Positions 1 to 64,000 of a stretch of DNA of 64,000 bases are shown in pieces. A program made the position numbers and the translations under genes. The notes under the pieces were generated by a model. That model did not search any database. It saw nothing but the letters and a program-made list of their open reading frames with translations, and was not told the DNA's origin. Position 1 is the first letter of the stretch; each line of letters opens with the position of its first letter. This DNA comes from an uncultured Sphingomonadaceae bacterium (GTDB lineage: Bacteria; Pseudomonadota; Alphaproteobacteria; Sphingomonadales; Sphingomonadaceae): positions 1 to 64,000 of the forward strand of contig CANLSQ010000004.1 in assembly GCA_947493955.1 (NCBI GenBank), in the 5' to 3' direction.

Positions 1-932
1 GCATTGCCATTATTGGCGTTGCCGCTGCTGTTTCCGTTTCCGTTACCACCCCCATTGGAACCGCCATTGCCGTTTCCACCGCCCTTGGTATTGCCATTGC
101 CAAATGTACCGGGGACACCGTTCGTGCTCGCATTGGATAGCGCTAGATCAATCAGATTCGGCGCATTGACGGAAGCCAGTTGCACATTGGCTTTTGTCGG
201 TGAACCACTATTCACCAGTCCACCCGTCAATTCACTCAGCGATACCGGAGATTCACTAACCGGGGCCTCGATTATACCTTCGAAACCGCCGGTGGCGATG
301 TCGCTGGCAATCACGTCTTCTGAGGCCGTTGCTCCCGAGGTGTCAGCTGGCGCGTTTGGTGAGATGATTGTTTTCTCTTCCGAACCTGTGATCGAAAGCC
401 GGAATTGGTCACCATTTTTGACCATTCCGATCATACCGGGTGACAACAGCTGTGTTGCACCTCCGTCTAGCGTAGAAACCTGCACGGCACCCTCGGTAAC
501 CTGCACCGCGGAACCGGTTTCCGTCACCGTGACGCTAAAGGTCGTGCCTTTTACAACAGCCGCCAGATAAGGTGTTTTTACACCAAAATGTGGCGTAGCT
601 TTCTTGTCGATCCGGAAGATGACGTTGCCCAGCTCCTCAAAGAACTGCATGACACCGCCGCTTTTCTTCGGCTCGCTAATCCGCAGTCTGCTATTGGGCG
701 AAACCACCACATATTCCTGGCCACGGACCAGGACAGCACGGCCCTTTTTCCCTGTGCGGATTACATCGCCGGGACGAAGATCGCCACCAGCAATGGCAAT
801 TTTCGATACGCCCGACCGCAATATGTTAACGGTTCCATTGCTTTCAGAAAGCTTCCATTCCGGAGTCGCGCCATGGGCGGCGGTTCCTGTTGCAATTGCC
901 GCAATTGCTATGAATTTAGCCAGTTTACGCAT
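1..932 (-). CDS. FecR-domain secreted protein with Gly/Asn-rich tail (C-terminus beyond window)
   Basis: The minus strand is open from an ATG at 932 to the window edge, about 310 codons, with no stop. Translation begins MRKLAKFIAIAAIATGTAAH, a Sec signal peptide. A FecR-type domain follows: an RPGDVIRTGKKGRAVLV stretch near residues 53-69 and a PYLAAVVKGTTFSV stretch near residues 121-134, both typical of FecR beta-sandwich proteins. The visible C-terminal part turns into a low-complexity Gly/Asn tail (GNGNTKGGGNGNGG and similar). FecR-fold proteins of this secreted type are usually not iron-signalling anti-sigma factors. The gene is divergent from a TpsB transporter, so a role as a cell-surface partner or secreted substrate is possible but is inference. 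The proline-rich reading on the opposite strand is its shadow. Confidence 0.85.
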   Translation of the reverse strand, partial: MRKLAKFIAIAAIATGTAAHGATPEWKLSESNGTVNILRSGVSKIAIAGGDLRPGDVIRTGKKGRAVLVRGQEYVVVSPNSRLRISEPKKSGGVMQFFEELGNVIFRIDKKATPHFGVKTPYLAAVVKGTTFSVTVTETGSAVQVTEGAVQVSTLDGGATQLLSPGMIGMVKNGDQFRLSITGSEEKTIISPNAPADTSGATASEDVIASDIATGGFEGIIEAPVSESPVSLSELTGGLVNSGSPTKANVQLASVNAPNLIDLALSNASTNGVPGTFGNGNTKGGGNGNGGSNGGGNGNGNSSGNANNGN

Positions 933-1109
933 CGATACTATCCTCGGAACGGTGAAATAATTGTCCCCACAATTTCAAGGCAATAAAGGCAGCAATCCAA
1001 TTTCTCGTTTAGAAAGACGCTAAATTTTTCGTTAAATGGCTGGTTTGATAAGCTTTTCCTAAGACATTAGACGTAAACGAACCTTCGTACAGAGTAGTCG
1101 GAGTGTGCG

Positions 1110-2750
1110 TTGTTGCGTTTGGTTTGTCTTGTATTGGTAGCTGGCTTTGCCTGTCACGCCGCTGTCGCTTCTGCGCAGCAAGCACCCAACCCCTTTGAAA
1201 GCGTTGGCGATAAAAATACCCAAAGCGCAGGGAATCCCACAAGGGAACAGTCGGTACTACCAACGGTGCAAAATCAACGGGTAAATTCTGCGGTTGATGG
1301 GGATGCCATAATGATTGGTGCCATCGATATCGACAGCAAACTGCCGATTGCAGCTGACAAGCTGGCCTCAGGATATGAGCAATATATCGGACAAAGCGCG
1401 ACTGAAAATGTCCTGCAGTCACTTGCCAGCTCTGTGTCCGAGATGGCTCGCCAGGAAGGTTATATTTTCGCCAGTGCGTTTGTTCCTCCGCAATCGGTGG
1501 AAGTTGGCGTTGTAAAGGTCCGATTGGATCCGGGCGCCATTGACGAAGTGCGGATCATTGGGTCGCGCAACAAAAAATTGCGCAGAATATTGCTGAAATT
1601 GAAATGCGAAGCGGCCCAATCAGAACTTATCGAGCAACAGTTGCTGCTCGCTGGTGATTTGCCAGGAATTACAGTTCGAAATACAAATTATCTGCGAGAG
1701 GAAGGTCGCGGGGTGCTTGTCGTCACGGTCCGCGAACAGAAGGCTCGCGGCTATACTGCGCTGGACAATTACGGGCCGGATGCTCTCGGTCCTGTCCGGG
1801 CGCGTTTGCAGCTGGATATAGCGGGCCTGCTAACCGATAGTGACGTGTTGACGGCCAATGTCATCACCACTGTAGCGCAGCCCAAAGAGCTCAACTTCGT
1901 GAATTTGAAATATGCTACCACATTGGGCGATGGCGATACTGTTGTCGGTTTTTCAGTTTCCGCAGGGCGGACACGGGCGGGCGGCCGTTTACGGTCACTT
2001 GATTTCACAGGTCGCAGCCGATTTGCGTCCGTTTTCGCTAGCCAGTCACTTAAACGCAGCAATGATTTCAATCTCTGGCTAAATGCAGAGCTCGCCTATC
2101 TTGAAGTTGAGCAGTCGCAGGACGGGGTCCGGTTTCAAGACGACAGAATCGCGACGGCCGCACTCAATTTTACCGGCAATCACAAAATCAGTTTTGGCCG
2201 CATTTACGGCGGCATCGGTGTGACCAAGGGGCTGGGTATATTGGGCGCGAGCCGCCGAGGCGATCCCCTGAATTCTCGTTTCAACGGCAGCGGCGAGTTC
2301 ACAAAGGCAAATGCCTGGGTCAACGCCATTCTGGACTTTGGTCACGGTTTCGGAGCCCGTATCGCTGGAAATGGTCAAATCGCTTCGCGCCCGCTACTAT
2401 CGGCCAATGAAATAGCAATCGGCGGTCCCTATTTCGGCAGAGGTTACGATTTCAGCGAACGTTTTGGCGATGAAGGTATCATGGGCCTTGCCGAGTTGCG
2501 CAAAGGTTTCGACAACGTCGCAAATTGGCTGGACTGGGTCCAGGTATACGGGTTTGTCGACGGCGGTTATGTTTCCAACATCGGCACCGGCTTTGGTGAC
2601 GGATCCCTTTCATCTGCTGGCGGTGGTATCCGTACGCAGATGGGGCCAGTGGACTTCAACATCGAAACCGCCATACCAATCAATGAAGACCGTTTCGAAA
2701 GCGCTGACCGATCTCCTAAAATCAATGTGCAGGTTGGTGTGCGTTTCTGA
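1110..2750 (+). CDS. TpsB-family outer-membrane transporter (ShlB/FhaC/HecB)
   Basis: 546 codons starting with TTG at 1110 (an adjacent TTG at 1113 is also possible), 7 nt after a GGAG at 1099-1102. A signal peptide (cleavage near AVASAQQ) is followed by a POTRA-like segment (about residues 70-150, including ENVLQSLASSVSEMARQEGY and a VRIIGSRNKKLRRILLKL segment). A C-terminal 16-strand-type beta barrel runs to a final Phe (VQVGVRF). Proteins of this family secrete large TpsA exoproteins across the outer membrane in two-partner secretion. No TpsA gene is visible in the window; the divergent FecR-like gene at 932 is the nearest neighbour and its full product is unseen. The family is clear; the cargo is unknown. 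Confidence 0.85.
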   Translation: MLRLVCLVLVAGFACHAAVASAQQAPNPFESVGDKNTQSAGNPTREQSVLPTVQNQRVNSAVDGDAIMIGAIDIDSKLPIAADKLASGYEQYIGQSATENVLQSLASSVSEMARQEGYIFASAFVPPQSVEVGVVKVRLDPGAIDEVRIIGSRNKKLRRILLKLKCEAAQSELIEQQLLLAGDLPGITVRNTNYLREEGRGVLVVTVREQKARGYTALDNYGPDALGPVRARLQLDIAGLLTDSDVLTANVITTVAQPKELNFVNLKYATTLGDGDTVVGFSVSAGRTRAGGRLRSLDFTGRSRFASVFASQSLKRSNDFNLWLNAELAYLEVEQSQDGVRFQDDRIATAALNFTGNHKISFGRIYGGIGVTKGLGILGASRRGDPLNSRFNGSGEFTKANAWVNAILDFGHGFGARIAGNGQIASRPLLSANEIAIGGPYFGRGYDFSERFGDEGIMGLAELRKGFDNVANWLDWVQVYGFVDGGYVSNIGTGFGDGSLSSAGGGIRTQMGPVDFNIETAIPINEDRFESADRSPKINVQVGVRF

Positions 2751-2761
2751 AAAATTCCGGG

Positions 2762-2790
2762 GTCCGCTTTTGCGCCCATAGCGGACATTA
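2762..2790. repeat. Intergenic hairpin repeat, copy 1
   Basis: GTCCGCT at 2762-2768 pairs with AGCGGAC at 2780-2786 around TTTGCGCCCAT, followed by ATTA. It lies 12 bp past the TpsB stop and could act as a terminator-like or REP-like element. Other copies are at 20490, 38326, 39726, 54893 and 55352. Confidence 0.7.
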
Positions 2791-3550
2791 ACGTTTAACA
2801 TTTTCCGATGCTTTGCATTTGACAACCATCCCGTCTGTTTGCCTATGCTGCGCAGCAAACAGATGCCATTTAACACCGGTGGCGGGAGCCCAAGCGAAGT
2901 CGCTGATTCCGCCAATCAGGACACTTTTCAATATTCGTCAAATGCCTGCCTCTCAGAAGCATTCCGTGTCACTAAGCGATCCCCCAAGACCACGATTGAT
3001 TTAGTGCAGCAGATGCGATCCTCAGCGCTTTGGGCAAGTGTTTGTTCGAGCGTGTTGACTGCCATTGCAGCCAGCCGGTCGTCGGACAAAAAAATCACGG
3101 CTTTCTTCTGAGTGCCCAGATCAATGAAGCTGGGCTGGCAATAACCGAAGCAAGTGCGATGAGAATTGAGCTGTTCAAGACAACCATGAGCAACCTTCCT
3201 TTTGACTCAATCAAGTGATATTGCTCACTTTATGTTCCATGTAGGAAAGAAGTTCCTGATTTGGGTATTCTAAGGGCACCAATGGATGGCTTTGACGTTT
3301 CAAATATCGTTTACTTAGGCTGCATCAGGATCGTTAGTCCCGGCACGCTGTAAGACTTCGTCGATTGCACCTGCAACTCGGCTTCGAACGCTCCAATCAA
3401 GCTAACCGCTGTGAGCGCTGTGCTGGGGAAAAGCCAACTGTATGCGCTGGAGATTCACCATCGACATATTCTTGATCAACATGCGAGTTGATGGCGTTAG
3501 ATACGAACCACTATACGGGCTAAGTGTATGCATTTGAAACGGCCCAAAAA
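2791..3550. other. Gene-poor interval left of the mobile module
   Basis: About 760 bases with no convincing gene. Short open frames exist between 2813 and 3218 but show no ribosome-binding site, conserved motif or coding-like composition. No tRNA gene is seen. The interval ends at the 10-bp tandem repeats beside the HUH gene and may include the left edge of the inserted element. Confidence 0.5.
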
Positions 3551-3580
3551 ATGTCAACCTATGACAACCCACGACAACCA
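3551..3580. repeat. Three 10-bp tandem repeats (ATGTCAACCT-like)
   Basis: Three consecutive imperfect 10-mers: ATGTCAACCT, ATGACAACCC and ACGACAACCA. They lie 42 bp beyond the stop codon of the HUH-type gene. One-turn direct repeats beside a Rep-like or recombinase gene can be protein-binding sites (iteron or arm-type), but no function is shown. Confidence 0.5.
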
Positions 3581-3622
3581 AAATAGCAGAAAGTGACCGA
3601 TCTCTCAGAGTTTTCCTTGATT

Positions 3623-4600
3623 CTAAGCTGATTGTACAGGTTGCAACCTATTCGACCGAGCAATCCAACCGGTCTTACCAGATATATGACCCCATAGTTC
3701 TCTTGCATTCTGTTGGAACACTCGATTGTTGTACAGTCGCTGATCACTGAGCTCCTTTCCCTCTTTGTCTACGTTCTTAAACGCGTAACTGACGCCCTGA
3801 TGTATTGATCCAAAGGGTTTAACAAAGTGGGACTGCCTTTTCTGGGGGATCCATCCTTTAGGTGGTCGTTTAAATTTCGCACCGATTACGCGGAGCGATG
3901 CTTCCTTTAAGATACGTAGACCATAAACCCGCTGGGCTTCATACAGTCCTTTCCTCGATTCAATTCTCTTCAAAGCATTGCGACTATTTCCGTGAAGAGT
4001 GTCAGGAATTTTAAGCGCCGGGATTTCAATTGAGCCGTGAATATGTGGTTCAACCTGTTTGGTTCCTGAGCGATCCCATTCTTCAATGACAAAGTAGAAA
4101 CTCATCGGACGACCGAAATGTTTACGGCATTGCCGGCCAAACTCGTTCCGTACCATCTCACCCAAACTCTGATTGCCGGACTGATTTTGAAATCGTTTAA
4201 GCAGGCTGGCGTTGAGGTGATGGTTGAATGAGATGAACCTTGGCTTTGCGGTTGCAGTTTGATCAAGAGCAATAGCCATGCAACCAACTTGAGCCTTCAT
4301 CCATGGGGTCAAGTCTTTCCAACGCGGTATCAACTTAACATCACCAAAGGGTTCTATTGGAAACTCTTTGCCTCCATACACTCCCCACCCATCCTTACTC
4401 CTAATAATCTTATAAACACTATCTTGTACCAGCTTATCCTGTCCCCCCGTTTTCATACTTACTGCATCGCGTAAAATCCTAGATACTTTGGCGGGGGATC
4501 TAATGAAGTGCTTTCTCACGGTATCCCTTATCCGATATAGGATAAAGACCTCTGCCTCATGCCGACGGCTGGCCGCCATTATGCGTTTGGTTGGGTTCAC
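3623..4600 (-). CDS. HUH-type Rep-like protein of a mobile element
   Basis: 325 codons, with a GTG start at 4600; an ATG at 4579 is the main alternative, and neither has a strong ribosome-binding site. FISFNHH (122-128) resembles Rep motif 1. VEPHIHGSI (183-191) carries a histidine-hydrophobic-histidine metal-binding motif, and SYAFKN (271-276) could supply the nucleophilic tyrosine followed by lysine. This order is that of HUH single-strand endonucleases used in rolling-circle replication or transposition. It lies 42 bp downstream of the recombinase on the same strand and probably shares its transcript. The AT-richness and Lys-rich composition differ from flanking genes, suggesting transfer. 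HUH assignment is by motif only; a specific Rep family could not be named. Confidence 0.6.
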   Translation of the reverse strand: MNPTKRIMAASRRHEAEVFILYRIRDTVRKHFIRSPAKVSRILRDAVSMKTGGQDKLVQDSVYKIIRSKDGWGVYGGKEFPIEPFGDVKLIPRWKDLTPWMKAQVGCMAIALDQTATAKPRFISFNHHLNASLLKRFQNQSGNQSLGEMVRNEFGRQCRKHFGRPMSFYFVIEEWDRSGTKQVEPHIHGSIEIPALKIPDTLHGNSRNALKRIESRKGLYEAQRVYGLRILKEASLRVIGAKFKRPPKGWIPQKRQSHFVKPFGSIHQGVSYAFKNVDKEGKELSDQRLYNNRVFQQNARELWGHISGKTGWIARSNRLQPVQSA

Positions 4601-4642
4601 TTATTGCCAATCATTGAAAGAATCCTGAGATTAATTTCCGTG

Positions 4643-6445
4643 TTAGACTAAATGCCTACGGCAAGGTATTTTTAGATCTGGGTATCTCAGATCATGAAAT
4701 GCAGGATATAATTCTGCAGGGGTTTGCTTGGACAAATAAGCTCGATCCAAGGCATCCTGATAGTGCCCGATCACAGAGTTTGTAAGTAATCCAGGGTGAG
4801 CCTGTGTCAGTAAAGTTTTGAACGAACCGCGAAAACTATGAAAACTTATTGGCGAACGATATAGATCTCGAAAATCCTCTTTAAATGTTTTTCCTATTAC
4901 GGATCGGTTGAATGCTCGAATCCATTTAGTATTCGCCCACTCATCACCAATTTCAGCCTCTAGGGAGTCGTCACCTGGATATTCCCAATCAGGAAACAAT
5001 CTGGTCTCGCCTCTTTTTGAAAGCCCAGTCAGATACTTATCGAAACCAAGTTCAATAAGGACATCCAATATCGGAATGTAACGTCCTTCTCCATTTTTCG
5101 TGCCTCGGAATTTATTGGGAACTAAATGTATATGAGGAAACTTGTCCTCAAGTTTAACGTCACTTACTTCTAAGCCTGCTAACTCGCCCGCACGCATCCC
5201 AGTATGAGCTGCCACAACAGGAGCCCAATATCTCATGTCATTCAGCAGCAATTTACCTTCATCATAGCATCTAGATTTCGAACGAACGCCGGCAAACCAA
5301 GGATGAGCAAACACCCTTTGCAGTTCAGAGATCGAGAATGGGCGCTTTGCTGGTATCTTGAGTTTATCAACTTCAACGCACCAGCGCGCTGGTTTTATCC
5401 CTCCACAAGGATTGGGGCCTTCAATAATATCGCGGTCAATTGCAAACTCTAGTGGCGCGGAAACACCGACTTTGTAGCTTTGAAGTGTACCCTGGGTTAT
5501 TTGAAGCAGCTCTTTGCCGCGTGTTATTCTGCGCTTGGATATCTCATCCATAAACTTAGTAATGTCGGACTTTGAGATTGCCCCAATAGGTTTGTCACCA
5601 ACGACGTTTATGAACTCGGATTGCGCTCTACGGTATTTTTTAATTGTGCGGGGCCGAAGAGAAGAGATTCCCTCAAACTGTTTCACCACTTTGCTGAATA
5701 AAGGTGTTGCCTCTTCATCGTTAGGCAATTCGCTTTTTTTAGCCCACATGCCGCTTGAAGGCATTTCGGGAACTGCATCACCTTTTATCATCTGATTTAT
5801 CAGGTCATCTAATTTTGCTTCCTGATCAACAATCGCCCGTACCAACGCTGCAAATTCCATCGAAGTTTCATCTGTGCCAAATCGATTGTCGCCGATAAAA
5901 TCTCTCGCGATCTGAACCGGACTCCACGCCTCTTTATCTGAAAGCGGATCGTACGCTGAATCAGCTGATCTTTTTCGAAGGATTGAGCGTTGTTCAGCTC
6001 GCCTTTCAATCTTGGCATCCAGCGCCTGTTTATTTAGAATATTGATAGCGCTCCAAGCAAAATCACGCTGCCAGCTTAATCGTTGAATTTGCAACCGGTC
6101 TTCTACGAACTTGGATATGACCAAAGCATCTAGCGCCCCATTCTGCGATAGACTGACTGCCGCACTGACTAAGGAGCTTGGTTTTGTGATCTGCTGGCGA
6201 GCTTGATTGATCAACAAATCAAATTCGCGCTCTATAGCGAGGCTATTGATCTGAGCCTCATTTGGAGACTTTGTCCTCAGCGATCTCCTAAATACTGGTT
6301 TGGAGCCAAAGAATATCTCGAATATCGAAGAGTCATTCACAATGTCTGCCGGAATACGCCGGACATATTGAAAGACTTCGCCACGCCTTTTTATGTAGGG
6401 AATGGACTTGTTGATCAAATCGATTGTATCACAGTATTGTATCAC
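4643..6445 (-). CDS. DUF6538-domain tyrosine recombinase/integrase
   Basis: 600 codons, with a GTG start at 6445 lying inside a 13-bp tandem duplication; an in-frame TTG about ten codons later is possible. Residues 15-65 (RRGEVFQYVRRIPADI) match the DUF6538 N-terminal domain common in alphaproteobacterial integrases. The C-terminal catalytic domain has TGMRAGELAGLEVSD (first Arg), FHSFRGSFKTLL (His-x-x-Arg), IGHYQDALDRAYL (second His and probable nucleophilic Tyr). It would catalyse site-specific integration and excision of the element that includes the HUH gene downstream. No tRNA target is visible nearby, so the attachment site is undetermined. Confidence 0.88.
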   Translation of the reverse strand: MIQYCDTIDLINKSIPYIKRRGEVFQYVRRIPADIVNDSSIFEIFFGSKPVFRRSLRTKSPNEAQINSLAIEREFDLLINQARQQITKPSSLVSAAVSLSQNGALDALVISKFVEDRLQIQRLSWQRDFAWSAINILNKQALDAKIERRAEQRSILRKRSADSAYDPLSDKEAWSPVQIARDFIGDNRFGTDETSMEFAALVRAIVDQEAKLDDLINQMIKGDAVPEMPSSGMWAKKSELPNDEEATPLFSKVVKQFEGISSLRPRTIKKYRRAQSEFINVVGDKPIGAISKSDITKFMDEISKRRITRGKELLQITQGTLQSYKVGVSAPLEFAIDRDIIEGPNPCGGIKPARWCVEVDKLKIPAKRPFSISELQRVFAHPWFAGVRSKSRCYDEGKLLLNDMRYWAPVVAAHTGMRAGELAGLEVSDVKLEDKFPHIHLVPNKFRGTKNGEGRYIPILDVLIELGFDKYLTGLSKRGETRLFPDWEYPGDDSLEAEIGDEWANTKWIRAFNRSVIGKTFKEDFRDLYRSPISFHSFRGSFKTLLTQAHPGLLTNSVIGHYQDALDRAYLSKQTPAELYPAFHDLRYPDLKIPCRRHLV

Positions 6446-6448
6446 AGT
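6423..6448. repeat. Perfect 13-bp tandem duplication over the integrase start
   Basis: ATTGTATCACAGT occurs twice in direct succession (6423-6435 and 6436-6448). The integrase GTG start at 6445 lies within the second copy. It may be a recombinase arm-binding site or a recent duplication that altered the N-terminus. Confidence 0.7.
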
Positions 6449-7095
6449 TTCTAAGTAGCTATGTAACCTAATAGCATATTATTGAATAATTTCAATGTTT
6501 TTTATATTTATTGCATGCCCTCCCGTAGGGGTCACCACGCAGTTTTCTTTTTTATAGCAATAACTTGGACTCTTTTTGGGTGCGACTTTATCGCGTCTTT
6601 TCGGCGACTTGCGCGCGCCATATTCCTAGTTCCAAATACAGAGGCTGAACTGCGCGGAACTTTGAGCGGAAATAACTACCTCAGTCTCAAACCGGCAAAA
6701 AGGTGTTTTCAATAAGAATGGCAGCTTTGCGCCCCATTCGAGACATTAACTCCCAATATTTTAGTTCTCGAAAGCCGACATTCTCTGCGGCCATTCCGGC
6801 CTCCAAGAATGAAGATGATATATTCATAACTTGATCCTGCAGCTGAAAACGGCGTGCCATGGAACTTCAACGCCAAGATTGGCCCCAACATCCCTTAAGC
6901 CAGAAGCAGATTTGGCAATCCGGTTCCTTCTCGATCGCCAGCAATGCATTCGCGCTCGTGCACTCTTCGAAATGGGGCGGTTTTATGGAACCGGTATTTT
7001 GAACGCCAACACAGCCAGTCTTTACAGCACTAAATTTATCGGCCAGTTATCGCTGCGACCACCAATTGACCACTATATATACAGGGCAGAATTGA
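6449..7095. other. Intergenic interval with degenerate repeat elements
   Basis: About 650 bases without a supported gene. The first part is AT-rich, like the mobile module. At 6681-6712 there is an AGTCTCAAACCGG..GTGTTTTCA sequence that recurs at 61844-61873. At 6720-6751 a degenerate copy of the hairpin repeat (AGCTTTGCGCCCCATTCGAGACATTAAC) follows. Open frames at 6482-6715 and 6831-7196 lack coding signals. Confidence 0.5.
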
Positions 7096-8190
7096 ATGAC
7101 GGGCCAAGGACAACAGGTCGCAGCAAGCCAGATTGGTGCGGCACCGCCCAAGGTTTCCTACTCGCTGTCAGGCGGGATTATTGCGCGGCTGGCTGAGCTC
7201 AAGGCCGCACTCGCTTTCACTTCTTATCAGTCCGGCTTTCTCTATATGCTGGGCAGCGGGCCTCAAGGTAATCCGCAGCTGCACCAGTCGGGCATGCCCA
7301 AGCCGATGGGACTATGCGCAGATGGGCCGGGGCGCCTGGTGCTGACAGCGGGCGCGCAGGTGATGCGGCTGGAAAATGTGCTGGATGCCGACCAGCGGAT
7401 CAATCAGACCTATGACGCCTGCTTCATGCCGCGCACCATCTACACCACTGGTCAGCTCGATGCGCATGATGTCGGCGTGCAGAAGGATGGCGAGCTGGTG
7501 TTCGTCAACACGCGCTACAATTGCTTGGCCGCCGTATCGCAGCGGCATTCGTTCAAGCCTGTTTGGCGACCACCTTTCATCAGCGACATTGTGGATGAGG
7601 ATCGCTGCCACTTAAACGGTCTGGCGATGCGCAATGGCAAGCCCGCCTATGTCACCGCCGTTTCCAAGTCCGACACCATCGATGGCTGGCGCGATCGCCG
7701 CGGCGATGGCGGCGTGGTGATCGATGTCGAGAAGGAGACGGTTATCTGCGAAGGACTATCCATGCCGCACTCTCCGCGCTGGCATGATGGCAAACTGTGG
7801 GTGCTGAATTCGGGCACGGGCGAACTGGGCTATGTCGAGCTGCCAAACGGTAAAGCTAAGATGGGCACGTTCAAACCGCTCACCTTCTGTCCTGGCTTTT
7901 TGCGGGGCCTCTCATTCCATGGAGGATTGGCGTTTGTCGGCCTGTCGCGGCCACGCTATCAAAGGTTTGAGGGGCTTGAGCTCGATCAACGCTTGAAAGA
8001 TGCCGATAGCGAGCCGTGGTGCGGGGTTCAGGTGATCGATCTGCAAACCGGCACCTGCGTCGATTGGTTCCGAATTGATGGTGACATTGGCGAGCTGTAT
8101 GATGTCGAGCTGATCGAAGGGTTCAGCTGCCCGATGACCGTCTCACCAAGTTCGACCGATGCTGGGACACTTATAACTATCGAGCAGTAG
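7096..8190 (+). CDS. TIGR03032/DUF4915 family protein
   Basis: 364 codons, starting ATG at 7096 with an AGGG about 11 nt upstream. The protein has no signal peptide or membrane segment. Recognisable family signatures include LDAHDVGVQ and FVNTRYNCLAAV (about residues 123-145), EDRCHLNGLAMR near 168-179, and MPHSPRWHDGKLWVLNSGTGEL near 219-240, consistent with a six-bladed-propeller-like fold. Members of TIGR03032 are conserved proteins of unknown function; the length is near the family norm. Its GC-rich codon use contrasts with the mobile module to its left. It is convergent with the regulator gene that ends at 8244. Family call firm, function unknown. Confidence 0.8.
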   Translation: MTGQGQQVAASQIGAAPPKVSYSLSGGIIARLAELKAALAFTSYQSGFLYMLGSGPQGNPQLHQSGMPKPMGLCADGPGRLVLTAGAQVMRLENVLDADQRINQTYDACFMPRTIYTTGQLDAHDVGVQKDGELVFVNTRYNCLAAVSQRHSFKPVWRPPFISDIVDEDRCHLNGLAMRNGKPAYVTAVSKSDTIDGWRDRRGDGGVVIDVEKETVICEGLSMPHSPRWHDGKLWVLNSGTGELGYVELPNGKAKMGTFKPLTFCPGFLRGLSFHGGLAFVGLSRPRYQRFEGLELDQRLKDADSEPWCGVQVIDLQTGTCVDWFRIDGDIGELYDVELIEGFSCPMTVSPSSTDAGTLITIEQ

Positions 8191-8243
8191 GCTCACCTAA
8201 GCGATCGAATGCAACGGTCAACGCATAGGCCGATTAAGACAGC

Positions 8244-9815
8244 CTAGTGAAATCCATTTGCGCTAAGGATTGCCTGGACGACCGGGCGCACCTGATCGCC
8301 CATGGCAGGGTTTGAGCGTTCAATCCCCGAGATGGTGACGGTCGGAAAGACACTGCGAATCTTGTCAGCGATCTGAGCTGCTTCCTGCTTGTCTCCGGCT
8401 AAAAATACTGCACAAAGCGCGGTGACCATTATCATCAAGTCTTCATGTGGTACGCTTTGTGCGCGACGCCCCCACTCTGCCGCTGCTTGAATATCGCCGA
8501 GATTGAACTGCGCAATCGCGTGCGCGGCATATGTGCTGTAGCGCATCGGATCACGCGGGCTTAGCTTAAGCGCCAACGCGCCATGCTCCATCGCCTCCTG
8601 ATACGGCCCGGCAAAGGCATGATAGGCCGCTACCTGCGTGTGGCCCATGGCATAGCTGGGTGAAAGATCAATCGCGCGTTCCAGCCATTCCGGTGCCTGG
8701 TCGGGTTGGGTGCCAAGCGAAAGCGCCTTGCCCATCGCCAAGTTTGCCGACGGGTCATCAGGATCGGCATCGACTGCTGCCTCAGCCGACTGGCGCATTA
8801 ACTGCGGCGCATCGCCCGGATCATGCAATGTCCGCTGGAGCAGCAGCCACCAATAAGTGTGAGACAATGCGGCATGTGCCCGAGCGAAATCCGGATCGAT
8901 GGATACAGCGCGAGTAAAATAAGCCTGCGCTCGCTCGATATTGCTTATCCCTCGACGGTAAATCAGAGATGAACCCATGTGAAAGGCCTGCCACGCGGTC
9001 AGATCCTTCGATGCTGAAATCCGCAATCGTTCTGCTTCATTGCGCGGGATTTGCCGCTCAACCTCATGCACCACACGCCCGACTGCATGCTCCCTGATTT
9101 CGTGGACAGCACGCGGATCAAATTCAAGCCGTTCAGACCAGACGACACTGTCATCACATGTATCAGCGAGTTCGATCAGAACGACAAGATTATCTCCGCC
9201 CAGTTCGATCGCGCCGCTGACGCAATAATCGACGCTAAGCGCCGTGCGCAGCTTTGACGGGGCGATATTGCCGTTGCCAAACTGGAAGCTGGTACCGCGT
9301 GCAATCACCCGCAGCATATGCAGACGCGCCAACGCGGAAATGATGTCATCTGGCAAGGCTTCGGCAAAGGATGCGTTGGGCGAACGTGCGTCGCCGATGA
9401 TCCGGAACGGTAGCACGGCAATTGATGGCTTCTCTCCAACCAGCTCGGAGCTGGGTGCATCCACACCAGCAACAGGCGTTGTAGCCACCGAGCGTTCGCG
9501 CACCATTTCCACCTCAGGGATGAGCCGCCAACCCTTGGCGTGGACGGTGGCGATGATCTGGCGAGGCTTTTCGGTATCGTTCAGCGCCGCACGTAAAGTC
9601 TTGATCTGACTGAGCAGCGCGGCGTTTGAAACCTGCCGACCTTGCCATAGTTGCTCAATGATTGTGCCCTTGGTTAGAAGCTGCCCCACGCCCGCTTGAA
9701 GAAACAGGTATAGCAGTTCCTTCGTCATCGGCTGCAGGGGGATTTCCTCGCCGCTCGAGTCGATCAATTCAAACCGGTCGCTATCATAGGCGAACACACT
9801 AAATTTATAGATCAA
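8244..9815 (-). CDS. CadC-like winged-helix regulator with TolB-like and TPR domains
   Basis: The frame is open from 9836, but an AGGAGG lies just inside it, placing the likely start at a TTG at 9815 (523 codons). The N-terminal 95 residues form an OmpR-type DNA-binding winged helix (SNAALLSQIKTLRAALND; IIATVHAKGWRLIPEV). A TolB/FlgO-like segment follows (PSIAVLPFRIIGDARSPNA, then FAEALPDDIISALARL). The last ~270 residues are tetratricopeptide repeats (ARAHAALSHTYW, AMGHTQVAAYHAFAGPYQEA). No transmembrane helix is obvious, so it is probably cytoplasmic and ligand- or partner-sensing. It is divergent from the giant autotransporter gene with a ~215 bp gap and is its most likely regulator, by position only. 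Confidence 0.82.
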   Translation of the reverse strand: MIYKFSVFAYDSDRFELIDSSGEEIPLQPMTKELLYLFLQAGVGQLLTKGTIIEQLWQGRQVSNAALLSQIKTLRAALNDTEKPRQIIATVHAKGWRLIPEVEMVRERSVATTPVAGVDAPSSELVGEKPSIAVLPFRIIGDARSPNASFAEALPDDIISALARLHMLRVIARGTSFQFGNGNIAPSKLRTALSVDYCVSGAIELGGDNLVVLIELADTCDDSVVWSERLEFDPRAVHEIREHAVGRVVHEVERQIPRNEAERLRISASKDLTAWQAFHMGSSLIYRRGISNIERAQAYFTRAVSIDPDFARAHAALSHTYWWLLLQRTLHDPGDAPQLMRQSAEAAVDADPDDPSANLAMGKALSLGTQPDQAPEWLERAIDLSPSYAMGHTQVAAYHAFAGPYQEAMEHGALALKLSPRDPMRYSTYAAHAIAQFNLGDIQAAAEWGRRAQSVPHEDLMIMVTALCAVFLAGDKQEAAQIADKIRSVFPTVTISGIERSNPAMGDQVRPVVQAILSANGFH

Positions 9816-10030
9816 GCTGCTTCCCTCCTGAAGCAATTCGGCTGGTTATTATCTCGGCTGTCGAAAGGCCAAACTCTCATACTGCCCCTGCGTAAACGAA
9901 CCAATACCCCGTGTAACCTGTAGGGGAAAGGTCAAAACGGGGTTTTTTGGGGGCAAGCTTGAGGCAAGACGGCTCCACACATATCGACAGGCTAATCTAA
10001 ATTGCGACCCGGCGGGGTCTTAGGGGCAAT
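9816..10030. promoter_or_regulatory. Divergent promoter region between regulator and autotransporter
   Basis: 215 bp between the TTG start of the winged-helix regulator and the autotransporter ATG. It holds G/C runs with inverted character (ACCCCGTG ... CGGGGTTTTTTG at about 9910-9952). No specific operator could be defined; promoter function is inferred from the divergent layout. Confidence 0.4.
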
Positions 10031-13000
10031 ATGACTGATCTTGTGCGTAAAACTGACGGAGAAGTAATCACTGATATTCTCGGTGAGAAGGAACAGATTC
10101 GACGCAGCTGGTTCGGCTTTGGCATGGTGCGCGGTGGACGCATTACAAAGGTTAGCGGCCAAGCGGTGAGCTATTCCCCTGAACTCGGGATAGTTGAAGC
10201 CGGCAGTGAGCTTACCCTGGCTGATGCCCATGCAGCGCCCCGCGCATCGCTCGCCAGCCTTGCCAAATCCGCGCTGCGCTGGTCCGCCGCACCGCTCGCC
10301 ATCCTTGCCGGGGCAAGTCCAGTGATGGCACAGGATGCCTGTGTTGAAACCATACCTGCTTCAGGCGAATTTTTCTGCCAGGATTCGGGCGGCGATGCGA
10401 CCACCACGCAAACCATCACCAGTGGCACGGTTTCGATTGAGATCGAAGATGGATTTGCCGTTGACACCAGCGGCACTGCAACTGATGGCTTCGACATTGA
10501 TGCATTGGGCCGCGTCACTCTCACGCAATATGCCGCGACAGGGACGAGCTCGATCATCGGCGGCGCTGATGGCATTAATGTCTACACCGCGTCCGGTGGC
10601 CAAACGCTAGATACCAGTTCGATAACTATCAGCGGCGGACAGGATGGAATCGAATCCCGAAATCGAACTTCTGGGACGCTCTCACTTACAACAGGCGATG
10701 TCTCGGGTGCGACAGGTGACGGCATCACAATCTCTACCGATGGCGTTGCTAATTTGGACACCAGCGGAGGTGTCATCTCGGGCGGCACAAACGGAATTTC
10801 AATCGGTCAAACTGGTAATTCGAACCTTAATTTGACGGTCGGCACCGTGATCGGAAGTGGCGGGGCTGGCATTGAGTTGTCTGGATTGGGCAATGGATCA
10901 TCCACCGTCCGAGGCTCATCGGGCGATGTCGTGGGCGCAACCGATGGCATGTATGTTCGTACCGGCGGTGGCGAAATCACGGTCGATAATCTCGACAGCG
11001 TAACCGGCAATGCGGGCGACGGTCTGGACCTTGGTTCTGTTGGCGGTGCGATCACTGTCAATGCGGTCGATGCGATCCTTGGCACCGGCGGCATAGGCAT
11101 TTTGGCTGACAGCGATAGCGGGGACATCACTATCACCGGCAACGGTCTGGTCGGCGGCATTGAAGGCACGGTGGGTGATGGCATCAATGCCGACAGCGAT
11201 GGCGGCGATATTGCGATTACCGGCAATGGTGATGTCAGCGGCAGTAACTATGGCATTTTTGCGCGCTCGGCCTTTGCGGGGTCGATCACAATCGACACCA
11301 GCACGGGCAGCGTCACCAGCGGAATCGGCAACGGCATTCGTGCACAGACCCGTGGCAGTGGTGCGCTCTCTATCACAACTGCGGATGTGACGACTAATAG
11401 CGCCGATGGCATTTTTGCGGACAATAGTGGCACAGCTCTGACGATCAACACCAGCGCGGGTAGAGTGACGGGCGTCCGTGGCATCTTTGCGTCCAACATC
11501 GGATCGGGCGCGCTTTTGCTCACCACGGCGGATGTGACCGGGAACAATGATGCCGGAATCGTTGCTTTGAACTCTGGCACGAGTTTGACGATCGACAGTA
11601 GCGCCGGAAGCGTCAGCGGCGAAATCAGAGGTATTGATACGCGCAATTTTGGATCGGGCGTGCTTTCGCTGACTACGGCGGATGTGACTGGTGTCAGCTC
11701 TAATGGCATTTATGCGGTCAACGCTGGCATGGACGCCGACCTGATAATTGACAGCAGCGCGGGCAGCGTCACCGGCGCAACGGGGAAGGACTCTTTAAAC
11801 CGTCGTCTTTCGGGTCTCTTTGTTGATCAGCTAAGCGCTGGCACGCTCAACATTACGGTCGATCAGGTCCGTGGCGGCATTGGCATTGATGTTAATGCGG
11901 AAAAGGGCGATACCACGATCACGCTGGCTTCGACCGCTGTTGTCACCGGTCTGGTTGAAGCTGGGATCGATGCACGGTCCACCGGCGGTGCGATTACCGT
12001 TCAAGGCAGCTCTGGCGATGTCGTGGGCGCAACCGATGGCACGTATGTCCGCTCAGCCGGCGGTGACATTACCGTTGATACGCTCGACAGCGTAACCGGC
12101 CAGAACGGCGACGGTCTGGACCTTGGTTCCACTGGCGGCGCGATCACTGTCAATGCGGTCGATGCGATCCTTGGCACCGGCGGCAACGGCATTCTGGCCG
12201 ATAGCGATGGCGGCGATATCACCATCACTGGCAGCGGCCTCGTGGGCGGGATTGAGGGCACGGCAGGTAGCGCCATTTACGCCAATGCTACTGGCGGCGT
12301 AGGCGGCGCGATCACTATCACTGGCAATGGCGATGTCAGTGGCAGTAACTACGGCATTAGTGCTCGCACCGATGGCGCGGGTTCGATTTTAGTCGACAGC
12401 AGCGCTGGCAGCGTGACTGGCAGTTCCCGCGGCATTGGCGTATTTAATAGCGGCAGCGGCGCGCTTTCGATCACCACGGCGGATGTGACCGGGAGCAATG
12501 ACACCGGAATCCTTGCGTTCAACTTTGGCACGAGTTTGACGATCGACAGCAGCGCGGGCGGTGTCAGCGGTAACTCCTTTGGCATTACGGCGACCAATAG
12601 AGGCCCCGGCGCGCTTTCGCTGACCACAGCGGACGTTACAGGCACGACATACGATGCGATCTATGCCAACAATTACGGTACGGACACCGACCTGACGATT
12701 GACAGCAGCGCGGGCAGCGTCAGCGGGGGAACAGGGACGGACCTCTCGGGTCGCCGCATTTCGGGCATCCGCGCTAATCAGCGAACCACTGGAAGCCTCA
12801 ATATCACAGTCGATGAAGTCAGCGGTGGTGTTGGTATCGATGCCAATGCAACCACAGGCGCGACGACGATTACGCTGGCCTCAACCGCTGTTGTGACCGG
12901 CTTGGTTGAGGCCGGGGTTGATGCGCAGTCCATGGGCGGTGCGATCACCGTGCAGGGGAGCTCCGGCGATGTCGTTGGCGCGACCGATGGGATGTATGTG

Positions 13001-16000
13001 CGCTCGATGGGCGGTAATATCACTGTCGATACGCTCGACAGTGTGACTGGCAGTGCGGGCGATGGACTGGACCTCGGCTCAGCTGGCGGCGCAATCACCG
13101 TCAATGCGGTTGATGCAGTGCTCGGCACCGGCGGCAATGGCATTCTGGCCGATAGCGATGGCGGCGACATTACCATCACCGGCAATGGTCTGGTCGGGGG
13201 GATTGAGGGCACGGCGGGCTCTGGCATCTTGGCGCAGGCGAATGGTGGACCCGGCGGGAACATCCTTATCGCTGGCAATGGCGACATTCGCGGCGCTGGC
13301 ATCACTGCCAGCACCGATGGTGCAGGTTCGATCACTATCGACACCAGCACAGGCAGTGTAACCGGCTTCTCGGGCATCAATGCGAATAACCGGGGATCGG
13401 GCGTCCTTTCGGTGATCACGGCGGATGTGACGAGCACCAGTTCTGTAGGCATCGCTGCACGCAATCTTGGCGCAGACCTTACGATCGACAGCAGCGCGGG
13501 TAGCGTCAGCGGCCTCGAAAGAGGCATTGAAGCGAATAACTTCGGATCGGGTGCGCTTTCGCTGACGACGGCGGATGTGGCTGGTACCAACTTCGAGGGT
13601 ATTCTTGCGCTTAATGGGGCCTCGGGGACCGATCTGACAATCGATACCAGTGCGGGCAATGTAAGCGGCAACAGAGGCATTATTGCGAACAACCAAGGGA
13701 CTGGTGCGCTTTCGCTGACTACGACGGATGTGACGGGTGCCAGATTTAATGGCATCTACGCGGTCAACTCGTCCAATAGCGCGGACCTGATGATTGACAG
13801 CAGTGCAGGCACTGTCAGCGGCGGGGCAGGGATGGCGGGTGGTTCGGGACGTATTTATTCGGGCATTTTCGCAGATCAGCAAAGCGCAGGCACGCTCAAC
13901 ATTACGGTGGATCAGGTCAGCGGCGGAATTGGCATTGATGCCAATGCAACCACGGGCGCAACGACGATTACCCTGGCCTCGACCGCAGTGGTCACTGGCC
14001 TGACAGGCGTCGGGATCGATGCGCAGTCCACCGGCGGCGCGATTACCGTTCAAGGTTCCTCCGGCGATGTCGTTGGCGCGACCGATGGCATGTATGTCCG
14101 TTCAGCGGGCGGCGAAATCACCGTTGATACGCTCGACAGTGTAACCGGCAATGCGGGCGATGGTCTGGACCTCGCCTCCGCTGGCGGTGCGATCAATGTG
14201 AATGCGGTGGATACGGTGCTCGGCACCGGGGGCGATGGCATTCTGGCCGATAGCGATGGCGGCGATATTGCGATCACCGGCAATGGTCTGACCGGTGATA
14301 TTAGCGGCACGAGTGGTAATGGTATCACCGCATATGCGGGCGGGGGTACTGGCGGAGCGATTACCATCACCGGCAACAGCGATATCACCGCCAGTGACGA
14401 TGGAATTTTTGCTTACACCAATGGTTCGGGTTCGATCACGATCGACACCAGTTTGGGCAGCGTTAGCGGTGGCGGCAAAGGCATTTTTGCGGACAACTTC
14501 GGATCAGGGGCGCTTTCGATCACCACAACGGATGTGACGGGTGCCAGCTCTGAAGGTATCATGGCGCTTAACATCGGTACGAGCCTGACAATAGATAGCA
14601 ATGCAGGCAGTGTTAGTGGTGCTACACACGGCATTATTGCGATTAATGGCGGATCGGGTGCGCTTTCGCTGACCACGGCGGATGTTACGGGTGCCACCTA
14701 TGATGGCATTTTTGCGATCAGCGGCAGTGGCACAGACGTGATTGTCGACAGCAGTGCAGGCAGCGTCACCGGCGGAACAGGGTTAGGCACATTCGGCCGT
14801 CTTGTTTCGGGTATCTATGCTAATCAGCAAAATGCTGGCGCGCTCAACATTACGGTCGACCAGGTCAGTGGCGGCATAGGCATTGATGCCAATGCGACCA
14901 CGGGCGCGACGACGATCACACTTTCCTCAACTGCAGTAGTCACCGGCCTGGTTGAAGCCGGGATCGATGCGCGGTCCACGGGCGGTGCGATCACCGTTCA
15001 GGGCAGTTCTGGCGACGTAGTGGGCGCAACCTACGGCATGTATGTGCGCTCGGCTGGCGGCGATATCGCGGTTGATACGCTCGACAGCGTGACCGGCCAG
15101 ATGGGCGAAGGGTTGAACTTGTACTCTGCTGGCGGCGACATCACGGTCACCGCGGTTGATGCAGTCACCGGCACGGGTAGAGACGGAATTCTGGCTGTGT
15201 CAGATGGCGGCAATATCTCGATCCAGGGCAGCGGGCTTGTAGGGGATATCACCTCAATTAATGATCGGGGAATAACTGCTAGAGCGAATGGCGGAGACAT
15301 CAACATTGGCGGCCTCGCAACCAATGGTGCAGTGACTGGTGAACTGGGTATCTACGCCAGCACCAACGGTTTGGGCAACATCATAGTAGATAGCACCGGC
15401 GGTGCCGTCACAGCCACTTTGTCTAGCGGTATTCTGGCGACCAATAGTGGAAGCGGAAGCATCACAATCACGACGGGCGATGTGAGCGCAACGACAGTTG
15501 GAGCGCCATTGATCTTTCAATCCGGTATCGCTGCCTTCAGTACCGGCTCTGATCTCATAATTGACAGCAGCGCCGGGACGGTGGTTGCCAGTGCCTTCGG
15601 AATTTTTGCCGATCACAGTGGAACGGGTGAAGTTTCGATCACCACTGCTGATGTTACCGGCCAGGGCAGTTATGGCATTTCAGTGAGTAATGCCGGCACA
15701 GACCTGATCATTGACAGCAGTGCAGGCAGTGTCAGCGGCGGAAACCGAGGCATTGACGCGAGAAACAATGGTACCGGTGCGCTTGCCATTACGACTGCCG
15801 ATGTGACGGGGACGACTGGCGAGGGTATCTTTGCTCAGGGCAATGCCTCGGCAAGCGGCGGCGTGACGATCAACACCGTTGGCGGCGTTGTCGAAGGCGC
15901 CGCTGCAGGAATAGATGCGCGCAATGACGGAAGCGGGACGCTCGCCATCACGGTCGATGATGTCACCGGCGGCACCAATGGTATCTCGGCGCAGGCAGCC

Positions 16001-18034
16001 ACTGGAGAGACAGTAATCACACTCTCATCCACAGCCGATGTGACCGGCACTGCTGCCCTGGGCATTGCTGCTAGCTCGAGCGGCGCGGCAGCAAATATCA
16101 TGGTTCAGGGCAGCTCGGGCACTATTACCGGCGCAGCGGATGGCATGATGCTGGTTTCGGCTGGCGGCGATCTGACTGTCGACAATATTGACCTCATCCA
16201 AGGTAATGCGGGCGACGGTTTGGACCTTGCCTCCAGCGGCGGCGCGATCACTGTGCGCGATGTCGACGCAATCACCGGAATTGGCGGCAATGGAATTCTG
16301 GCCGATGCCACTGGCGGTGCGGGTGGTGATATTCTGATCACCGGTGTTGGCGACGTCATGGGCTCGCTCGCCGGGATTGCAGCTACCGTGGATGGTGCTG
16401 GAACCGTTACTGCAGGTCTCACGGGTATGACGTTTGGCGCGGCCAATGGTTTCGACGTCTCGACCGAGGGTGGAGCGGTTTCGGTCAACAATAGTGGCGC
16501 TTTGTCTGGCGGAACCTTCGCCTTCACCACGAGCGGGGCAAACACCGGCCCGATAACGCTTACAAACAGCGGTACGGTTGCGGGCCCTGTTCAGTTTGCT
16601 GGTGGTGATGACAGCTTTACAAACTCTGGCCTGTTCCAAGTGCGCGGCACCAGCGAATTTGGCGCGGGTGCGGATATGTTTGAAAACCTCGCTGGAGGCA
16701 CGGTTGCTGTCGAGGCGGCGACATCACTAATTGGTATTGAAACGTTCAGGAGCGCTGGGCTTATCACCCTGGTCGGTCAGGCTGCTTCAGGCAGCCTCAG
16801 TATTGACGGCGACTTTGTCGGCGCAGATGGCACGCTGGCGCTCGATGTCGACTTTGCCGGCACGGCAGATCAGCTGATCATTGGCGGTGCGGCAAGCGGC
16901 ACCACCAGCATTCTCATCAATGATGTTTCTGCAGGAGCAGGTCTGGGCGACACGATCACTCTGGTCGATGCCGCCGGAGGCAGCCTTGAGGGCGCATTTG
17001 AGCTTGCGACCCAGTCGCTCAGTTTCACGCCGTTTGTGGCGCTTGATTTGACCTTTGATGCGGGGAACAATGACTATCTCATCTCACGCCGCTTCACATC
17101 GTCCGTGGCGGAAGGGGTCAAGCTTGCTGAAGGCGCGCAATCGCTGTGGTATCGTAGCACCGATGCCTGGGCTCAGCACCGTGCAAGCACCAGGTTCGAC
17201 GCCGAGAACGTCTCGCCGCACTGGCTCACCTTCTATGGCAATGTCGCCAATCGCGAAGATGATACCATGGGCACTGGCTTGATGTTGCCGACCGCAAATG
17301 ATCTCGATTACAGCCAAGACTTCTTCGGCCTCCAAGCTGGCTATGATCTGGCGTCTGAAGCGGGTGACGGCTTCGCGGCTGGCGTTACCACCGGCTATCT
17401 CAGCTCGAACATCCGCTTTACCTCGCGCGGCAACGGCGCGCGGTTTGAAGTGTTCAATATCGGTCTGTCAGCATCGTATAGTTCAGGTGGCTTCTATGCC
17501 GACGGACTGATCAAATATGATATAATCAGCGGCAATTTGAATGACCCCCGCGCTGGTGGTTTCCGGGGTGACGCCGATGGTGATGCGTTGGGTATTCGCG
17601 CTCAGGTCGGATACCGGTTTGGTAATGATGGCTTCTTTATTGAGCCGCAGGTGAGCCTCGATTATCAGGAAACCAGTCTCGATGACATAGTGATAGAGGA
17701 TATCCGCTTTGACTTTGGCAGTATTGACGGCCTGCGCGGTATTGCTGGCCTGCGCCTGGGAGGCAAGAGCCAGCGCGCCAACGGCACGGGGATTGGCTAT
17801 TACCTTGGCGCCAGCGTAGTCCATGAATTCGAAGATGGTGCTCCGGTTAACTTCTCCTTCGGCCCAGATGCCATTGCGCTGATGAACAATGAAATTGGCA
17901 CATATGGCAGGATCGAGACGGGCATGACATTGTTCGGCAACGGCCCGCTCAGCGGCTTTGTCGAAGCGCAGGCCGACGTCTCAGGCGGTTATATGAGCTA
18001 CGGTGGACAGGCCGGGGTGCGGATCAAGTTTTGA
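10031..18034 (+). CDS. Giant repeat-rich autotransporter (type V secretion)
   Basis: 2667 codons starting ATG at 10031, four bases after AGGGGC. An unusually long N-terminal region (about 80 residues) precedes the hydrophobic signal WSAAPLAILAGASPVMAQ (about 83-100). The passenger (about 100-2350) is Gly/Asp/Ser/Thr-rich and repeats segments such as GSSGDVVGATDGMYVR, DGLDLGSAGGAITVNAVDA, GNGILADSDGGDITITGNG and ALSLTTADVTG, as expected of a right-handed beta-helix. The C-terminal ~270 residues (from VSPHWLTFYGN, about 2395) form an autotransporter beta barrel ending in VRIKF. Its role is probably surface adhesion or biofilm; no protease or lipase motif is seen. Reverse-strand open frames inside it are shadows of the repeats. 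Confidence 0.92.
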   Translation: MTDLVRKTDGEVITDILGEKEQIRRSWFGFGMVRGGRITKVSGQAVSYSPELGIVEAGSELTLADAHAAPRASLASLAKSALRWSAAPLAILAGASPVMAQDACVETIPASGEFFCQDSGGDATTTQTITSGTVSIEIEDGFAVDTSGTATDGFDIDALGRVTLTQYAATGTSSIIGGADGINVYTASGGQTLDTSSITISGGQDGIESRNRTSGTLSLTTGDVSGATGDGITISTDGVANLDTSGGVISGGTNGISIGQTGNSNLNLTVGTVIGSGGAGIELSGLGNGSSTVRGSSGDVVGATDGMYVRTGGGEITVDNLDSVTGNAGDGLDLGSVGGAITVNAVDAILGTGGIGILADSDSGDITITGNGLVGGIEGTVGDGINADSDGGDIAITGNGDVSGSNYGIFARSAFAGSITIDTSTGSVTSGIGNGIRAQTRGSGALSITTADVTTNSADGIFADNSGTALTINTSAGRVTGVRGIFASNIGSGALLLTTADVTGNNDAGIVALNSGTSLTIDSSAGSVSGEIRGIDTRNFGSGVLSLTTADVTGVSSNGIYAVNAGMDADLIIDSSAGSVTGATGKDSLNRRLSGLFVDQLSAGTLNITVDQVRGGIGIDVNAEKGDTTITLASTAVVTGLVEAGIDARSTGGAITVQGSSGDVVGATDGTYVRSAGGDITVDTLDSVTGQNGDGLDLGSTGGAITVNAVDAILGTGGNGILADSDGGDITITGSGLVGGIEGTAGSAIYANATGGVGGAITITGNGDVSGSNYGISARTDGAGSILVDSSAGSVTGSSRGIGVFNSGSGALSITTADVTGSNDTGILAFNFGTSLTIDSSAGGVSGNSFGITATNRGPGALSLTTADVTGTTYDAIYANNYGTDTDLTIDSSAGSVSGGTGTDLSGRRISGIRANQRTTGSLNITVDEVSGGVGIDANATTGATTITLASTAVVTGLVEAGVDAQSMGGAITVQGSSGDVVGATDGMYVRSMGGNITVDTLDSVTGSAGDGLDLGSAGGAITVNAVDAVLGTGGNGILADSDGGDITITGNGLVGGIEGTAGSGILAQANGGPGGNILIAGNGDIRGAGITASTDGAGSITIDTSTGSVTGFSGINANNRGSGVLSVITADVTSTSSVGIAARNLGADLTIDSSAGSVSGLERGIEANNFGSGALSLTTADVAGTNFEGILALNGASGTDLTIDTSAGNVSGNRGIIANNQGTGALSLTTTDVTGARFNGIYAVNSSNSADLMIDSSAGTVSGGAGMAGGSGRIYSGIFADQQSAGTLNITVDQVSGGIGIDANATTGATTITLASTAVVTGLTGVGIDAQSTGGAITVQGSSGDVVGATDGMYVRSAGGEITVDTLDSVTGNAGDGLDLASAGGAINVNAVDTVLGTGGDGILADSDGGDIAITGNGLTGDISGTSGNGITAYAGGGTGGAITITGNSDITASDDGIFAYTNGSGSITIDTSLGSVSGGGKGIFADNFGSGALSITTTDVTGASSEGIMALNIGTSLTIDSNAGSVSGATHGIIAINGGSGALSLTTADVTGATYDGIFAISGSGTDVIVDSSAGSVTGGTGLGTFGRLVSGIYANQQNAGALNITVDQVSGGIGIDANATTGATTITLSSTAVVTGLVEAGIDARSTGGAITVQGSSGDVVGATYGMYVRSAGGDIAVDTLDSVTGQMGEGLNLYSAGGDITVTAVDAVTGTGRDGILAVSDGGNISIQGSGLVGDITSINDRGITARANGGDINIGGLATNGAVTGELGIYASTNGLGNIIVDSTGGAVTATLSSGILATNSGSGSITITTGDVSATTVGAPLIFQSGIAAFSTGSDLIIDSSAGTVVASAFGIFADHSGTGEVSITTADVTGQGSYGISVSNAGTDLIIDSSAGSVSGGNRGIDARNNGTGALAITTADVTGTTGEGIFAQGNASASGGVTINTVGGVVEGAAAGIDARNDGSGTLAITVDDVTGGTNGISAQAATGETVITLSSTADVTGTAALGIAASSSGAAANIMVQGSSGTITGAADGMMLVSAGGDLTVDNIDLIQGNAGDGLDLASSGGAITVRDVDAITGIGGNGILADATGGAGGDILITGVGDVMGSLAGIAATVDGAGTVTAGLTGMTFGAANGFDVSTEGGAVSVNNSGALSGGTFAFTTSGANTGPITLTNSGTVAGPVQFAGGDDSFTNSGLFQVRGTSEFGAGADMFENLAGGTVAVEAATSLIGIETFRSAGLITLVGQAASGSLSIDGDFVGADGTLALDVDFAGTADQLIIGGAASGTTSILINDVSAGAGLGDTITLVDAAGGSLEGAFELATQSLSFTPFVALDLTFDAGNNDYLISRRFTSSVAEGVKLAEGAQSLWYRSTDAWAQHRASTRFDAENVSPHWLTFYGNVANREDDTMGTGLMLPTANDLDYSQDFFGLQAGYDLASEAGDGFAAGVTTGYLSSNIRFTSRGNGARFEVFNIGLSASYSSGGFYADGLIKYDIISGNLNDPRAGGFRGDADGDALGIRAQVGYRFGNDGFFIEPQVSLDYQETSLDDIVIEDIRFDFGSIDGLRGIAGLRLGGKSQRANGTGIGYYLGASVVHEFEDGAPVNFSFGPDAIALMNNEIGTYGRIETGMTLFGNGPLSGFVEAQADVSGGYMSYGGQAGVRIKF
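10913..16330 (+). repeat. About 1-kb tandem repeats in the autotransporter passenger
   Basis: The segment encoding GSSGDVVGATDG recurs with anchor points near 10925, 12017, 12968, 14066 and 15014, with a diverged sixth copy near 16121. The spacings are 1092, 951, 1098, 948 and 1107 bp. Long and short units alternate, differing by about 145 bp, close to one ~48-residue TADVTG/SSAGSV sub-module. The repeats are coding, in frame, and diverged at third positions. Confidence 0.85.
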
Positions 18035-18381
18035 TGGCGCTACCTCAAGGCTGTTGTCAGAGCGAATGCTCTTGATTTAAGTTTTAGGGGTTGAGTAAGG
18101 CAGCGCTAGCCGACCCGGATAAGCTAAGCCGCCAATCTGTTCCTGTACCTCATTTTGTCGCCCTGTCTTACTAGCCTCGCCGATCGAGCGGTTTTGTGAA
18201 AGTCAGCAAGTAAGAATGCATAATCTACTTTCCGCTCTGGCAATCCTATCGACTCAAAACCCGCTGATCAGTTAAGCGCCCCAACTTCGATCATTCTCAT
18301 GGAGGCTGCAATATCCCGAAAGTGGACACTTGGTCATGAATTCACCCTATCCCGGCTTACCTGATTTTCAACAAGGTACGT
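18035..18381. other. Intergenic interval between autotransporter and M1 peptidase
   Basis: 347 bases between two convergent genes. A weak hairpin AGAGC-GAAT-GCTCT lies at about 18060-18073, and a CCCGAAAGTGGACACT fragment at about 18315-18330 resembles half of the intergenic repeat family. No gene is supported. Confidence 0.4.
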
Positions 18382-20361
18382 TTAGTCTGACAGCGCAGTT
18401 CCCGCAGACCCCTCATATTGAAGTGTCTTATCAACATTGCCGCGCGTATAGGCGTGATAGCTGCTACGCGTTTCGGCATAGATGCGCCGAGCGATCGGCT
18501 TGCCCCAATCCGTTTTGTTGAGTGCTGTGAACAAGGGGCTGACAAACTTATTGCGCCCCACTGTTGCCATAAAGCGTTCGGCTTGCGGAACGGCCGGACC
18601 ATATCCATTGCTTAGCGCTGCCTCCAGCCACAGAAACAACACTTCATTGTTGCCAGTTTGCGAAAGCCCCAAGGTCGTGTCTATTGCTGCCAGCTGCTCG
18701 TCAGACAATTCCTGAGGGAGTTCCTCGAGGAAGCGTCGCTGCTCTGCCGCCGTCCAGTCACGCCAGCCATCGACATTGGGCAGCGTTCCCTCGTTCGCAT
18801 AAGCTGCAACCGCGCCGTCCACTTCAGCAAAGGCCTGCGGATCGGGTTTCCAGGCGTTTTCCGGCAGACCGGTGCCATAAACCCATTCGTCCAACATCAA
18901 TCGTTTTTCCAGTTCAGTATCGTCACCGATCAGCTTCTCGCGCAAATCAGCCAGGAACATTTCGGATGTCACCGGCTCAAATGCGTGACTGTCAAACCAC
19001 TGGGTCAGCCAGGCATCAAATTTTTCGCGGCCGATGATATTCTCCACCGTGCGCAGGAACACTGTCCCCTTGTCATAAATCGCGAAGCCTTTGGTATCGA
19101 ACGGGCTTATTGCATCGGGTGTGCGCATGGCTGTGTTGGGACTGTCTGCTCCGATATCATCGATGCCGCCGACCAAACCGGCATAGCTGAGAGCATATTC
19201 TTGCTCGGCGCGTTCTTTGCCATAGACTTCTTCGACGATACGGTTCTCGAAATAGGACGTGACCCCCTCGTTCAACCATCCATCGCGCCAGCTCGAATAA
19301 GTGGTCAAATTTCCTGACCAACTATGTGCCAATTCATGTGCAACCAACCCATTGTTAGAGCGATCACCCGCAATGAATGTCGGTGTGAGAAAGGTCATCA
19401 CCGGGTTTTCCATACCGCCATAGGGGAAGGCTGGCGGCAGGATGATCATGTCATAGCGACCCCAGCGATAGTCACCGAACAATGCAATCCCAGCGTCGAT
19501 CATCTCTTCTGTGTCGCCAACTTCTTGCGCAGCAGCTTCGATGACTTCGGGTTCCGCCCATACTCCTGAACGCGGGCCAAGCTCCCGAAATTCGATATTA
19601 CCCGCTGCAATGGCAATCAAATATGGAGGGACCGCGTTGTTCATCACGAAGCGAAAGTCACGGCGGTTCCCGTCCTCTGGTTCGGGATCGCCCTGAATCA
19701 CACCGCTCATGACGACATTCAGAGGCTCGGGCGCCGAGATGGTCGCTTGCCATGTCTGACGGATTCCGGGGCTGTCCTGAGTCGGAATCCAAGTACGGTT
19801 ATTGATCGCCTGTCCTTGGCTGAAGATGAAGGGATGCTTGCCACCAGCTGTCTGCTCCGGGCTTAACCACTGCAAGGCCTCGGCCTCAGGAGCAGACATA
19901 TATTCGACCACGATCCGGTGTGTTGCAGCAAGTTCATCCTCTGCCAGTTCGGCGCCTCGCTCCAGTTTTTGAGCCGGAAGCTGGATGGTCAGGGGTTCGC
20001 CCTTGCCTTCGACCGTCTCGCCAAGGGCAAATTTCAGAGCATTGCCAGCCTCATCCGTAACCGCAGAGACGCGAAGGCCATTGGAGTCGAGGATAATCTC
20101 GCTTGTCTCATCGGCTGCCAACACATCTAGAGTGGCCGTCCCTCCAATGGTCTTCGCATCGAAGTCCATTGCCAGATCCAAGTCGATATGCGTCACACGC
20201 GCCTCTTGCGGCTTCGCAAAAGTCTGATCATCAAACGCTTCTTCACTTGTCAATATTGGCGCGATTTCGCCCCGTTGATCCGTGTCCTGCGAGACTAGGC
20301 CACCGCAGCCGGCAAGGAGGAACAGAAACGGTAATATAAGAAATGAGACGTGAATGCGCAT
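18382..20361 (-). CDS. M1-family zinc metallopeptidase lipoprotein (aminopeptidase N / LTA4 hydrolase type)
   Basis: 659 codons. The N-terminus MRIHVSFLILPFLFLLAGCG is a lipoprotein signal with LAGC lipobox, so the enzyme is probably anchored in the periplasmic space. The catalytic region carries the exopeptidase signature PYGGMENP (about 313-320), the zinc motif HELAHSW followed by GN (about 341-349) and the WLNEG glutamate ligand (about 362-366). A C-terminal helical domain like that of leukotriene A4 hydrolase follows. It would remove N-terminal residues from peptides, consistent with peptide scavenging. It is convergent with the autotransporter and transcribed alone, as far as can be seen. 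Confidence 0.92.
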   Translation of the reverse strand: MRIHVSFLILPFLFLLAGCGGLVSQDTDQRGEIAPILTSEEAFDDQTFAKPQEARVTHIDLDLAMDFDAKTIGGTATLDVLAADETSEIILDSNGLRVSAVTDEAGNALKFALGETVEGKGEPLTIQLPAQKLERGAELAEDELAATHRIVVEYMSAPEAEALQWLSPEQTAGGKHPFIFSQGQAINNRTWIPTQDSPGIRQTWQATISAPEPLNVVMSGVIQGDPEPEDGNRRDFRFVMNNAVPPYLIAIAAGNIEFRELGPRSGVWAEPEVIEAAAQEVGDTEEMIDAGIALFGDYRWGRYDMIILPPAFPYGGMENPVMTFLTPTFIAGDRSNNGLVAHELAHSWSGNLTTYSSWRDGWLNEGVTSYFENRIVEEVYGKERAEQEYALSYAGLVGGIDDIGADSPNTAMRTPDAISPFDTKGFAIYDKGTVFLRTVENIIGREKFDAWLTQWFDSHAFEPVTSEMFLADLREKLIGDDTELEKRLMLDEWVYGTGLPENAWKPDPQAFAEVDGAVAAYANEGTLPNVDGWRDWTAAEQRRFLEELPQELSDEQLAAIDTTLGLSQTGNNEVLFLWLEAALSNGYGPAVPQAERFMATVGRNKFVSPLFTALNKTDWGKPIARRIYAETRSSYHAYTRGNVDKTLQYEGSAGTALSD

Positions 20362-20489
20362 AGGGAAATCCTGATCAGAGAGAATTTTCGGTTGATTTAC
20401 ATTATACGCAGCTGCTTGCCAGCCCCTGATACAATAAAATATCCCCCGTCAGAATTCGATAGACGGACCGTTCCGGCTTTTCCAAATTT

Positions 20490-20559
20490 CTAATATCCGC
20501 TTTTGCGCACAAAGCGGATATTAGAGGTGCGGCTGCTTCATCTCAAAAGCGAACGTTAG
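20490..20559. repeat. Intergenic hairpin repeat, copy 2 (perfect 14-bp stem) plus degenerate neighbour
   Basis: CTAATATCCGCTTT (20490-20503) and AAAGCGGATATTAG (20511-20524) are exact reverse complements around TGCGCAC. A degenerate second copy follows immediately (GCTTCATCTCAAAAGCGAACGTTAG, to about 20559), giving a paired arrangement like that at 54893. Confidence 0.75.
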
Positions 20560-20749
20560 ACCCAGTCAAAAAAAGACGAAATACTGGTTATCCACCAAAC
20601 TGTATGATGCATAGGCATTCAGTATTGGGATGGAGTTGAACTGCTAGCGACCTCCATTCCTTAGCCGACAATGGTGTCTTTACACCATTCGCCGCCGGTC
20701 AAGACCGGGCTATGCTAGTGCAAAGAACCCGTGAAGAGAGGAAGCTGCT
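20560..20749. promoter_or_regulatory. Upstream region of the broken membrane gene, with inverted repeat
   Basis: An 8-bp inverted repeat, AATGGTGT (20670-20677) and ACACCATT (20682-20689) around CTTT, lies 60 bp upstream of the probable TTG start at 20750. It is a candidate operator. The remainder shows nothing else. Confidence 0.4.
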
Positions 20750-21189
20750 TTGGCCGCCATTATGACAAGCATAAAGGTACTAATCCGCATTGCGTTCGCC
20801 TATTTTGCCGCCTGCCTCGCTGCCTCGCTGCCTCGCTCGGGATATTTTTGATTTCCAGCATCATGACGATCGGGCAACCACTCATGGAAGGCGTGACCTG
20901 GGGTGAGGATATCGCAAACCAGGCGGGCTATCTACCTGTGTTCGCTGCCATGACAGGGATTCTTGCCGCCCCTGTCGCTCTGGTCGCGATACTTGTTTCT
21001 GAAATCCGCAAGATCACAAGGCTGTGGTTTTTTCTCTTTGCCGGAGCTGCAGCCGGGATCCCGGTCCTGTTCCGCGGTGACCAGATAACGGTGATGCGTG
21101 CCATAGAGAATTATGCCACGCTTGGTCCAATTGGTGCTGCAGCAGGTGCCGCATTCTGGCTTGTGCGCCATCGCAAATGGCCGATCTAA
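20750..21189 (+). pseudogene. Small membrane protein, frameshifted at an 8-bp tandem repeat
   Basis: Translation from TTG 20750, with AGGAAG six bases upstream, gives MAAIMTSIKVLIRIAFAYF, then AACLAAS, then shifts out of frame and stops soon after. The reading resumes in another frame as LGIFLISSIMTIGQPLMEG and continues to 21189, with hydrophobic segments (AMTGILAAPVALVAILVSE; LWFFLFAGAAAGIPVLF; LGPIGAAAGAAFWLV). The break lies in three perfect copies of CTGCCTCG. Removing one 8-bp copy joins the halves into one protein of about 140 residues with four hydrophobic segments. It could be a phase-variable gene, a true pseudogene or an assembly error. No family was recognised. Confidence 0.65.
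20812..20835 (+). repeat. Three perfect CTGCCTCG repeats inside a coding region
   Basis: Units at 20812-20819, 20820-20827 and 20828-20835. A change of one unit moves the reading frame, which explains the break in the surrounding gene. Confidence 0.85.
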
Positions 21190-21299
21190 ATTCTGTCTGA
21201 GCTACCGCTTTACCGGCAGCAACGGAGCGAGACTTCTAGATGGCCCCAACCGCCTGATGGTTACGCCCCAGTCAAAAGCAAGCATGTCCGGGCCTGTAC

Positions 21300-22343
21300 C
21301 TATTTCTTTTTCTTACAGTTTTTGATTTTGATTTCAGGGACGCTTGGGCCACCGGTCTTGCTTTCGATATATTGCCTGTTTCCTACAAAGGTGAACGGCA
21401 CTTTCCTAAGCTTGCCGCTCTTAATGTCAAAATCTCTGGGAGCTTGTCCCGGATTAAACAACCAGCGGAACTCCGCTTTGTCCGACAAGTAAATGTCAGA
21501 CTTGCGTTTCCAGCCTTGTATCTTGCCATTGTCAACATAGGCGTAAAAATCTTTCAGGTCGTAGCCGTTCAATTCAACAATCATGTCGGCTCGTGCGGAA
21601 ATTTTATGCCATCCCCATACTGTAATGCCCGAATTCCTGTTTCGGCCGGTCCTTGCAAACACAGCTCTTACCGGCGACGTACAGGTGTTGGTGACTCTGT
21701 AGGAATATTTGCTGCGCCAGGGTTTGGATTGCTTTCGCGGAGCTGTTCTATTTTGGGGTGCCGGCACGTAAGTTTCTGTCTGTTGTGGGGGTCGCAGGGG
21801 TTCGGGTGATTGACGCTGGTTGTTTGACTGGTCCTGCAGAAAGGCATTTGATGAACAACGTTGATATTGCTGGGTACAATAGCCGCGCGAATAGCATCCG
21901 CCTGTTTTTGCCGGACAACTGCTCTGCATACTAATGCGCGTTGGCTTGCGCCCGCATGCTTTGATTACAGCTCTATCTCTATATCTTTGAACCTCACTCG
22001 CGCTGGGGCGGCCGCCATTGTTAAGACTGCCCCGAAGTCCCGGCAAAGTGCTCAGTCGGCGGTTCTTGCAGTTTTCATATCTTCCAACGATATTGGCCCT
22101 GCACTGATCCGTCCGGTTTTGCTCATATCGCTCATTTGCTTTGCAACGATTGGAGTCAATTTCACAGCTTTCTCGAGCGATACGGCATTGGTTTTTCGCT
22201 TCTCCGATGGTTTGAAGCAGTATGGCAGGAATTGCGGGTGACGCATGCGCGCGGTTGTCCGGCGACGGTGGCGGCATGAGGAGAGAAACAACAACCAGCA
22301 CAGCTGCAACAAACCCGGCTCCAATATAGCTTTTTCTGCCCAT
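21300..22343 (-). CDS. Secreted Cys-rich protein with C-terminal DUF1036-like domain
   Basis: 347 codons. A signal/anchor segment (SYIGAGFVAAVLVVVSLLMP) is followed by a Cys-rich region (about 52-95) with regularly spaced cysteines (CRIARESCEIDSNRCK and DQCRANIVGRYENCK). A Pro/Gln-rich linker follows (about 170-210). The C-terminal ~130 residues (VTNTCTSPVRAVFAR, ITVWGWHKISARADMIVEL) resemble DUF1036 beta-sandwich domains. Function is unknown. It starts 15 bp after the stop of the upstream secreted-protein gene, so the two form an operon. The disulphide-rich composition suits an exported protein. Confidence 0.6.
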   Translation of the reverse strand: MGRKSYIGAGFVAAVLVVVSLLMPPPSPDNRAHASPAIPAILLQTIGEAKNQCRIARESCEIDSNRCKANERYEQNRTDQCRANIVGRYENCKNRRLSTLPGLRGSLNNGGRPSASEVQRYRDRAVIKACGRKPTRISMQSSCPAKTGGCYSRGYCTQQYQRCSSNAFLQDQSNNQRQSPEPLRPPQQTETYVPAPQNRTAPRKQSKPWRSKYSYRVTNTCTSPVRAVFARTGRNRNSGITVWGWHKISARADMIVELNGYDLKDFYAYVDNGKIQGWKRKSDIYLSDKAEFRWLFNPGQAPRDFDIKSGKLRKVPFTFVGNRQYIESKTGGPSVPEIKIKNCKKKK

Positions 22344-22358
22344 GTACTTTCTCCGCTG

Positions 22359-23402
22359 TTATCGCTGTCCGTGACCATGATCCAGAAAATCTGCACCATG
22401 TGTTGTCAGTATTTCGGAAACCGCCTCGTTGCCCGCAAATTGCTCGACATAAGCACTGTGTTGCATCTTTGCTTCATCACACCCCACTTTTTGCCAGCTA
22501 TCTGCAACCTGCTTGTCGCGATCCCGGTTTCCGCTGGTTTCACCAGCAAGATGACTACAGATCTCGAGCCGTTCAAAATGCAGGACGAGCCCATAGGGCA
22601 ATCGGTTCGACTTGTTGCCGAGCTTTGCCATATCGGCCACGAAAAATCCTTTAGGACTTGCCGAATATTGACGCCCATCAGGATTGGCGGTTCGCCATGC
22701 CGGATATTCAATGCGCTGATGGGGGGCGGCCTTGATGCTTGTCACTGCGCTACCCTCGATAAAGGTAAAAATGATTTCTCCCCGCTTGCCAGAGGACCAG
22801 AACCCGCCGGTCAAATTCATCGCCACCCCGGGTTCTATTATCGAGCTCAGCATGAAAAAAAGATTGCCTTCTGCGTCGGCCATCACCGTCAACCTGTAAT
22901 TTTGATCAATACCGGCATATAAAATATCCTTGCCCATCAGGCAGTCGAGATTTGTGAAATTATACCGCGGAACATGCACGCTGGATAATGTTACCATGGA
23001 TATTTGGGCCGGATCGCCCAAGGCGCCCGGATTTATGAAATGCAGTTCAGCAACAGTCTCATCACTTTCCGGTTCAATCAGCCTGTAACGTATCTGGCTG
23101 ACCCCGGCATCCGGTTCGCTCAGTTTCAATTTGGTTGGAGCAATCTGCTCCCCCTCTCTCAGATCAAAATAGTCAAGCGTGCCATCACCAGTATTCTTGA
23201 AGGCCATCAGATCATCATGATTTTCGCCGATGCACATGCTGTCGACTGATCTATATTCGGAAAGGTCATCTGCATTCGTCCGCATCATGTAGAAGCCGTT
23301 CTCTGTAGTCGGAAGGCTTTGGGCCAGAGTCGGGGCAGGTGCGAACAGGAAAGCTGCGCTGATGATTGCGCCCGCTAAGTTTCTTCCGACAAAAATACAC
23401 AT
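22359..23402 (-). CDS. Secreted protein of unknown function
   Basis: 347 codons, starting ATG at 23402 behind AGGAGGTGTAAC, a very strong ribosome-binding site. A signal peptide (IISAAFLFAPAPTLAQS) is followed by a beta-rich body without a recognised domain. Cysteines at SMCIGENHDD, LDCLMGKD, EICSHLAG and KVGCDEAK could form two disulphides. It is first of a two-gene operon with the DUF1036-like gene and lies 103 bp from the C-terminal end of the sensor kinase gene. I do not recognise a family. Confidence 0.6.
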   Translation of the reverse strand: MCIFVGRNLAGAIISAAFLFAPAPTLAQSLPTTENGFYMMRTNADDLSEYRSVDSMCIGENHDDLMAFKNTGDGTLDYFDLREGEQIAPTKLKLSEPDAGVSQIRYRLIEPESDETVAELHFINPGALGDPAQISMVTLSSVHVPRYNFTNLDCLMGKDILYAGIDQNYRLTVMADAEGNLFFMLSSIIEPGVAMNLTGGFWSSGKRGEIIFTFIEGSAVTSIKAAPHQRIEYPAWRTANPDGRQYSASPKGFFVADMAKLGNKSNRLPYGLVLHFERLEICSHLAGETSGNRDRDKQVADSWQKVGCDEAKMQHSAYVEQFAGNEAVSEILTTHGADFLDHGHGQR

Positions 23403-23504
23403 GTTACACCTCCTGACAGATGTGCATCATAGGCCCTTTGACATCCGGCCTACATGGTGTGAACACACTATTATCTTCGGCCTGCTAGCCCTCATCCCCG
23501 CGAA

Positions 23505-25544
23505 CTATTGCAAATCCAGGAACAATTGTGCGACCGTGCCTTTTCCCGGGACGCTACTGAGTTTCCAGACACTCCCGATTTGTTCCGTCAAATCACTCAC
23601 AATCGACAGGCCCAGGCCCTTGCCATCGGGATTGCCGGCAGAAATTTCCTCGCCCCGCTGACTTCGCGTTTTCGCCGTTTTCAACTGTTCGGCCGTCATT
23701 CCGGGACCTGTGTCGTGAACTTCAAATATCAACTGCGTGTTCCGGCGACGAATGCCCACAACTATGCGCGCGCCGGGTGCATAGGCAATGGCGTTGGCGA
23801 CCAGGTTGCTGAGTATCCGCAACACCGCAACAGAGTTTGCCGTCATTTGCGCGGAAGACGGAACGACTTTCAATTTTATGTCAGCGGCCTCTGCCTCTTT
23901 TGCAAAAATCGTGGCTATAGCCTGAAGGATATGTGATGCGCTCATCAGCCGGTTCGGCGCTTCCGGCACCTGGCGGCGGTCCTCGCTGGCCTGGTTCAAA
24001 TTCTCTTCGACCAGCGATTCCATATATTGGAGCGACTGTTCAATATGGTCGATTTCACTTTTATCGGTTGTCTTTTTGTCCGATAGATTGTGTATCACGG
24101 ACCGCAGAGAATGCAGCGGTTGGCGAAGATCATGCGTGGTGTTAGCAACCATCCGGTTGGAATTTTCAACCATCGCCTGTGCCAATTCATATTTCTGCTC
24201 GAGCCCGGCCAGTCTTCCGGCAAGCTCGAAATTGCGTTCCGCGGATGCAGCCCGCTGAACCATCAGTTGTTCGCGCTCCTTGCGCAATTCCGACACGACG
24301 CTGACGCAAGCAACGCCCATCATGAAGGCATCAAAGATCATTGATGTCCGCATGGTATCCAGGGTTGCCGACCGGGTCACTTCAATATCAAGCCAATGAG
24401 CGGTAAAGGTGGTCAAGGACGCTACGACAATACCTGACCAGCCGATCACGAAAAAGAGCACCCTTCGACCCTTTGTCCGCAAGGCGGACAATCCTGCAGT
24501 CAGAAACAGCACCGCGCACAGGGTAATGCTGATCGTCATCAGCTGCTTGATCAGTTCACTATCAACAAAGACCGTCACAAGAACCATCAGAACTTGCAGC
24601 AGGATGATCCCCAGCAAAATTCGGTCATAAACGGGAAAATCGTCCCGGGTGTTCAGATAGCTGCGCGTGAACTGGGAGGCAAAAGCCGTCAGTGCCGCCG
24701 CCAGCGGAAGGGAAGCAAAAGCATTCCAGCGCGGCCAGTCTGGCCACAGGAATTGGAACGCATATCCATCGCGATGGAAAATATATATCAGGACAGCAGC
24801 AGCATAGAAGAAATAATATATAAAGATACGCGCCGGAGCAAAAATGGCCGCCGCTATGCTGGCGATCAGGAACATGCCGATGATACCATAAAACCCGAAA
24901 TTTAAAGCCATCTCCCGGTTAGATCTTGAGTTGAAACTGTTCAGCGTTTCAATCGACATGGGCAAAGCGGTCAGTCCGCTTGTGCGATACCGGACCCACA
25001 AGACGGACTGCTGACCGGCTTCAACTGAGAATGGCACGGCCAGTTGATGGTAATCAATCGGGCGCGTTCGAAAGGGCATCTCGGTGTTTTGCCTCATCAG
25101 GCTTTGGGTTGAAGCCCCGACCTGTTGAAAGACTTCGATCTCGCTGACAAAATTTGTCTCGATGGCCAGGATACGTTGCAATTCCTCATTGCCGGTGTTG
25201 CCGAGCTTCAGCCGCAGCCAGATCGCTCCTTTCTGGAATCCAAAATTGGGTTCTGATTTTGCGACCTGCCGAAAGCGAAATTCTCTCTGGTCCTGTTGAA
25301 GTTGCGAAAGCGTCAACTTCTGTTCGGGGTCGAGCAAATAACTGATATAGCTTGTAATTTCACGATTTGGATCATCCTGACGCAATTCGACAAAATCGGA
25401 CGCATCCTTACTATTTACGGCAAATGCTGGTTTTTCGGCAAAAAAGATGGAAAGAAGGCAGATGGCAAGAATCTTGAGCGCAACAGGAAAAGCTTGCCGG
25501 CGGTTCGGGTCAGGGATGGGACATGGGGCAAAAAGCATATTCAA
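23505..25544 (-). CDS. 7TMR-DISM sensor histidine kinase
   Basis: 679 codons. After a signal peptide (about 20-42), residues ~55-200 form a 7TMR-DISMED2-like periplasmic beta-sandwich (WLRLKLGNTGNEELQRILAIE; PFRTRPIDYHQLAVPF). Seven transmembrane helices follow (about 215-415), then a coiled coil (420-465). The kinase core has THDLRQPLHSLR with phospho-acceptor His471, the N box NLVANAIAYAPG, the G1 box DTGPGMT and the G2 box GKGLGLSIV. DISMED2 domains are thought to bind small or carbohydrate ligands. Its 5' end overlaps by 22 bp that of the divergent response-regulator gene, its likely partner. Confidence 0.92.
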   Translation of the reverse strand: MNMLFAPCPIPDPNRRQAFPVALKILAICLLSIFFAEKPAFAVNSKDASDFVELRQDDPNREITSYISYLLDPEQKLTLSQLQQDQREFRFRQVAKSEPNFGFQKGAIWLRLKLGNTGNEELQRILAIETNFVSEIEVFQQVGASTQSLMRQNTEMPFRTRPIDYHQLAVPFSVEAGQQSVLWVRYRTSGLTALPMSIETLNSFNSRSNREMALNFGFYGIIGMFLIASIAAAIFAPARIFIYYFFYAAAVLIYIFHRDGYAFQFLWPDWPRWNAFASLPLAAALTAFASQFTRSYLNTRDDFPVYDRILLGIILLQVLMVLVTVFVDSELIKQLMTISITLCAVLFLTAGLSALRTKGRRVLFFVIGWSGIVVASLTTFTAHWLDIEVTRSATLDTMRTSMIFDAFMMGVACVSVVSELRKEREQLMVQRAASAERNFELAGRLAGLEQKYELAQAMVENSNRMVANTTHDLRQPLHSLRSVIHNLSDKKTTDKSEIDHIEQSLQYMESLVEENLNQASEDRRQVPEAPNRLMSASHILQAIATIFAKEAEAADIKLKVVPSSAQMTANSVAVLRILSNLVANAIAYAPGARIVVGIRRRNTQLIFEVHDTGPGMTAEQLKTAKTRSQRGEEISAGNPDGKGLGLSIVSDLTEQIGSVWKLSSVPGKGTVAQLFLDLQ

Positions 25545-26161
25545 TCATCCTCGTGGACGACCATGACGTGGTCCGTCAGGGAATCAAGATGCTTCTCGAA
25601 AATCACGGTAGCTTCGATGTTGTCGCTGAGTGCGCAGATGGAGGTGCGGGCCTGGAGAGAGTGAAGCAACTTTCTCCAGATATTGTCCTTCTCGATATCT
25701 CCATGCCCGACGTGACGGGTATCGAGATACTGGAGGAAGTGCGTCGATGGTGTCCGGACACGCGAATTGCCATTCTCACGGGCCTGACATCGCGCAAGCT
25801 GTTGGCCCAAGCCTGGGATAATGGTGTGGATGGAATTTTTCTGAAAACATCAAATTCCGGAAATCTTGCCCACGAACTTAAACTGGTTTGCGAAGGCAAT
25901 CGGCGACTGCCCCCGGAAGTCGCCGATCTGCTGACCGAAGAGAAAGAACAGGAAAAACTGACCCAGCGGGAATCCCAGATACTTTTCGCCATCGCACGCG
26001 GCGAAACCAACGGGACGATTGCCGAAAGACTGGGCATCAGCGCGAATACGGTCGACAACCATCGATCCAATATCATGCGGAAGCTGGGCGCCCATTCCGT
26101 CGCTGAATTGCTGGCACTGGCTTTGCGCGAAGGCTTGCTGGATAGTGCGAAGCAGACCTGA
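25523..26161 (+). CDS. LuxR/NarL-family response regulator
   Basis: 212 codons, ATG at 25523 with GGGATGGGAC upstream. The receiver domain has the acidic pair in IILVDDHD and phospho-acceptor Asp in VLLDISMPDVTG. The C-terminal LuxR helix-turn-helix is LTQRESQILFAIARGETN followed by ERLGISANTVDNHRSN. It is divergent from the 7TMR-DISM kinase with overlapping 5' ends, an arrangement implying a shared, mutually constrained promoter region. It probably controls part of the flanking set of secreted proteins (inference). Confidence 0.93.
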   Translation: MGQKAYSIILVDDHDVVRQGIKMLLENHGSFDVVAECADGGAGLERVKQLSPDIVLLDISMPDVTGIEILEEVRRWCPDTRIAILTGLTSRKLLAQAWDNGVDGIFLKTSNSGNLAHELKLVCEGNRRLPPEVADLLTEEKEQEKLTQRESQILFAIARGETNGTIAERLGISANTVDNHRSNIMRKLGAHSVAELLALALREGLLDSAKQT

Positions 26162-26221
26162 TTGCCTCTCATAGATGGTCTCATCTCATGATGCCGGACC
26201 GACAACTGCCGGTGACAGCTG

Positions 26222-27034
26222 CTAGTTGAAATTGAAGGTATTTTCTACGCCTGGATCAAGCCGGAATTCAAACGTTTCCGCGAGCCACTGATCTCGTCCT
26301 GTACACGCCATTTTGTCGGCGTCCAAGTGATCAAAGTCCGACGGGTGCAGGCAGAAGGCATAGTTGCCTTTACCCCAGTTCACCCGGTCCGACGTTGCAT
26401 GGAGGTAAACCGTATCCTCATAGGGATCGCCATTGCGATAATGCGGAAACTCGATGCGTTCGCAGCGACCGCGTGGCAGCCGGATCCAGCCCTGTGCACG
26501 CCAGTTCTTGTGTCGCCGGTTCTCGCCCCAGTCGTGCCACACCCAAGCCGCGTATATCGTATCTGTGCGTGATCGGTTGCACATGCTGAGCGCAGTATAC
26601 TGGGCTTCCCCTCTCCCATTTCCGGCTGACGGTGGCGGTGGTGGAGGTTGGCGAGGTGGCTGATTGCGCTGTACTGTATCTCGGCCACAATGCAGCGTCC
26701 GACCATGTAAATGGTAGCGGGATGTGCCACGAAACTTGCGACAAGCCTCAGCATAGCCAAGAGGTTTGTAATGGGCTGGAGTAATAGTGCCATATCCCAT
26801 CTTCTGGGGAATGTAGCAGCCCCATTTCTTGCGCTTGGAGTCCCACTTGGCAACAATTTTGGTCTGCAGCCCCCGCAGCAAACCGGTGCGGTATTTGCCG
26901 TCGCAGAATTTTGAAAGATTGATCGATGATCCACCAGCCTGTGCCGGCTCAGGAAGCAATATCCCGGACAGCGCGAGGCAAATGGAGAAACTTAACGCGA
27001 CCAGCGCAGTTTGGCGGAGAAACAAAACAATCAT
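26222..27034 (-). CDS. Secreted protein: KYRTG module plus DUF1036-like domain
   Basis: 270 codons. A signal peptide (ALVALSFSICLALSGILLP) is followed by an N-terminal module (about 40-122): FCDGKYRTGLLRGLQ, MGYGTITPAHYKPL, ACRKFRGTSRYHLHGRTLHC. This is paralogous to the whole next gene upstream. A proline-rich linker (RQPPPPPPSAG) leads to a DUF1036-like domain (ALSMCNRSRTDTIYAAWVW; QGWIRLPRGRCERIEF) and FCLHPSDFDH. Its ATG overlaps the preceding stop (27031-27034), so the two genes are translationally coupled. Function unknown; the domain pair suggests surface or periplasmic binding. Confidence 0.65.
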   Translation of the reverse strand: MIVLFLRQTALVALSFSICLALSGILLPEPAQAGGSSINLSKFCDGKYRTGLLRGLQTKIVAKWDSKRKKWGCYIPQKMGYGTITPAHYKPLGYAEACRKFRGTSRYHLHGRTLHCGRDTVQRNQPPRQPPPPPPSAGNGRGEAQYTALSMCNRSRTDTIYAAWVWHDWGENRRHKNWRAQGWIRLPRGRCERIEFPHYRNGDPYEDTVYLHATSDRVNWGKGNYAFCLHPSDFDHLDADKMACTGRDQWLAETFEFRLDPGVENTFNFN

Positions 27035-27396
27035 CTATGGTCATTCCGGCCGCAGACGACCCGACCCTCTCCGTGCCAGTGGAAATCCGACCGGCCCGTC
27101 GTGAAGTGACACAGCTCATTCAGGTTGATCCAGAAAGTCCGGCCTTTGACCGATGTATTGAACCCCATGGAGTCCGCTTCCCGGCATTCCATCCGCTTTG
27201 TGCGACTGTTGTAGCCGAAGCTCCAACGCGGTTTTACCCCTTTCAAGGCACCCGTCCGATATTTGGCTTCGCAATAGGCGCGATACTGGGGCGTGGCTCC
27301 ACTGGCTTGTGCCGGAGCGCTCCAGACGGACGCCATCATCGGGGCTATCAGAAGGGTTGCAGCGGAAACGGTTTTGATAATGCTGGTCATGTTCAT
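27031..27396 (-). CDS. Small secreted KYRTG-module protein
   Basis: 121 codons with a signal peptide (TVSAATLLIAPMMASVWSAPAQA) and the motif set YCEAKYRTGALKGVK, MGFNTSVKGRTFW, LCHFTTGRSDFHWHG, VVCGRN. The same order and spacing occur in the N-terminal half of the following gene, including all cysteines, so the two are paralogous. A GAGGGAG precedes the start (ATG 27396; a second ATG at 27390). It sits in an operon between the RRG-repeat protein gene and the KYRTG-DUF1036 gene. No named family recognised. Confidence 0.65.
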   Translation of the reverse strand: MNMTSIIKTVSAATLLIAPMMASVWSAPAQASGATPQYRAYCEAKYRTGALKGVKPRWSFGYNSRTKRMECREADSMGFNTSVKGRTFWINLNELCHFTTGRSDFHWHGEGRVVCGRNDHR

Positions 27397-27429
27397 TCTC
27401 CCTCGGCAGATCGACCCGGATAAGCGCTC

Positions 27430-28782
27430 CTATTTGCACTTCCGCTTGTTGAGCCCGAAGAGCGTGGAAAAACCCTTGCAGGTCGATTTACCGATATTGC
27501 TCACAGTCTTTCCGACCTGTTTTGTGCCATGATTGACCTGCTTGGCGGCATATTTGGGATCAGTCATGAACCGGGCGCCATCTCGCGTAGTTTTCACAGC
27601 GGTTTCACCGACATATTGCACCGCGCCAACGCCGGTTCGGGCAACACCTGTCACGGCCCGATTCACGTTGCCCGGGATTTTTCGCGGGTCGCGGATGGAC
27701 TCGCCAACACCGCGTGTTGCGCCATAGAGATTCTGTCCGAACCGCTCTGTCGCTCGCCCAGCGGCTATGACAGGGTCACCGCCATTGGCAAAGGTTTGCG
27801 CCTGACCGAAAGTCATGTCGACGCCATATTCGCCAATTCCGGTGCTGTGCCCACCAAAGGCCTCTGTACCCATATCGATGGCCGAAACCTTGTTCGACAG
27901 AGATGTCGCGGCGTAACCAGTTCTGGCGGTGGATTTTATCCGGCTTGTCCTGCTCATATTGCGGGCGCCCTGACCGCGGACTGGCGCTCTGCCCGCACCC
28001 GGATAGCCATTGTTACGATAGCCTGCACGCGGTTGGTAGTGGCGGGTGCCACCGGTTGGTCCCGTCGCCACTGGACGGAAACCATTGCGCTGTCCACGCG
28101 TAACCTGTGCCTGGCGTCCGCGCTGCTGCAAATCCCGGCGCTCGTTTGGTGTTAAATCGTATTCGTCCCGAATTTGATGTCCCGGCCGATCCCGACGGGC
28201 ATCATAGCCGCGCTGTTCCACTTCCTGCAGATTGCCGGTTCCGGCCAGTCGACCAACATGCTCGCGATAAGCTGCACCCTGGAAATCCGTGCCGCGCGGC
28301 GTGCGTGCCCGACCACGCTGGTGGCGTGTAGTGCTGCGCTGTGCAGAAGGATGACCGTTATTCTGATACCCCTGTCTCGCACCGCGTGCGACTTGCGCAT
28401 TGCGGCCCCGACGATCCAATTGCTGTCGCTCGGTCGGCGTAAGGTCATTCACATCATTAATCTGCTGTCCCGGCCGAGCACGACGGGCATCATGGCCCCG
28501 CTGCTCGAGCTCCTGAAGGTCGCTATTGGCCGCCAGGTCACCGACATGTCGGCGATAATCCTGACCATTGAAATCTGGGTCGGCAGTCCGCCGGGCATTC
28601 CTTCTGCGGTCTTGCGCCTGATTGCCGCGCCGTTCCAATTTGCGCGTTTCGCTGCTATTCTTTTCGAACAGCGCGTTAAAACCTTCTGCCTGCGCCAGTG
28701 CTGGCTGAACCCCCACAAAGGTAACCACCGCTAACGCTACTGCTGTCAGTGACAATCCGGAATACAATCTGATCTTTCTCAT
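27430..28782 (-). CDS. Secreted Arg/Gln-rich repeat protein
   Basis: The frame is open from 28854, but ATG 28782 (MRKIRLYSGLSLTAVALAVV) follows GGGGAGA and begins a clear signal peptide, giving 450 residues. The N-terminal half contains two ~75-residue repeats: DFNGQDYRRHVGDLAANSDL..ELEQRGHDARRARPGQQI..DLTPTERQQLDRRGRNAQVARG and its copy beginning DFQGAAYREHVGRLAGTG. The C-terminal half (GVGESIRDPRKIPGNVNRAV, KQVNHGTKQVGKTVSNIGKS) is basic and Gly/Thr-rich. It is highly basic overall and might bind an anionic polymer, but that is only composition-based. First gene of the 28.8-26.2 kb operon. Confidence 0.6.
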   Translation of the reverse strand: MRKIRLYSGLSLTAVALAVVTFVGVQPALAQAEGFNALFEKNSSETRKLERRGNQAQDRRRNARRTADPDFNGQDYRRHVGDLAANSDLQELEQRGHDARRARPGQQINDVNDLTPTERQQLDRRGRNAQVARGARQGYQNNGHPSAQRSTTRHQRGRARTPRGTDFQGAAYREHVGRLAGTGNLQEVEQRGYDARRDRPGHQIRDEYDLTPNERRDLQQRGRQAQVTRGQRNGFRPVATGPTGGTRHYQPRAGYRNNGYPGAGRAPVRGQGARNMSRTSRIKSTARTGYAATSLSNKVSAIDMGTEAFGGHSTGIGEYGVDMTFGQAQTFANGGDPVIAAGRATERFGQNLYGATRGVGESIRDPRKIPGNVNRAVTGVARTGVGAVQYVGETAVKTTRDGARFMTDPKYAAKQVNHGTKQVGKTVSNIGKSTCKGFSTLFGLNKRKCK

Positions 28783-28961
28783 GCTCGTTCTCCCCGTGTC
28801 TGGCGATGGAAAAATCATGTGGAAAAGCGGCCCAAAAGCCCATAGTGGAATCACACTATATTCGCAGAAAATCGTTCATTTGAAGTTCATTGGTTTTTGA
28901 AAATACTACTTCTATACAGTGGCTTGCGCTTGTCTTCGTCCAGAAGTCATCAGCCAGATGC

Positions 28962-29636
28962 TCAGCAGTCCACGCCGCCAGTTTTCACTTTGCCGGAATA
29001 TCCGGACTTGCGGTCAAACCGTTTCTCGATGGCCCGCATGAAACGCGGCATTAATGATGGAATGCTGCCACATGACCCGCTGCTCTTAAGTCGTAACTCA
29101 TATACCGGAGTGGTCTTGGAGGTCGCGTTCTTTGGCAGGATATCAATGTGCACAAACCGGGAATAGACGGTCCTGTTCCGGACCTCCTGCGTATATCCGG
29201 TAATGCCATATGTCGGATCTGTACCCCGCACGGTGCTGTTGATAACCTGCTGGCCCGGATTACTATCATCCACCACGGTCGAAGTGGTCTGACTGTTATA
29301 AGTCGTACCCCATTGCGGAACATTGTATGTGTAGGTAACGGGACGGCCATCATCGATGCCGTAATCCAGATAGGCGATATAATCTGCCGGCTGACCGGGT
29401 TCGACGACTCTCAACCCAGCTTCCTGCATGATCGCAGTCAAGCGCTGCGCATAGCTGCGAAATTCGAGCGAACTGTCCAGTTCCGGTCGCCAGGAGACCA
29501 CAGAGAATGTAGCCGATGCCGGAACAGATTCGAGCGTATGGAACTGCGACAGGTTACTCCTGACAGACCCGCCGCCCAGACAGGCGGAAAGGGTCATACT
29601 CGTGGCGGCAATTAACAACAGGGTTTGCGGTCGCAT
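28962..29636 (-). CDS. DUF4136-type lipoprotein
   Basis: The frame is open from 29702, but ATG 29636 (MRPQTLLLIAATSMTLSAC) starts a lipoprotein signal with LSAC lipobox, giving 224 residues. The body (SYAQRLTAIMQEAGLRVVE, PADYIAYLDYGIDDGR) matches the DUF4136 pattern of secreted alpha/beta proteins with a VPQWGTTYNSQT region. Function unknown; these lipoproteins are probably periplasmic or outer-membrane associated. Divergent from the MliC-like gene. Confidence 0.7.
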   Translation of the reverse strand: MRPQTLLLIAATSMTLSACLGGGSVRSNLSQFHTLESVPASATFSVVSWRPELDSSLEFRSYAQRLTAIMQEAGLRVVEPGQPADYIAYLDYGIDDGRPVTYTYNVPQWGTTYNSQTTSTVVDDSNPGQQVINSTVRGTDPTYGITGYTQEVRNRTVYSRFVHIDILPKNATSKTTPVYELRLKSSGSCGSIPSLMPRFMRAIEKRFDRKSGYSGKVKTGGVDC

Positions 29637-29784
29637 ATTGGGTCTCCTGAATTGATGTGCCGCTAGTTCTAGGGCTGCTTGAGCCACCGCGGAATAGTGC
29701 AATCACACCATTTGGCAGCTAGCAAAGGTCGGTTAGATTGAGAGCAACCCTGAAGACATTTAGTCTCATCGAAGGAGTGATCTA

Positions 29785-30189
29785 ATGCCACTTTTGAAAC
29801 AAACTATCGGGGGATTAGCGATCATGCTGGCTAGTTCTGCGAGCCCTCTGCCTGCCCAATCGAAGGACAGTCTGAGTCCGGTTTTCCGCACGGACCGGAG
29901 CCCCACAACATATATATGTGACGACAGTTTCCGCCTTCAGGTCTCATGGATGTCCATTGATACCAACCAGCTTATTTCCATCACGCTTCCGTCTCGTCGA
30001 AGCCCTCAAAAAAGCCGGACACTACTCCTGCCCTTATCCCAAAGCGGTAGCGGTGTGCGCTATGCCACTGACCTTGCCAGTTTCCACATAAAAGGCGACC
30101 AAGCTGCTTTTACATCGATTGAGACCGCTCTTTCCGATGAGGTCCATTTGCCAAACTGCAGGACATCCCATCGAGCATTGGCAAGATAA
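29785..30189 (+). CDS. MliC-like secreted protein (putative c-type lysozyme inhibitor)
   Basis: 134 codons, ATG 29785 with AGGAG upstream. After a signal peptide (GLAIMLASSASPLPAQS) the protein has TYICDDSFRLQVSW, then LSQSGSGVRYATDLASFHIKGDQAAF, ending VHLPNC. The Cys pair, SGxRY core and G-x-A-x-F region match the MliC/PliC family of periplasmic lysozyme inhibitors. The match is by motif only. A lysozyme inhibitor would fit an island of envelope-protective secreted proteins. Confidence 0.6.
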   Translation: MPLLKQTIGGLAIMLASSASPLPAQSKDSLSPVFRTDRSPTTYICDDSFRLQVSWMSIDTNQLISITLPSRRSPQKSRTLLLPLSQSGSGVRYATDLASFHIKGDQAAFTSIETALSDEVHLPNCRTSHRALAR

Positions 30190-30297
30190 TTGTGAGGCTA
30201 TGTTTGAGAAGTACCAATGATCGATCCGGCCTGGACATAGCATTCAGCTTTCGGCTTTTGAGCAAGCCATAGATTGGGCCCGCTGACTGACTTTTCG

Positions 30298-31740
30298 TTA
30301 CGCAAAAATAGGTTCAGCTAGAGAGCCGTCCGCGCTGTAATAATTGCAGTGGAAGCCGCTCGGGATGCGATAGGGGATGACGACCCTAGCTACAGGGCCT
30401 GCAGCAACGTCTTGTGCCTGGAAGATTGCCAATTCAGTCGTGTTGGAATTGGCTGGATGGATCAAGCTCATTGCATAGCCGTCGGCTTCTTCAGTTGACC
30501 CGGTCTTTGGCGCGAAGACCAATTCACCGCAGCCTGCGCCATTGCCAAAGTGGTAAATATCCTCTTTGCCGGACTTTGTATCGAAGTGGATTACGCCATC
30601 CATTCCATCCACGCGTCCATCGACCGAATTGAGATTGAGGTTGGCATAACCATGGCGCGTCTTGCGCGTCATCATACGGTCATCCGGGCGCGGGAACTGG
30701 ATGTCGCGATCGTTGAGGGTTTCTTCTTTGATGTCATTGGTCTTGCCCGTTAGATCAATGGTCCAACGTCGTAATTCCAATGCCGTGTCGCCATGTGTAC
30801 TTTGCGAGCCATCATCGTTCGGGAAAAGTGCAGTGCCATTGGCGGCCGCGACATCTGCGATCAACTTGCCATCTTCTTCCCAAGCGTTAAGCTCATGGAA
30901 CATGTGCCGACCCGGCATTTCCAGCCAGCGAATATCACTGGCGCTTCCATGCCTCGGGAACAGGGCAAAGCGCGAATTGCGTCCCTTGACCCATGCCTGC
31001 ATCGGGCCGCCCTTCATCGCGCGATCAAGGCTGACCTCAAGCGGGTTGAAGGGCACCAAGACCCAGTTTTCGGTAACAAGTGCGGTGTGAACCATGCTCA
31101 TATATGGCGCTTCAAACGTGAATTGATTTGTGATCTGGCCGTTCTTGTCGATTACTTCATAGCGGATTTCCGGTTTGCCCTGCGGTCCGTTTATCATCCA
31201 TCCATAGCTCATCATCTCGCCAGTGGTAAGATCGACGGTGGGATGCGCAGAAAATGGCCCGGTGATCGTCCCGCCATAATCAAGATAATCGCGCGTTTCG
31301 AGGCTGCGCGGATCCATTTCGATGGCAGGACACCCCTCCATAACGGCCATCAATTTACCATTGTGGAGAATGATATTTGTATTGCCAGTGTTGTAGCGGA
31401 CGCCCTGCACGCTCGGGTCACTGGTTGCAGGATCGCCAAAAACCCCAAACAAACGTTTGCCTGCTGCCAGTTCAGCGTCAAATTTTTCAGTGCGCACCCA
31501 TTTGTTGCGCATCGACACACGGCCATCCTCGAAAAAAAAGCCGTAAACCATCCCATCCCCATCAAACCAGTGATAGCCTTCTGGCGGATCGTAGAGCGGC
31601 TCTGAACCTGTGCGATAGAATACCCCGTGCAGATCTTCTGGCAGCTCGCCTTCGACAATCAAATCGGGCGCGTGCGCTTCGAACCGCATCGGCTGATGGT
31701 GGCCTGTGAGATAGGGGTGATCGGAAAAGGGTTGTGCCAT
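30298..31740 (-). CDS. Carotenoid/lignostilbene oxygenase (RPE65 family)
   Basis: 480 codons. All four iron-binding histidines of the family are visible: SAHPTVDLTTGEM, SMVHTALVTENWVLVPFNP, HMFHELNAWEEDGK and SGFHCNYYSADG near the C-terminus. The N-terminal FYRTGSEPLYDPPEGYHWFDGDGMVYGF is typical. No signal peptide, so it is cytoplasmic. It cleaves a carbon-carbon double bond with O2 to two aldehydes or ketones; the substrate (carotenoid, stilbene, isoeugenol-like) cannot be told. It lies 49 bp downstream of a semialdehyde dehydrogenase gene on the same strand, which could oxidise the aldehyde product. Confidence 0.93.
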   Translation of the reverse strand: MAQPFSDHPYLTGHHQPMRFEAHAPDLIVEGELPEDLHGVFYRTGSEPLYDPPEGYHWFDGDGMVYGFFFEDGRVSMRNKWVRTEKFDAELAAGKRLFGVFGDPATSDPSVQGVRYNTGNTNIILHNGKLMAVMEGCPAIEMDPRSLETRDYLDYGGTITGPFSAHPTVDLTTGEMMSYGWMINGPQGKPEIRYEVIDKNGQITNQFTFEAPYMSMVHTALVTENWVLVPFNPLEVSLDRAMKGGPMQAWVKGRNSRFALFPRHGSASDIRWLEMPGRHMFHELNAWEEDGKLIADVAAANGTALFPNDDGSQSTHGDTALELRRWTIDLTGKTNDIKEETLNDRDIQFPRPDDRMMTRKTRHGYANLNLNSVDGRVDGMDGVIHFDTKSGKEDIYHFGNGAGCGELVFAPKTGSTEEADGYAMSLIHPANSNTTELAIFQAQDVAAGPVARVVIPYRIPSGFHCNYYSADGSLAEPIFA

Positions 31741-31789
31741 GATATCGTTCTCCGTTTAAGAAATTGCGCTTGTGTGAACTTTGGATTGA

Positions 31790-33235
31790 TCAGGAAATGC
31801 CGCCCATCAAAGCGTATTTCAGCTCCATATATTCATCGAGCCCGTGCTTTGAGCCCTCTCGCCCAAGCCCGGATTGTTTTATCCCGCCAAAAGGCGCGAC
31901 TTCAGATGAGACGATGCCATCGTTAATCCCGATCATTCCGTATTCTAGCGCTTCCATTACCCGCCATACACGCCCCAGATCACGTGCGTAAAAATACGCT
32001 GCCAGGCCGAATGGCGTATCATTGGCGATGCGAATTGCCTCCTCCTCATCGGCAAAGGTCATGATTGGAGCAACCGGGCCAAAGATCTCTGCATTGGCAA
32101 TATCCATATCCTTCGTGACACCGGTCAAGACGGTCGGCTCGTAGAAATTTCCACCCCTATCGCTTGATCTGCCGCCGAGACGCGCAACCGCTCCCGCAGC
32201 GATCGCGCTTTCGACCAAGGTGCTGACCTTCGAATGGCCTGCATCGTTTATCAGCGGACCAATCTCGGCTCCTTGTTCCAGACCCGGCGCAACTTTAAGT
32301 CCATCAATTCTGGCGGTAAGCTTCTCGGTAAATTCCTCTGCCACGCCTTCCTGGATGACAAATCGGTTCGCGCATACGCAGGTCTGGCCAGCATTTCGGA
32401 ATTTGGAGGCTATTGATCCTTCAACAGCGGCATCAATATCTGCATCGTCAAAGACTATGAAAGGTGCGTTTCCGCCCAGTTCAAGACTCACTTTGGTGAC
32501 ATTTTTCGCCGCCTGCCTCATCAGAATTTTTCCGACCGGCGTAGAACCGGTGAAGCTCAATTTGCGGATACGTTCATCGCTGCAAAAAAGTTTACCCACG
32601 GGAGCAGGGTCAATGACCGGAATGATCTTGAAAACCTCTTTGGGAACGCCCGCTTCTATCGCCAATTTTTCCAGCGCAAGCGCAGAAAGCGGAGTCGCCT
32701 CCGCTGGTTTCAAAACGATTGAACAGCCTGCTGCGAGTGCAGGTGCGACTTTGCGCGTCACCATCGCGATAGGAAAGTTCCACGGCGTTATTGCTGCACA
32801 GGTTCCAACCGGTTGCTTTATGGTAAGGACCCGTTTGCCTGCAGCAAAGCTGGGAATGGTTTCACCATAAGCGCGCTTCCCTTCTTCGGCGAACCATTCA
32901 ATGAACGCGGCACCATAGGATACCTCAACCATCGCTTCCGTCAGCGGCTTGCCGCATTCCGCGGTGACCAAATGTGCCAACTCCGATTGATGAGCCATCA
33001 CCAAATTGAACCATTTTGTTAAAATGGCCCCGCGCTCTTTCGCAGTCCGAGCCGCCCAAGCATGTCGAGCGTCATCCGCGCCACCGATTACCTGAGAAAT
33101 CTCATCGAGGCCATATGCGCGCACCCGAGCGATAATTTCTCCCGTAGACGGATCATCAACGGGAAGATCTCCGCTGACAAGGTCCAATCCGCCAAGCATT
33201 TTTTGCATCGCGATGTCGACCGGATCGTCTGTCAT
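31790..33235 (-). CDS. NAD(P)-dependent aldehyde dehydrogenase, succinate-semialdehyde type
   Basis: 481 codons. SLELGGNAPFIVFDDADID holds the catalytic Glu, NAGQTCVCANRFVIQ the nucleophilic Cys, and CAAITPWNFPIAMVTRK and FTGSTPVGKI the cofactor site. Length and motifs fit GabD-like enzymes, but such enzymes accept other aldehydes. The ATG overlaps the stop of the preceding TetR gene (33232-33235). With the carotenoid oxygenase downstream it suggests cleavage followed by aldehyde oxidation to acid, so the physiological substrate may not be succinate semialdehyde. Confidence 0.93.
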   Translation of the reverse strand: MTDDPVDIAMQKMLGGLDLVSGDLPVDDPSTGEIIARVRAYGLDEISQVIGGADDARHAWAARTAKERGAILTKWFNLVMAHQSELAHLVTAECGKPLTEAMVEVSYGAAFIEWFAEEGKRAYGETIPSFAAGKRVLTIKQPVGTCAAITPWNFPIAMVTRKVAPALAAGCSIVLKPAEATPLSALALEKLAIEAGVPKEVFKIIPVIDPAPVGKLFCSDERIRKLSFTGSTPVGKILMRQAAKNVTKVSLELGGNAPFIVFDDADIDAAVEGSIASKFRNAGQTCVCANRFVIQEGVAEEFTEKLTARIDGLKVAPGLEQGAEIGPLINDAGHSKVSTLVESAIAAGAVARLGGRSSDRGGNFYEPTVLTGVTKDMDIANAEIFGPVAPIMTFADEEEAIRIANDTPFGLAAYFYARDLGRVWRVMEALEYGMIGINDGIVSSEVAPFGGIKQSGLGREGSKHGLDEYMELKYALMGGIS

Positions 33236-33966
33236 GAGGGCTTAAAATCCGAAGAAAATTGACTTTGGAGCGCATTCCGCACTTTATCGGAATTCTCGCT
33301 ATCATGAACTGTTGCGGACGGCGACTGAGTACCCAATTTGCCTAGGCTTGTAACAGGTTCGCTGTTCAAGAAGAGAGAGATGATGGCGTCCGTGAACTTC
33401 TCAATCTGCTCTTCTTCGAAGACATCAATACCGAATGTTGCTTTGATATGGGGGGCCAGAAGAAAGATGGAGTTAGACGCGTGCGTCACGATGAAGTGCA
33501 GGTGGATGGCAGATACATCTGAAGAATAGACACCTTCGTCCTGAGCCAGCGAGACCCACTCCATTGATTTCATTGAGAACAGAGCAAATTTCCGCTCGTT
33601 CATCCAATCGAGCATCTCGCCACCTTGGATGGTTTCAAACATTGAGATGCGATGTAGCTCGGGATAGCGAGCGCAAAATCGCACGTAATTGCGGGTTGTA
33701 CTCTTCACCCTGTCATATGGTGTCATGTCCCGCCACTTGTCTGAATCGACGAAAATAGCTTCAATCAAATTGTCTTGCAGATGAGTGAAAACAGCCTGCC
33801 AAAGCTGTTTCTTTGACCCGTAGTGATAGGTTACGCTTGCGATATTGGTGCCAGCCAAATCAACGATTTGACGAATTGAACCGCCAGTATAACCATGGTT
33901 GCTAAACACCTTGATCGCAGCTTGCAGTAACTTTGACTTTGTCGTGTATTCCATTTTTGTTTGCAT
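33232..33966 (-). CDS. TetR-family regulator
   Basis: 244 codons with an N-terminal TetR helix-turn-helix (LLQAAIKVFSNHGYTGGSIRQIVDLAGTNIASVTYHYGSKKQLW, about 14-58). The C-terminal domain includes FCARYPELHRISMFETIQGGEM and resembles CerR-type TetR domains. It is first in the TetR-ALDH-carotenoid oxygenase transcript, so autoregulation of the operon is likely. Probable ligand: a pathway intermediate (inference). Confidence 0.9.
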   Translation of the reverse strand: MQTKMEYTTKSKLLQAAIKVFSNHGYTGGSIRQIVDLAGTNIASVTYHYGSKKQLWQAVFTHLQDNLIEAIFVDSDKWRDMTPYDRVKSTTRNYVRFCARYPELHRISMFETIQGGEMLDWMNERKFALFSMKSMEWVSLAQDEGVYSSDVSAIHLHFIVTHASNSIFLLAPHIKATFGIDVFEEEQIEKFTDAIISLFLNSEPVTSLGKLGTQSPSATVHDSENSDKVRNALQSQFSSDFKPS

Positions 33967-34164
33967 CAGGTCTCACTTTTGGATTCTGCAAGAAAGGGCG
34001 GTATCGATGATCGCAGGACATTGGTTTTGTCCCAGCTTCCAACGACAATACAATGCTATGACTGTAGATCGCAAGGCAACCTCCAAACAGCATCAGGAAG
34101 AAAAGTTGGGTGCCAACATGGTTTCCAGCACCCAACTACGGGATCAGTCGGAAGAGAACACCAA

Positions 34165-36612
34165 CTAAAACTTAAAGCCAACCTCGACAAACACTTGCCG
34201 GCCTCGGTTCAGAGTTACCAACCGGTCATCAGTTCCAGGCGCACCAAATGGAGGCGGAGCGGAGGTGTTGATGAAAATTTTGTCCGTGAGATTGGTTCCA
34301 ATCAACGATAGCGTCCATTTCCCATCCGGATCACCGATCGATATTGAGCCGTCGATTGTAAAGAAATCGTCCTGGACGATGTCGCCGATGTTCGTTGCCG
34401 GATCAAGTTCGGTTGGGCTGGTGGTCGTCGTGAAGTACTCATCTGTGTAACTGATCACCGAATTGAGCCCAAGCTCTAGCGAATCGCCAAGGGGAATATC
34501 CCAATCGATAGCCACATTGCCGGACCATTCAGGTGCTCGAGCAGCAGCGCGACCATCCAAATCCAAACCATTCACTGAAACAAAGGTGTCGCTGAAGGCG
34601 GCATCCAGATAAGCGACAGCACCGCTTAGGGTAAGTCCATCGACTGGCGTAGACCAGCGCCAATCAACGTCGATACCTTGCGTTGTGGTTTCACCAGCGT
34701 TGAATGTCGAGAAGTTGAAAATATTGACATCAAAATTCTGAATTTGTTGATCAGAAAACACATAGTAAAATGCGGTTGCGTTGAGTGTCAAAGACCCGTT
34801 GGCCAATTGCGAACGAACACCAATTTCACCACCGGTTGAAGTCTCTGAATCGAATCGAAGAGAGTCAGCAGCTGCTTCAGCAACTGCTGGATCGGGATCG
34901 TTCAATAACAGTACCGCGCCTGTTGGCAGAGTGTTGTTATCGACACCACCTGATTTGAAGCCAGTCTTGAACGCTGCATAGACATTGAAATCATCGGTTG
35001 GCGAGTATTTCAACACCACCTCGGGAGAGAAATTGCTGTCGCTGAATTTAATCGGGCCAGCAAAAAAGCCAGACGGGACCGCTCCCAACGGACCTGAGAT
35101 GAACGAATGAACAAACGGAAAAGCAATCGTTGTGCTCTTTTGTTCATCGGTCCAGCGAACACCTCCGGACAGATTGATTGTGTCGGTCAGGTCGAGCGAA
35201 CCACTCGCATAGAACGAGATTGCCTCGGCTGACAGAGGGCGATCCGCCAACCAGTCAAAAGTGAAGCCTGTGGCAGCGTCCGGCCCCAGCAAGATCGATG
35301 GCAGAAACGCGTTTTGAGCCGTTAGCAGCCCGCTATCACGACTTTCCCAGAAGCCACCGAGTTGGAAATTGAACGGGCCTGCAAAGTCGCTTGAGAGACG
35401 AAATTCCTGAGTGTATTGCTCTAGAGTGTTGACGAACGGTGCCGTAAATCCAGCGGCCGTGCCATCTGCGTTTTGGCCAGTTGTGTTGAAAGTGTCGTTG
35501 TAAATATTGTCCAGCTCAACATAACCTGAAAGCAATGTTAGAGTAAGGTTTTCGGTCAATCCGATGTTGGCCTCTAAACTCGCAAAGAACAGGTCGGTGT
35601 CATTAAATGCCTGAGTGACATCACGTCCGCCGAGGTCCAGTCCGTCCGGGGCAACGTTAATCCTGGCATCACCATCAGGTCCGGGGAACAGATTGTCGGA
35701 AATATTACAGTTATGGGTGGGCGCAAATGACAAGCCAAACACCGCCAGGAATGATGGCTCCGGCTGCCCGTTGCCGCCACAAAACATGTCAGTGAAGCCG
35801 TTCAACGTCTCCGAACGCTGCCTGTTGTAATTGACTTTGAGGGTTGCATCGAACCTGTCCGAAGGCTCAAAAGCGAGCGTCAGACGGCCGATAAAATTGG
35901 TCAATCCCTTATCGCGATCGAGCGCGGGCACATTGTCCTGCAGCTCCACGAACTTATCAATGTCTTGATATTCGGCGGCGACGCGGATGCCCAAAGTATC
36001 CGTTATCGGCCCGGAGATGTAGCCGCCTACAGTATATCCCTCTTCTTCGAATTCATAGGAGACGGTCCCGGATACTTCCCAGTCTGGCGTTGGGTTCGCG
36101 CTGCGCAGAGTTAACACACCTGCTGAAGTCGACTTGCCGAAGAATAGCGGCTGAGGCCCCTTCAAGACTTCCACCTGCTCCAGATCAAAAAACGCTGATT
36201 GCAAGATCCGTTGCGTGCTCACGGCTATACCATCGATATTAATTGCCACTGCAGAATCAAATGCATTCGAAATGTTGGAAGAGTTGATGCCGCGGATACC
36301 AATCTGCGCACCGGCGCCAGAACCACCGACCTGTACTGAAAGAGCAGGCACGCGGCTAACGAGATCAGCGGCCTCATCAATGCGGAAGTCATCAAGCGTG
36401 TCACCACTGATAACGGCCACTGCGACTGGAACATCCTGCAGGGTTTCTTCCTGTTTCCGAGCAGTCACGACGATGAGGTTGCTATTGGACTCATTCTCCT
36501 GCGCAGTCTCACCCTGAACCTGAGCGATGGCCGGGTTGGCCATGCCTATTGCCAGAGTTGTAGAAATAGCAACGCTTGCCGTCCGCAGGCACAATCTCTT
36601 CTTGAATGACAT
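34165..36612 (-). CDS. TonB-dependent receptor
   Basis: The frame is open from 36648, but ATG 36612 (MSFKKRLCLRTASVAIS) follows GGAGGGGAG and begins the signal peptide, giving 815 residues. The TonB box region NLIVVTARKQEETLQDVPVAV leads to the plug (GIRGINSSNISNAFDSAVAI; EVLKGPQPLFFGKSTSAGV), and the barrel ends in VEVGFKF. It is an outer-membrane active transporter of the sphingomonad catabolic kind. Its neighbours, two carotenoid oxygenases and an aldehyde dehydrogenase, suggest it imports their hydrophobic or aromatic substrate. Confidence 0.93.
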   Translation of the reverse strand: MSFKKRLCLRTASVAISTTLAIGMANPAIAQVQGETAQENESNSNLIVVTARKQEETLQDVPVAVAVISGDTLDDFRIDEAADLVSRVPALSVQVGGSGAGAQIGIRGINSSNISNAFDSAVAINIDGIAVSTQRILQSAFFDLEQVEVLKGPQPLFFGKSTSAGVLTLRSANPTPDWEVSGTVSYEFEEEGYTVGGYISGPITDTLGIRVAAEYQDIDKFVELQDNVPALDRDKGLTNFIGRLTLAFEPSDRFDATLKVNYNRQRSETLNGFTDMFCGGNGQPEPSFLAVFGLSFAPTHNCNISDNLFPGPDGDARINVAPDGLDLGGRDVTQAFNDTDLFFASLEANIGLTENLTLTLLSGYVELDNIYNDTFNTTGQNADGTAAGFTAPFVNTLEQYTQEFRLSSDFAGPFNFQLGGFWESRDSGLLTAQNAFLPSILLGPDAATGFTFDWLADRPLSAEAISFYASGSLDLTDTINLSGGVRWTDEQKSTTIAFPFVHSFISGPLGAVPSGFFAGPIKFSDSNFSPEVVLKYSPTDDFNVYAAFKTGFKSGGVDNNTLPTGAVLLLNDPDPAVAEAAADSLRFDSETSTGGEIGVRSQLANGSLTLNATAFYYVFSDQQIQNFDVNIFNFSTFNAGETTTQGIDVDWRWSTPVDGLTLSGAVAYLDAAFSDTFVSVNGLDLDGRAAARAPEWSGNVAIDWDIPLGDSLELGLNSVISYTDEYFTTTTSPTELDPATNIGDIVQDDFFTIDGSISIGDPDGKWTLSLIGTNLTDKIFINTSAPPPFGAPGTDDRLVTLNRGRQVFVEVGFKF

Positions 36613-36843
36613 CTTGTTTCTCCCCTCCACGACGATGCTTTTTTGCATCTGTTACGCGATTTAAACCGGCGAACATCAAATGTTGGATTTCGCCGCAATC
36701 CTGAATGAGAAGCTAATAATCCCGTTTTCAAAAGATACTCTCAGAATTGTTATGATCGTTTGAATTGATATTATGGCATGCAGGACAATGTGATCTGCTG
36801 CAGTGAATGGCAGGCAAATTCAGTGCGAGAGAGGAGCAAAATT

Positions 36844-38163
36844 TTGACAAGAGAGCATTCCGATGCACCTTTTTGGATGGCAGGGAACTTTGCGCCGGTC
36901 GAAGAAACTGTCGAGACAGTCAATCTGCAGATAACCGGCGAAATCCCAAAAGAGCTGAACGGAAGATATCTGCGCAACGGACCGAATCCGCGTGCGCACC
37001 CAAGCGCCGACTGGTTCCTAGGCGAGGGGATGATCCACGGCGTCAAAATCAGTGACGGCAAAGCCCATTGGTATCGCAATCGCTATGTCCAAACGCCCCT
37101 TTTGGATTTCGAAAAGATCACCAATGAGAACAGACTTGTAAGAGGAAACTCCCTCGCAAACACCCATGTCGTGGGACATGCGGACAAGATATTGGCGCTT
37201 CAAGAAACGCAGATTCCCATCGAAATGTCTGATGATTTGGAAACCATCGGTCCATATGATTTTGACGGAAAATTGGCAGGCAATATGACGGCTCACCCCA
37301 AAATTTGTCCCAAAACTGGAGAAATGCTGTTTTTTGGCTATGGGATAATGCCTCCGTTTTTGACCTATTACCGTGTCTCGCCCAGCGGTGAATTGGTCCA
37401 ATCCGAAATCATTGACGTCAAAGCAGCGACGATGGTTCATGACTTTGCAATCACGGAAAATTTCGTTCTTTTTATGGATCTGCCCATGCTTTGGGATTTA
37501 GAGAAATTGGGTAAACCGGGAATCCCGATCAGCTATGATGAAAGCTATGGTGCGCGGCTCGGCGTCATGCCGCGCACCGGCAAAAGCCAAGACGTAAAGT
37601 GGTTCGAAATTGACCCTTGCTATGTCTACCATACAATGAATGCCCATGAGTGCGGCTCGCGGGTCGTTTTTCACGCGCCCCGAATGGTTGGCTACACCTC
37701 GGTAGGAATGAAAAATCCACCGGTACCAAAGCTTCATCGGTGGATAATAGACCTTGATCAAGGCTCGGTTAAAGAAGAGCAACTGGATGACCTGGGTGTT
37801 GACTTTCCGGTGACTTCACCGCTGCTGGTCGGCCGGCCACACAAACATGGATATGCTGCAGAATTTGATACTGGTGGCGCCCCCAATATCCTTGGTTTTC
37901 ACAAGTATGATATGGAGACAGGAGCGCGCACTTGCCATCGTCTCAAAGATGGGCGGTTAGGAAGCGAGGCCATCTTCGTCCCTGCCGACAATCCAGGCAG
38001 CGAGGATGACGGGTATCTGATGGCCTTTGTTTTCGATCCCACCGAACATCTGAGCGAGTTGGTCATCCTCAACGCGGCGGAAATGTCTGATGAGCCAATC
38101 GCGCGAATACATTTGCAGGCGCGTGTACCTGCCGGTTTTCATGGCAGTTGGATTGGTGATTAG
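36844..38163 (+). CDS. Second carotenoid/lignostilbene oxygenase (RPE65 family)
   Basis: The frame is open from an ATG at 36778, but GAGGAG at 36831-36836 places the likely start at the TTG at 36844 (LTREHSDAPFWMAGNFAPVE), 439 residues. The four iron-ligand histidines are in MTAHPKICPKTGEM, TMVHDFAITENFVLF, YVYHTMNAHECGS and GFHGSWIGD. NGRYLRNGPNPR is a family N-terminal signature. Divergent from the TonB receptor; it is a distant relative, not a close copy, of the enzyme at 30298, so it probably has another substrate preference. Confidence 0.92.
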   Translation: MTREHSDAPFWMAGNFAPVEETVETVNLQITGEIPKELNGRYLRNGPNPRAHPSADWFLGEGMIHGVKISDGKAHWYRNRYVQTPLLDFEKITNENRLVRGNSLANTHVVGHADKILALQETQIPIEMSDDLETIGPYDFDGKLAGNMTAHPKICPKTGEMLFFGYGIMPPFLTYYRVSPSGELVQSEIIDVKAATMVHDFAITENFVLFMDLPMLWDLEKLGKPGIPISYDESYGARLGVMPRTGKSQDVKWFEIDPCYVYHTMNAHECGSRVVFHAPRMVGYTSVGMKNPPVPKLHRWIIDLDQGSVKEEQLDDLGVDFPVTSPLLVGRPHKHGYAAEFDTGGAPNILGFHKYDMETGARTCHRLKDGRLGSEAIFVPADNPGSEDDGYLMAFVFDPTEHLSELVILNAAEMSDEPIARIHLQARVPAGFHGSWIGD

Positions 38164-38325
38164 ATTGCAACTTTCAGTGTCCTGCGCGTTGGCAGTTGGA
38201 GCGGGAGGCTCTTATTGGCCAGTTTCTCGCCAGATGCCTGGCCGCCGGCCATGCTGCAGTGTTAATTTCAAAGCGCCATTATGACTGTTTAGGGGTCGTT
38301 AGGAGAAAGACTGATCACCGGTTGT

Positions 38326-38360
38326 CTAATGTCCGCTTTCGTGCCCTAAGCGGGCGTTAG
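38326..38360. repeat. Intergenic hairpin repeat, copy 3
   Basis: CTAATGTCCGCTTTC ... AAGCGGGCGTTAG; the arms pair with two GU-compatible mismatches. It lies between convergent carotenoid-oxygenase and Lrp genes, where it could serve as a bidirectional terminator. Confidence 0.7.
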
Positions 38361-38372
38361 CTTAGAACTGAT

Positions 38373-38870
38373 TCAATCCAATTCTGCTTGCGGTCCACGC
38401 TCTAACAAGGTCGTCAAAACAATATGGCTCCTTGTGTTGGTAACATCACCAAATTCACGCATCCGGATCAAAAGTTTGTCGAGGCCATTAGCATCTTTGC
38501 ATCGGGCCTTTATTAAAAGGCAGGAATCTCCGGCCACGCTATGAATTTCTTCAACATCAGCATCTTCATGTAATCTGGCAAAATTGTCTCGGGCTTTGGT
38601 GCCGGTATAGTTCACATGAATGAAGGCGAGAAACGGGCGTCCTATTTTCGTGCCGTCTAAATTGATGGTGCTTTTTGTAATTACGCCCGCGGTCTTCATT
38701 TTCTTGACCCGTTCGTGCACCGCGGGTGCTGAAAGATGCACTTTTGCACCCAGATCGGAATAGGATTGCGATGAATCTTCGGCTAGCGCGGTTAACAGCT
38801 TTCGGTCAGTATCATCGATAATCAGTTCCGTAGAGCGTTTTTGCTGAATGCTATTCGTATCTTGATCCAT
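38373..38870 (-). CDS. Lrp/AsnC-family regulator
   Basis: 165 codons. The N-terminal helix-turn-helix DRKLLTALAEDSSQSYSDLGAKVHLSAPAVHERVKKMKTAGVI (about 22-65) is typical. The C-terminal RAM effector-binding domain includes the AGDSCLLIKARC segment. It is divergent from a LysE-type exporter gene with a long dyad between them. Such regulators often control an adjacent amino-acid exporter, with the amino acid as effector. Confidence 0.93.
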   Translation of the reverse strand: MDQDTNSIQQKRSTELIIDDTDRKLLTALAEDSSQSYSDLGAKVHLSAPAVHERVKKMKTAGVITKSTINLDGTKIGRPFLAFIHVNYTGTKARDNFARLHEDADVEEIHSVAGDSCLLIKARCKDANGLDKLLIRMREFGDVTNTRSHIVLTTLLERGPQAELD

Positions 38871-38889
38871 AAGCCATAATTTCCTTGAA

Positions 38890-38937
38890 GCAGAATATCA
38901 TTAGGCAATACCTATATATTGCTAAACAATATTCTGC
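38890..38937. promoter_or_regulatory. Long dyad operator between Lrp and LysE genes
   Basis: Arms of 21 nt, 38890-38910 and 38917-38937, are reverse complements at 17 of 21 positions; the outer ends GCAGAATAT / ATATTCTGC match exactly. The dyad spans the divergent promoter region, as expected for an Lrp-family octameric or dimeric binding site. Confidence 0.75.
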
Positions 38938-38951
38938 AATGGGAGTTATCT

Positions 38952-39563
38952 ATGGAATTGGGAATTTACTTCATCTTCTTCTTTACCACCGCCGTTGTGA
39001 TTTTTGTCCCAGGCCCTGCTGCAATCGCCATCGCAGCCCAGGGGGCTGGCAATGGCCACAAACGTGCAACCTTTGGAGTATTTGGCGTAGCAGCCGCTAA
39101 CGCGGTCTACTTCATTTTGTCCGCCACGGGTATTGCCTCACTACTGATCGCATCGGCGACTATTTTTGCCGTGATCAAATGGGTTGGTGTCGCATATCTG
39201 GTCTATCTTGGTTTAACAGCTATCTTTAGCAAAACCGGTGGCATTCAGTTTCCCACGGGCAAACTGCAATCCGCCATTTCTTTGTTTGGAAAGGGATTCA
39301 TAGTCGAATTTGCCAATCCAAAAGCGCTTCTGTATTTCGCAGCAATTCTCCCGCAATTTCTGGATGTTTCAAAACCCATATTGCCTCAAATCCTTCTTAT
39401 GGGTGGCACTACCGTTGTGCTCGATCTGATCTCTTACAGTTTATATGCCTACGCTGGTGATCGGTTGACGAGTGGCCGCGTCAAAGAATGGATCGTGCGC
39501 TTGATCAATCGCGTCGCTGGCGGTGCCCTTTTACTTGCAGGAGCACGAATGGCGACGGTTTAG
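38952..39563 (+). CDS. LysE/RhtB-family amino-acid exporter
   Basis: The frame is open from 38919, but ATG 38952 follows GGGAG by six bases and starts MELGIYFIFFFTTAVVIFVPGPAAIAIAAQGAG, giving 203 residues. The VPGP motif with downstream helices (LLIASATIFAVIKWVGVAYLVYLGL; FVNPKA-like FANPKALLYF) is the family signature. Six membrane helices are expected. It probably exports an amino acid or its analogue, under control of the divergent Lrp-type protein. Confidence 0.92.
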   Translation: MELGIYFIFFFTTAVVIFVPGPAAIAIAAQGAGNGHKRATFGVFGVAAANAVYFILSATGIASLLIASATIFAVIKWVGVAYLVYLGLTAIFSKTGGIQFPTGKLQSAISLFGKGFIVEFANPKALLYFAAILPQFLDVSKPILPQILLMGGTTVVLDLISYSLYAYAGDRLTSGRVKEWIVRLINRVAGGALLLAGARMATV

Positions 39564-39605
39564 GCACACAAGTTGGACTTATAAACGCGCACAGAAAGGA
39601 GCGAT

Positions 39606-39722
39606 ATGACCGAAACATTCCCTCCCATCGAACCTTATGAAACAGAGTCTCTAGGTGTTGGTAACGGCCACAGGATATTTATTGAACAAGCCGGTAACCC
39701 TATGATTGGCATAAATGGGTAA
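39606..39722 (+). pseudogene. Proline iminopeptidase N-terminal remnant
   Basis: A 38-residue frame, MTETFPPIEPYETESLGVG then NGHRIFIEQAGNP, matches the start of proline iminopeptidases (the PPIEPYE...G.GH.I..E..GNP pattern), with AGGAGCGAT upstream. It ends in TAA, and a hairpin repeat begins 4 bp later. The other ~280 residues of the family, including the catalytic serine, are absent. It was probably once co-transcribed with the LysE exporter gene. Confidence 0.75.
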
Positions 39723-39725
39723 TTT

Positions 39726-39760
39726 CCAATGGCCGCTTTTGCGCCCAAAGCGGACGTTAG
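39726..39760. repeat. Intergenic hairpin repeat, copy 4
   Basis: CCAATGGCCGCTTTTGCGCC then CAAAGCGGACGTTAG; the arms pair with a few mismatches. It abuts the stop of the truncated iminopeptidase frame. The remaining ~250 bases to the terminator at 40011 hold no supported gene. Confidence 0.7.
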
Positions 39761-40010
39761 AGAGCGCCCTTCGAGCCTCGAAATAAGCATCGCTTTCGCC
39801 CTTGTATTAGGAAAGAAAGTGTTCTGTACAGCCGACCCTCATGCAGTCTGCCCGACGGCATCGCCAACAGAAGCCCGTGCGATTTTCTGTCCAAATTTTA
39901 AGTTAATCGCCTTGCGCAATGCCACATCCCCTTCATGGAACCATGAAAGATAACCGGTTGTTGATAGTAATCGATAGGCGATACTCCTCTTGAACCGCGG
40001 ACAAGCTATA

Positions 40011-40043
40011 TAAAAAAAGGGGTAAGCACTGCTGCTTACCCCT
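40011..40043 (-). terminator. Rho-independent terminator of the TonB receptor at 40109
   Basis: An 11-bp perfect stem, AGGGGTAAGCA (40018-40028) and TGCTTACCCCT (40033-40043), has a four-base loop. On the minus strand it is followed by a run of T (A7 at 40012-40018 on the plus strand). It lies 65 bp downstream of the receptor stop. Confidence 0.9.
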
Positions 40044-40108
40044 GATTTTCTAGTCAGAATCGAGAGAGAATGAACTGACTAGCGGGCTATCCAGCCTGTC
40101 CCCACAGA

Positions 40109-43039
40109 CTAGAAACCAACTTTGGCGCCAAGCCTCCAAATCCGACCCAATGGGTTACCCGTAAATGGGTTGTAACCCAGCGGTGTGCGTGCATCTGGCG
40201 CATCTGCATCGGTGAAATTCTCGACCGAGAATTGCAGCTGTGCATCGAAAGCGTTGATTGGCAAGTCATATGCCAGATGAATGTCATGTTGAGTGAAGCT
40301 GGAAATATTCTCTCCAAAAAACGTTGTGCCAAAGTTCGGAACAACCTCAAAATTAGGTGTTTCCGCATAACGTTCATCGCGAACACCATCGACATATTTC
40401 ACACCATAACGTGCATTAAACCCACTGATGTTGAAGTTGACATATGCATTGCCTCTCCACGGAGCAATGGTCCCCGGATTGCGATCGAGATTAGCCAAGC
40501 CGACCGCACTGAACCCGGCGCGCAAAAAGTTGCCGTCGAGAGTGAAATCGCCAACATCATAAGTCAAAATATGGCTGGCATTCGCACCTAAGGTCAGAAC
40601 GCCATTGCCGATATCAGTTGTGTAGCTTGCCGCAAAATCCAATCCGGTTGTTTTGGTTTTTGGACCATTGACCCATTGGCTGAACACACGAGAGATATTC
40701 AAACCTGTCGTAGTGCCCTGAACACAAGCGCCACCGTCAAACGTAATCAAATCTACAAACGGACTTGAACAATCAGCAAGGCCGCCGGGAACTGGAACAA
40801 CACTGCTGGCAATGGCTTGGCCATCAGTCGTGGTGATTTCGTCTTTGAAATCAAAGCTCCAATAGTCCACCGAGAAGTTAAAGCCTCCAAAGTCGACAAT
40901 AGCACCGGCATTATAGGTGAAGGCCGTTTCTGGACCGAGATCATCCGGATTGCCAAAAATATCGACCGCCTTGAAGTTACCAGCTGCGGCCGCAAGTCCC
41001 GCGAGGGATGTCACGCCAGCGACAGATACCTGAGATGCAAGAGGTGCGCGGAAGGTTGTACCAACGGACCCGCGAAGCACTAACCAATCTGTAGGCTCCC
41101 AACGTATCGAGCCTTTCGGATTGAAAGTGGAACCAATGGAACCACCATAATCCTCGAAACGAGCTGCTGCGGTGATTTCAAGCGTATCGCTAATCGGAAC
41201 GGCAACTTCTGCAAAGACCGCTTTGACATCCTGTGTAAGGTCAATGTTTCTCTGGCCGCCAAGGAAAATAAAGGAACCGGCACCCTGAAGCGCAGGGTCA
41301 CAATCCTGCTGCCCCAAAATTGGGCAAGGATTCAAATCCAGGTTACCGAATGAATTGAGCGGCTTGTTGTTAAACCGGGTTTTACGATATTGCGCACCAG
41401 CTGCCCAACCGATCGCGCCGCCGCCAAGATCTAGTCCCAGTTCACCGGAAAAAATCAAGTCTGCGACGACCGTATCCTCGCTTTGATCGTTACCATTTTC
41501 TTCGGTAAGCCAATCGACAAGCGCTGGGCTATTTTCAGCTCCGGGAACATAGAAGGGATTGTCGAGATCCAGCGCTGGATTACGCGGTCCTGCGTTGGAA
41601 AACGGGTTGAACCACAAGCATCCGGGCGACCCTGGCGTAACGCCGTTACAATCCGGACCACCAAGACCGTTCAATGCTGACTGCAATCTGGAACCCACGA
41701 TACCAGGCGAACCGCCGCGACGATCATAGTTCATCATCGTGAGCGAGAATTGCCCTCGGAACGTATCCGAAAAATCCTTTTCGAAAGTACCGGAGAAGCG
41801 ATAGGCTTTACTGTTCACAAACTGGCGCCCCGATCCTCTTGTCTCGTCGAGTGGATTTCCCAACCAACCAAATGGCCGCCAGAGGAAAATGCCAATGGCA
41901 GCGGGCGTCCCAGTCAGACCGTTTTGCGCCACAAAGGGTGCAACGCCTGGGTTATCTGGGGATACCGTAAAGCCGCCGCCTAGTTGCGCTCCGCCTGGCC
42001 CCTGAAGAGGTGGATAGCCGGGAGAAGTGCGGATGAAGTCAAGATCGGTTTGCGCATAGGTAAATTCACCACGAAACCGGAAAGTATCGGACAGGTCTAC
42101 ATCCGCTTGAATATAGCCTTGATAACGATCTGTATCTTCGACAAGATTGTCAAACGGAATAAAGCTAAACCGGCAAAGTACACCATCTGGAACGCCTCCA
42201 AGCTCGCCACAGCCTCTGTCGGGCTGCAGCGCGACACCCGGAGCGATGGGAACTGCACCTCCCGCTCCAACGACGGTAAATGTACCCGGCGTGGCCAGGG
42301 CAGACCATGCTGCTGGATTCACTTCATAGGGTTGAGATGCGTAATCACGTTCGGTCGTAGGTAATTCCGAACGATGCTGCCAGCCGAAGCCAGCCAAGAT
42401 GTTCACATCGCCAAATGTTTTACCGACCAATATCGAAGCGGTATAATTATCATCGGAACCATTGACGAACTCATAGTCGCTTTTGATTTCGACACCTTCA
42501 AAACCCTTTTTGGTGATGAAGTTGGCCACACCAGCAATAGCGTCGGAACCATAAGTAGCCGCCGCGCCATCTTTTAGAATTTCAATCCGTTCAAGCGCGA
42601 AAAGAGGAACAGCATTTGTATCACCAAAACCGCCACCGACGGCGCCCGGTGCGGTAAATGTCCTTCTGCCGTTAAACAGCACCAGAGTACGTTGCGGACC
42701 CAAACCGCGCAGGTTGATGGAGCCTAGTCCCTGATTGCCTTGAGCGGTCGTAGAAAATTGATTGGTGTCGCCGAGGACGCTGCCGACTTGAGGCAGATCC
42801 TTGATAAATTCAAGTGGGGAGGAAACACCTGCGGTATCCAAATCTGCCGAAGAGAACACATCCACCGGTTGCGCTGCATCTTCAGGCGTGCCGCGAATGA
42901 AGCTGCCTGTTACGACGATGATATTTTCGTCATTATCCGCTTCTTGCAAGTCCTGTGCATGAGCCATATTCGGTGCGACCGTGGCCGAAAATACGACCGC
43001 GCTAAGCGCACTTGTGCAACGCAAGAGTGTTTTATTCAT
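40109..43039 (-). CDS. Large TonB-dependent receptor
   Basis: The frame is open from 43159, but ATG 43039 (MNKTLLRCTSALSAVVFSAT) with GGGAGGGAAA upstream starts the signal peptide, giving 976 residues. NIIVVTGSFIRGTPEDAAQPV is the TonB-box/plug start; SINLRGLGPQRTLVLFNGRR, ERIEILKDGAAATYGSDAIAGV are plug signatures of the large sphingomonad/caulobacter receptor class. The barrel ends in LGAKVGF. It precedes exported enzymes on the same strand side and faces two operator-like half-sites (TTTGACTAAT type) upstream. Substrate unknown. Confidence 0.93.
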   Translation of the reverse strand: MNKTLLRCTSALSAVVFSATVAPNMAHAQDLQEADNDENIIVVTGSFIRGTPEDAAQPVDVFSSADLDTAGVSSPLEFIKDLPQVGSVLGDTNQFSTTAQGNQGLGSINLRGLGPQRTLVLFNGRRTFTAPGAVGGGFGDTNAVPLFALERIEILKDGAAATYGSDAIAGVANFITKKGFEGVEIKSDYEFVNGSDDNYTASILVGKTFGDVNILAGFGWQHRSELPTTERDYASQPYEVNPAAWSALATPGTFTVVGAGGAVPIAPGVALQPDRGCGELGGVPDGVLCRFSFIPFDNLVEDTDRYQGYIQADVDLSDTFRFRGEFTYAQTDLDFIRTSPGYPPLQGPGGAQLGGGFTVSPDNPGVAPFVAQNGLTGTPAAIGIFLWRPFGWLGNPLDETRGSGRQFVNSKAYRFSGTFEKDFSDTFRGQFSLTMMNYDRRGGSPGIVGSRLQSALNGLGGPDCNGVTPGSPGCLWFNPFSNAGPRNPALDLDNPFYVPGAENSPALVDWLTEENGNDQSEDTVVADLIFSGELGLDLGGGAIGWAAGAQYRKTRFNNKPLNSFGNLDLNPCPILGQQDCDPALQGAGSFIFLGGQRNIDLTQDVKAVFAEVAVPISDTLEITAAARFEDYGGSIGSTFNPKGSIRWEPTDWLVLRGSVGTTFRAPLASQVSVAGVTSLAGLAAAAGNFKAVDIFGNPDDLGPETAFTYNAGAIVDFGGFNFSVDYWSFDFKDEITTTDGQAIASSVVPVPGGLADCSSPFVDLITFDGGACVQGTTTGLNISRVFSQWVNGPKTKTTGLDFAASYTTDIGNGVLTLGANASHILTYDVGDFTLDGNFLRAGFSAVGLANLDRNPGTIAPWRGNAYVNFNISGFNARYGVKYVDGVRDERYAETPNFEVVPNFGTTFFGENISSFTQHDIHLAYDLPINAFDAQLQFSVENFTDADAPDARTPLGYNPFTGNPLGRIWRLGAKVGF

Positions 43040-43186
43040 GATGTTTCCCTCCCAAAAATTCCGGAAATCAAACCATGATAATTTGATTCCAGCGCCCTCT
43101 TTGAGGCGATAAATTTTCTCTCCAAGACGAAGAGTGAATGTAATTAGACCATTAGTCAAATAGTAATTGACGAAGCATCAAATTAG

Positions 43187-44560
43187 TCATCTGGCTGAGA
43201 AATTCGAAATTGCGGTCTCGGCCGGTGACGGTCTTCTATTTCTTTTGTCAGCTATATTTTGTACCGCGCGGAACACACGGAGAAAGTTTTCGCCCCAAAT
43301 TTTTCTAATCTGCTCAGCTGAATAACCGCGTTTTACCAGGGCGATGGTGACGTTCTCCGCCTCACTTGCATCCACAAATCCGGCAACGCCGCCGCCATGA
43401 TTAAAGTCGCTGCCAATTCCGACATGATCGATACCCACACGGTTTACGATATAGTCAATATGATCAACCAATCGATCAACAGAACCCGGACCGATCACCC
43501 TCCGCATCGCAATCAGAAACGACTGACGTTTTTCGGGATCAGGGATCTCCCAATAGAGTTCGTAAGGGTAAGAATAGGCATCGGGCAATCCGGCATCGCG
43601 TCGGACTTTCAGAATGGCAGCCAATAATTTGGGATCCGAAAGATCGACAAGATAGGCACCAAATGCCGCGAGATGGATAACGCCTCCGGTTTTCGCAATG
43701 AGATCGATTTCTTCATCGGACAGATTGCGCGACACATTGGATAATTTGCGCGCGTTAGAGTGGCTGGCGATGACGGGAGATCGAGATAATTTTGTCGCCT
43801 GCAAAGTCGCTGCCTTCGACATTTGCGAAACGTCGATTATTCCCCCAAGCGCATTGATACGCCGTACCGCCGCCACCCCCAAAGGTGACAAGCCGCCATG
43901 CTCTTCGGCGATTTCATAAGACCGCCTCTCGGCAATATATAGAGGACGCGAACTGTCTGAAAAATCATTATGTCCCAAATGGTTGAGGCCGAATAGACGA
44001 ACTCCGGCGGCGTAATATTGATCCAGGGCATCAACCTGACCATCGAGTGATCGGGCATTCTGGAAGCCCAGTAAAATAACGGTCTTTCCGCTGGCGGTCA
44101 GACTTTTGATCTCAGCTGGCGATGTCGCCAGGCCCAGATTCGGGTCTTGTTGCACCATGTTGGAAACCGCTGCCAGTTTTTCATCGGCCTCGGCTCTCGC
44201 CAAGGCGCGACCGTCTGTTGTTCTGGAGCCGGGGCCCACGGCGACCGACATGATGACAGCATCCACGCCCCCCGCTCGCAACTTGGCTGGAGCGACCTTG
44301 GATAGTCCATCGGCCCCCAGATAGGTTTTGGAAGTGGATGGCAGAACTATATCCGCATGCGCATCCAGCACCAGACTCTGTTGATGGATTTCTCTCGCCC
44401 TTTCGACAAGAGCGGCCTCGATTTCTGGAGCAGCAGATGCAGTGACTGATTCTGTTTGAGCAGCTGCACAAGCCGATAGCAATACAGCTGAAACGAAAAA
44501 CATCGTGCCGCGAAGCACAGGTTGAAAGTGACTTGAGAGTTTCGCCGACAGTTTTTGCAT
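43187..44560 (-). CDS. Membrane dipeptidase (M19) lipoprotein
   Basis: The frame is open from 44602, but ATG 44560 (MQKLSAKLSSHFQ) follows GGAGA, giving 457 residues with a signal peptide and LSAC lipobox. SLVLDAHADIVLPS carries the first zinc His-x-Asp of M19 enzymes; ASHSNARKLS, GIGSDFNHGG and a central Glu region are also present. M19 enzymes hydrolyse dipeptides, sometimes D-amino-acid or beta-lactam containing ones. The ATG lies 4 bp past the stop of the upstream hydrolase gene (44565), so both share a transcript. Confidence 0.88.
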   Translation of the reverse strand: MQKLSAKLSSHFQPVLRGTMFFVSAVLLSACAAAQTESVTASAAPEIEAALVERAREIHQQSLVLDAHADIVLPSTSKTYLGADGLSKVAPAKLRAGGVDAVIMSVAVGPGSRTTDGRALARAEADEKLAAVSNMVQQDPNLGLATSPAEIKSLTASGKTVILLGFQNARSLDGQVDALDQYYAAGVRLFGLNHLGHNDFSDSSRPLYIAERRSYEIAEEHGGLSPLGVAAVRRINALGGIIDVSQMSKAATLQATKLSRSPVIASHSNARKLSNVSRNLSDEEIDLIAKTGGVIHLAAFGAYLVDLSDPKLLAAILKVRRDAGLPDAYSYPYELYWEIPDPEKRQSFLIAMRRVIGPGSVDRLVDHIDYIVNRVGIDHVGIGSDFNHGGGVAGFVDASEAENVTIALVKRGYSAEQIRKIWGENFLRVFRAVQNIADKRNRRPSPAETAISNFSAR

Positions 44561-44564
44561 TGGT

Positions 44565-45599
44565 CTATTCTCCAAGAAAGTCGATGATCGCTTTAGTCGC
44601 ACGCTCCGGTCGTTCCATCGACGTCCAATGATTGATTCCTTTTAACCGAACTGTTCGCATGTCCGGCCCGGTATCATCGACTTGATCAATAAGTTCAGGC
44701 ACGAAAACCTGATCCTCTTCACCCCAGATAAACAGAGCGGGCACAGTGATTTTCGCTTCGGGTCCAGGCCAGAGATCGGAATCTGAAACATTGTCAAACG
44801 GTGGAATATTGGCCCGGTACCAATTCATCGCCGCATAAAGCATTTCGTTGCTCGACAAGGCGTTTTGGAACAATTTCAATTCTTCCCGGGACAGGTCACC
44901 GCGTTCACCGAGTTTCCTGTAGGCTGAAACCCGCGCTGACTCGATCGCATTGCCGGACTTGAGCATTTCCAAAGTCGTGCCCCGAAATCTCTGCATATAT
45001 TGGTTTCGGCGTTGTTGCTCTTTGTTATTCGCCGCATATTTGAGGAACAGGTTAAGCGGAGGGGCGCTCATGCCCACGACTTTATGCAGGCGATCAGGAT
45101 AAGCTTGTGCATAGGATAGAGCGAGAACCGAGCCCCAGTCATGGCCGATCAATATATATTTCTCGTCACCGCCGAGATGGCGGGACAGCGCATCCAATTG
45201 GGACGCCAGTTTGGTTATGTCATAAGGTTCCAATTGATGCGGCTTAGCGGACAGGCCGGAACCTAGAGCGTCCAACGCTACAACCCGGTACTGGCCTTTC
45301 AGTGCCTCCATCTGATCAAACCAGCTATACCAGAAAGATGGAAATCCATGGTAAAAAATGACCAATGGTCCCTCGCCTGCCTCAACATAATGCAAGCGGG
45401 TATCGCCGGAACCGAAATAGCCTTCCTTATACTTCGCGTCGCTTGAACCGTTGGCATTGGCGAATACCACGGCTGGATCAGGGGCAACGGAGTTCATCGC
45501 TGTGGGGGGTTCGACAGCAAGATTAGCTGACATACAGCTCGGCAGCGTGAGCAGGCCTACAAGCCCGACAAGCAAAGTCACGCTCTTCAGAAATGCCAT
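44565..45599 (-). CDS. Exported alpha/beta hydrolase, epoxide-hydrolase/dehalogenase-like
   Basis: 344 codons with a hydrophobic N-terminus (SVTLLVGLVGLLTLPSC); the Cys could be lipidated, though Pro at -2 makes the lipobox atypical. FYHGFPSFWYSW forms the oxyanion hole, IGHDWGSVLALSYA the nucleophile elbow with Asp rather than Ser, and KGINHWTSMERP the catalytic His. A nucleophilic Asp points to epoxide hydrolase or haloalkane dehalogenase chemistry. It is paralogous to the hydrolase at 62674. It is divergent from the PQQ dehydrogenase across a candidate operator. Confidence 0.88.
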   Translation of the reverse strand: MAFLKSVTLLVGLVGLLTLPSCMSANLAVEPPTAMNSVAPDPAVVFANANGSSDAKYKEGYFGSGDTRLHYVEAGEGPLVIFYHGFPSFWYSWFDQMEALKGQYRVVALDALGSGLSAKPHQLEPYDITKLASQLDALSRHLGGDEKYILIGHDWGSVLALSYAQAYPDRLHKVVGMSAPPLNLFLKYAANNKEQQRRNQYMQRFRGTTLEMLKSGNAIESARVSAYRKLGERGDLSREELKLFQNALSSNEMLYAAMNWYRANIPPFDNVSDSDLWPGPEAKITVPALFIWGEEDQVFVPELIDQVDDTGPDMRTVRLKGINHWTSMERPERATKAIIDFLGE

Positions 45600-45648
45600 T
45601 GTCTCTCCTTCGCCAGTGTCTTGGCCATTGCTTTATAAGGAAGGCTCG

Positions 45649-45670
45649 TTATTGTACTAATAGTCAACAA
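45649..45670. promoter_or_regulatory. Candidate TetR-type operator, TTATTG-N9-TCAACA
   Basis: TTATTG (45649-45654) and TCAACA (45664-45669) separated by 9 bp, within the 137-bp divergent region between the exported hydrolase and PQQ dehydrogenase genes. The same arrangement recurs at 50293 and 50540. Confidence 0.5.
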
Positions 45671-45736
45671 CAATCGGCTGCACCTGTCAAACCTTTCTTT
45701 CGGGATGCTCCAGAACCAAAGGATGCAGAAATTTTA

Positions 45737-47599
45737 ATGCGTGTTTTTTTGTCATTCACGGCAACGCTGATGTTGGCATCCGTCGGCTTATCTGGCTGTC
45801 AGCAGAAAGAGCCTGAACCTGAGATCGTAGATGCCGTGCAAGCTCAGGTGGACGGCAATCCTGGCGAAGGGCTTTACCAGAAACATTGCGCCGCATGCCA
45901 TGATGGCGGCACTGTAGAAGCGCCAACCAAAGCTGCTATCCAGTTAAATGGCGTTGAATCGATCAGGGCCTCGCTTTCTACCGGTACAATGAAAGAACAG
46001 GCGTCGATGATGACGCCGATCGAAATACGGATCATTGCCGACTATCTGGCCAGTCCAAGCAGCGAGAGCGCATTAGCCAATGCAAAAAAGCACCAGTGCA
46101 AAGGCCAGTTAAATCTCTCCAAGCCCCTTTGGAACCGGTGGGGGAACAGCAAACGCAATGTCCGTTTCCAGCCCGCTGTCAATGCCGGTATCACAGCAGC
46201 AGAAGCGCCAGATCTGAAATTGAGATGGGCCTTTGGTTTCCCAGGTTCAGCGCGCGCGCGCTCCCAACCCGCGGTCACCGCGGAAGCCATATTTACAGGG
46301 AGCCAGAGCGGACTATTTTATGCGCTGGATACCAAGACCGGCTGTGTCTGGTGGACATTTGAAGCCAAGGCAGAGGTTCGTAATGCACCGACCATATCGA
46401 CCGATAAAAATGGTTATGCGAAGACGCTCTATTTCGGGGATGTCGATGCCAATGTCTATGCTGTCGATGCCAAAAATGGAGAGTTGATTTGGACACGCTC
46501 TATCCAAGACCATCCGGTTGGAACGATAACGGGTTCGATCACGCTCCATAAAGGGCGTCTCTATGTTCCGATGTCTTCGCTTGAGATTATCAACGCCTAT
46601 CTTCCAGACTATGAATGTTGCACCTTCCGCGGCGGTGTACTGGCGTTGGCAGCGAAATCGGGTGAGCCGGTATGGCGTTTCTACACCGTTCCCGAACCCA
46701 AAAAGACAAGTAAGAACACAGCGGGCGCACAAAATTACGGACCATCGGGTGCGCCGATCTGGTCCACTCCAACTGTCGATGCCAAGCGCGGGTTGCTCTA
46801 TGTCGGGACGGGAGAGAATTATTCCTCGCCCGCCAATGACAAGAGCGATGCCATCATTGCATTGCGGCTTGATACAGGAGCGGTTGAGTGGATTCAGCAG
46901 ACCATTTCGGGCGATGCCTGGAACGCTGCTTGTGGGCGAAACGGATCGCAGGTCAATTGCCCGCAGGAAGACGGCCCAGACTTTGATTTTGGCGCACCTC
47001 CGATTTTAACGACTCTGGCCAATGGCAAGGACATTATTCTGGCAGGCCAGAAATCAGGAATGCTCTTCGGTATGGACCCGGATGCAGGCGGGAAAATCCT
47101 TTGGGAAACACGTGCTGGAATGGGCGGTTTTAATGGCGGCGTCCATTGGGGGATGGCAACCGACAGCAAGACACTGTTTGTTGGTATTGCCGATACTCCC
47201 GGCAACCGGTTTGCCACGGGCCCTTCACGTCAAGGCTTGCACGGATATGACCCCGCAACGGGTAAAGCTTTGTGGAGCAAATTTGAACCCAATGTCTGTG
47301 AAGAAAAAGCGCATAAATGCATGACCGCACTGTCTGCCCCGCCAACCATCACGTCAGACGTCGTTTTCGCCGGCGCACTCAATGGCATATTGCGTGCCTA
47401 TAGTGCCGATGGAGGCGAGATATTGTGGAGCACCGACACACGCAGGGAATATAAAACTCTGAATGACGTTAGCGCGCGTGGTGGCTCGATAGATTCCGCA
47501 GGCCCTGTCGTCGCAGGCGGCCTGCTTATCGTCAACAGCGGCTATGACAAATTCGGACAGATACCCGGCAATGTGATGCTAGTTTACAGCGCTGATTGA
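45737..47599 (+). CDS. Cytochrome c-PQQ dehydrogenase, polyvinyl-alcohol-dehydrogenase-like lipoprotein
   Basis: The frame is open from 45593, but ATG 45737 (MRVFLSFTATLMLASVGLS) starts a lipoprotein signal with LSGC, giving 620 residues. YQKHCAACHDGG (about residue 50) is a CxxCH haem site of a small N-terminal cytochrome c. A beta-propeller PQQ domain follows (FTGSQSGLFYALDTKTGCVWW; GRLYVPMSSLE; LLYVGTGENYSSP; NGKDIILAGQKSGMLFGMDPDAG). This N-terminal-haem order is that of polyvinyl alcohol dehydrogenase (cytochrome). It would oxidise a secondary or primary alcohol in the periplasm and pass electrons to the haem. Substrate not inferable. Confidence 0.9.
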   Translation: MRVFLSFTATLMLASVGLSGCQQKEPEPEIVDAVQAQVDGNPGEGLYQKHCAACHDGGTVEAPTKAAIQLNGVESIRASLSTGTMKEQASMMTPIEIRIIADYLASPSSESALANAKKHQCKGQLNLSKPLWNRWGNSKRNVRFQPAVNAGITAAEAPDLKLRWAFGFPGSARARSQPAVTAEAIFTGSQSGLFYALDTKTGCVWWTFEAKAEVRNAPTISTDKNGYAKTLYFGDVDANVYAVDAKNGELIWTRSIQDHPVGTITGSITLHKGRLYVPMSSLEIINAYLPDYECCTFRGGVLALAAKSGEPVWRFYTVPEPKKTSKNTAGAQNYGPSGAPIWSTPTVDAKRGLLYVGTGENYSSPANDKSDAIIALRLDTGAVEWIQQTISGDAWNAACGRNGSQVNCPQEDGPDFDFGAPPILTTLANGKDIILAGQKSGMLFGMDPDAGGKILWETRAGMGGFNGGVHWGMATDSKTLFVGIADTPGNRFATGPSRQGLHGYDPATGKALWSKFEPNVCEEKAHKCMTALSAPPTITSDVVFAGALNGILRAYSADGGEILWSTDTRREYKTLNDVSARGGSIDSAGPVVAGGLLIVNSGYDKFGQIPGNVMLVYSAD

Positions 47600-47610
47600 G
47601 GAAAAGACCA

Positions 47611-48711
47611 ATGTTCAGATCAAATATTGCTAGTCTTTGTACAGGCCTGACCGTCAGCCTTTGTCTGACATCTTGTATGCAAACCGCTGCCACTGAGTCG
47701 GCCGACACGACCACCAGTCCACCGCGCATAGTGCAAACGCCGTTTTTCCGTCCAGCAAGTCTGGGCAATACCAAAATCAAGGGCGTGCGGTTCATTGGCA
47801 AGGCGGTGTCAGACATTGATCAGAGCATCGCTTTTTATCAGCAGGCCGTACCGTTTGAATTGGTCAGTCGATATCGTGTCGCCGCCAGCGACATCTATCT
47901 TCCCGGGATGACTTCCAAACAGCATGGAAATGTAGAAGTTGCACTGATTAGAACCCCAACGGTTTTTGTTAAACTGGTTGATTTTGATCCGGACGCGAAA
48001 GCACCGCCTTATGCCAAACCGGTCATTGGCCCTGGATATACGCATATTTGTTTCCAGTCCCCGGCGACCGATCCCGCCCTACCAAAATTCCAAAAAAAGG
48101 GACTGGAAATGGTGTCACGAAATGCGCCTGTCGACTTAGGTGGCTATGGTGTCACCTACGCATATGGCCGAGATCCCGACGGCACAATCATTGAAAATGA
48201 AACCGTCGACAGGCCCCGCCGTCAAGATAGTGCGTGGATAACCCATATTGGCGGAGCGACGTCAGATGCTGATCGCATGGCCGATTTTTACACCAAGTTT
48301 ATCGGTTACGGCGCAAGACGGCGCGGTGAATATTCAAACTTTCCAAATATGGATAATATCGTCGCGATTGATGGCGTTGTCCTTCGCAGTGCATGGTTTG
48401 CTGTCCGCAATCTTGAGCTTGAATTTTGGGAGTTTGTTCAGCCGGCCACGCCGGTCCGTGATAAACCTGCCAAAGTCGACCAGATCGGTTATAATATGAC
48501 GGCATTTGAGGTCACCGACGCAGAAGCGGAGCGTGAAAGGCTGGCAAAGTTGGGCATCAAAATGGTTGGTCCGGCAAAAACCAGCAAAGGCTGGAAAATT
48601 TACTATACTTACGATCCAGACGGAAATGTGATTTCAATTCAGGAAAATGTCTCTGCACCAAAATCTGAATCGATTGACGATATGATGTGGATCGATCCAA
48701 CGACCTATTAG
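47611..48711 (+). CDS. Two-domain VOC-family lipoprotein
   Basis: The frame opens at 47596 but ATG 47611 follows GAGGAAAAG and begins a lipoprotein signal (SLCTGLTVSLCLTSC), giving 366 residues. Two vicinal-oxygen-chelate modules are visible: GVRFIGKAVSDIDQSIAFYQ with GYTHICFQSP and YAYGRDPDGTIIENE; then THIGGATSDADRMADFYTKF with YNMTAFEVTD and YTYDPDGNVISIQE. VOC folds include glyoxalases and extradiol dioxygenases, usually cytoplasmic; export as a lipoprotein is unusual. It follows the PQQ dehydrogenase gene by 11 bp. Confidence 0.85.
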   Translation: MFRSNIASLCTGLTVSLCLTSCMQTAATESADTTTSPPRIVQTPFFRPASLGNTKIKGVRFIGKAVSDIDQSIAFYQQAVPFELVSRYRVAASDIYLPGMTSKQHGNVEVALIRTPTVFVKLVDFDPDAKAPPYAKPVIGPGYTHICFQSPATDPALPKFQKKGLEMVSRNAPVDLGGYGVTYAYGRDPDGTIIENETVDRPRRQDSAWITHIGGATSDADRMADFYTKFIGYGARRRGEYSNFPNMDNIVAIDGVVLRSAWFAVRNLELEFWEFVQPATPVRDKPAKVDQIGYNMTAFEVTDAEAERERLAKLGIKMVGPAKTSKGWKIYYTYDPDGNVISIQENVSAPKSESIDDMMWIDPTTY

Positions 48712-48760
48712 GAACAGTAATTTTCTCGGCTGCCTTCGCGGTTCATCAACAAAAGATTAT

Positions 48761-49414
48761 ATGGTAGCAATTGAAACAATGAACAAAGAAACTCCCATCA
48801 AAAGACGGCGCCTTAGTCCAGAAAAGCGCAAGTCGTTGATCCTAGATCATACGGCAGAGATTGTTGCACGCGATGGTGTGGCAGTTTTAAGTATGGAACT
48901 CATTGGCAAAGAAGCGGGAATTAGTAAGTCGCTCGTCTACACTTATTTTGACAGCCTGACGGAACTTCTCCGCGCGCTCCTAAATCGCGAACTAAAGCGC
49001 TTGCGGCGATTGCAGGTACGCGAGGCAGATAAAGCGAAGACTTTCGAAGAACTGGTTCGCGGCATCACACATCAATATCTCAAATATATTGAGGAACGCG
49101 GGCTAATCATTGAACGCCTCCAAACCGAACCCAGCGTATCGGGCGGCCATGATCCTACAGACTATAGTCGCGATGATGCGGTTGATTACATTGCCGATAT
49201 TGTGGCCAATAATTTTGATATTCCAAAAGATGCAGCCAGGGCAGCAAGTGATATATCCTTTGGCCTTCCGGCGACTGCGGGGGCCTATTATCTGCACAGC
49301 GATATGAGCAGGGAAGAGATCGAAAACATCACCGTCACAATGATATTGGGTTCGTTAAATGCCGTTCAGAGTGACTATAACATGCGGCAACAACCTTTGA
49401 AGCGAAAGCCCTGA
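48761..49414 (+). CDS. TetR-family regulator (paralogue of 62023)
   Basis: 217 codons from ATG 48761 (an ATG at 48779 is also possible; neither has a strong ribosome-binding site). The helix-turn-helix is LILDHTAEIVARDGVAVLSMELIGKEAGISKSLVYTYFDSLTELLRALLNREL. The sequence KTFEELVRGITHQYLKYIEERGLIIERL in the ligand domain is nearly repeated in the regulator at 62023. It follows the VOC gene and is the best candidate for binding the TTATTG-N9-TCAATA sites nearby. Confidence 0.9.
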   Translation: MVAIETMNKETPIKRRRLSPEKRKSLILDHTAEIVARDGVAVLSMELIGKEAGISKSLVYTYFDSLTELLRALLNRELKRLRRLQVREADKAKTFEELVRGITHQYLKYIEERGLIIERLQTEPSVSGGHDPTDYSRDDAVDYIADIVANNFDIPKDAARAASDISFGLPATAGAYYLHSDMSREEIENITVTMILGSLNAVQSDYNMRQQPLKRKP

Positions 49415-49448
49415 AATCTTTTGCTAATGCCGGGATCCGACGGACGGA

Positions 49449-50204
49449 CTACAGCGGGTGGATGGAATGACCTCCATCGATGACCAGTGATTGACCAGTC
49501 ATGAAGTTACTTTGCTGGGACGCCAGATAGACGGCGATACCCTCCATGTCTTCCAATTCCCCAACCTTTCCGGAAGCAGATCGGCGCTTACATGCATCCC
49601 GGAATATTTGCGGCGTGTTTAGCGACATGTCCGTTTCAATATATCCTGGCAGGATCGCGTTAACTTGAATATTTGCCTGCCCTAGTTCGATTGCCAGAGC
49701 ACGCGTTAAACCGGTGACTGCCGCCTTGGTGGTTGAATAACCACTCCCCATTGGCATACCCATTATTGCAGCAGCAGAAGAGGTTACGATCAACTTTCCG
49801 CCCTGCCCACGTTCCAGAAGATGAGCGATGACCGGTTTATAGGTGTTCACTACGCTGGTAAGGTTCATATCCACCGTCGCCGTCCACGCTTCCCCGCTCG
49901 TCTTGTGCAACATGCCCGCAGACCCACCGCCTGCATTGGCAAAACAGCTATCCACTTTTTGAAAGCGTTGCAGCGTTGCACCAAAGGCGGCATCGACTTG
50001 CTCGGCATCAGTGACATCACAAGAAAACACCGCTGCATCGCCACCCATATCGTGCAGTTCCTTCAATGCTGCTTCATTTTTTTCCGGATTACGACCCCAG
50101 ATTGCAACAGCGGCACCGGCTTTGACCAATCCTTTGGCCATCGCCAAACCCAGGCCGCCATTGCCGCCCGTCACCAGAGCGACATGGCCGGTTAAATCGA
50201 ACAT
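49449..50204 (-). CDS. Short-chain dehydrogenase/reductase (SDR)
   Basis: The frame is open from 50237, but ATG 50204 (MFDLTGHVALVTGGNGGLGL) follows AAGGA, giving 251 residues. The cofactor loop TGGNGGLGLAMAKG, the NAG motif (FANAGGGSAG), catalytic Ser and YSTTKAA, and the C-terminal PGYIETDMS are classical SDR features, FabG-like. It oxidises or reduces an alcohol/ketone using NAD(P). It is cytoplasmic, unlike its neighbours, and is divergent from the exported GST across two candidate operators. Confidence 0.92.
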   Translation of the reverse strand: MFDLTGHVALVTGGNGGLGLAMAKGLVKAGAAVAIWGRNPEKNEAALKELHDMGGDAAVFSCDVTDAEQVDAAFGATLQRFQKVDSCFANAGGGSAGMLHKTSGEAWTATVDMNLTSVVNTYKPVIAHLLERGQGGKLIVTSSAAAIMGMPMGSGYSTTKAAVTGLTRALAIELGQANIQVNAILPGYIETDMSLNTPQIFRDACKRRSASGKVGELEDMEGIAVYLASQQSNFMTGQSLVIDGGHSIHPL

Positions 50205-50292
50205 AAAATCTATCCTTACGATGAATTGGCAGAACACCTAATCGCCTCGTGAGCGAGTGGCCAACAAAACGAAGTATTGCGTCACTTCATAG

Positions 50293-50314
50293 TTATTGGA
50301 ATTAAAGTCAATAG
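50293..50314. promoter_or_regulatory. Candidate TetR-type operator near SDR start
   Basis: TTATTG (50293-50298), nine bases, TCAATAG (50308-50314). It lies 89 bp upstream of the SDR ATG and matches the site at 50540 at 17 of 22 positions when one is reverse-complemented. Confidence 0.55.
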
Positions 50315-50539
50315 TGATATTACTGATCGATAGATAAGGCATGCCTCGTCGAGATACCCAAGTGCACAAAACCATGCCCTAAACCATATCTTCTCAACAC
50401 GGTTACGGACGACGTATCGTTAAAAGCCGGAACCGCCTGAGTTTATGCAAACCAAAAATCAAAAGATCGAGGCACACGGATGCGCGGTGGCTGGAACGTT
50501 GGCTGATCTTCAAGATAGTCCATGCCCAATCCAACAAGA

Positions 50540-50561
50540 TTATTGACTATATTTTCAATAG
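50540..50561. promoter_or_regulatory. Candidate TetR-type operator near GST start
   Basis: TTATTG (50540-50545), nine bases, TCAATAG (50555-50561), 38 bp before the GST start. The rest of 50205-50599 holds no gene; it is the divergent promoter region of the SDR and GST genes. Confidence 0.6.
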
Positions 50562-50599
50562 AAGCTTAAATAATGGCAGCTTTAGGATGGGGGCATAAG

Positions 50600-51433
50600 A
50601 TGTTTGGTTTAGAGACGAAAATTGTTCGTTCGATAGGTGCAAGCTTGCTGGCAATTGGCCTAGCCGCTAGCCAGACTGGGGCAAGTGCTTCAACGCCTTC
50701 AGAAAATGAGGGCGAAATAGCCACAGCTACCCCGGCACCAGATATTACAATCTATCATCTTGAAGGCCGTCGGTCAGAGCGGATCATATGGTTGATGGAA
50801 GAATTGGGCCTGCCTTATGAGCTAAAATATGTTCGCGGTGACCTGATGGCATCTATGATGCAGATTCGCGCCCTCGGTCACGGCATGCCCATGGCACCAA
50901 CGGTCGTCTATGGCGATGATATCATCGTAGAGTCGGGTGCTATTATTGATACCATCCTATCCCGGCATGCGCCTGGTAAACTCGTTCCTCCAATCGATAG
51001 CCGGGCTTATCCGCACCATATCAAATGGATGCATTATGCTGAAGGGTCACTGGCCGCTCGTTTGTTCAGTGATTATCGCGCTTGGCGTGTCAATCCGCCC
51101 ACGCAGCGATCTATGTTGGTCGACAGTGAAAATGTTGTGCAATATTCCGAGGATTATCTGAAAGAAAATCCATGGTTTGGTGGTCCCGAATTTTCAGCCG
51201 CCGATATCATGATGGATTGGCCACTTAACGTCGCGTTTAAGCTGAATTTGGTTGATTCAGCACAGTTCCCCAATATTCAGGCATGGCAAAAGCGAATTCA
51301 AGCCCGCCCAGCCTATGCCCGGATGCGCGCAATAGCTACGCCCGATGGAGTGATAGGCGCGTTGCCACCAGTGAAACACCCGCCATCAAACAGCCGAGCG
51401 ACTTCGCTACCTGGCGCCAAGCCAAAAGAATAA
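50600..51433 (+). CDS. Exported glutathione S-transferase-like protein
   Basis: Open from 50573; ATG 50600 has AGGATGGGGG upstream, giving 277 residues. Residues 1-35 form a signal peptide (SIGASLLAIGLAASQTGASA), absent from ordinary GSTs. A thioredoxin-fold N-domain (DITIYHLEGRRSERIIWLME; GMPMAPTVVYGDDIIVESGAI) and an all-helical C-domain (PWFGGPEFSAADIMMDWPLN) follow. Export of a GST implies periplasmic chemistry or binding, though glutathione supply there is uncertain. A C-terminal Ser/Pro tail is not conserved in the family. Confidence 0.85.
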   Translation: MFGLETKIVRSIGASLLAIGLAASQTGASASTPSENEGEIATATPAPDITIYHLEGRRSERIIWLMEELGLPYELKYVRGDLMASMMQIRALGHGMPMAPTVVYGDDIIVESGAIIDTILSRHAPGKLVPPIDSRAYPHHIKWMHYAEGSLAARLFSDYRAWRVNPPTQRSMLVDSENVVQYSEDYLKENPWFGGPEFSAADIMMDWPLNVAFKLNLVDSAQFPNIQAWQKRIQARPAYARMRAIATPDGVIGALPPVKHPPSNSRATSLPGAKPKE

Positions 51434-51765
51434 TCGCTGCTTGTTTATTGCGATTGAGGCGCTGTCAAATTGCGCATCGCTTATGATCAACACCTTGTAA
51501 GTGACTCTCATCAGTAGACTGACCAACGAGCTGTTCGGCTTTTGGGATGCCCTTCTGCTTCTGAGTCCAAAACGAGCTCGGGCTTTATGTTTACTTCATC
51601 GCAAAACGAGGTTGTGCTGCAAGAGCACAATGTAGCGGCTCGAAAACCCGTGGATCCGTTGTTTTGCGCTGCGCTCAGTCTATACGCTTTGGGCAGCTTC
51701 ACTATTCGCAATATCGTCGACCAGCGAATATATCAGCTTGCCCGCTTTATCCAAAAAAGTGTATA
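51434..51765. other. Intergenic interval between convergent genes
   Basis: 332 bases between the GST and fatty-acid-hydroxylase-type genes. Short frames on both strands lack motifs and start signals. Nothing else is supported. Confidence 0.5.
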
Positions 51766-52941
51766 TTAGACATCCGCCACCAAGTTGTTTCTAGGATTGT
51801 CTGTATCCACGGTTTGTTCGGCATTCTCGGGTGCCCAAATCTTCTGGTCGGGCAGGAACGGCGCAATATAGAGCCCGGCCATGGTCATGGGATAATTGGG
51901 CGCGGTGCCTATACCGATATTGTCGTGCGGACGCTCGCCTTTCACTTTGTGGAAAGTGCCGAACAGGATGTCGAAGAGGATGAATTCACCGCCATAATTG
52001 CTGTCGCCAACCCCTTTGTCGGGATAATGGTGGTAGCGGTGATTGTCGCCAATTGAGAAGATATACTCCCAAAAACCCAGCTTCAGGTCGATATTGGCGT
52101 GCTGGAATATTCCGATAGTGAGCTGCATGAGAATGGCGACCATGGCGACTTCGGCCGTGGGCTGCAGCAGGGCGTACGGAACCGCGAACAGGACCGCCTG
52201 CCCCACCACTTCCACCGGATGGCTGCGGATGCCATTGAGCCAGTAGAGCCGCTTGACCGAGTGATGCGCCGCGTGGAAACGCCAGAGGAAGGGTACTTCA
52301 TGAAGCGCACGGTGCAGCCAGTAGCGGAAGAAATCTTTGATCAGGATGAACAAAAACACCTGGACCAGGGCTGGCCAGTGGGACGGCCAGAGACCATGCC
52401 CATATGCCTCCATCGCTTCCACCAGCCCAACTAAGAACAGAGTCTGGATTAGATATTTGGCAAAGCCATTCCAGAACGCACCCGAGACAAACATCATGAG
52501 GTCGACCGAGGTGTCGTTACCGCCCTCCAGCCAGTTGCGGCTATAGGGCATGAGGCGTTCAAGCGGAGCAACGATCAGGCCGATGACCACTGGAATGAGC
52601 GCGAGCGTGGTGATCGATTGCAGCGAAGCACCGGCGTCGGTGGCGGCGAAACCGATGAACATCCCGGCAATCATGATCAGCGGGAACAGGACATGCTGCA
52701 AAATGACCTTCAGCCGTGTGCCCTCCAATTTGTACGACAGGCCATCCAGATGCCTGAGCGCCCAGTTCATCGGGCGAACGAGCAGATAGGAAATCAACGT
52801 CTCAATCAGGTTGAGCGGAATACCAATCCATTTTTCGAGCATCCAGCCGATCCGGCTATGGGAACGCAGGTTGCGATTCTGGTAGCTGATATGAAATTCA
52901 TCACTTGTGGCATGGGATGCGGACAGGGGTTTTGCGGTCAC
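51766..52941 (-). CDS. Sterol desaturase / fatty acid hydroxylase family membrane protein
   Basis: 391 codons, GTG start at 52941 with AAGGA upstream. Several hydrophobic segments (VILQHVLFPLIMIAGMFIGF; TLALIPVVIGLIVAPL) enclose the di-iron histidine clusters HRALHEVPFLWRFHAAHHS, DNHRYHHYPDKG and GTFHKVKGE, the family's eight-histidine pattern. Such integral enzymes hydroxylate or desaturate lipids or sterol-like compounds. It is divergent from the paraoxonase-like gene around a palindrome, so the two are probably co-regulated. Confidence 0.9.
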   Translation of the reverse strand: MTAKPLSASHATSDEFHISYQNRNLRSHSRIGWMLEKWIGIPLNLIETLISYLLVRPMNWALRHLDGLSYKLEGTRLKVILQHVLFPLIMIAGMFIGFAATDAGASLQSITTLALIPVVIGLIVAPLERLMPYSRNWLEGGNDTSVDLMMFVSGAFWNGFAKYLIQTLFLVGLVEAMEAYGHGLWPSHWPALVQVFLFILIKDFFRYWLHRALHEVPFLWRFHAAHHSVKRLYWLNGIRSHPVEVVGQAVLFAVPYALLQPTAEVAMVAILMQLTIGIFQHANIDLKLGFWEYIFSIGDNHRYHHYPDKGVGDSNYGGEFILFDILFGTFHKVKGERPHDNIGIGTAPNYPMTMAGLYIAPFLPDQKIWAPENAEQTVDTDNPRNNLVADV

Positions 52942-52980
52942 GATTCTGGTCCTTGATGGCCCAAATATGGGCGGTTCCGA

Positions 52981-54144
52981 ATGAATGCGTTGATAAAAAG
53001 AACATGTTCATTATTCTCATCTGCACGGTTAGTCAACCGGCCAACATATTTTTGGAGGAAAAACAAAATATCCAGCAAACTGATTGTTATCTCAGTCTTG
53101 CTCGGCCTGATCGTGTTTCAGGCTTTTCGCATTTCCACGGATGCAGGCGCGTTCGTTGAGATCAAGCCAGTTGACTATGGCCGCTGCGAAAAACTGTATG
53201 GCCCAACGGGTTCGGAAGATATCAATGTGGACCGTATCAATCGTGTTGCCTTTATCTCGTCGGGTAATGGCCGCGAGGCATTTGAAAGTTATCGCAGCGG
53301 CAAGCCTGGCCAGGTGGCAGATGGCGACATTTGGGTTCTTAATCTGTCCGTGGCCGATAGCCTGCCGCGGCCGCTCAAAGTCGATGCCGGCAGTAAGTTT
53401 CATCCCCATGGTATCGACCTGCTCACCCTGCCCAGTGGCGCGCGGGAACTTTATGTCGTCAATCATCCGGCCCGCGACCAGCACGAAATCCTGATCTTCA
53501 CGGTGGGCGCGAATCATGGTTTGACGCTTAAGCGGCGAATCCATTATCCCGAGCTCATCTCTCCGAACGACATCAAAGCGATCGACACTGACCGTTTTTT
53601 TGTAACCAACGACCATGGGAGTCCGCAGTCCTCATTCATGGCCCGCGTTGAGGAGTATCTCGGACTATCCTGGTCATCGGTCTCCTATTTTGACGGAAAC
53701 AAGGGATCATTTTTGTTGCAGGGTCTGAAAAGCGCCAACGGCATCACTGTGTCCGACGATCGGCAAACACTATATGTCGCTGAAGCGCTGGGTCGATCCG
53801 TCAAGCGCTACCGCCGGGGAAAATCCAACCGGCAGTGGAAGTTTGCTGACAAGATTTCCGTTGATACCGCTGTCGATAATTTGGAATGGAGCGATGATGG
53901 CCGGCTATTATCGGGAACGCATCCCAAGATATTTCCCTTGTTAGAGCATTTTGATGATCCGGCCGCGATTTCCCCGTCACAAGTTATCGCGATAAATGTC
54001 CAAAAACCGGAAATGACGGTCGAGACTTTGTATATGAACAACGGATCGGAACTGTCAGGATCAAGCGTTGCTACTTTGCTTGACGGCGAGCTGCTAATTG
54101 GCGCAGTTGCGGAGACGCATTTTCTGCGTTGCCGGAATGAATAG
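52981..54144 (+). CDS. Paraoxonase/SMP-30-like esterase or lactonase with N-terminal membrane segment
   Basis: The frame is open from ATG 52981. A stronger signal is GGAGG at 53054-53058, nine bases before an in-frame ATA at 53068 that would begin xSSKLIVISVLLGLIVFQAF, a neat signal-anchor. The body is a six-bladed propeller of the PON type: KFHPHGIDLLTLPSG, ISPNDIKAIDTDRFFVTNDHG, SANGITVSDDRQTLYVAEAL and VDNLEWSDDGRLLSGTHPK carry calcium-binding Asn/Asp positions. PON-family enzymes hydrolyse esters and lactones, including in some cases acyl-homoserine lactones. It would lie in the periplasm, tethered to the membrane. Confidence 0.82.
   Translation: MNALIKRTCSLFSSARLVNRPTYFWRKNKISSKLIVISVLLGLIVFQAFRISTDAGAFVEIKPVDYGRCEKLYGPTGSEDINVDRINRVAFISSGNGREAFESYRSGKPGQVADGDIWVLNLSVADSLPRPLKVDAGSKFHPHGIDLLTLPSGARELYVVNHPARDQHEILIFTVGANHGLTLKRRIHYPELISPNDIKAIDTDRFFVTNDHGSPQSSFMARVEEYLGLSWSSVSYFDGNKGSFLLQGLKSANGITVSDDRQTLYVAEALGRSVKRYRRGKSNRQWKFADKISVDTAVDNLEWSDDGRLLSGTHPKIFPLLEHFDDPAAISPSQVIAINVQKPEMTVETLYMNNGSELSGSSVATLLDGELLIGAVAETHFLRCRNE
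53000..53009. promoter_or_regulatory. Perfect palindrome GAACATGTTC between divergent genes
   Basis: GAACATGTTC, with partial flanking symmetry (TGATAAAAA / TTATTCTCA). It sits 59 bp upstream of the fatty-acid-hydroxylase start and 59 bp before the alternative PON start at 53068. It may be the operator of the TetR protein encoded at 54164. Confidence 0.45.
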
Positions 54145-54163
54145 TTTGAAAGTCTGATTTTTT

Positions 54164-54805
54164 ATGGCTCGACCCTCAATCTCTCCCGAAAAACGTGCCG
54201 AAATGCGAAGCTCTATACGCGATGCCGTCGTCAGGATAGCGCGACAAAGAGCGATCACTCCCAATGATGTTCGGGGATGGAGTGAAATCACCATCAGGGA
54301 TGTCATCAAAGAGGCCGGTATCTCGATCGGGACATTTTACAAATATTTTGAGGATCGCGCCGACCTCGCGCAAACGCTTTGGTCGATCCCGGTTGATCGC
54401 CTTCGCGCAGAGATGCAAACTGACTATGATGCTGCCGGCAGTTCAGAACGGAAAGTCCGCATACTGCTGGAACGCTACGCAGAGTTTGCGATCGCAGATC
54501 CAAACCTGTTCACGCACATTTTCCTGTCGGTCCCGGGAGGAAAATATCGGCAACCCAAACAAGTCGAGCTCTGCGATGAACCATTTTACAGCAATCTGAA
54601 AGCTGCATTCCTTGAAGGCCAAGAGCGGGGACATTTCCGGGAATTTGATCCGCATAAGATGGCGCAGATATTCTGGGCGGCCATCCACGGGTGCCTGGCC
54701 CTTCCAATCAATCTTGATCGCTTCAAATTCGACAATGCAGAGGAATTTTCGTCAGATATGATTGAAGAGTTGATGGCGATGATCCTGGACGTGTCCCGTC
54801 CATAG
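54164..54805 (+). CDS. TetR-family regulator
   Basis: 213 codons. The helix-turn-helix region (VVRIARQRAITPNDVRGWSE, ITIRDVIKEAGISIGTFYKYFEDRADL) is preceded by RPSISPEKRAEM. The ligand domain includes YAEFAIADPNLFTHIFLS and FWAAIHGCLALP. It starts 19 bp after the paraoxonase-like gene and is probably cotranscribed, so it likely controls that divergent pair. Confidence 0.9.
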   Translation: MARPSISPEKRAEMRSSIRDAVVRIARQRAITPNDVRGWSEITIRDVIKEAGISIGTFYKYFEDRADLAQTLWSIPVDRLRAEMQTDYDAAGSSERKVRILLERYAEFAIADPNLFTHIFLSVPGGKYRQPKQVELCDEPFYSNLKAAFLEGQERGHFREFDPHKMAQIFWAAIHGCLALPINLDRFKFDNAEEFSSDMIEELMAMILDVSRP

Positions 54806-54892
54806 ATTTGGCACAAAAAACCGCTGAAACAGGCTGAAAACAGAACGGCTGTCGGATGGCCAGGACCGCACAGCATTAGTGAACTCTTCAGA

Positions 54893-54956
54893 GTCCGCTT
54901 TTGCGCCCAAACGGACACTAGCACTGTGTCCACTTTATCCCGAAAGCGAACGTTAC
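54893..54956. repeat. Intergenic hairpin repeat, copy 5, plus degenerate neighbour
   Basis: GTCCGCTT (54893-54900) pairs with CGGAC (54912-54916) after TTGCGCCCAAA. A second diverged copy, GTCCACTTTATCCCGAAAGC then GAACGTTAC, follows at 54928-54956. It flanks the remnant hydrolase frame that begins at 54962. Confidence 0.65.
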
Positions 54957-54961
54957 AGGTC

Positions 54962-55275
54962 CTATCTCATATTAAACGTCTCCCGTTCATCGACGAAATC
55001 CGAAATGACTTGGAACAGTGTCTCTAGATTTTCCAGTTCTGCAAAATGGCCGAGTCCGTCGAATGAAACGCATGTCACATTGTCTGAAAAATTCAGTGGA
55101 CTAAGCGCATTTTCCTCGGAATGGGATTTATCCGCTCTCCCCCACGTTGCAAGAATCGGTTGCTCAGGTTCCCCAAGCTCAATCGTTTCGTCCATTTAAA
55201 TCTGGTACGCACTTGCGAGTGACCAAAGGGCACCGTGCTCGAATGTTTTTGCGACACTAGTCAAGGAAAGCGCAT
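54962..55275 (-). pseudogene. Alpha/beta hydrolase C-terminal remnant
   Basis: A 77-codon frame (54962-55195) reads QPILATWGRADKSH, then VSFDGLGHFAELENL and ETLFQVISDFVDE, matching the acid and histidine end of an alpha/beta hydrolase (GLGHF carries the catalytic His). Upstream in the same frame, past a TAA at 55196-55198, SVAKTFEHGALWSLASAYQI continues the cap-like sequence before stops. The nucleophile elbow is missing. The remnant lies between two hairpin repeats. Confidence 0.55.
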
Positions 55276-55654
55276 GATAATTGGCAAATCATCAACCTGA
55301 TCGATAGTAAGCTGACAGCAAATCTCTAACATCCAGTATTGCAATCTTTCCGTCCGCTTCATCCGGAAAGCGGACTTTGGAAGAAACCCGGAGACGCTGT
55401 AACCAGTTTTTTGTACTTTGAATGATCTCCAACATTAAGGTTAGAGACGGCCAACTAGCTAGAATGCATAATATGCAAACATACGAAGCGGTAGCAGACG
55501 TAAATGCGTTCGACACTTTTTTGCGTGACATTCGCATTCAGGCCGATGGGACAGCTTCGATTGTAGATTCGATCCCGTCTCTAGTGTTGTTAGCTTGCCT
55601 GTATTTCATTCTATGCATCGGACTTACGGGTTCTATTGCAGAAACTCAATTTTT
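55276..55654. other. Degenerate interval with a hairpin repeat
   Basis: No supported gene. A frame on the minus strand ending near 55292 contains GKIAILDVRDLLSAYY, reminiscent of an NmrA-type NAD-binding protein's DVRD segment, but it is short and isolated. GTCCGCTT (55352-55359) and AAGCGGAC (55368-55375) form hairpin repeat copy 6. Confidence 0.5.
55352..55375. repeat. Intergenic hairpin repeat, copy 6
   Basis: GTCCGCTT and AAGCGGAC, an 8-bp perfect stem around CATCCGGA. It is in a degenerate interval beside a hydrolase remnant. Confidence 0.7.
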
Positions 55655-56452
55655 CTAATTTCTTGGTTCTACGGTTGCAATCCAATCAATCACAGCATCG
55701 ACATAGCCACGCGGCAATCTGTGCTTGCTATCAAACTCCACTCTAGTCAGTTGTTCGCCACCGGCTTTTTCCAACGCATCATTGTCGGCCGGGCTGGCGA
55801 ACTGGTCCTGGCTTGCGGTGATCAAGAGCCATTGGGCCTGCACCTTGCTGGCATGAGTGATGGGCGCAACAATCTTGGCACTTTGCGCTGCGGGCGGCAC
55901 CATGGTGACAATATGCGTCACTTCCTTATGTTTCGCCGCGAATAGCACCGCCATTTGCGCGCCCATGCTGTACCCGGCTGCCAATATGTGTTTGGGTGGT
56001 CCGAAATTTTTGTTCACTTTCGCAAGCAAAATATCATAGTCGCTCAAAGTACCTTCAATCATTGCCAGATAAGGCTCCGGCTTTCCTGAGCGCAGGTTTT
56101 TGAGCCGCTCAAGCGGTTTCATATCATCTTTTCGGGCGCCATGGGATCGCGCGTCCAATGCCACAACCCGATATCCCTTGCTGATCAAATCTTTGGTGAT
56201 CAGGTCGGTATAGGCACCGTGATTATCGGCAAGCCAACCCAGACTAGAACCGGTCATGCCGTGCATCAATATGGCTAGAGGCGCGTCTTTTTCTGTCTTT
56301 ATATTTTGATAAATGAAACCAGTAATCCGGTTCCCATCAGGTGCCTCCAAAGCAAGCTGTTGAACATTGGTTTGTGCAGATGCACCGGCGCTGCCCAAGA
56401 ATGTCGCCGGGACTATCAAGGCAACCATTATTGCTATCAATATTTTTTTCAT
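55655..56452 (-). CDS. Secreted alpha/beta hydrolase (serine type)
   Basis: The frame is open from 56467, but ATG 56452 (MKKILIAIMVALIVPATFLG) follows GGAGA, giving 265 residues. The signal peptide ends near GASAQT. GMTGSSLGWLAD is the oxyanion region, AAGYSMGAQMAVLFA the nucleophile elbow with Ser, and DSKHRLPRG the catalytic His region. It resembles dienelactone-hydrolase or thioesterase-like secreted enzymes; substrate unknown. A GTCAAA direct repeat upstream matches one between the response-regulator and ABC genes, so it probably belongs to that regulon. Confidence 0.85.
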   Translation of the reverse strand: MKKILIAIMVALIVPATFLGSAGASAQTNVQQLALEAPDGNRITGFIYQNIKTEKDAPLAILMHGMTGSSLGWLADNHGAYTDLITKDLISKGYRVVALDARSHGARKDDMKPLERLKNLRSGKPEPYLAMIEGTLSDYDILLAKVNKNFGPPKHILAAGYSMGAQMAVLFAAKHKEVTHIVTMVPPAAQSAKIVAPITHASKVQAQWLLITASQDQFASPADNDALEKAGGEQLTRVEFDSKHRLPRGYVDAVIDWIATVEPRN

Positions 56453-56494
56453 TGGAATCTCCATCATGTTTGGAGACCTGTTAGCGCTGCCAAC

Positions 56495-56511
56495 GTCAAA
56501 CCAGTGTCAAA
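56495..56511. promoter_or_regulatory. GTCAAA direct repeat (11-bp period)
   Basis: GTCAAA at 56495-56500 and 56506-56511, 11 bp apart, 43 bp upstream of the secreted hydrolase ATG. The spacing suits an OmpR/PhoP-type regulator dimer. Confidence 0.55.
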
Positions 56512-56564
56512 CAAAACGCAAGGAGATATGCGAAGACCCTAGCTGTCGTTCTGACACTGCCATC

Positions 56565-57782
56565 CTACCAGGAAACGGTCGCCATGGTGCCGCCTTCTTC
56601 TCGTGCTGCAACAGCAATCTTCATACCAAAATGCGAAGACAGCCTTTTTACCAACGAAAGGCCTATCCCAAAGCCGGAATTGTCATTCTGTGATTCATCG
56701 AACCCAATGCCAGTATCTTTAACGCTCAAGCTTCTTTCGGATATCGAGAGCGAGACCGTGCCTTCGCTTGTATAGCTGATAGCATTGCGAATCAGGTTGC
56801 CGACAATGACCTGAGCGACGGCTTCGGGGACCGGCATGTCGATATCTCGATTACCAAAGATACTGGTTTCGACTTTGTCACTGCGCAACAGATGTTTGTT
56901 TGCTTCAATGGCATATTCGCCTGCTTTCCAGGCATTGCAACTTGTCCTGTCCGGTTCTCGGGCGAGCCACAATATTCCTTCAGTTAGAAGCCGCATGTTG
57001 CCGAGCGCTGATTCCAATCTCGTGAAGGCAGAGCTTTTATAACCATCTTTTTCGATGATCTCGGCAGCGCCAACCGCGACGGCTAGCGGCGTGCGTAGTT
57101 CGTGACTGACGTCCCGGTTAAACTGCCGCTCACGTTGCATCAGATCTTCGATATGTCGGTCTTTGTCGGCGATTGCTTTTGCCAATATATCGATTTCGAC
57201 CGGCCCGTTTCCTAAACCCAATGTTGCCGGTTCGAGCGAGCTGTGAGAAGTCACAGCTGCTGCCATTTTTTCGATAGGCATAGTCAGTTTTCTGGCCATA
57301 CGCCGCATGAAGAATATGGACACAAGCAGCATCAACCCGCCCAGAAAAGCTATCAATATCACAAAACCCCAAACCTGACTTGTTGATCGGACATAGGACC
57401 GCGCATTGAAAATCAGATATTGTTTTACTCCATCGTTTTCGCGCACGGCTAGGTGGTAGTGCCCGCGCTCACCGCCAAAAACTTCATATTCCCCCGCTTT
57501 CCAATCCGGCTTTATCTGACTGGCGAGCCACTCGGGCATCGCCTTGGTCCCTTGAAAATACTCCATTTCCAATCCGGAAACGGTTTGTCTCGCCCCAGAT
57601 TCCGGTTGCACAGATTCGGAAAGTTGATCTGCCTTCGTGCTAACCTGATTTTCAAAAATCTGATCTTCAAGATCGAAGCCAAACATTACCGCCATAAACA
57701 CCGTAATCGCAAAACACATGCCGATTGACGTGACAAAATTGCGCAGCACCAGATCATTTACTTTTATCGGTCGTCTATTCAT
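56565..57782 (-). CDS. Sensor histidine kinase
   Basis: ATG 57782 (MNRRPIKVNDLVLRNF) overlaps the response-regulator stop at 57775-57777, giving 405 residues; the longer frame to 57956 is a shadow extension. Two membrane helices (about 15-37 and 140-162: VWGFVILIAFLGGLMLLVS) enclose a periplasmic sensor domain. The kinase core has FNRDVSHELRTPLAVA (phospho-His), NLIRNAISYTSEG (N box), VKDTGIGFDESQ and GFGIGLSLVKRL (G boxes). It pairs with the OmpR-type regulator encoded just before it. Confidence 0.92.
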   Translation of the reverse strand: MNRRPIKVNDLVLRNFVTSIGMCFAITVFMAVMFGFDLEDQIFENQVSTKADQLSESVQPESGARQTVSGLEMEYFQGTKAMPEWLASQIKPDWKAGEYEVFGGERGHYHLAVRENDGVKQYLIFNARSYVRSTSQVWGFVILIAFLGGLMLLVSIFFMRRMARKLTMPIEKMAAAVTSHSSLEPATLGLGNGPVEIDILAKAIADKDRHIEDLMQRERQFNRDVSHELRTPLAVAVGAAEIIEKDGYKSSAFTRLESALGNMRLLTEGILWLAREPDRTSCNAWKAGEYAIEANKHLLRSDKVETSIFGNRDIDMPVPEAVAQVIVGNLIRNAISYTSEGTVSLSISERSLSVKDTGIGFDESQNDNSGFGIGLSLVKRLSSHFGMKIAVAAREEGGTMATVSW

Positions 57783-58455
57783 CGGATGATCTTTCTTTGA
57801 GACGATAGCCGCGAGAGCGATCAGTTTCGATCTCGCAGCGGGTTTCCAGCGATGACAATATCTTGCGTAAATTATATATATGCGTTCTGAGCGCACCGGA
57901 ATTTGGCGGTTCTTCGCCCCAAATGCGATAGGAAATCGTCTCGCCGGAAATTGCATTGGGAGCGGCCTCCATCAGAAGCCTCAAAATGACTCCCTCTTTA
58001 TTGTTGAGCGGCTTTGAAGAGGATCCAAGATTTACGACATTATCGGCAGGATCAAATGTCAGGTCACCGCAATTCAGCGATGAAGCATTTTTGATTTTTG
58101 GACGTTTGGCAAGAGCATCGATCCGTATTTTCAATTCTAGCAATGCGAAGGGCTTGGTAAGATAATCATCTGCACCAGCGGCAAACCCGACTTCTTTATC
58201 TTCCAATGTATCACGGGCGGTCAGCATCAATATTGGTGCTTGGAGACCGGCTTCGCTCTTATAGGCTTTGCAGAGATCGATACCGTCACGTCTTGGAAGC
58301 ATTAGGTCGAGGACAATCACATCATAATCATTGGCGAGCGCCAGTTCCAGTCCGTGATCGCCGTTATAGGCGAAATCCAAAACATAGTCGGGTTCCAAAA
58401 AATCAGCGATATTGGCCTGAATATCCAAATTATCTTCAATTACCAAAACGCGCAT
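57775..58455 (-). CDS. OmpR-family response regulator
   Basis: ATG 58455 (MRVLVIEDNLDIQANIAD) is preferred over an upstream TTG at 58473, giving 226 residues. The receiver has ED pair, VIVLDLMLPRRDG (phospho-Asp) and DYLTKPFALLEL (conserved Lys). The winged helix includes TISYRIWGEEPPNSGALRTH and YNLRKILSSL. It shares a divergent region with the ABC exporter operon and probably controls it, itself, and the hydrolase gene at 55655. Confidence 0.93.
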   Translation of the reverse strand: MRVLVIEDNLDIQANIADFLEPDYVLDFAYNGDHGLELALANDYDVIVLDLMLPRRDGIDLCKAYKSEAGLQAPILMLTARDTLEDKEVGFAAGADDYLTKPFALLELKIRIDALAKRPKIKNASSLNCGDLTFDPADNVVNLGSSSKPLNNKEGVILRLLMEAAPNAISGETISYRIWGEEPPNSGALRTHIYNLRKILSSLETRCEIETDRSRGYRLKERSSDE

Positions 58456-58540
58456 CAGCCTGCCTATCTCCAATTCTCGTTGCGCAAACTAACACAAGCC
58501 AACGCATTATTCGCCCGGCCTTTTGTTTGGCGAAATCAAT

Positions 58541-58557
58541 GTCAAAAAATTGTCAAA
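58541..58557. promoter_or_regulatory. GTCAAA direct repeat in the divergent RR/ABC promoter
   Basis: GTCAAA at 58541-58546 and 58552-58557, with an 11-bp period, 86 bp from the regulator ATG and about 80 bp from the exporter ATG. A TTGACA (58575-58580) follows and may be a -35 element for the ABC operon. Confidence 0.6.
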
Positions 58558-58635
58558 ACCCACTTCACATCGATTTGACACAGGACAGCCTATCCAAATG
58601 TTCACGATAAAAATTTAAGGACTGCCGAGGACCGC

Positions 58636-59295
58636 ATGGATCATCAAATAGAATTAAAGGACGTTAGCCATTATTTTGATACGCCGCATGGCCGTATCTC
58701 GCTGTTTGACGAATTGTCGCTTATATTTTCGGGTGGAAGCACGCACGCCATTGTTGGCCCGTCGGGCGTGGGCAAGTCCAGTCTGTTGTCTCTGGCTGCG
58801 GGTCTCGAGCTGCCTCGTTTGGGTGAAGTAACAATTACTTGCGATGGTGAACAAATGTCACCCGTTAAACTGCGCCAAAGATCCGGTTTCGTTTTCCAAC
58901 AGTTTCACCTCATGCAGGAATTGGATGCGCTCGGGAATATTGCACTACCGATGCGGTTGAACGGTAACAAACAGGCATATGATATCGCCAGAGAATGGCT
59001 GAAGAAGATCAATCTTGAGGATCGTGCCAATCACAAGCCGACACAGCTTAGTGGTGGTGAACAGCAGCGGGTGGCAATTGCCAGGGCTTTTGTATCCAGC
59101 CCCGCCTTTATCTTCGCCGATGAGCCGACCGGAAATCTTGATGAAGCTACTTCGAGCGATGTTACCGATCTTATGTTTGATTTCGCTAAGGACACAGGAT
59201 CGGCACTGATCATTGTCACGCACAGTAGCGCACTTGCGGAACGCGCTGACAATATTTTCGCGCTTTCCGAAGCGCATATCGAGAAAATCAAATGA
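58636..59295 (+). CDS. ABC transporter ATP-binding protein (YbbA/LolD type)
   Basis: 219 codons. Walker A GPSGVGKSSLLSLAAG, Q-loop FVFQQFHLMQELDALGNIAL, signature LSGGEQQRVAIARA and Walker B AFIFADEPTGNLD are intact; the NLDEATS and THSSALAERAD segments are typical of the LolD/YbbA/MacB subfamily. It powers the FtsX-like permease encoded next, whose ATG overlaps its stop (59292-59295). Such exporters act on substrates in the inner membrane or periplasm rather than importing solutes. Confidence 0.94.
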   Translation: MDHQIELKDVSHYFDTPHGRISLFDELSLIFSGGSTHAIVGPSGVGKSSLLSLAAGLELPRLGEVTITCDGEQMSPVKLRQRSGFVFQQFHLMQELDALGNIALPMRLNGNKQAYDIAREWLKKINLEDRANHKPTQLSGGEQQRVAIARAFVSSPAFIFADEPTGNLDEATSSDVTDLMFDFAKDTGSALIIVTHSSALAERADNIFALSEAHIEKIK

Positions 59296-61772
59296 GCTGG
59301 ATTACACTCGCCTTCGATAATTTTCTGAACGACAGCAAGTCCAGTGATGGCCGTCTGGTGTTACTGACCCAGATCACATTGATATTGTTCCTCGCCACTC
59401 TGTCGCTAACCAGTGCGTCTGTGCAGCAGTATCTGGATGACAATCTCAATAATATGTTGGGTGCAGATATTTCCGTTTCCGGACCTCGCCCGTTATCAAG
59501 CAGCGACGAAAATCTGCTCTCGGACAAGGCGGCAGACTTCGCCAAAATACAGTTGACCCCGCTGGCAATTTCTTTGCGCGGGGAAACTATTCCGGTACAA
59601 CTGAAAATCACCGATGACAACTACCCGCTGCAAGGCAGTCTCAAAATTGGGATGGTTCAAGATCAAACGATCCAGAAGACAATCGAACATGGACCACCGC
59701 CCGGGGAAATATGGTTGGGGCCCAGGGCAAGCAGCAAGATAGACGCAAATATTGGTGACCGAATAGCAATTGGCCAGGAAACATACCGTTTTAGCGCGAT
59801 CATATACCACGAACCTGATCGGCTAATGGAAGGTCATTCCGTTTCCATGCGGGCTTTGATCAACAGTAAATCTCTTTCCATTGAAGATGTAAAGAGTAGC
59901 AAGACTCTGTATCGTTATTTGCTAACCGCAACATCTGGGCAGCAGGGAAGCATAGAAAATTGGGCTTCTGAAAAACTCGATGATTTTACCCTCTTAACCA
60001 AAGCGAGCGGCAGTCATCCGTTGGCGTTATTCTGGCAACGAACGGAGAATTTCCTTGGCCTCGCGTCGGTAATCCTCTTTTTCCTTGCTGCGATCGCAAT
60101 TGATATGGCCAATCGCCGTTATCTGGAACGACAAAAGCAACGTTTGGCTGTGTATCTCAGCTTTGGACAGACACTGGCAGCGTGCCTCCGACTTTCTCTG
60201 CTGCAGTGGATTTTGGGTTTTCTGCTCTCTTTCATGATCGCAATTAGCCTCGCTTATGTTGCGCAATATTTTCTGATCGGCCAGCTCGCCGATCAATTTC
60301 CAGGCATCGCATCGGGCTGGCATCCAGCTATAATTGCCAAGACTACAGGTCTGATATTTTTACTATTGCTCGCTTTTCAAATTCCCATGCTGTGGCAACT
60401 TAGTCGCACATCATTGGTTAGCCTGATCCGCGCTGTGGAATACCCGTCCGCGCAGTTGCTGAGGTTATTCTGGGGTTTTGCAAGCATCTCGCTGCTCGCC
60501 GCATATTATTCAGACAACTTTCTACTGACTGGATTGACGCTGGGCGCGTTGGGTGCGGCTCTGTTGCTAATGGCAATTTTGAGCTGGACTATTCTAACGG
60601 CAGGAGAATTTTGGGGACGACAATATCCCGGACTATTATCCTTCAATTTCTTCATCATGAAACAGCGAATACTGAGTAAATCATCGCAGATACTTGGGCT
60701 GGGTCTGTGCAGCCTGCTGCTGCTTTTTACGCTGATGTTGATGAAAGATATCGGCTCAACCATGGAGGGTTACACGCGCGCAAATAACGGCAATTTGATG
60801 GTCGCAGAACTGCAAGCACAAGATAAGCCTGCGCTTGAGGATTGGGCGCGAGAGAATGAAAGTGAAATCCGGCAATTGCGGCCATATGCCGCCGCGAAAT
60901 TATCCGAAATTAATGGCCTACCCATTGACGAGGCAATTTCCACACCGAGTGAGACTTTAGCCACCGTCAAAAACGCGATCCGACTCCACTGGTCAAATAC
61001 GATCCCATCAAACAACCAATTGGTTGGAGGGAAGTGGTGGTCTGAAAAAGAATCGAACTGGAATCAGATATCTGCTGAAGATGAAGTGATGACGGATTTA
61101 GGCCTGAACTATGGAGATCAGTTGACCTTCATGATCGATGGGAAAGCCACTCAATTCAAATTGGTCGCCAGCCATGCCTTTAAACCCGGAGGCGGTTCGG
61201 TGACATTCTGGTTCCAGATACCCGAGCGAGCGATTGAAGCGATCAAACCTGACGTCTTCTATATGGGAAGCATAGAACTCCCGGATGCAGCATGGAACGA
61301 ACTTGGTTCGCTTTGGCAAAAATATCCCTCTTTGTCGCTGGTACCATTGAAAGAACTAACCCAACACTTTGATAATACCCTGGCAATGGTCACCAAGCTG
61401 GTGGTTGGTTACGCAACCATGGTGTTGATAATGACCGCGCTGGTCATAGCGGCGTCCATGAAAGGCTTTGAGGCCGAAGACCGGCAGAAAAACGGTCTTT
61501 TGATGAGCATGGGCGTGACCAAAAAATCATGTGTGAAACTGGCTCTCTATGACTGGCTAACCGTTTCGTTGATCGCCGGTATCGGCGCAATATCCGGGAC
61601 CTGGCTTGCCGGTTTGCTGATCTACCAGTCGCAATTCTCTATGACCTATGAGCCCGATCCCATCTGGCTTGTCGGCACCATGCTTGCGATCGGCGTTACC
61701 GTTTGCGGGATCGGAGTCATCTATAATCGCAAAAGCCTCTCTACATCCATCAAAGACCTTTTGAGTGAGTAA
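59292..61772 (+). CDS. FtsX-domain ABC permease (YbbP type)
   Basis: 826 codons. A first helix (LLTQITLILFLATLSLTSAS) precedes a large periplasmic domain (to ~230). Membrane helices follow (LASVILFFLAAIAIDMANR; LLQWILGFLLSFMIAISLAYV; LILLLAFQIP-like; LLAAYYSDNFLLTGLTLGALG), then a second periplasmic domain and a final FtsX set (VVGYATMVLIMTALVIAASM; LMSMGVTKKS; SLIAGIGAISGTWLAGLL). The ~800-residue two-FtsX-domain layout matches YbbP, which in E. coli is next to the esterase TesA. Here a secreted hydrolase gene is nearby under the same putative site. Confidence 0.9.
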   Translation: MSWITLAFDNFLNDSKSSDGRLVLLTQITLILFLATLSLTSASVQQYLDDNLNNMLGADISVSGPRPLSSSDENLLSDKAADFAKIQLTPLAISLRGETIPVQLKITDDNYPLQGSLKIGMVQDQTIQKTIEHGPPPGEIWLGPRASSKIDANIGDRIAIGQETYRFSAIIYHEPDRLMEGHSVSMRALINSKSLSIEDVKSSKTLYRYLLTATSGQQGSIENWASEKLDDFTLLTKASGSHPLALFWQRTENFLGLASVILFFLAAIAIDMANRRYLERQKQRLAVYLSFGQTLAACLRLSLLQWILGFLLSFMIAISLAYVAQYFLIGQLADQFPGIASGWHPAIIAKTTGLIFLLLLAFQIPMLWQLSRTSLVSLIRAVEYPSAQLLRLFWGFASISLLAAYYSDNFLLTGLTLGALGAALLLMAILSWTILTAGEFWGRQYPGLLSFNFFIMKQRILSKSSQILGLGLCSLLLLFTLMLMKDIGSTMEGYTRANNGNLMVAELQAQDKPALEDWARENESEIRQLRPYAAAKLSEINGLPIDEAISTPSETLATVKNAIRLHWSNTIPSNNQLVGGKWWSEKESNWNQISAEDEVMTDLGLNYGDQLTFMIDGKATQFKLVASHAFKPGGGSVTFWFQIPERAIEAIKPDVFYMGSIELPDAAWNELGSLWQKYPSLSLVPLKELTQHFDNTLAMVTKLVVGYATMVLIMTALVIAASMKGFEAEDRQKNGLLMSMGVTKKSCVKLALYDWLTVSLIAGIGAISGTWLAGLLIYQSQFSMTYEPDPIWLVGTMLAIGVTVCGIGVIYNRKSLSTSIKDLLSE

Positions 61773-61829
61773 TTTGGGCATATTTGTTGCCGCGCCTGAC
61801 GCTCTTGAGGATTGGAAGAAAGAGTGGTG

Positions 61830-61873
61830 TCCAATGTCGGCTTTAGTCTCAAACCGGTAGAAAAGTGTTTTCA
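61830..61873. repeat. Composite intergenic repeat, second copy of the AGTCTCAAACCGG element
   Basis: CCAATGTCGGCTTT followed by AGTCTCAAACCGGTAGAAAA then GTGTTTTCA. The AGTCTCAAACCGG...GTGTTTTCA part also occurs at 6683-6711, about 55 kb away. No gene lies in 61773-62022. Confidence 0.6.
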
Positions 61874-62022
61874 GAACAAAAGCCCGCTATGGGTACAAAG
61901 GTGGACTCACTTTTTTTCAACCTATCTACCAAAAATCTGGAACTGCTTTTAGAAGCAATACTGTGCAAGGCTTGATGATGTGATATCGTTGCGATCAGAG
62001 TTTTTAGGGAATAGTTATTTGA

Positions 62023-62652
62023 ATGGAACAATTAGCACAGAAAACAAAACGGAGATTTAGCCCGGAAGTCCGGCGTTCCATGATACTTGATAGCGCAGCA
62101 GAGCTGATTTCCACAAGCGGGATGTCCAAAGTTTCGATGGAAGCCATTGGCCAGAAAGCGGATGTCAGCAAATCGTTGATGTACAAGTATTTTGATAGCC
62201 TCTCTCACCTTTTGAAAGAGCTGTTGAAACGTGAACTAACGATCCGGTGGAAACGTCAAGTCGCTGTGGCGGAAAAAGCCACTACTTTTGAAGAACTGGT
62301 TCGTGGCACAACGCATGTCTATCTCAGCTTTATCGCGGAGCGCGGACTTATTATAGAGCCTCTGCTTGCTGACCCTTCCATTGCGAAACTTTATCATCCA
62401 GCTCGTTACAATCGCGAAGTTGCGGTAAAATATTTTTCTGACTTGGTGGTCAAAAATTTTGATATGCCGCCAGAGATTGCCCTAGCGGTGACCGATATAT
62501 CCCTGGGCATACCTGCCGCAGCCGGAGAATTTCTGCTGCGCAGTGATATGGATCTGCAGGAATTGGAAGACGTAACGGTTTCCATGATGATCGGAACTTA
62601 CACGATGGCTCGCTTCGACTATTTCACACGAAAGAAAAAACTCGAGAGATAG
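62023..62652 (+). CDS. TetR-family regulator (paralogue of 48761)
   Basis: 209 codons. The helix-turn-helix is RRSMILDSAAELISTSGMSKVSMEAIGQKADVSKSLMYKYFDSLSHLL. The ligand domain TTFEELVRGTTHVYLSFIAERGLIIEPL is nearly the same as in the regulator at 48761. It is convergent with the paralogous hydrolase at 62674, so the regulator-hydrolase pair has been duplicated. Target operators were not identified on this side. Confidence 0.9.
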   Translation: MEQLAQKTKRRFSPEVRRSMILDSAAELISTSGMSKVSMEAIGQKADVSKSLMYKYFDSLSHLLKELLKRELTIRWKRQVAVAEKATTFEELVRGTTHVYLSFIAERGLIIEPLLADPSIAKLYHPARYNREVAVKYFSDLVVKNFDMPPEIALAVTDISLGIPAAAGEFLLRSDMDLQELEDVTVSMMIGTYTMARFDYFTRKKKLER

Positions 62653-62673
62653 GCCCAGTTATTACAGGGCTGG

Positions 62674-63723
62674 CTATTTTTGGTGCCTTTCAGATATCAA
62701 TTTCTTTATCGCCCGAGTAACTGTCTCGGTTCTTTCTACATGAGGCCAATGTCCGACATCTGTCAGCGAAAGTATCTGCATATCATCTGAGCCAGCTTTT
62801 GTTGCCTCAGCATATTCTTTGGCAAAGACTCGATCATCCTGCCCCCAGATAATTTGCGCTGGCACGGTCACGCGCGTCTTTTGATCAGGCCAGAAATCGG
62901 CATCCTCAATGGCGCCGAAAGATGGAATATTGGCTCGGTACCAGTTGATATGCGCATCTATCCGTTTGGGATTGCCGGTGGCTTCACGGAACAGTTCTCC
63001 TTCCTCCGGGGTGAGAAAGCCCTTTTTGATCAAGGGTTCATAGGCACCCGTCCAAACCCTTTTGTCACCGCCCAATACCTTGATGAGCAATGGATTGGCC
63101 TGCTTCAAACGATCAATATAGGCTGAGGTCTGCCTGAGTGAGCTATCGCGCTGCATCAGCCCTAGCAGTACATTTTGCGGTGGTGCACTCAATCCCGTTA
63201 CGCTGGCCACGCGATCCGGATAGCGTTGGGCAAAACCAAACGCGAAAGTCGAGCCCCAGTCGTGACCGACAATATGCACTTTTTCAGCATCCAGATGATC
63301 AATCAGGGCATTGAGATGAGCCGCCATGTTTTCCAGCCTATATGCATCTACATCGTGAGGCGCATCCGATTTGCCTGCGCCCAGCCCATCAATAGCAACA
63401 ACGTGATAATCCTGCTTCAATGCATCCATTTGCCGGATGAAGGAAAACCAATAGGACGGGAATCCATGTAAAAAGAGGATAAGCTCCCCCTCGCCGGCCT
63501 CGACATAATGCAATGTGTGATCACCATACGCGAAATAGGAACTGGAATAAGGGACGCCTGTGCCAGTCATATTGCTGTGCATAACCGCCTGGTCCGGTTC
63601 GGAAACATCGACAGAGACGGGTATCTTCATCCATATCACAGCGAAGAAGGCCAGCATCAAAAAACCAGCGATCAGGAAAAGGGTAACCCGCCTGAGCTTT
63701 TGTGCAGTTCGTCCCAAAATCAC
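62674..63723 (-). CDS. Membrane-anchored alpha/beta hydrolase, epoxide-hydrolase/dehalogenase-like
   Basis: 349 codons from GTG 63723; a TTG at 63717 sits six bases after GGGAGG and is the more likely start. An N-terminal membrane anchor (VTLFLIAGFLMLAFFAVIW) is followed by LHYVEAGEGELILFLHGFPSYWFSF (oxyanion region), VGHDWGSTFAFGFA (nucleophilic Asp) and LTDVGHWPHVERTE (catalytic His). It is clearly paralogous to the hydrolase at 44565 over the full domain (APHxV/KPHQLE region, APPQN/APPLN, INWYRANIPSF). It is probably cotranscribed with the upstream TonB receptor, unless the terminator between them is efficient. Confidence 0.88.
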   Translation of the reverse strand: MILGRTAQKLRRVTLFLIAGFLMLAFFAVIWMKIPVSVDVSEPDQAVMHSNMTGTGVPYSSSYFAYGDHTLHYVEAGEGELILFLHGFPSYWFSFIRQMDALKQDYHVVAIDGLGAGKSDAPHDVDAYRLENMAAHLNALIDHLDAEKVHIVGHDWGSTFAFGFAQRYPDRVASVTGLSAPPQNVLLGLMQRDSSLRQTSAYIDRLKQANPLLIKVLGGDKRVWTGAYEPLIKKGFLTPEEGELFREATGNPKRIDAHINWYRANIPSFGAIEDADFWPDQKTRVTVPAQIIWGQDDRVFAKEYAEATKAGSDDMQILSLTDVGHWPHVERTETVTRAIKKLISERHQK

Positions 63724-63762
63724 CCTCCCGGGAACTCAATCATGTTGGCTACTCCACCAGAG

Positions 63763-63797
63763 CAAAAAATAGCCTGGCACAGACTGTACCAGGCTAT
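63763..63797 (-). terminator. Rho-independent terminator of the TonB receptor at 63825
   Basis: ATAGCCTGG (63769-63777) and CCAGGCTAT (63789-63797) form a 9-bp perfect stem, followed on the minus strand by a T run (A6 at 63764-63769). It lies 28 bp after the receptor stop and before the hydrolase start. Confidence 0.85.
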
Positions 63798-63824
63798 CCT
63801 TGGAGAGAAGCTATTGTCTAGTCA

Positions 63825-64000
63825 TCAAAAGCGGATAGTAGCTTCGACACCATAGGTGCGCGGCTCCAATATCACGACTTCTCTAAAACGCCCAACCAGG
63901 CGACCGGCAGGCAAAACACGTGTGATATCATCATTGTTGAACAGGTTTTTCACATAGCCGCGAATTTCCCAATCGCCGTCGTCAGGAGCTAGCAAAAGTT
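63825..64000 (-). CDS. TonB-dependent receptor, C-terminal fragment
   Basis: 58 codons from the window edge to a TGA at 63825-63827. The reading LLLAPDDGDWEIRGYVKNLF then NNDDITRVLPAGRLVG and EPRTYGVEATIRF has the IRGYVKNLFN and terminal aromatic Phe pattern of TonB-dependent receptor barrels. The rest lies beyond the window. It would be the third receptor here, beside the second TetR/hydrolase pair. Confidence 0.85.
   Translation of the reverse strand, partial: LLLAPDDGDWEIRGYVKNLFNNDDITRVLPAGRLVGRFREVVILEPRTYGVEATIRF

Follow-up and report, generated by a model that had tools for sequence, protein, structure and literature searches.

Why nearly every enzyme of what looks like a small degradation pathway should carry an export signal is the question raised by a locus in the window, the whole 64,000-nucleotide stretch of DNA analysed here from an uncultured Sphingomonadaceae bacterium. 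Judged from the genes alone, this sphingomonad pathway seems to have its enzymes tethered to the cell envelope. Some relatives have a counterpart set within the cell, together with an extra importer and another type of dehydrogenase, which suggests that the locus comes in two versions that differ in compartment. Every gene named in the preliminary description was found in its place (Table 1); the remark there that only the SDR is cytoplasmic overlooked the TetR-family regulator. A twin cluster begins at 62023 and extends beyond the window end, where it includes a receptor, a lipoprotein VOC2, SDR2 and an 822-aa membrane PQQ dehydrogenase (contig C4, 63825-70803). No operator palindrome of at least 8 bases was found among five divergent spacers, and no literature title or abstract describing this locus was found in a coverage that leaves subscription journals largely outside.

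Table 1. Genes of the locus and of the start of the twin cluster in the window
Feature	Position	Strand	Evidence
TonB-dependent receptor	40109..43042	-	Sec signal; Pfam PF00593, PF07715
M19-family lipoprotein candidate (LSAC)	43187..44560	-	PF01244
Alpha/beta hydrolase, epoxide-hydrolase type, exported, lipobox LPSC	44565..45599	-	Solved-chain alignment, invariant motifs
Cytochrome c-PQQ dehydrogenase, lipoprotein candidate (LSGC), PVADH-like domain order	45737..47599	+	PF13442 then PF01011/PF13360
Two-domain VOC, lipoprotein candidate (LTSC), glyoxalase-I-like	47611..48711	+	PF00903, two stretches
TetR-family regulator	48761..49414	+	PF00440
SDR1, cytoplasmic SDR	49449..50207	-	PF13561
GST with Sec-type signal, peripheral to cluster	50597..51433	+	PF13417, PF00043
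TetR, twin cluster	62023..62652	+	
Second epoxide-hydrolase-like enzyme, twin cluster	62674..63723	-	N-terminal signal anchor by eye

Export was called with a home-made rule requiring a positive n-region, a hydrophobic core and a lipobox. Lipoprotein-type (LIPO) signals were scored in 6 of the 46 called genes in the window, and four of the six are consecutive: the M19 protein, the hydrolase, the PQQ dehydrogenase and the VOC. The lipoboxes first noticed on the M19 protein, the dehydrogenase and the VOC thus hold under the rule, as do the cleavable signal of the GST (MFGLETKIVRSIGASLLAIGLAASQTGASA, Sec type) and the exported N-terminus of the hydrolase, which is moreover a lipoprotein candidate itself. 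In the window candidates the lipobox follows an n- and an h-region, as in bacterial lipoproteins, and acylation of the Cys is predicted; the Pro of LPSC is an unusual residue, and the likely starts of the PQQ dehydrogenase and M19 genes are internal to the longest ORFs. In E. coli the residue after the lipobox Cys decides membrane sorting (the Lol rule), and since none of the four candidates has Asp after the Cys, they would be predicted to reach the outer membrane.

That the enzymes are cytoplasmic, and the signals a product of the chosen starts or of the home-made rule, is exceedingly improbable, even though the rule fails for the L028 hydrolase, for that of the twin cluster (where the script missed a signal anchor seen by eye) and for the M19 protein of L029. 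LIPO was scored in none of the control rows (0/49 TetR, 0/61 SDR) and in 92 of 6600 shuffled VOC N-termini (1.4%), PQQ dehydrogenases of known kind are periplasmic, and a signal-bearing extension is present in 40 VOC rows and missing in 18. SEC was called in 3/110 of the TetR and SDR rows together and in 3/17 MFS control rows. The signals recur in several genera on unrelated N-terminal sequences; among the 18 signal-less VOCs, 10 start at most three residues from the first strand and five more have a Met there. Homologues lacking the extension, which the preliminary description named as evidence against export, are therefore real (18/58 VOC rows), but their loci differ consistently.

These differences were compared in a table of 58 VOC genes, from which near or exact duplicates (L026; L046, equal to L117; L086, equal to L029) were dropped and a further match, G085:C14 (L021), was left out. 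The script called 32 LIPO, 7 SEC and 19 without signal; by eye, L110 (SEC at an internal Met) was reassigned to the cytosolic kind, and L090, where the sequence is MSAC, and L038, whose true start is internal to a longer frame, were counted as exported. The resulting set has 40 exported VOCs, two of them assigned by eye and 38 by script, and 18 cytosolic ones. Within 8 kb of the VOC, a PQQ dehydrogenase is present in 37/40 exported and 0/18 cytosolic loci and a second SDR in 0/40 and 15/18 (script; 17/18 cytosolic by reading). A GPH-type importer was found over the same distance in 1/40 and 13/18, in a search in which five of the six references came from cytosolic loci and one from near exported L026, so that unrelated importers in exported loci would escape it. 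An unlabelled ORF of L036 (5567-6850) looks by eye like another MFS. Where a hydrolase is nearby, the closest one carries an export signal in 27/29 exported loci and in 0/15 cytosolic ones; 11/40 exported loci lack a hydrolase and 3/40 a PQQ dehydrogenase within 8 kb. At L113 411 bases remain on one side; of the hydrolase rows, L110_5839 (25%) and L111_17558 (22%) probably represent different hydrolases. The core of the exported kind is the VOC, the epoxide-hydrolase-like enzyme and a PQQ dehydrogenase, of which there are two different forms, usually with a receptor, a TetR and an SDR. The M19 protein and the exported GST are confined to close relatives of the window.

The two kinds share part of their surroundings. 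SDR1 is present in 33/40 exported loci and, by reading, in 7/18 cytosolic ones (the script, which filed the distant SDRs of L031 and L032, 34% and 32%, as SDR1 through its own reference, gave 9/18); the window SDR1 is related to the SDRs of exported and of these seven loci, and the window TetR likewise has relatives among the exported loci and in six cytosolic ones. With SDR1 in 7/18 and close TetRs in 6/18, a shared backbone is valid for part of the cytosolic loci. Genus code g53 holds both kinds (G029 cytosolic; G052, G055, G070 and G073 exported). A single exported clade was rejected in the SDR1 tree (37 rows, 30 exported and 7 cytosolic; p 0.0015, or p 0.0085 without L110 and L111), in the TetR tree (40 rows, 34 and 6; p 0.0003) and for the hydrolase (p 0.0076), with groups defined after a first look at the loci and trees that are unrooted. 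The exported VOCs may form one clade (p 0.19), in which case the associations above reflect few historical events. The fewest changes of kind are four for SDR1 (two without L110 and L111), three for TetR, two for the VOC and three for the hydrolase; disagreement among gene trees may also come from transfer of a backbone gene alone. We consider it somewhat better than an even prospect that one catabolic pathway occurs either as a cassette in the envelope or as one in the cytosol, exchanged around its backbone more than once. The fuller account, in which the two versions are interchangeable and repeatedly swapped around the regulator/SDR backbone, hydrolase export arose or disappeared more than once, and the version outside runs on scavenged PQQ, falls a little short of even.

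Two different pathways sharing a regulator and SDR, and sometimes a receptor, would be the main alternative: the cassettes would be distant paralogues acting on different compounds, exchanged with no relocation, and the cytosolic VOC perhaps a ring-cleaving dioxygenase. We regard this as rather unlikely. It draws on the identities in seven cross-kind pairs, which are 29-34% for the VOC and 27-39% for the hydrolase (30-62% for the receptor) against 64-72% for SDR1 (57-62% for TetR), on the f5 exported hydrolases, which cluster with one cytosolic hydrolase apart from the main exported group, and on a Rieske oxygenase near L031. The VOC itself bears on both sides. Four residues (site A: His145, Glu195, His212, Glu271), which we take from the scheme of E. 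coli GlxI to be the metal ligands, give the H, E/Q, H, E site from two modules that defines glyoxalase I; H145, E195 and E271 are present in 40/40 exported rows and H212 in 38/40 (Q in two), and the site is complete in 38/40 exported and 17/18 cytosolic VOCs, which argues against two separate pathways. Because the window VOC scores 42.6 bits against a cut-off of 120 for the NCBIfam lactoylglutathione lyase TIGR00068, it is termed glyoxalase-I-like and not GlxI. The best fold match of its AF2 model is the maize glyoxalase I (6bnn, E 1.5e-15, TM 0.64 on target), which likewise has two VOC domains and the H-E-H-E set; unlike it, the window VOC (19% identical) is a lipoprotein candidate amid uptake and PQQ oxidation.

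Type I extradiol dioxygenases take their H-H-E ligands all from the C-terminal domain, at places that presumably correspond to His212, His296 and Glu342. All three are present in 8/18 cytosolic and 0/40 exported VOCs, positions 296 and 342 never being H or E in the 40 exported rows, so the chemistry of the two kinds may differ, as the two-pathway alternative would have it. Extradiol ring cleavage followed by a meta-cleavage hydrolase was discarded as an explanation for the exported kind, since its VOC is without the triad and its hydrolase uses an Asp nucleophile; eight of the 18 cytosolic VOCs may still cleave rings. Against two pathways, both kinds repeat the two-domain VOC, the epoxide-hydrolase type and a dehydrogenase, and the switch of dehydrogenase and importer is what a change of compartment would require. 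The window hydrolase is a putative, epoxide-hydrolase-like enzyme: its closest solved chains are the epoxide hydrolases 5ng7 and 4o08, and HGFP (H84-P87, the HGxP motif), the nucleophile D154 in HDWG, the cap residues Tyr201 and Tyr261, and Asp296 and His324 of the triad are invariant in 20/20 aligned rows. Cif, an epoxide hydrolase that is also exported and has an Asp nucleophile (a Cif-like chain, 7jqx, was one of the matches), belongs to a subclass in which His is reported to replace one Tyr (PMC8244358), whereas the window enzyme has Tyr at both positions, is a lipoprotein candidate and lies in a catabolic-type locus.

The PQQ dehydrogenases carry CxxCH and CCxFRG in 19/19 rows. The window enzyme, with an N-terminal haem c followed by a PQQ propeller with a vicinal Cys pair, is PVADH-like in domain order. 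It is 36% identical to a PQQ protein encoded on a plasmid of Sphingopyxis 113P3, which degrades PVA, with the N-terminal haem motif and CCxFRG in common; the hydrolase-like protein beside that gene fails to align with the window hydrolase, and no VOC is annotated there. The pva pathway of Sphingopyxis sp. 113P3, described as comprising a periplasmic PVADH quinohaemoprotein, a periplasmic oxidized-PVA hydrolase and a cytochrome c (PMC4611681), is likewise a sphingomonad envelope pathway combining a PQQ dehydrogenase with an exported hydrolase. According to the genome paper the named pva operon is chromosomal (PMC4611681), and the plasmid gene may therefore be a paralogue of the studied PVADH. 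The membrane PQQ dehydrogenase of the twin cluster scores 814.4 bits over nearly the full TIGR03074 profile, just under the curated cut-off of 832.65, and probably functions like a member. PqqC was not found in 25/25 exported-type genomes, which means that PQQ has to be obtained externally. The window's genome gave no match to PqqD or PqqC, and for PqqE a single one of 51 bits that stays under the cut-off; the same PqqE search gives matches in all 14 controls.

The receptor might be thought to import PQQ, and PqqU is reported to be mostly missing from Alphaproteobacteria (PMC12124388). The receptors of L035 (exported) and L107 (cytosolic) are 62% identical and L107 is without any PQQ enzyme, making a role in PQQ import unlikely at these loci. 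The window receptor is 85-97% identical to those of L026-L029 and differs from those of loci beyond its close relatives (29-31% over 150-181 residues against five of them); 167/347 residues (48%) are identical to a plug/receptor-like protein beside the PVADH-like gene on the 113P3 plasmid. It may import the pathway substrate.

On the envelope-or-cytosol reading, the receptor would let a hydrophobic substrate into the periplasm, the epoxide-hydrolase-like lipoprotein would turn an epoxide (or related bond) into a hydroxyl product, and the PQQ dehydrogenase would oxidise a hydroxyl to a carbonyl, passing electrons to cytochrome c (PQQc form) or, in the membrane form of the twin cluster, to the membrane quinone pool. 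The VOC lipoprotein may then carry out a metal-dependent proton transfer of glyoxalase-I or epimerase type, and the product would be taken into the cell, where SDR1 carries on. Certain relatives would have a cytosolic cassette in its place, on a related backbone of SDR1 and TetR, often with a receptor: the VOC and hydrolase are without signal, a GPH-type importer is added, and a second SDR is plausibly the NAD counterpart of the outside PQQ step. The cassettes would have been swapped around the backbone more than once. The oxidation and hydrolysis before uptake that were first proposed are backed by conserved signals and by matched signal-less loci, and conjugation is weakly backed. In the Pseudomonas carbaryl pathway a catabolic hydrolase is similarly sent to the periplasm by an N-terminal signal, reportedly keeping toxic 1-naphthol out of the cytoplasm (PMC11302072); the passages concerned describe one signal-bearing hydrolase and a signal-less hydroxylase and mention no PQQ dehydrogenase and no matched cytosolic kind. 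Periplasmic catabolic steps are already known (PVA, carbaryl); here both locus kinds occur in related genomes, and the importer and redox partner change along with the signals. A general question thereby becomes testable, namely what a cell gains from an extracytoplasmic pathway (import saved, shielding from toxic carbonyls, electrons delivered directly to respiration) and what it gives up (dependence on external PQQ, leakage). The exported glyoxalase-like and epoxide-hydrolase lipoproteins are flagged as enzymes of interest.

The M19 protein, first described as a dipeptidase, belongs to that family and possibly is not a true dipeptidase. The Glu and His that we take from renal dipeptidase to be metal ligands are present in chain 2rag (MENSW, DVSHAS) and absent from the window protein (FQNARSL, DVSQMS), and GFQNAR and DVSQM are read in 5/5 readable rows including the window (L029 excluded). 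The closest solved chain is 3b40 (E 2.3e-69), presumably PvdM of Pseudomonas aeruginosa, with the QMS change in common. PvdM is described as acting in periplasmic ferribactin oxidation (PMC6206403, PMC13119372), and the locus could by analogy with periplasmic pyoverdine maturation be an envelope tailoring or detoxifying system, not a catabolic one, that modifies a secreted metabolite or envelope molecule. This is improbable: the window M19 is a lipoprotein candidate confined to close relatives, neither a pyoverdine locus nor a biosynthetic gene set is among the labelled neighbours, and the TonB receptor, TetR, SDR and GPH importers suit uptake. A glutathione pathway in which the GST and VOC act with a Cys-Gly dipeptidase was rejected as not belonging to the core, since the M19 protein looks altered and, like the exported GST, is limited to close relatives. 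Apart from the window, L026-L028 alone have the exported GST next to the cluster; L050, L090, L100 and L101 have GSTs at up to 8 kb that are without a signal. Four GST relatives elsewhere are Sec-type (L125, L126), Tat-like (L127) and without signal (L128).

All of the cluster genes claimed by the preliminary description are present as stated in the window, whose source genome is 3.4 Mb; all but the SDR and GST lie in two divergent sets separated by a 137-base spacer. By a home-made rule, lipoboxes occur in four consecutive cluster genes (six lipoprotein-type calls in total among the 46 called genes of the window) and the GST has a Sec-type signal; the export signals previously described are conserved and, by this rule, real. 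The two-domain glyoxalase-I-like protein (VOC) is 99% identical to one from Sphingorhabdus sp. EL138. The M19 protein, closest to 3b40 and with FQNARSL and DVSQMS at the places where 2rag has Glu and His, possibly represents a non-peptidase M19 branch of the envelope. Upstream of the cluster, a pair of oxygenase-like genes has an ALDH and another TonB receptor nearby.

Features of the window and of compared loci (L-numbers)
Feature	Sequence	Position	Strand	Remark
Hydrolase, M19, receptor	window		-	divergent set
PQQ dehydrogenase, VOC, TetR	window		+	divergent set
SDR, GST	window			after the two divergent sets
M19 protein	window	43187-44560		
Twin cluster	window	from 62023		partly beyond window; second TetR, second hydrolase, receptor, second VOC, SDR, membrane PQQ dehydrogenase
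Outer-membrane protein	window	1110-2750		resembles two-partner secretion transporter (by eye)
Repetitive surface protein	window	10031-18034		2667 residues (by eye)
Carotenoid/lignostilbene oxygenase-like proteins	window	30298-31740; 36778-38163		by eye
Split second-type hydrolase	L027	164-1206		two frames; upstream of receptor
Third lipoprotein VOC paralogue	L088	8935-10005		
Third lipoprotein VOC paralogue	L091	9256-10311		
Third lipoprotein VOC paralogue	L097	7208-8335		
GST relative	L127	1465-2388		Tat-like N-terminus (SRRGVLG)
PVADH-like PQQ gene, MFS, cytochrome c	L129	4012-12999		Sphingopyxis 113P3 plasmid

A signal-bearing N-terminal extension was found in 40 of the 58 compared VOCs (38 by script, two by eye), while among the 18 cytosolic VOCs without it, ten start no more than three residues from the first strand, another five have a Met at that point, and the last three carry leaders of 12-15 residues. 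Within 8 kb of the VOC, exported loci possess a PQQ dehydrogenase (37/40, versus 0/18 cytosolic loci), SDR1, the cytoplasmic SDR of the cluster (33/40), and a hydrolase (29/40), whereas a GPH-type MFS is found at 1/40 exported and 13/18 cytosolic loci. Another SDR lies within 3.6 kb at none of the exported loci, compared to 15/18 (by script) or 17/18 (by reading) cytosolic loci. The nearest hydrolase is signal-bearing at 27/29 exported and 0/15 cytosolic loci, the two exceptions being L028 (LPSC kept, Lys lost) and the twin-cluster hydrolase EH2, which has a hydrophobic N-terminal anchor by eye. The cleanest cytosolic gene order is receptor-SDR1-MFS-VOC-hydrolase-SDR (L107, L112, and L117), a set that is rearranged in L050 with a GST added; Pfam and NCBIfam classify the L107 importer as MFS_2/GPH and the additional L107 and L116 genes as SDRs. 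Export is accompanied by a periplasmic PQQ dehydrogenase and by the absence of the importer and second SDR, and this context gives the signals further meaning. A Rieske oxygenase occurs near L031.

The backbone of SDR1 and TetR is common to exported loci and only part of the cytosolic loci, with SDR1 at seven (L048, L050, L107, L110, L111, L112, and L117), six of which have a close TetR, and both absent from the remaining 11/18. Across seven exported-cytosolic pairs, identity is 64-72% for SDR1, 57-62% for TetR, 30-62% for the receptor, 29-34% for the VOC, and 27-39% for the hydrolase (72%, 61%, 43%, 32%, and 27%, respectively, between cytosolic L050 and exported L044, which share a genus code). 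A single exported clade is not rejected for the VOC (p 0.19; fewest changes, 2) but is rejected for the hydrolase (p 0.0076; fewest, 3), SDR1 (p 0.0015; fewest, 4; without L110 and L111, p 0.0085 and 2 changes), and TetR (p 0.0003; 3 changes). The SDR1 and TetR trees conflict with compartment and therefore imply at least two changes of the cassette around the backbone; being unrooted, they do not separate gain from loss.

VOC site A (H145, E195, H212, and E271) is complete in 38/40 exported and 17/18 cytosolic rows, while site B (positions 61, 121, 296, and 342) is HEHE in 8/18 cytosolic and 0/40 exported rows, such that the cytosolic VOCs of L050, L100, L107-L109, and L114-L116 have two complete H-E-H-E metal sites and exported VOCs keep one. 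Under the ligand schemes for glyoxalase-I-type sites and the extradiol triad, these eight VOCs, with H212, also fill the extradiol triad places, and the cytosolic kind could thus possibly catalyze a different reaction. A moderate AF2 model of the VOC (mean pLDDT, 65.7; pTM, 0.69; seven sequences) has maize glyoxalase I as its best match. A pathway relocated between compartments is the best reading, held back by how little the VOC and hydrolase of the two locus kinds resemble each other in sequence, the second metal site of cytosolic VOCs, the partial sharing of the backbone, and the few independent events. Periplasmic catabolism as such is already known.

The hydrolase has a complete set of epoxide-hydrolase residues, and the cytochrome c-PQQ dehydrogenase (PQQc) has a haem CxxCH and CCxFRG in 19/19 rows. 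PqqC was not found in any of the 25 exported-type genomes searched; the same search was positive in 2/60 genomes, G310 and G417, of which G417 carries a cytosolic locus. A PQQ protein on the Sphingopyxis 113P3 plasmid is 36% identical to PQQc. Its gene group has an upstream hydrolase-like protein, exported by eye, and adjoins a receptor-like protein that shares 48% identity with the receptor of the window; according to the genome paper, the named pva operon is chromosomal.

In the twin cluster, the VOC is lipoprotein-type (LTAC), the SDR is 66% identical to the first, and the membrane PQQ dehydrogenase (822 residues) scores 814 bits to TIGR03074, under the cut-off of 833. In two genomes (G127 and G252; loci L040 and L039), PQQc-type and membrane-PQQ-type exported modules are fused into a single cluster, in which receptor, TetR, and SDR1 each occur once. 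The split hydrolase of L027 is perhaps a decayed gene.

Counting the own genome, VOC matches occurred in 17/296 genomes of the order (single-protein query, E 1e-20) and, with profile A1 (E 1e-40), in 27/397 of the family, 4/385 of the class, and 2/398 of the phylum, draws that overlap one another; the named genome collection contributed seven loci, of which two are gammaproteobacterial. The M19 gene was found in the window, L026-L030, and L089 (also in L086, which duplicates L029), with an adjoining exported GST only in the window and L026-L028. Given the Tat-like GST relative in L127, exported GSTs may form a small family in these bacteria. None of the third VOC paralogues has a PQQ dehydrogenase within 8 kb.
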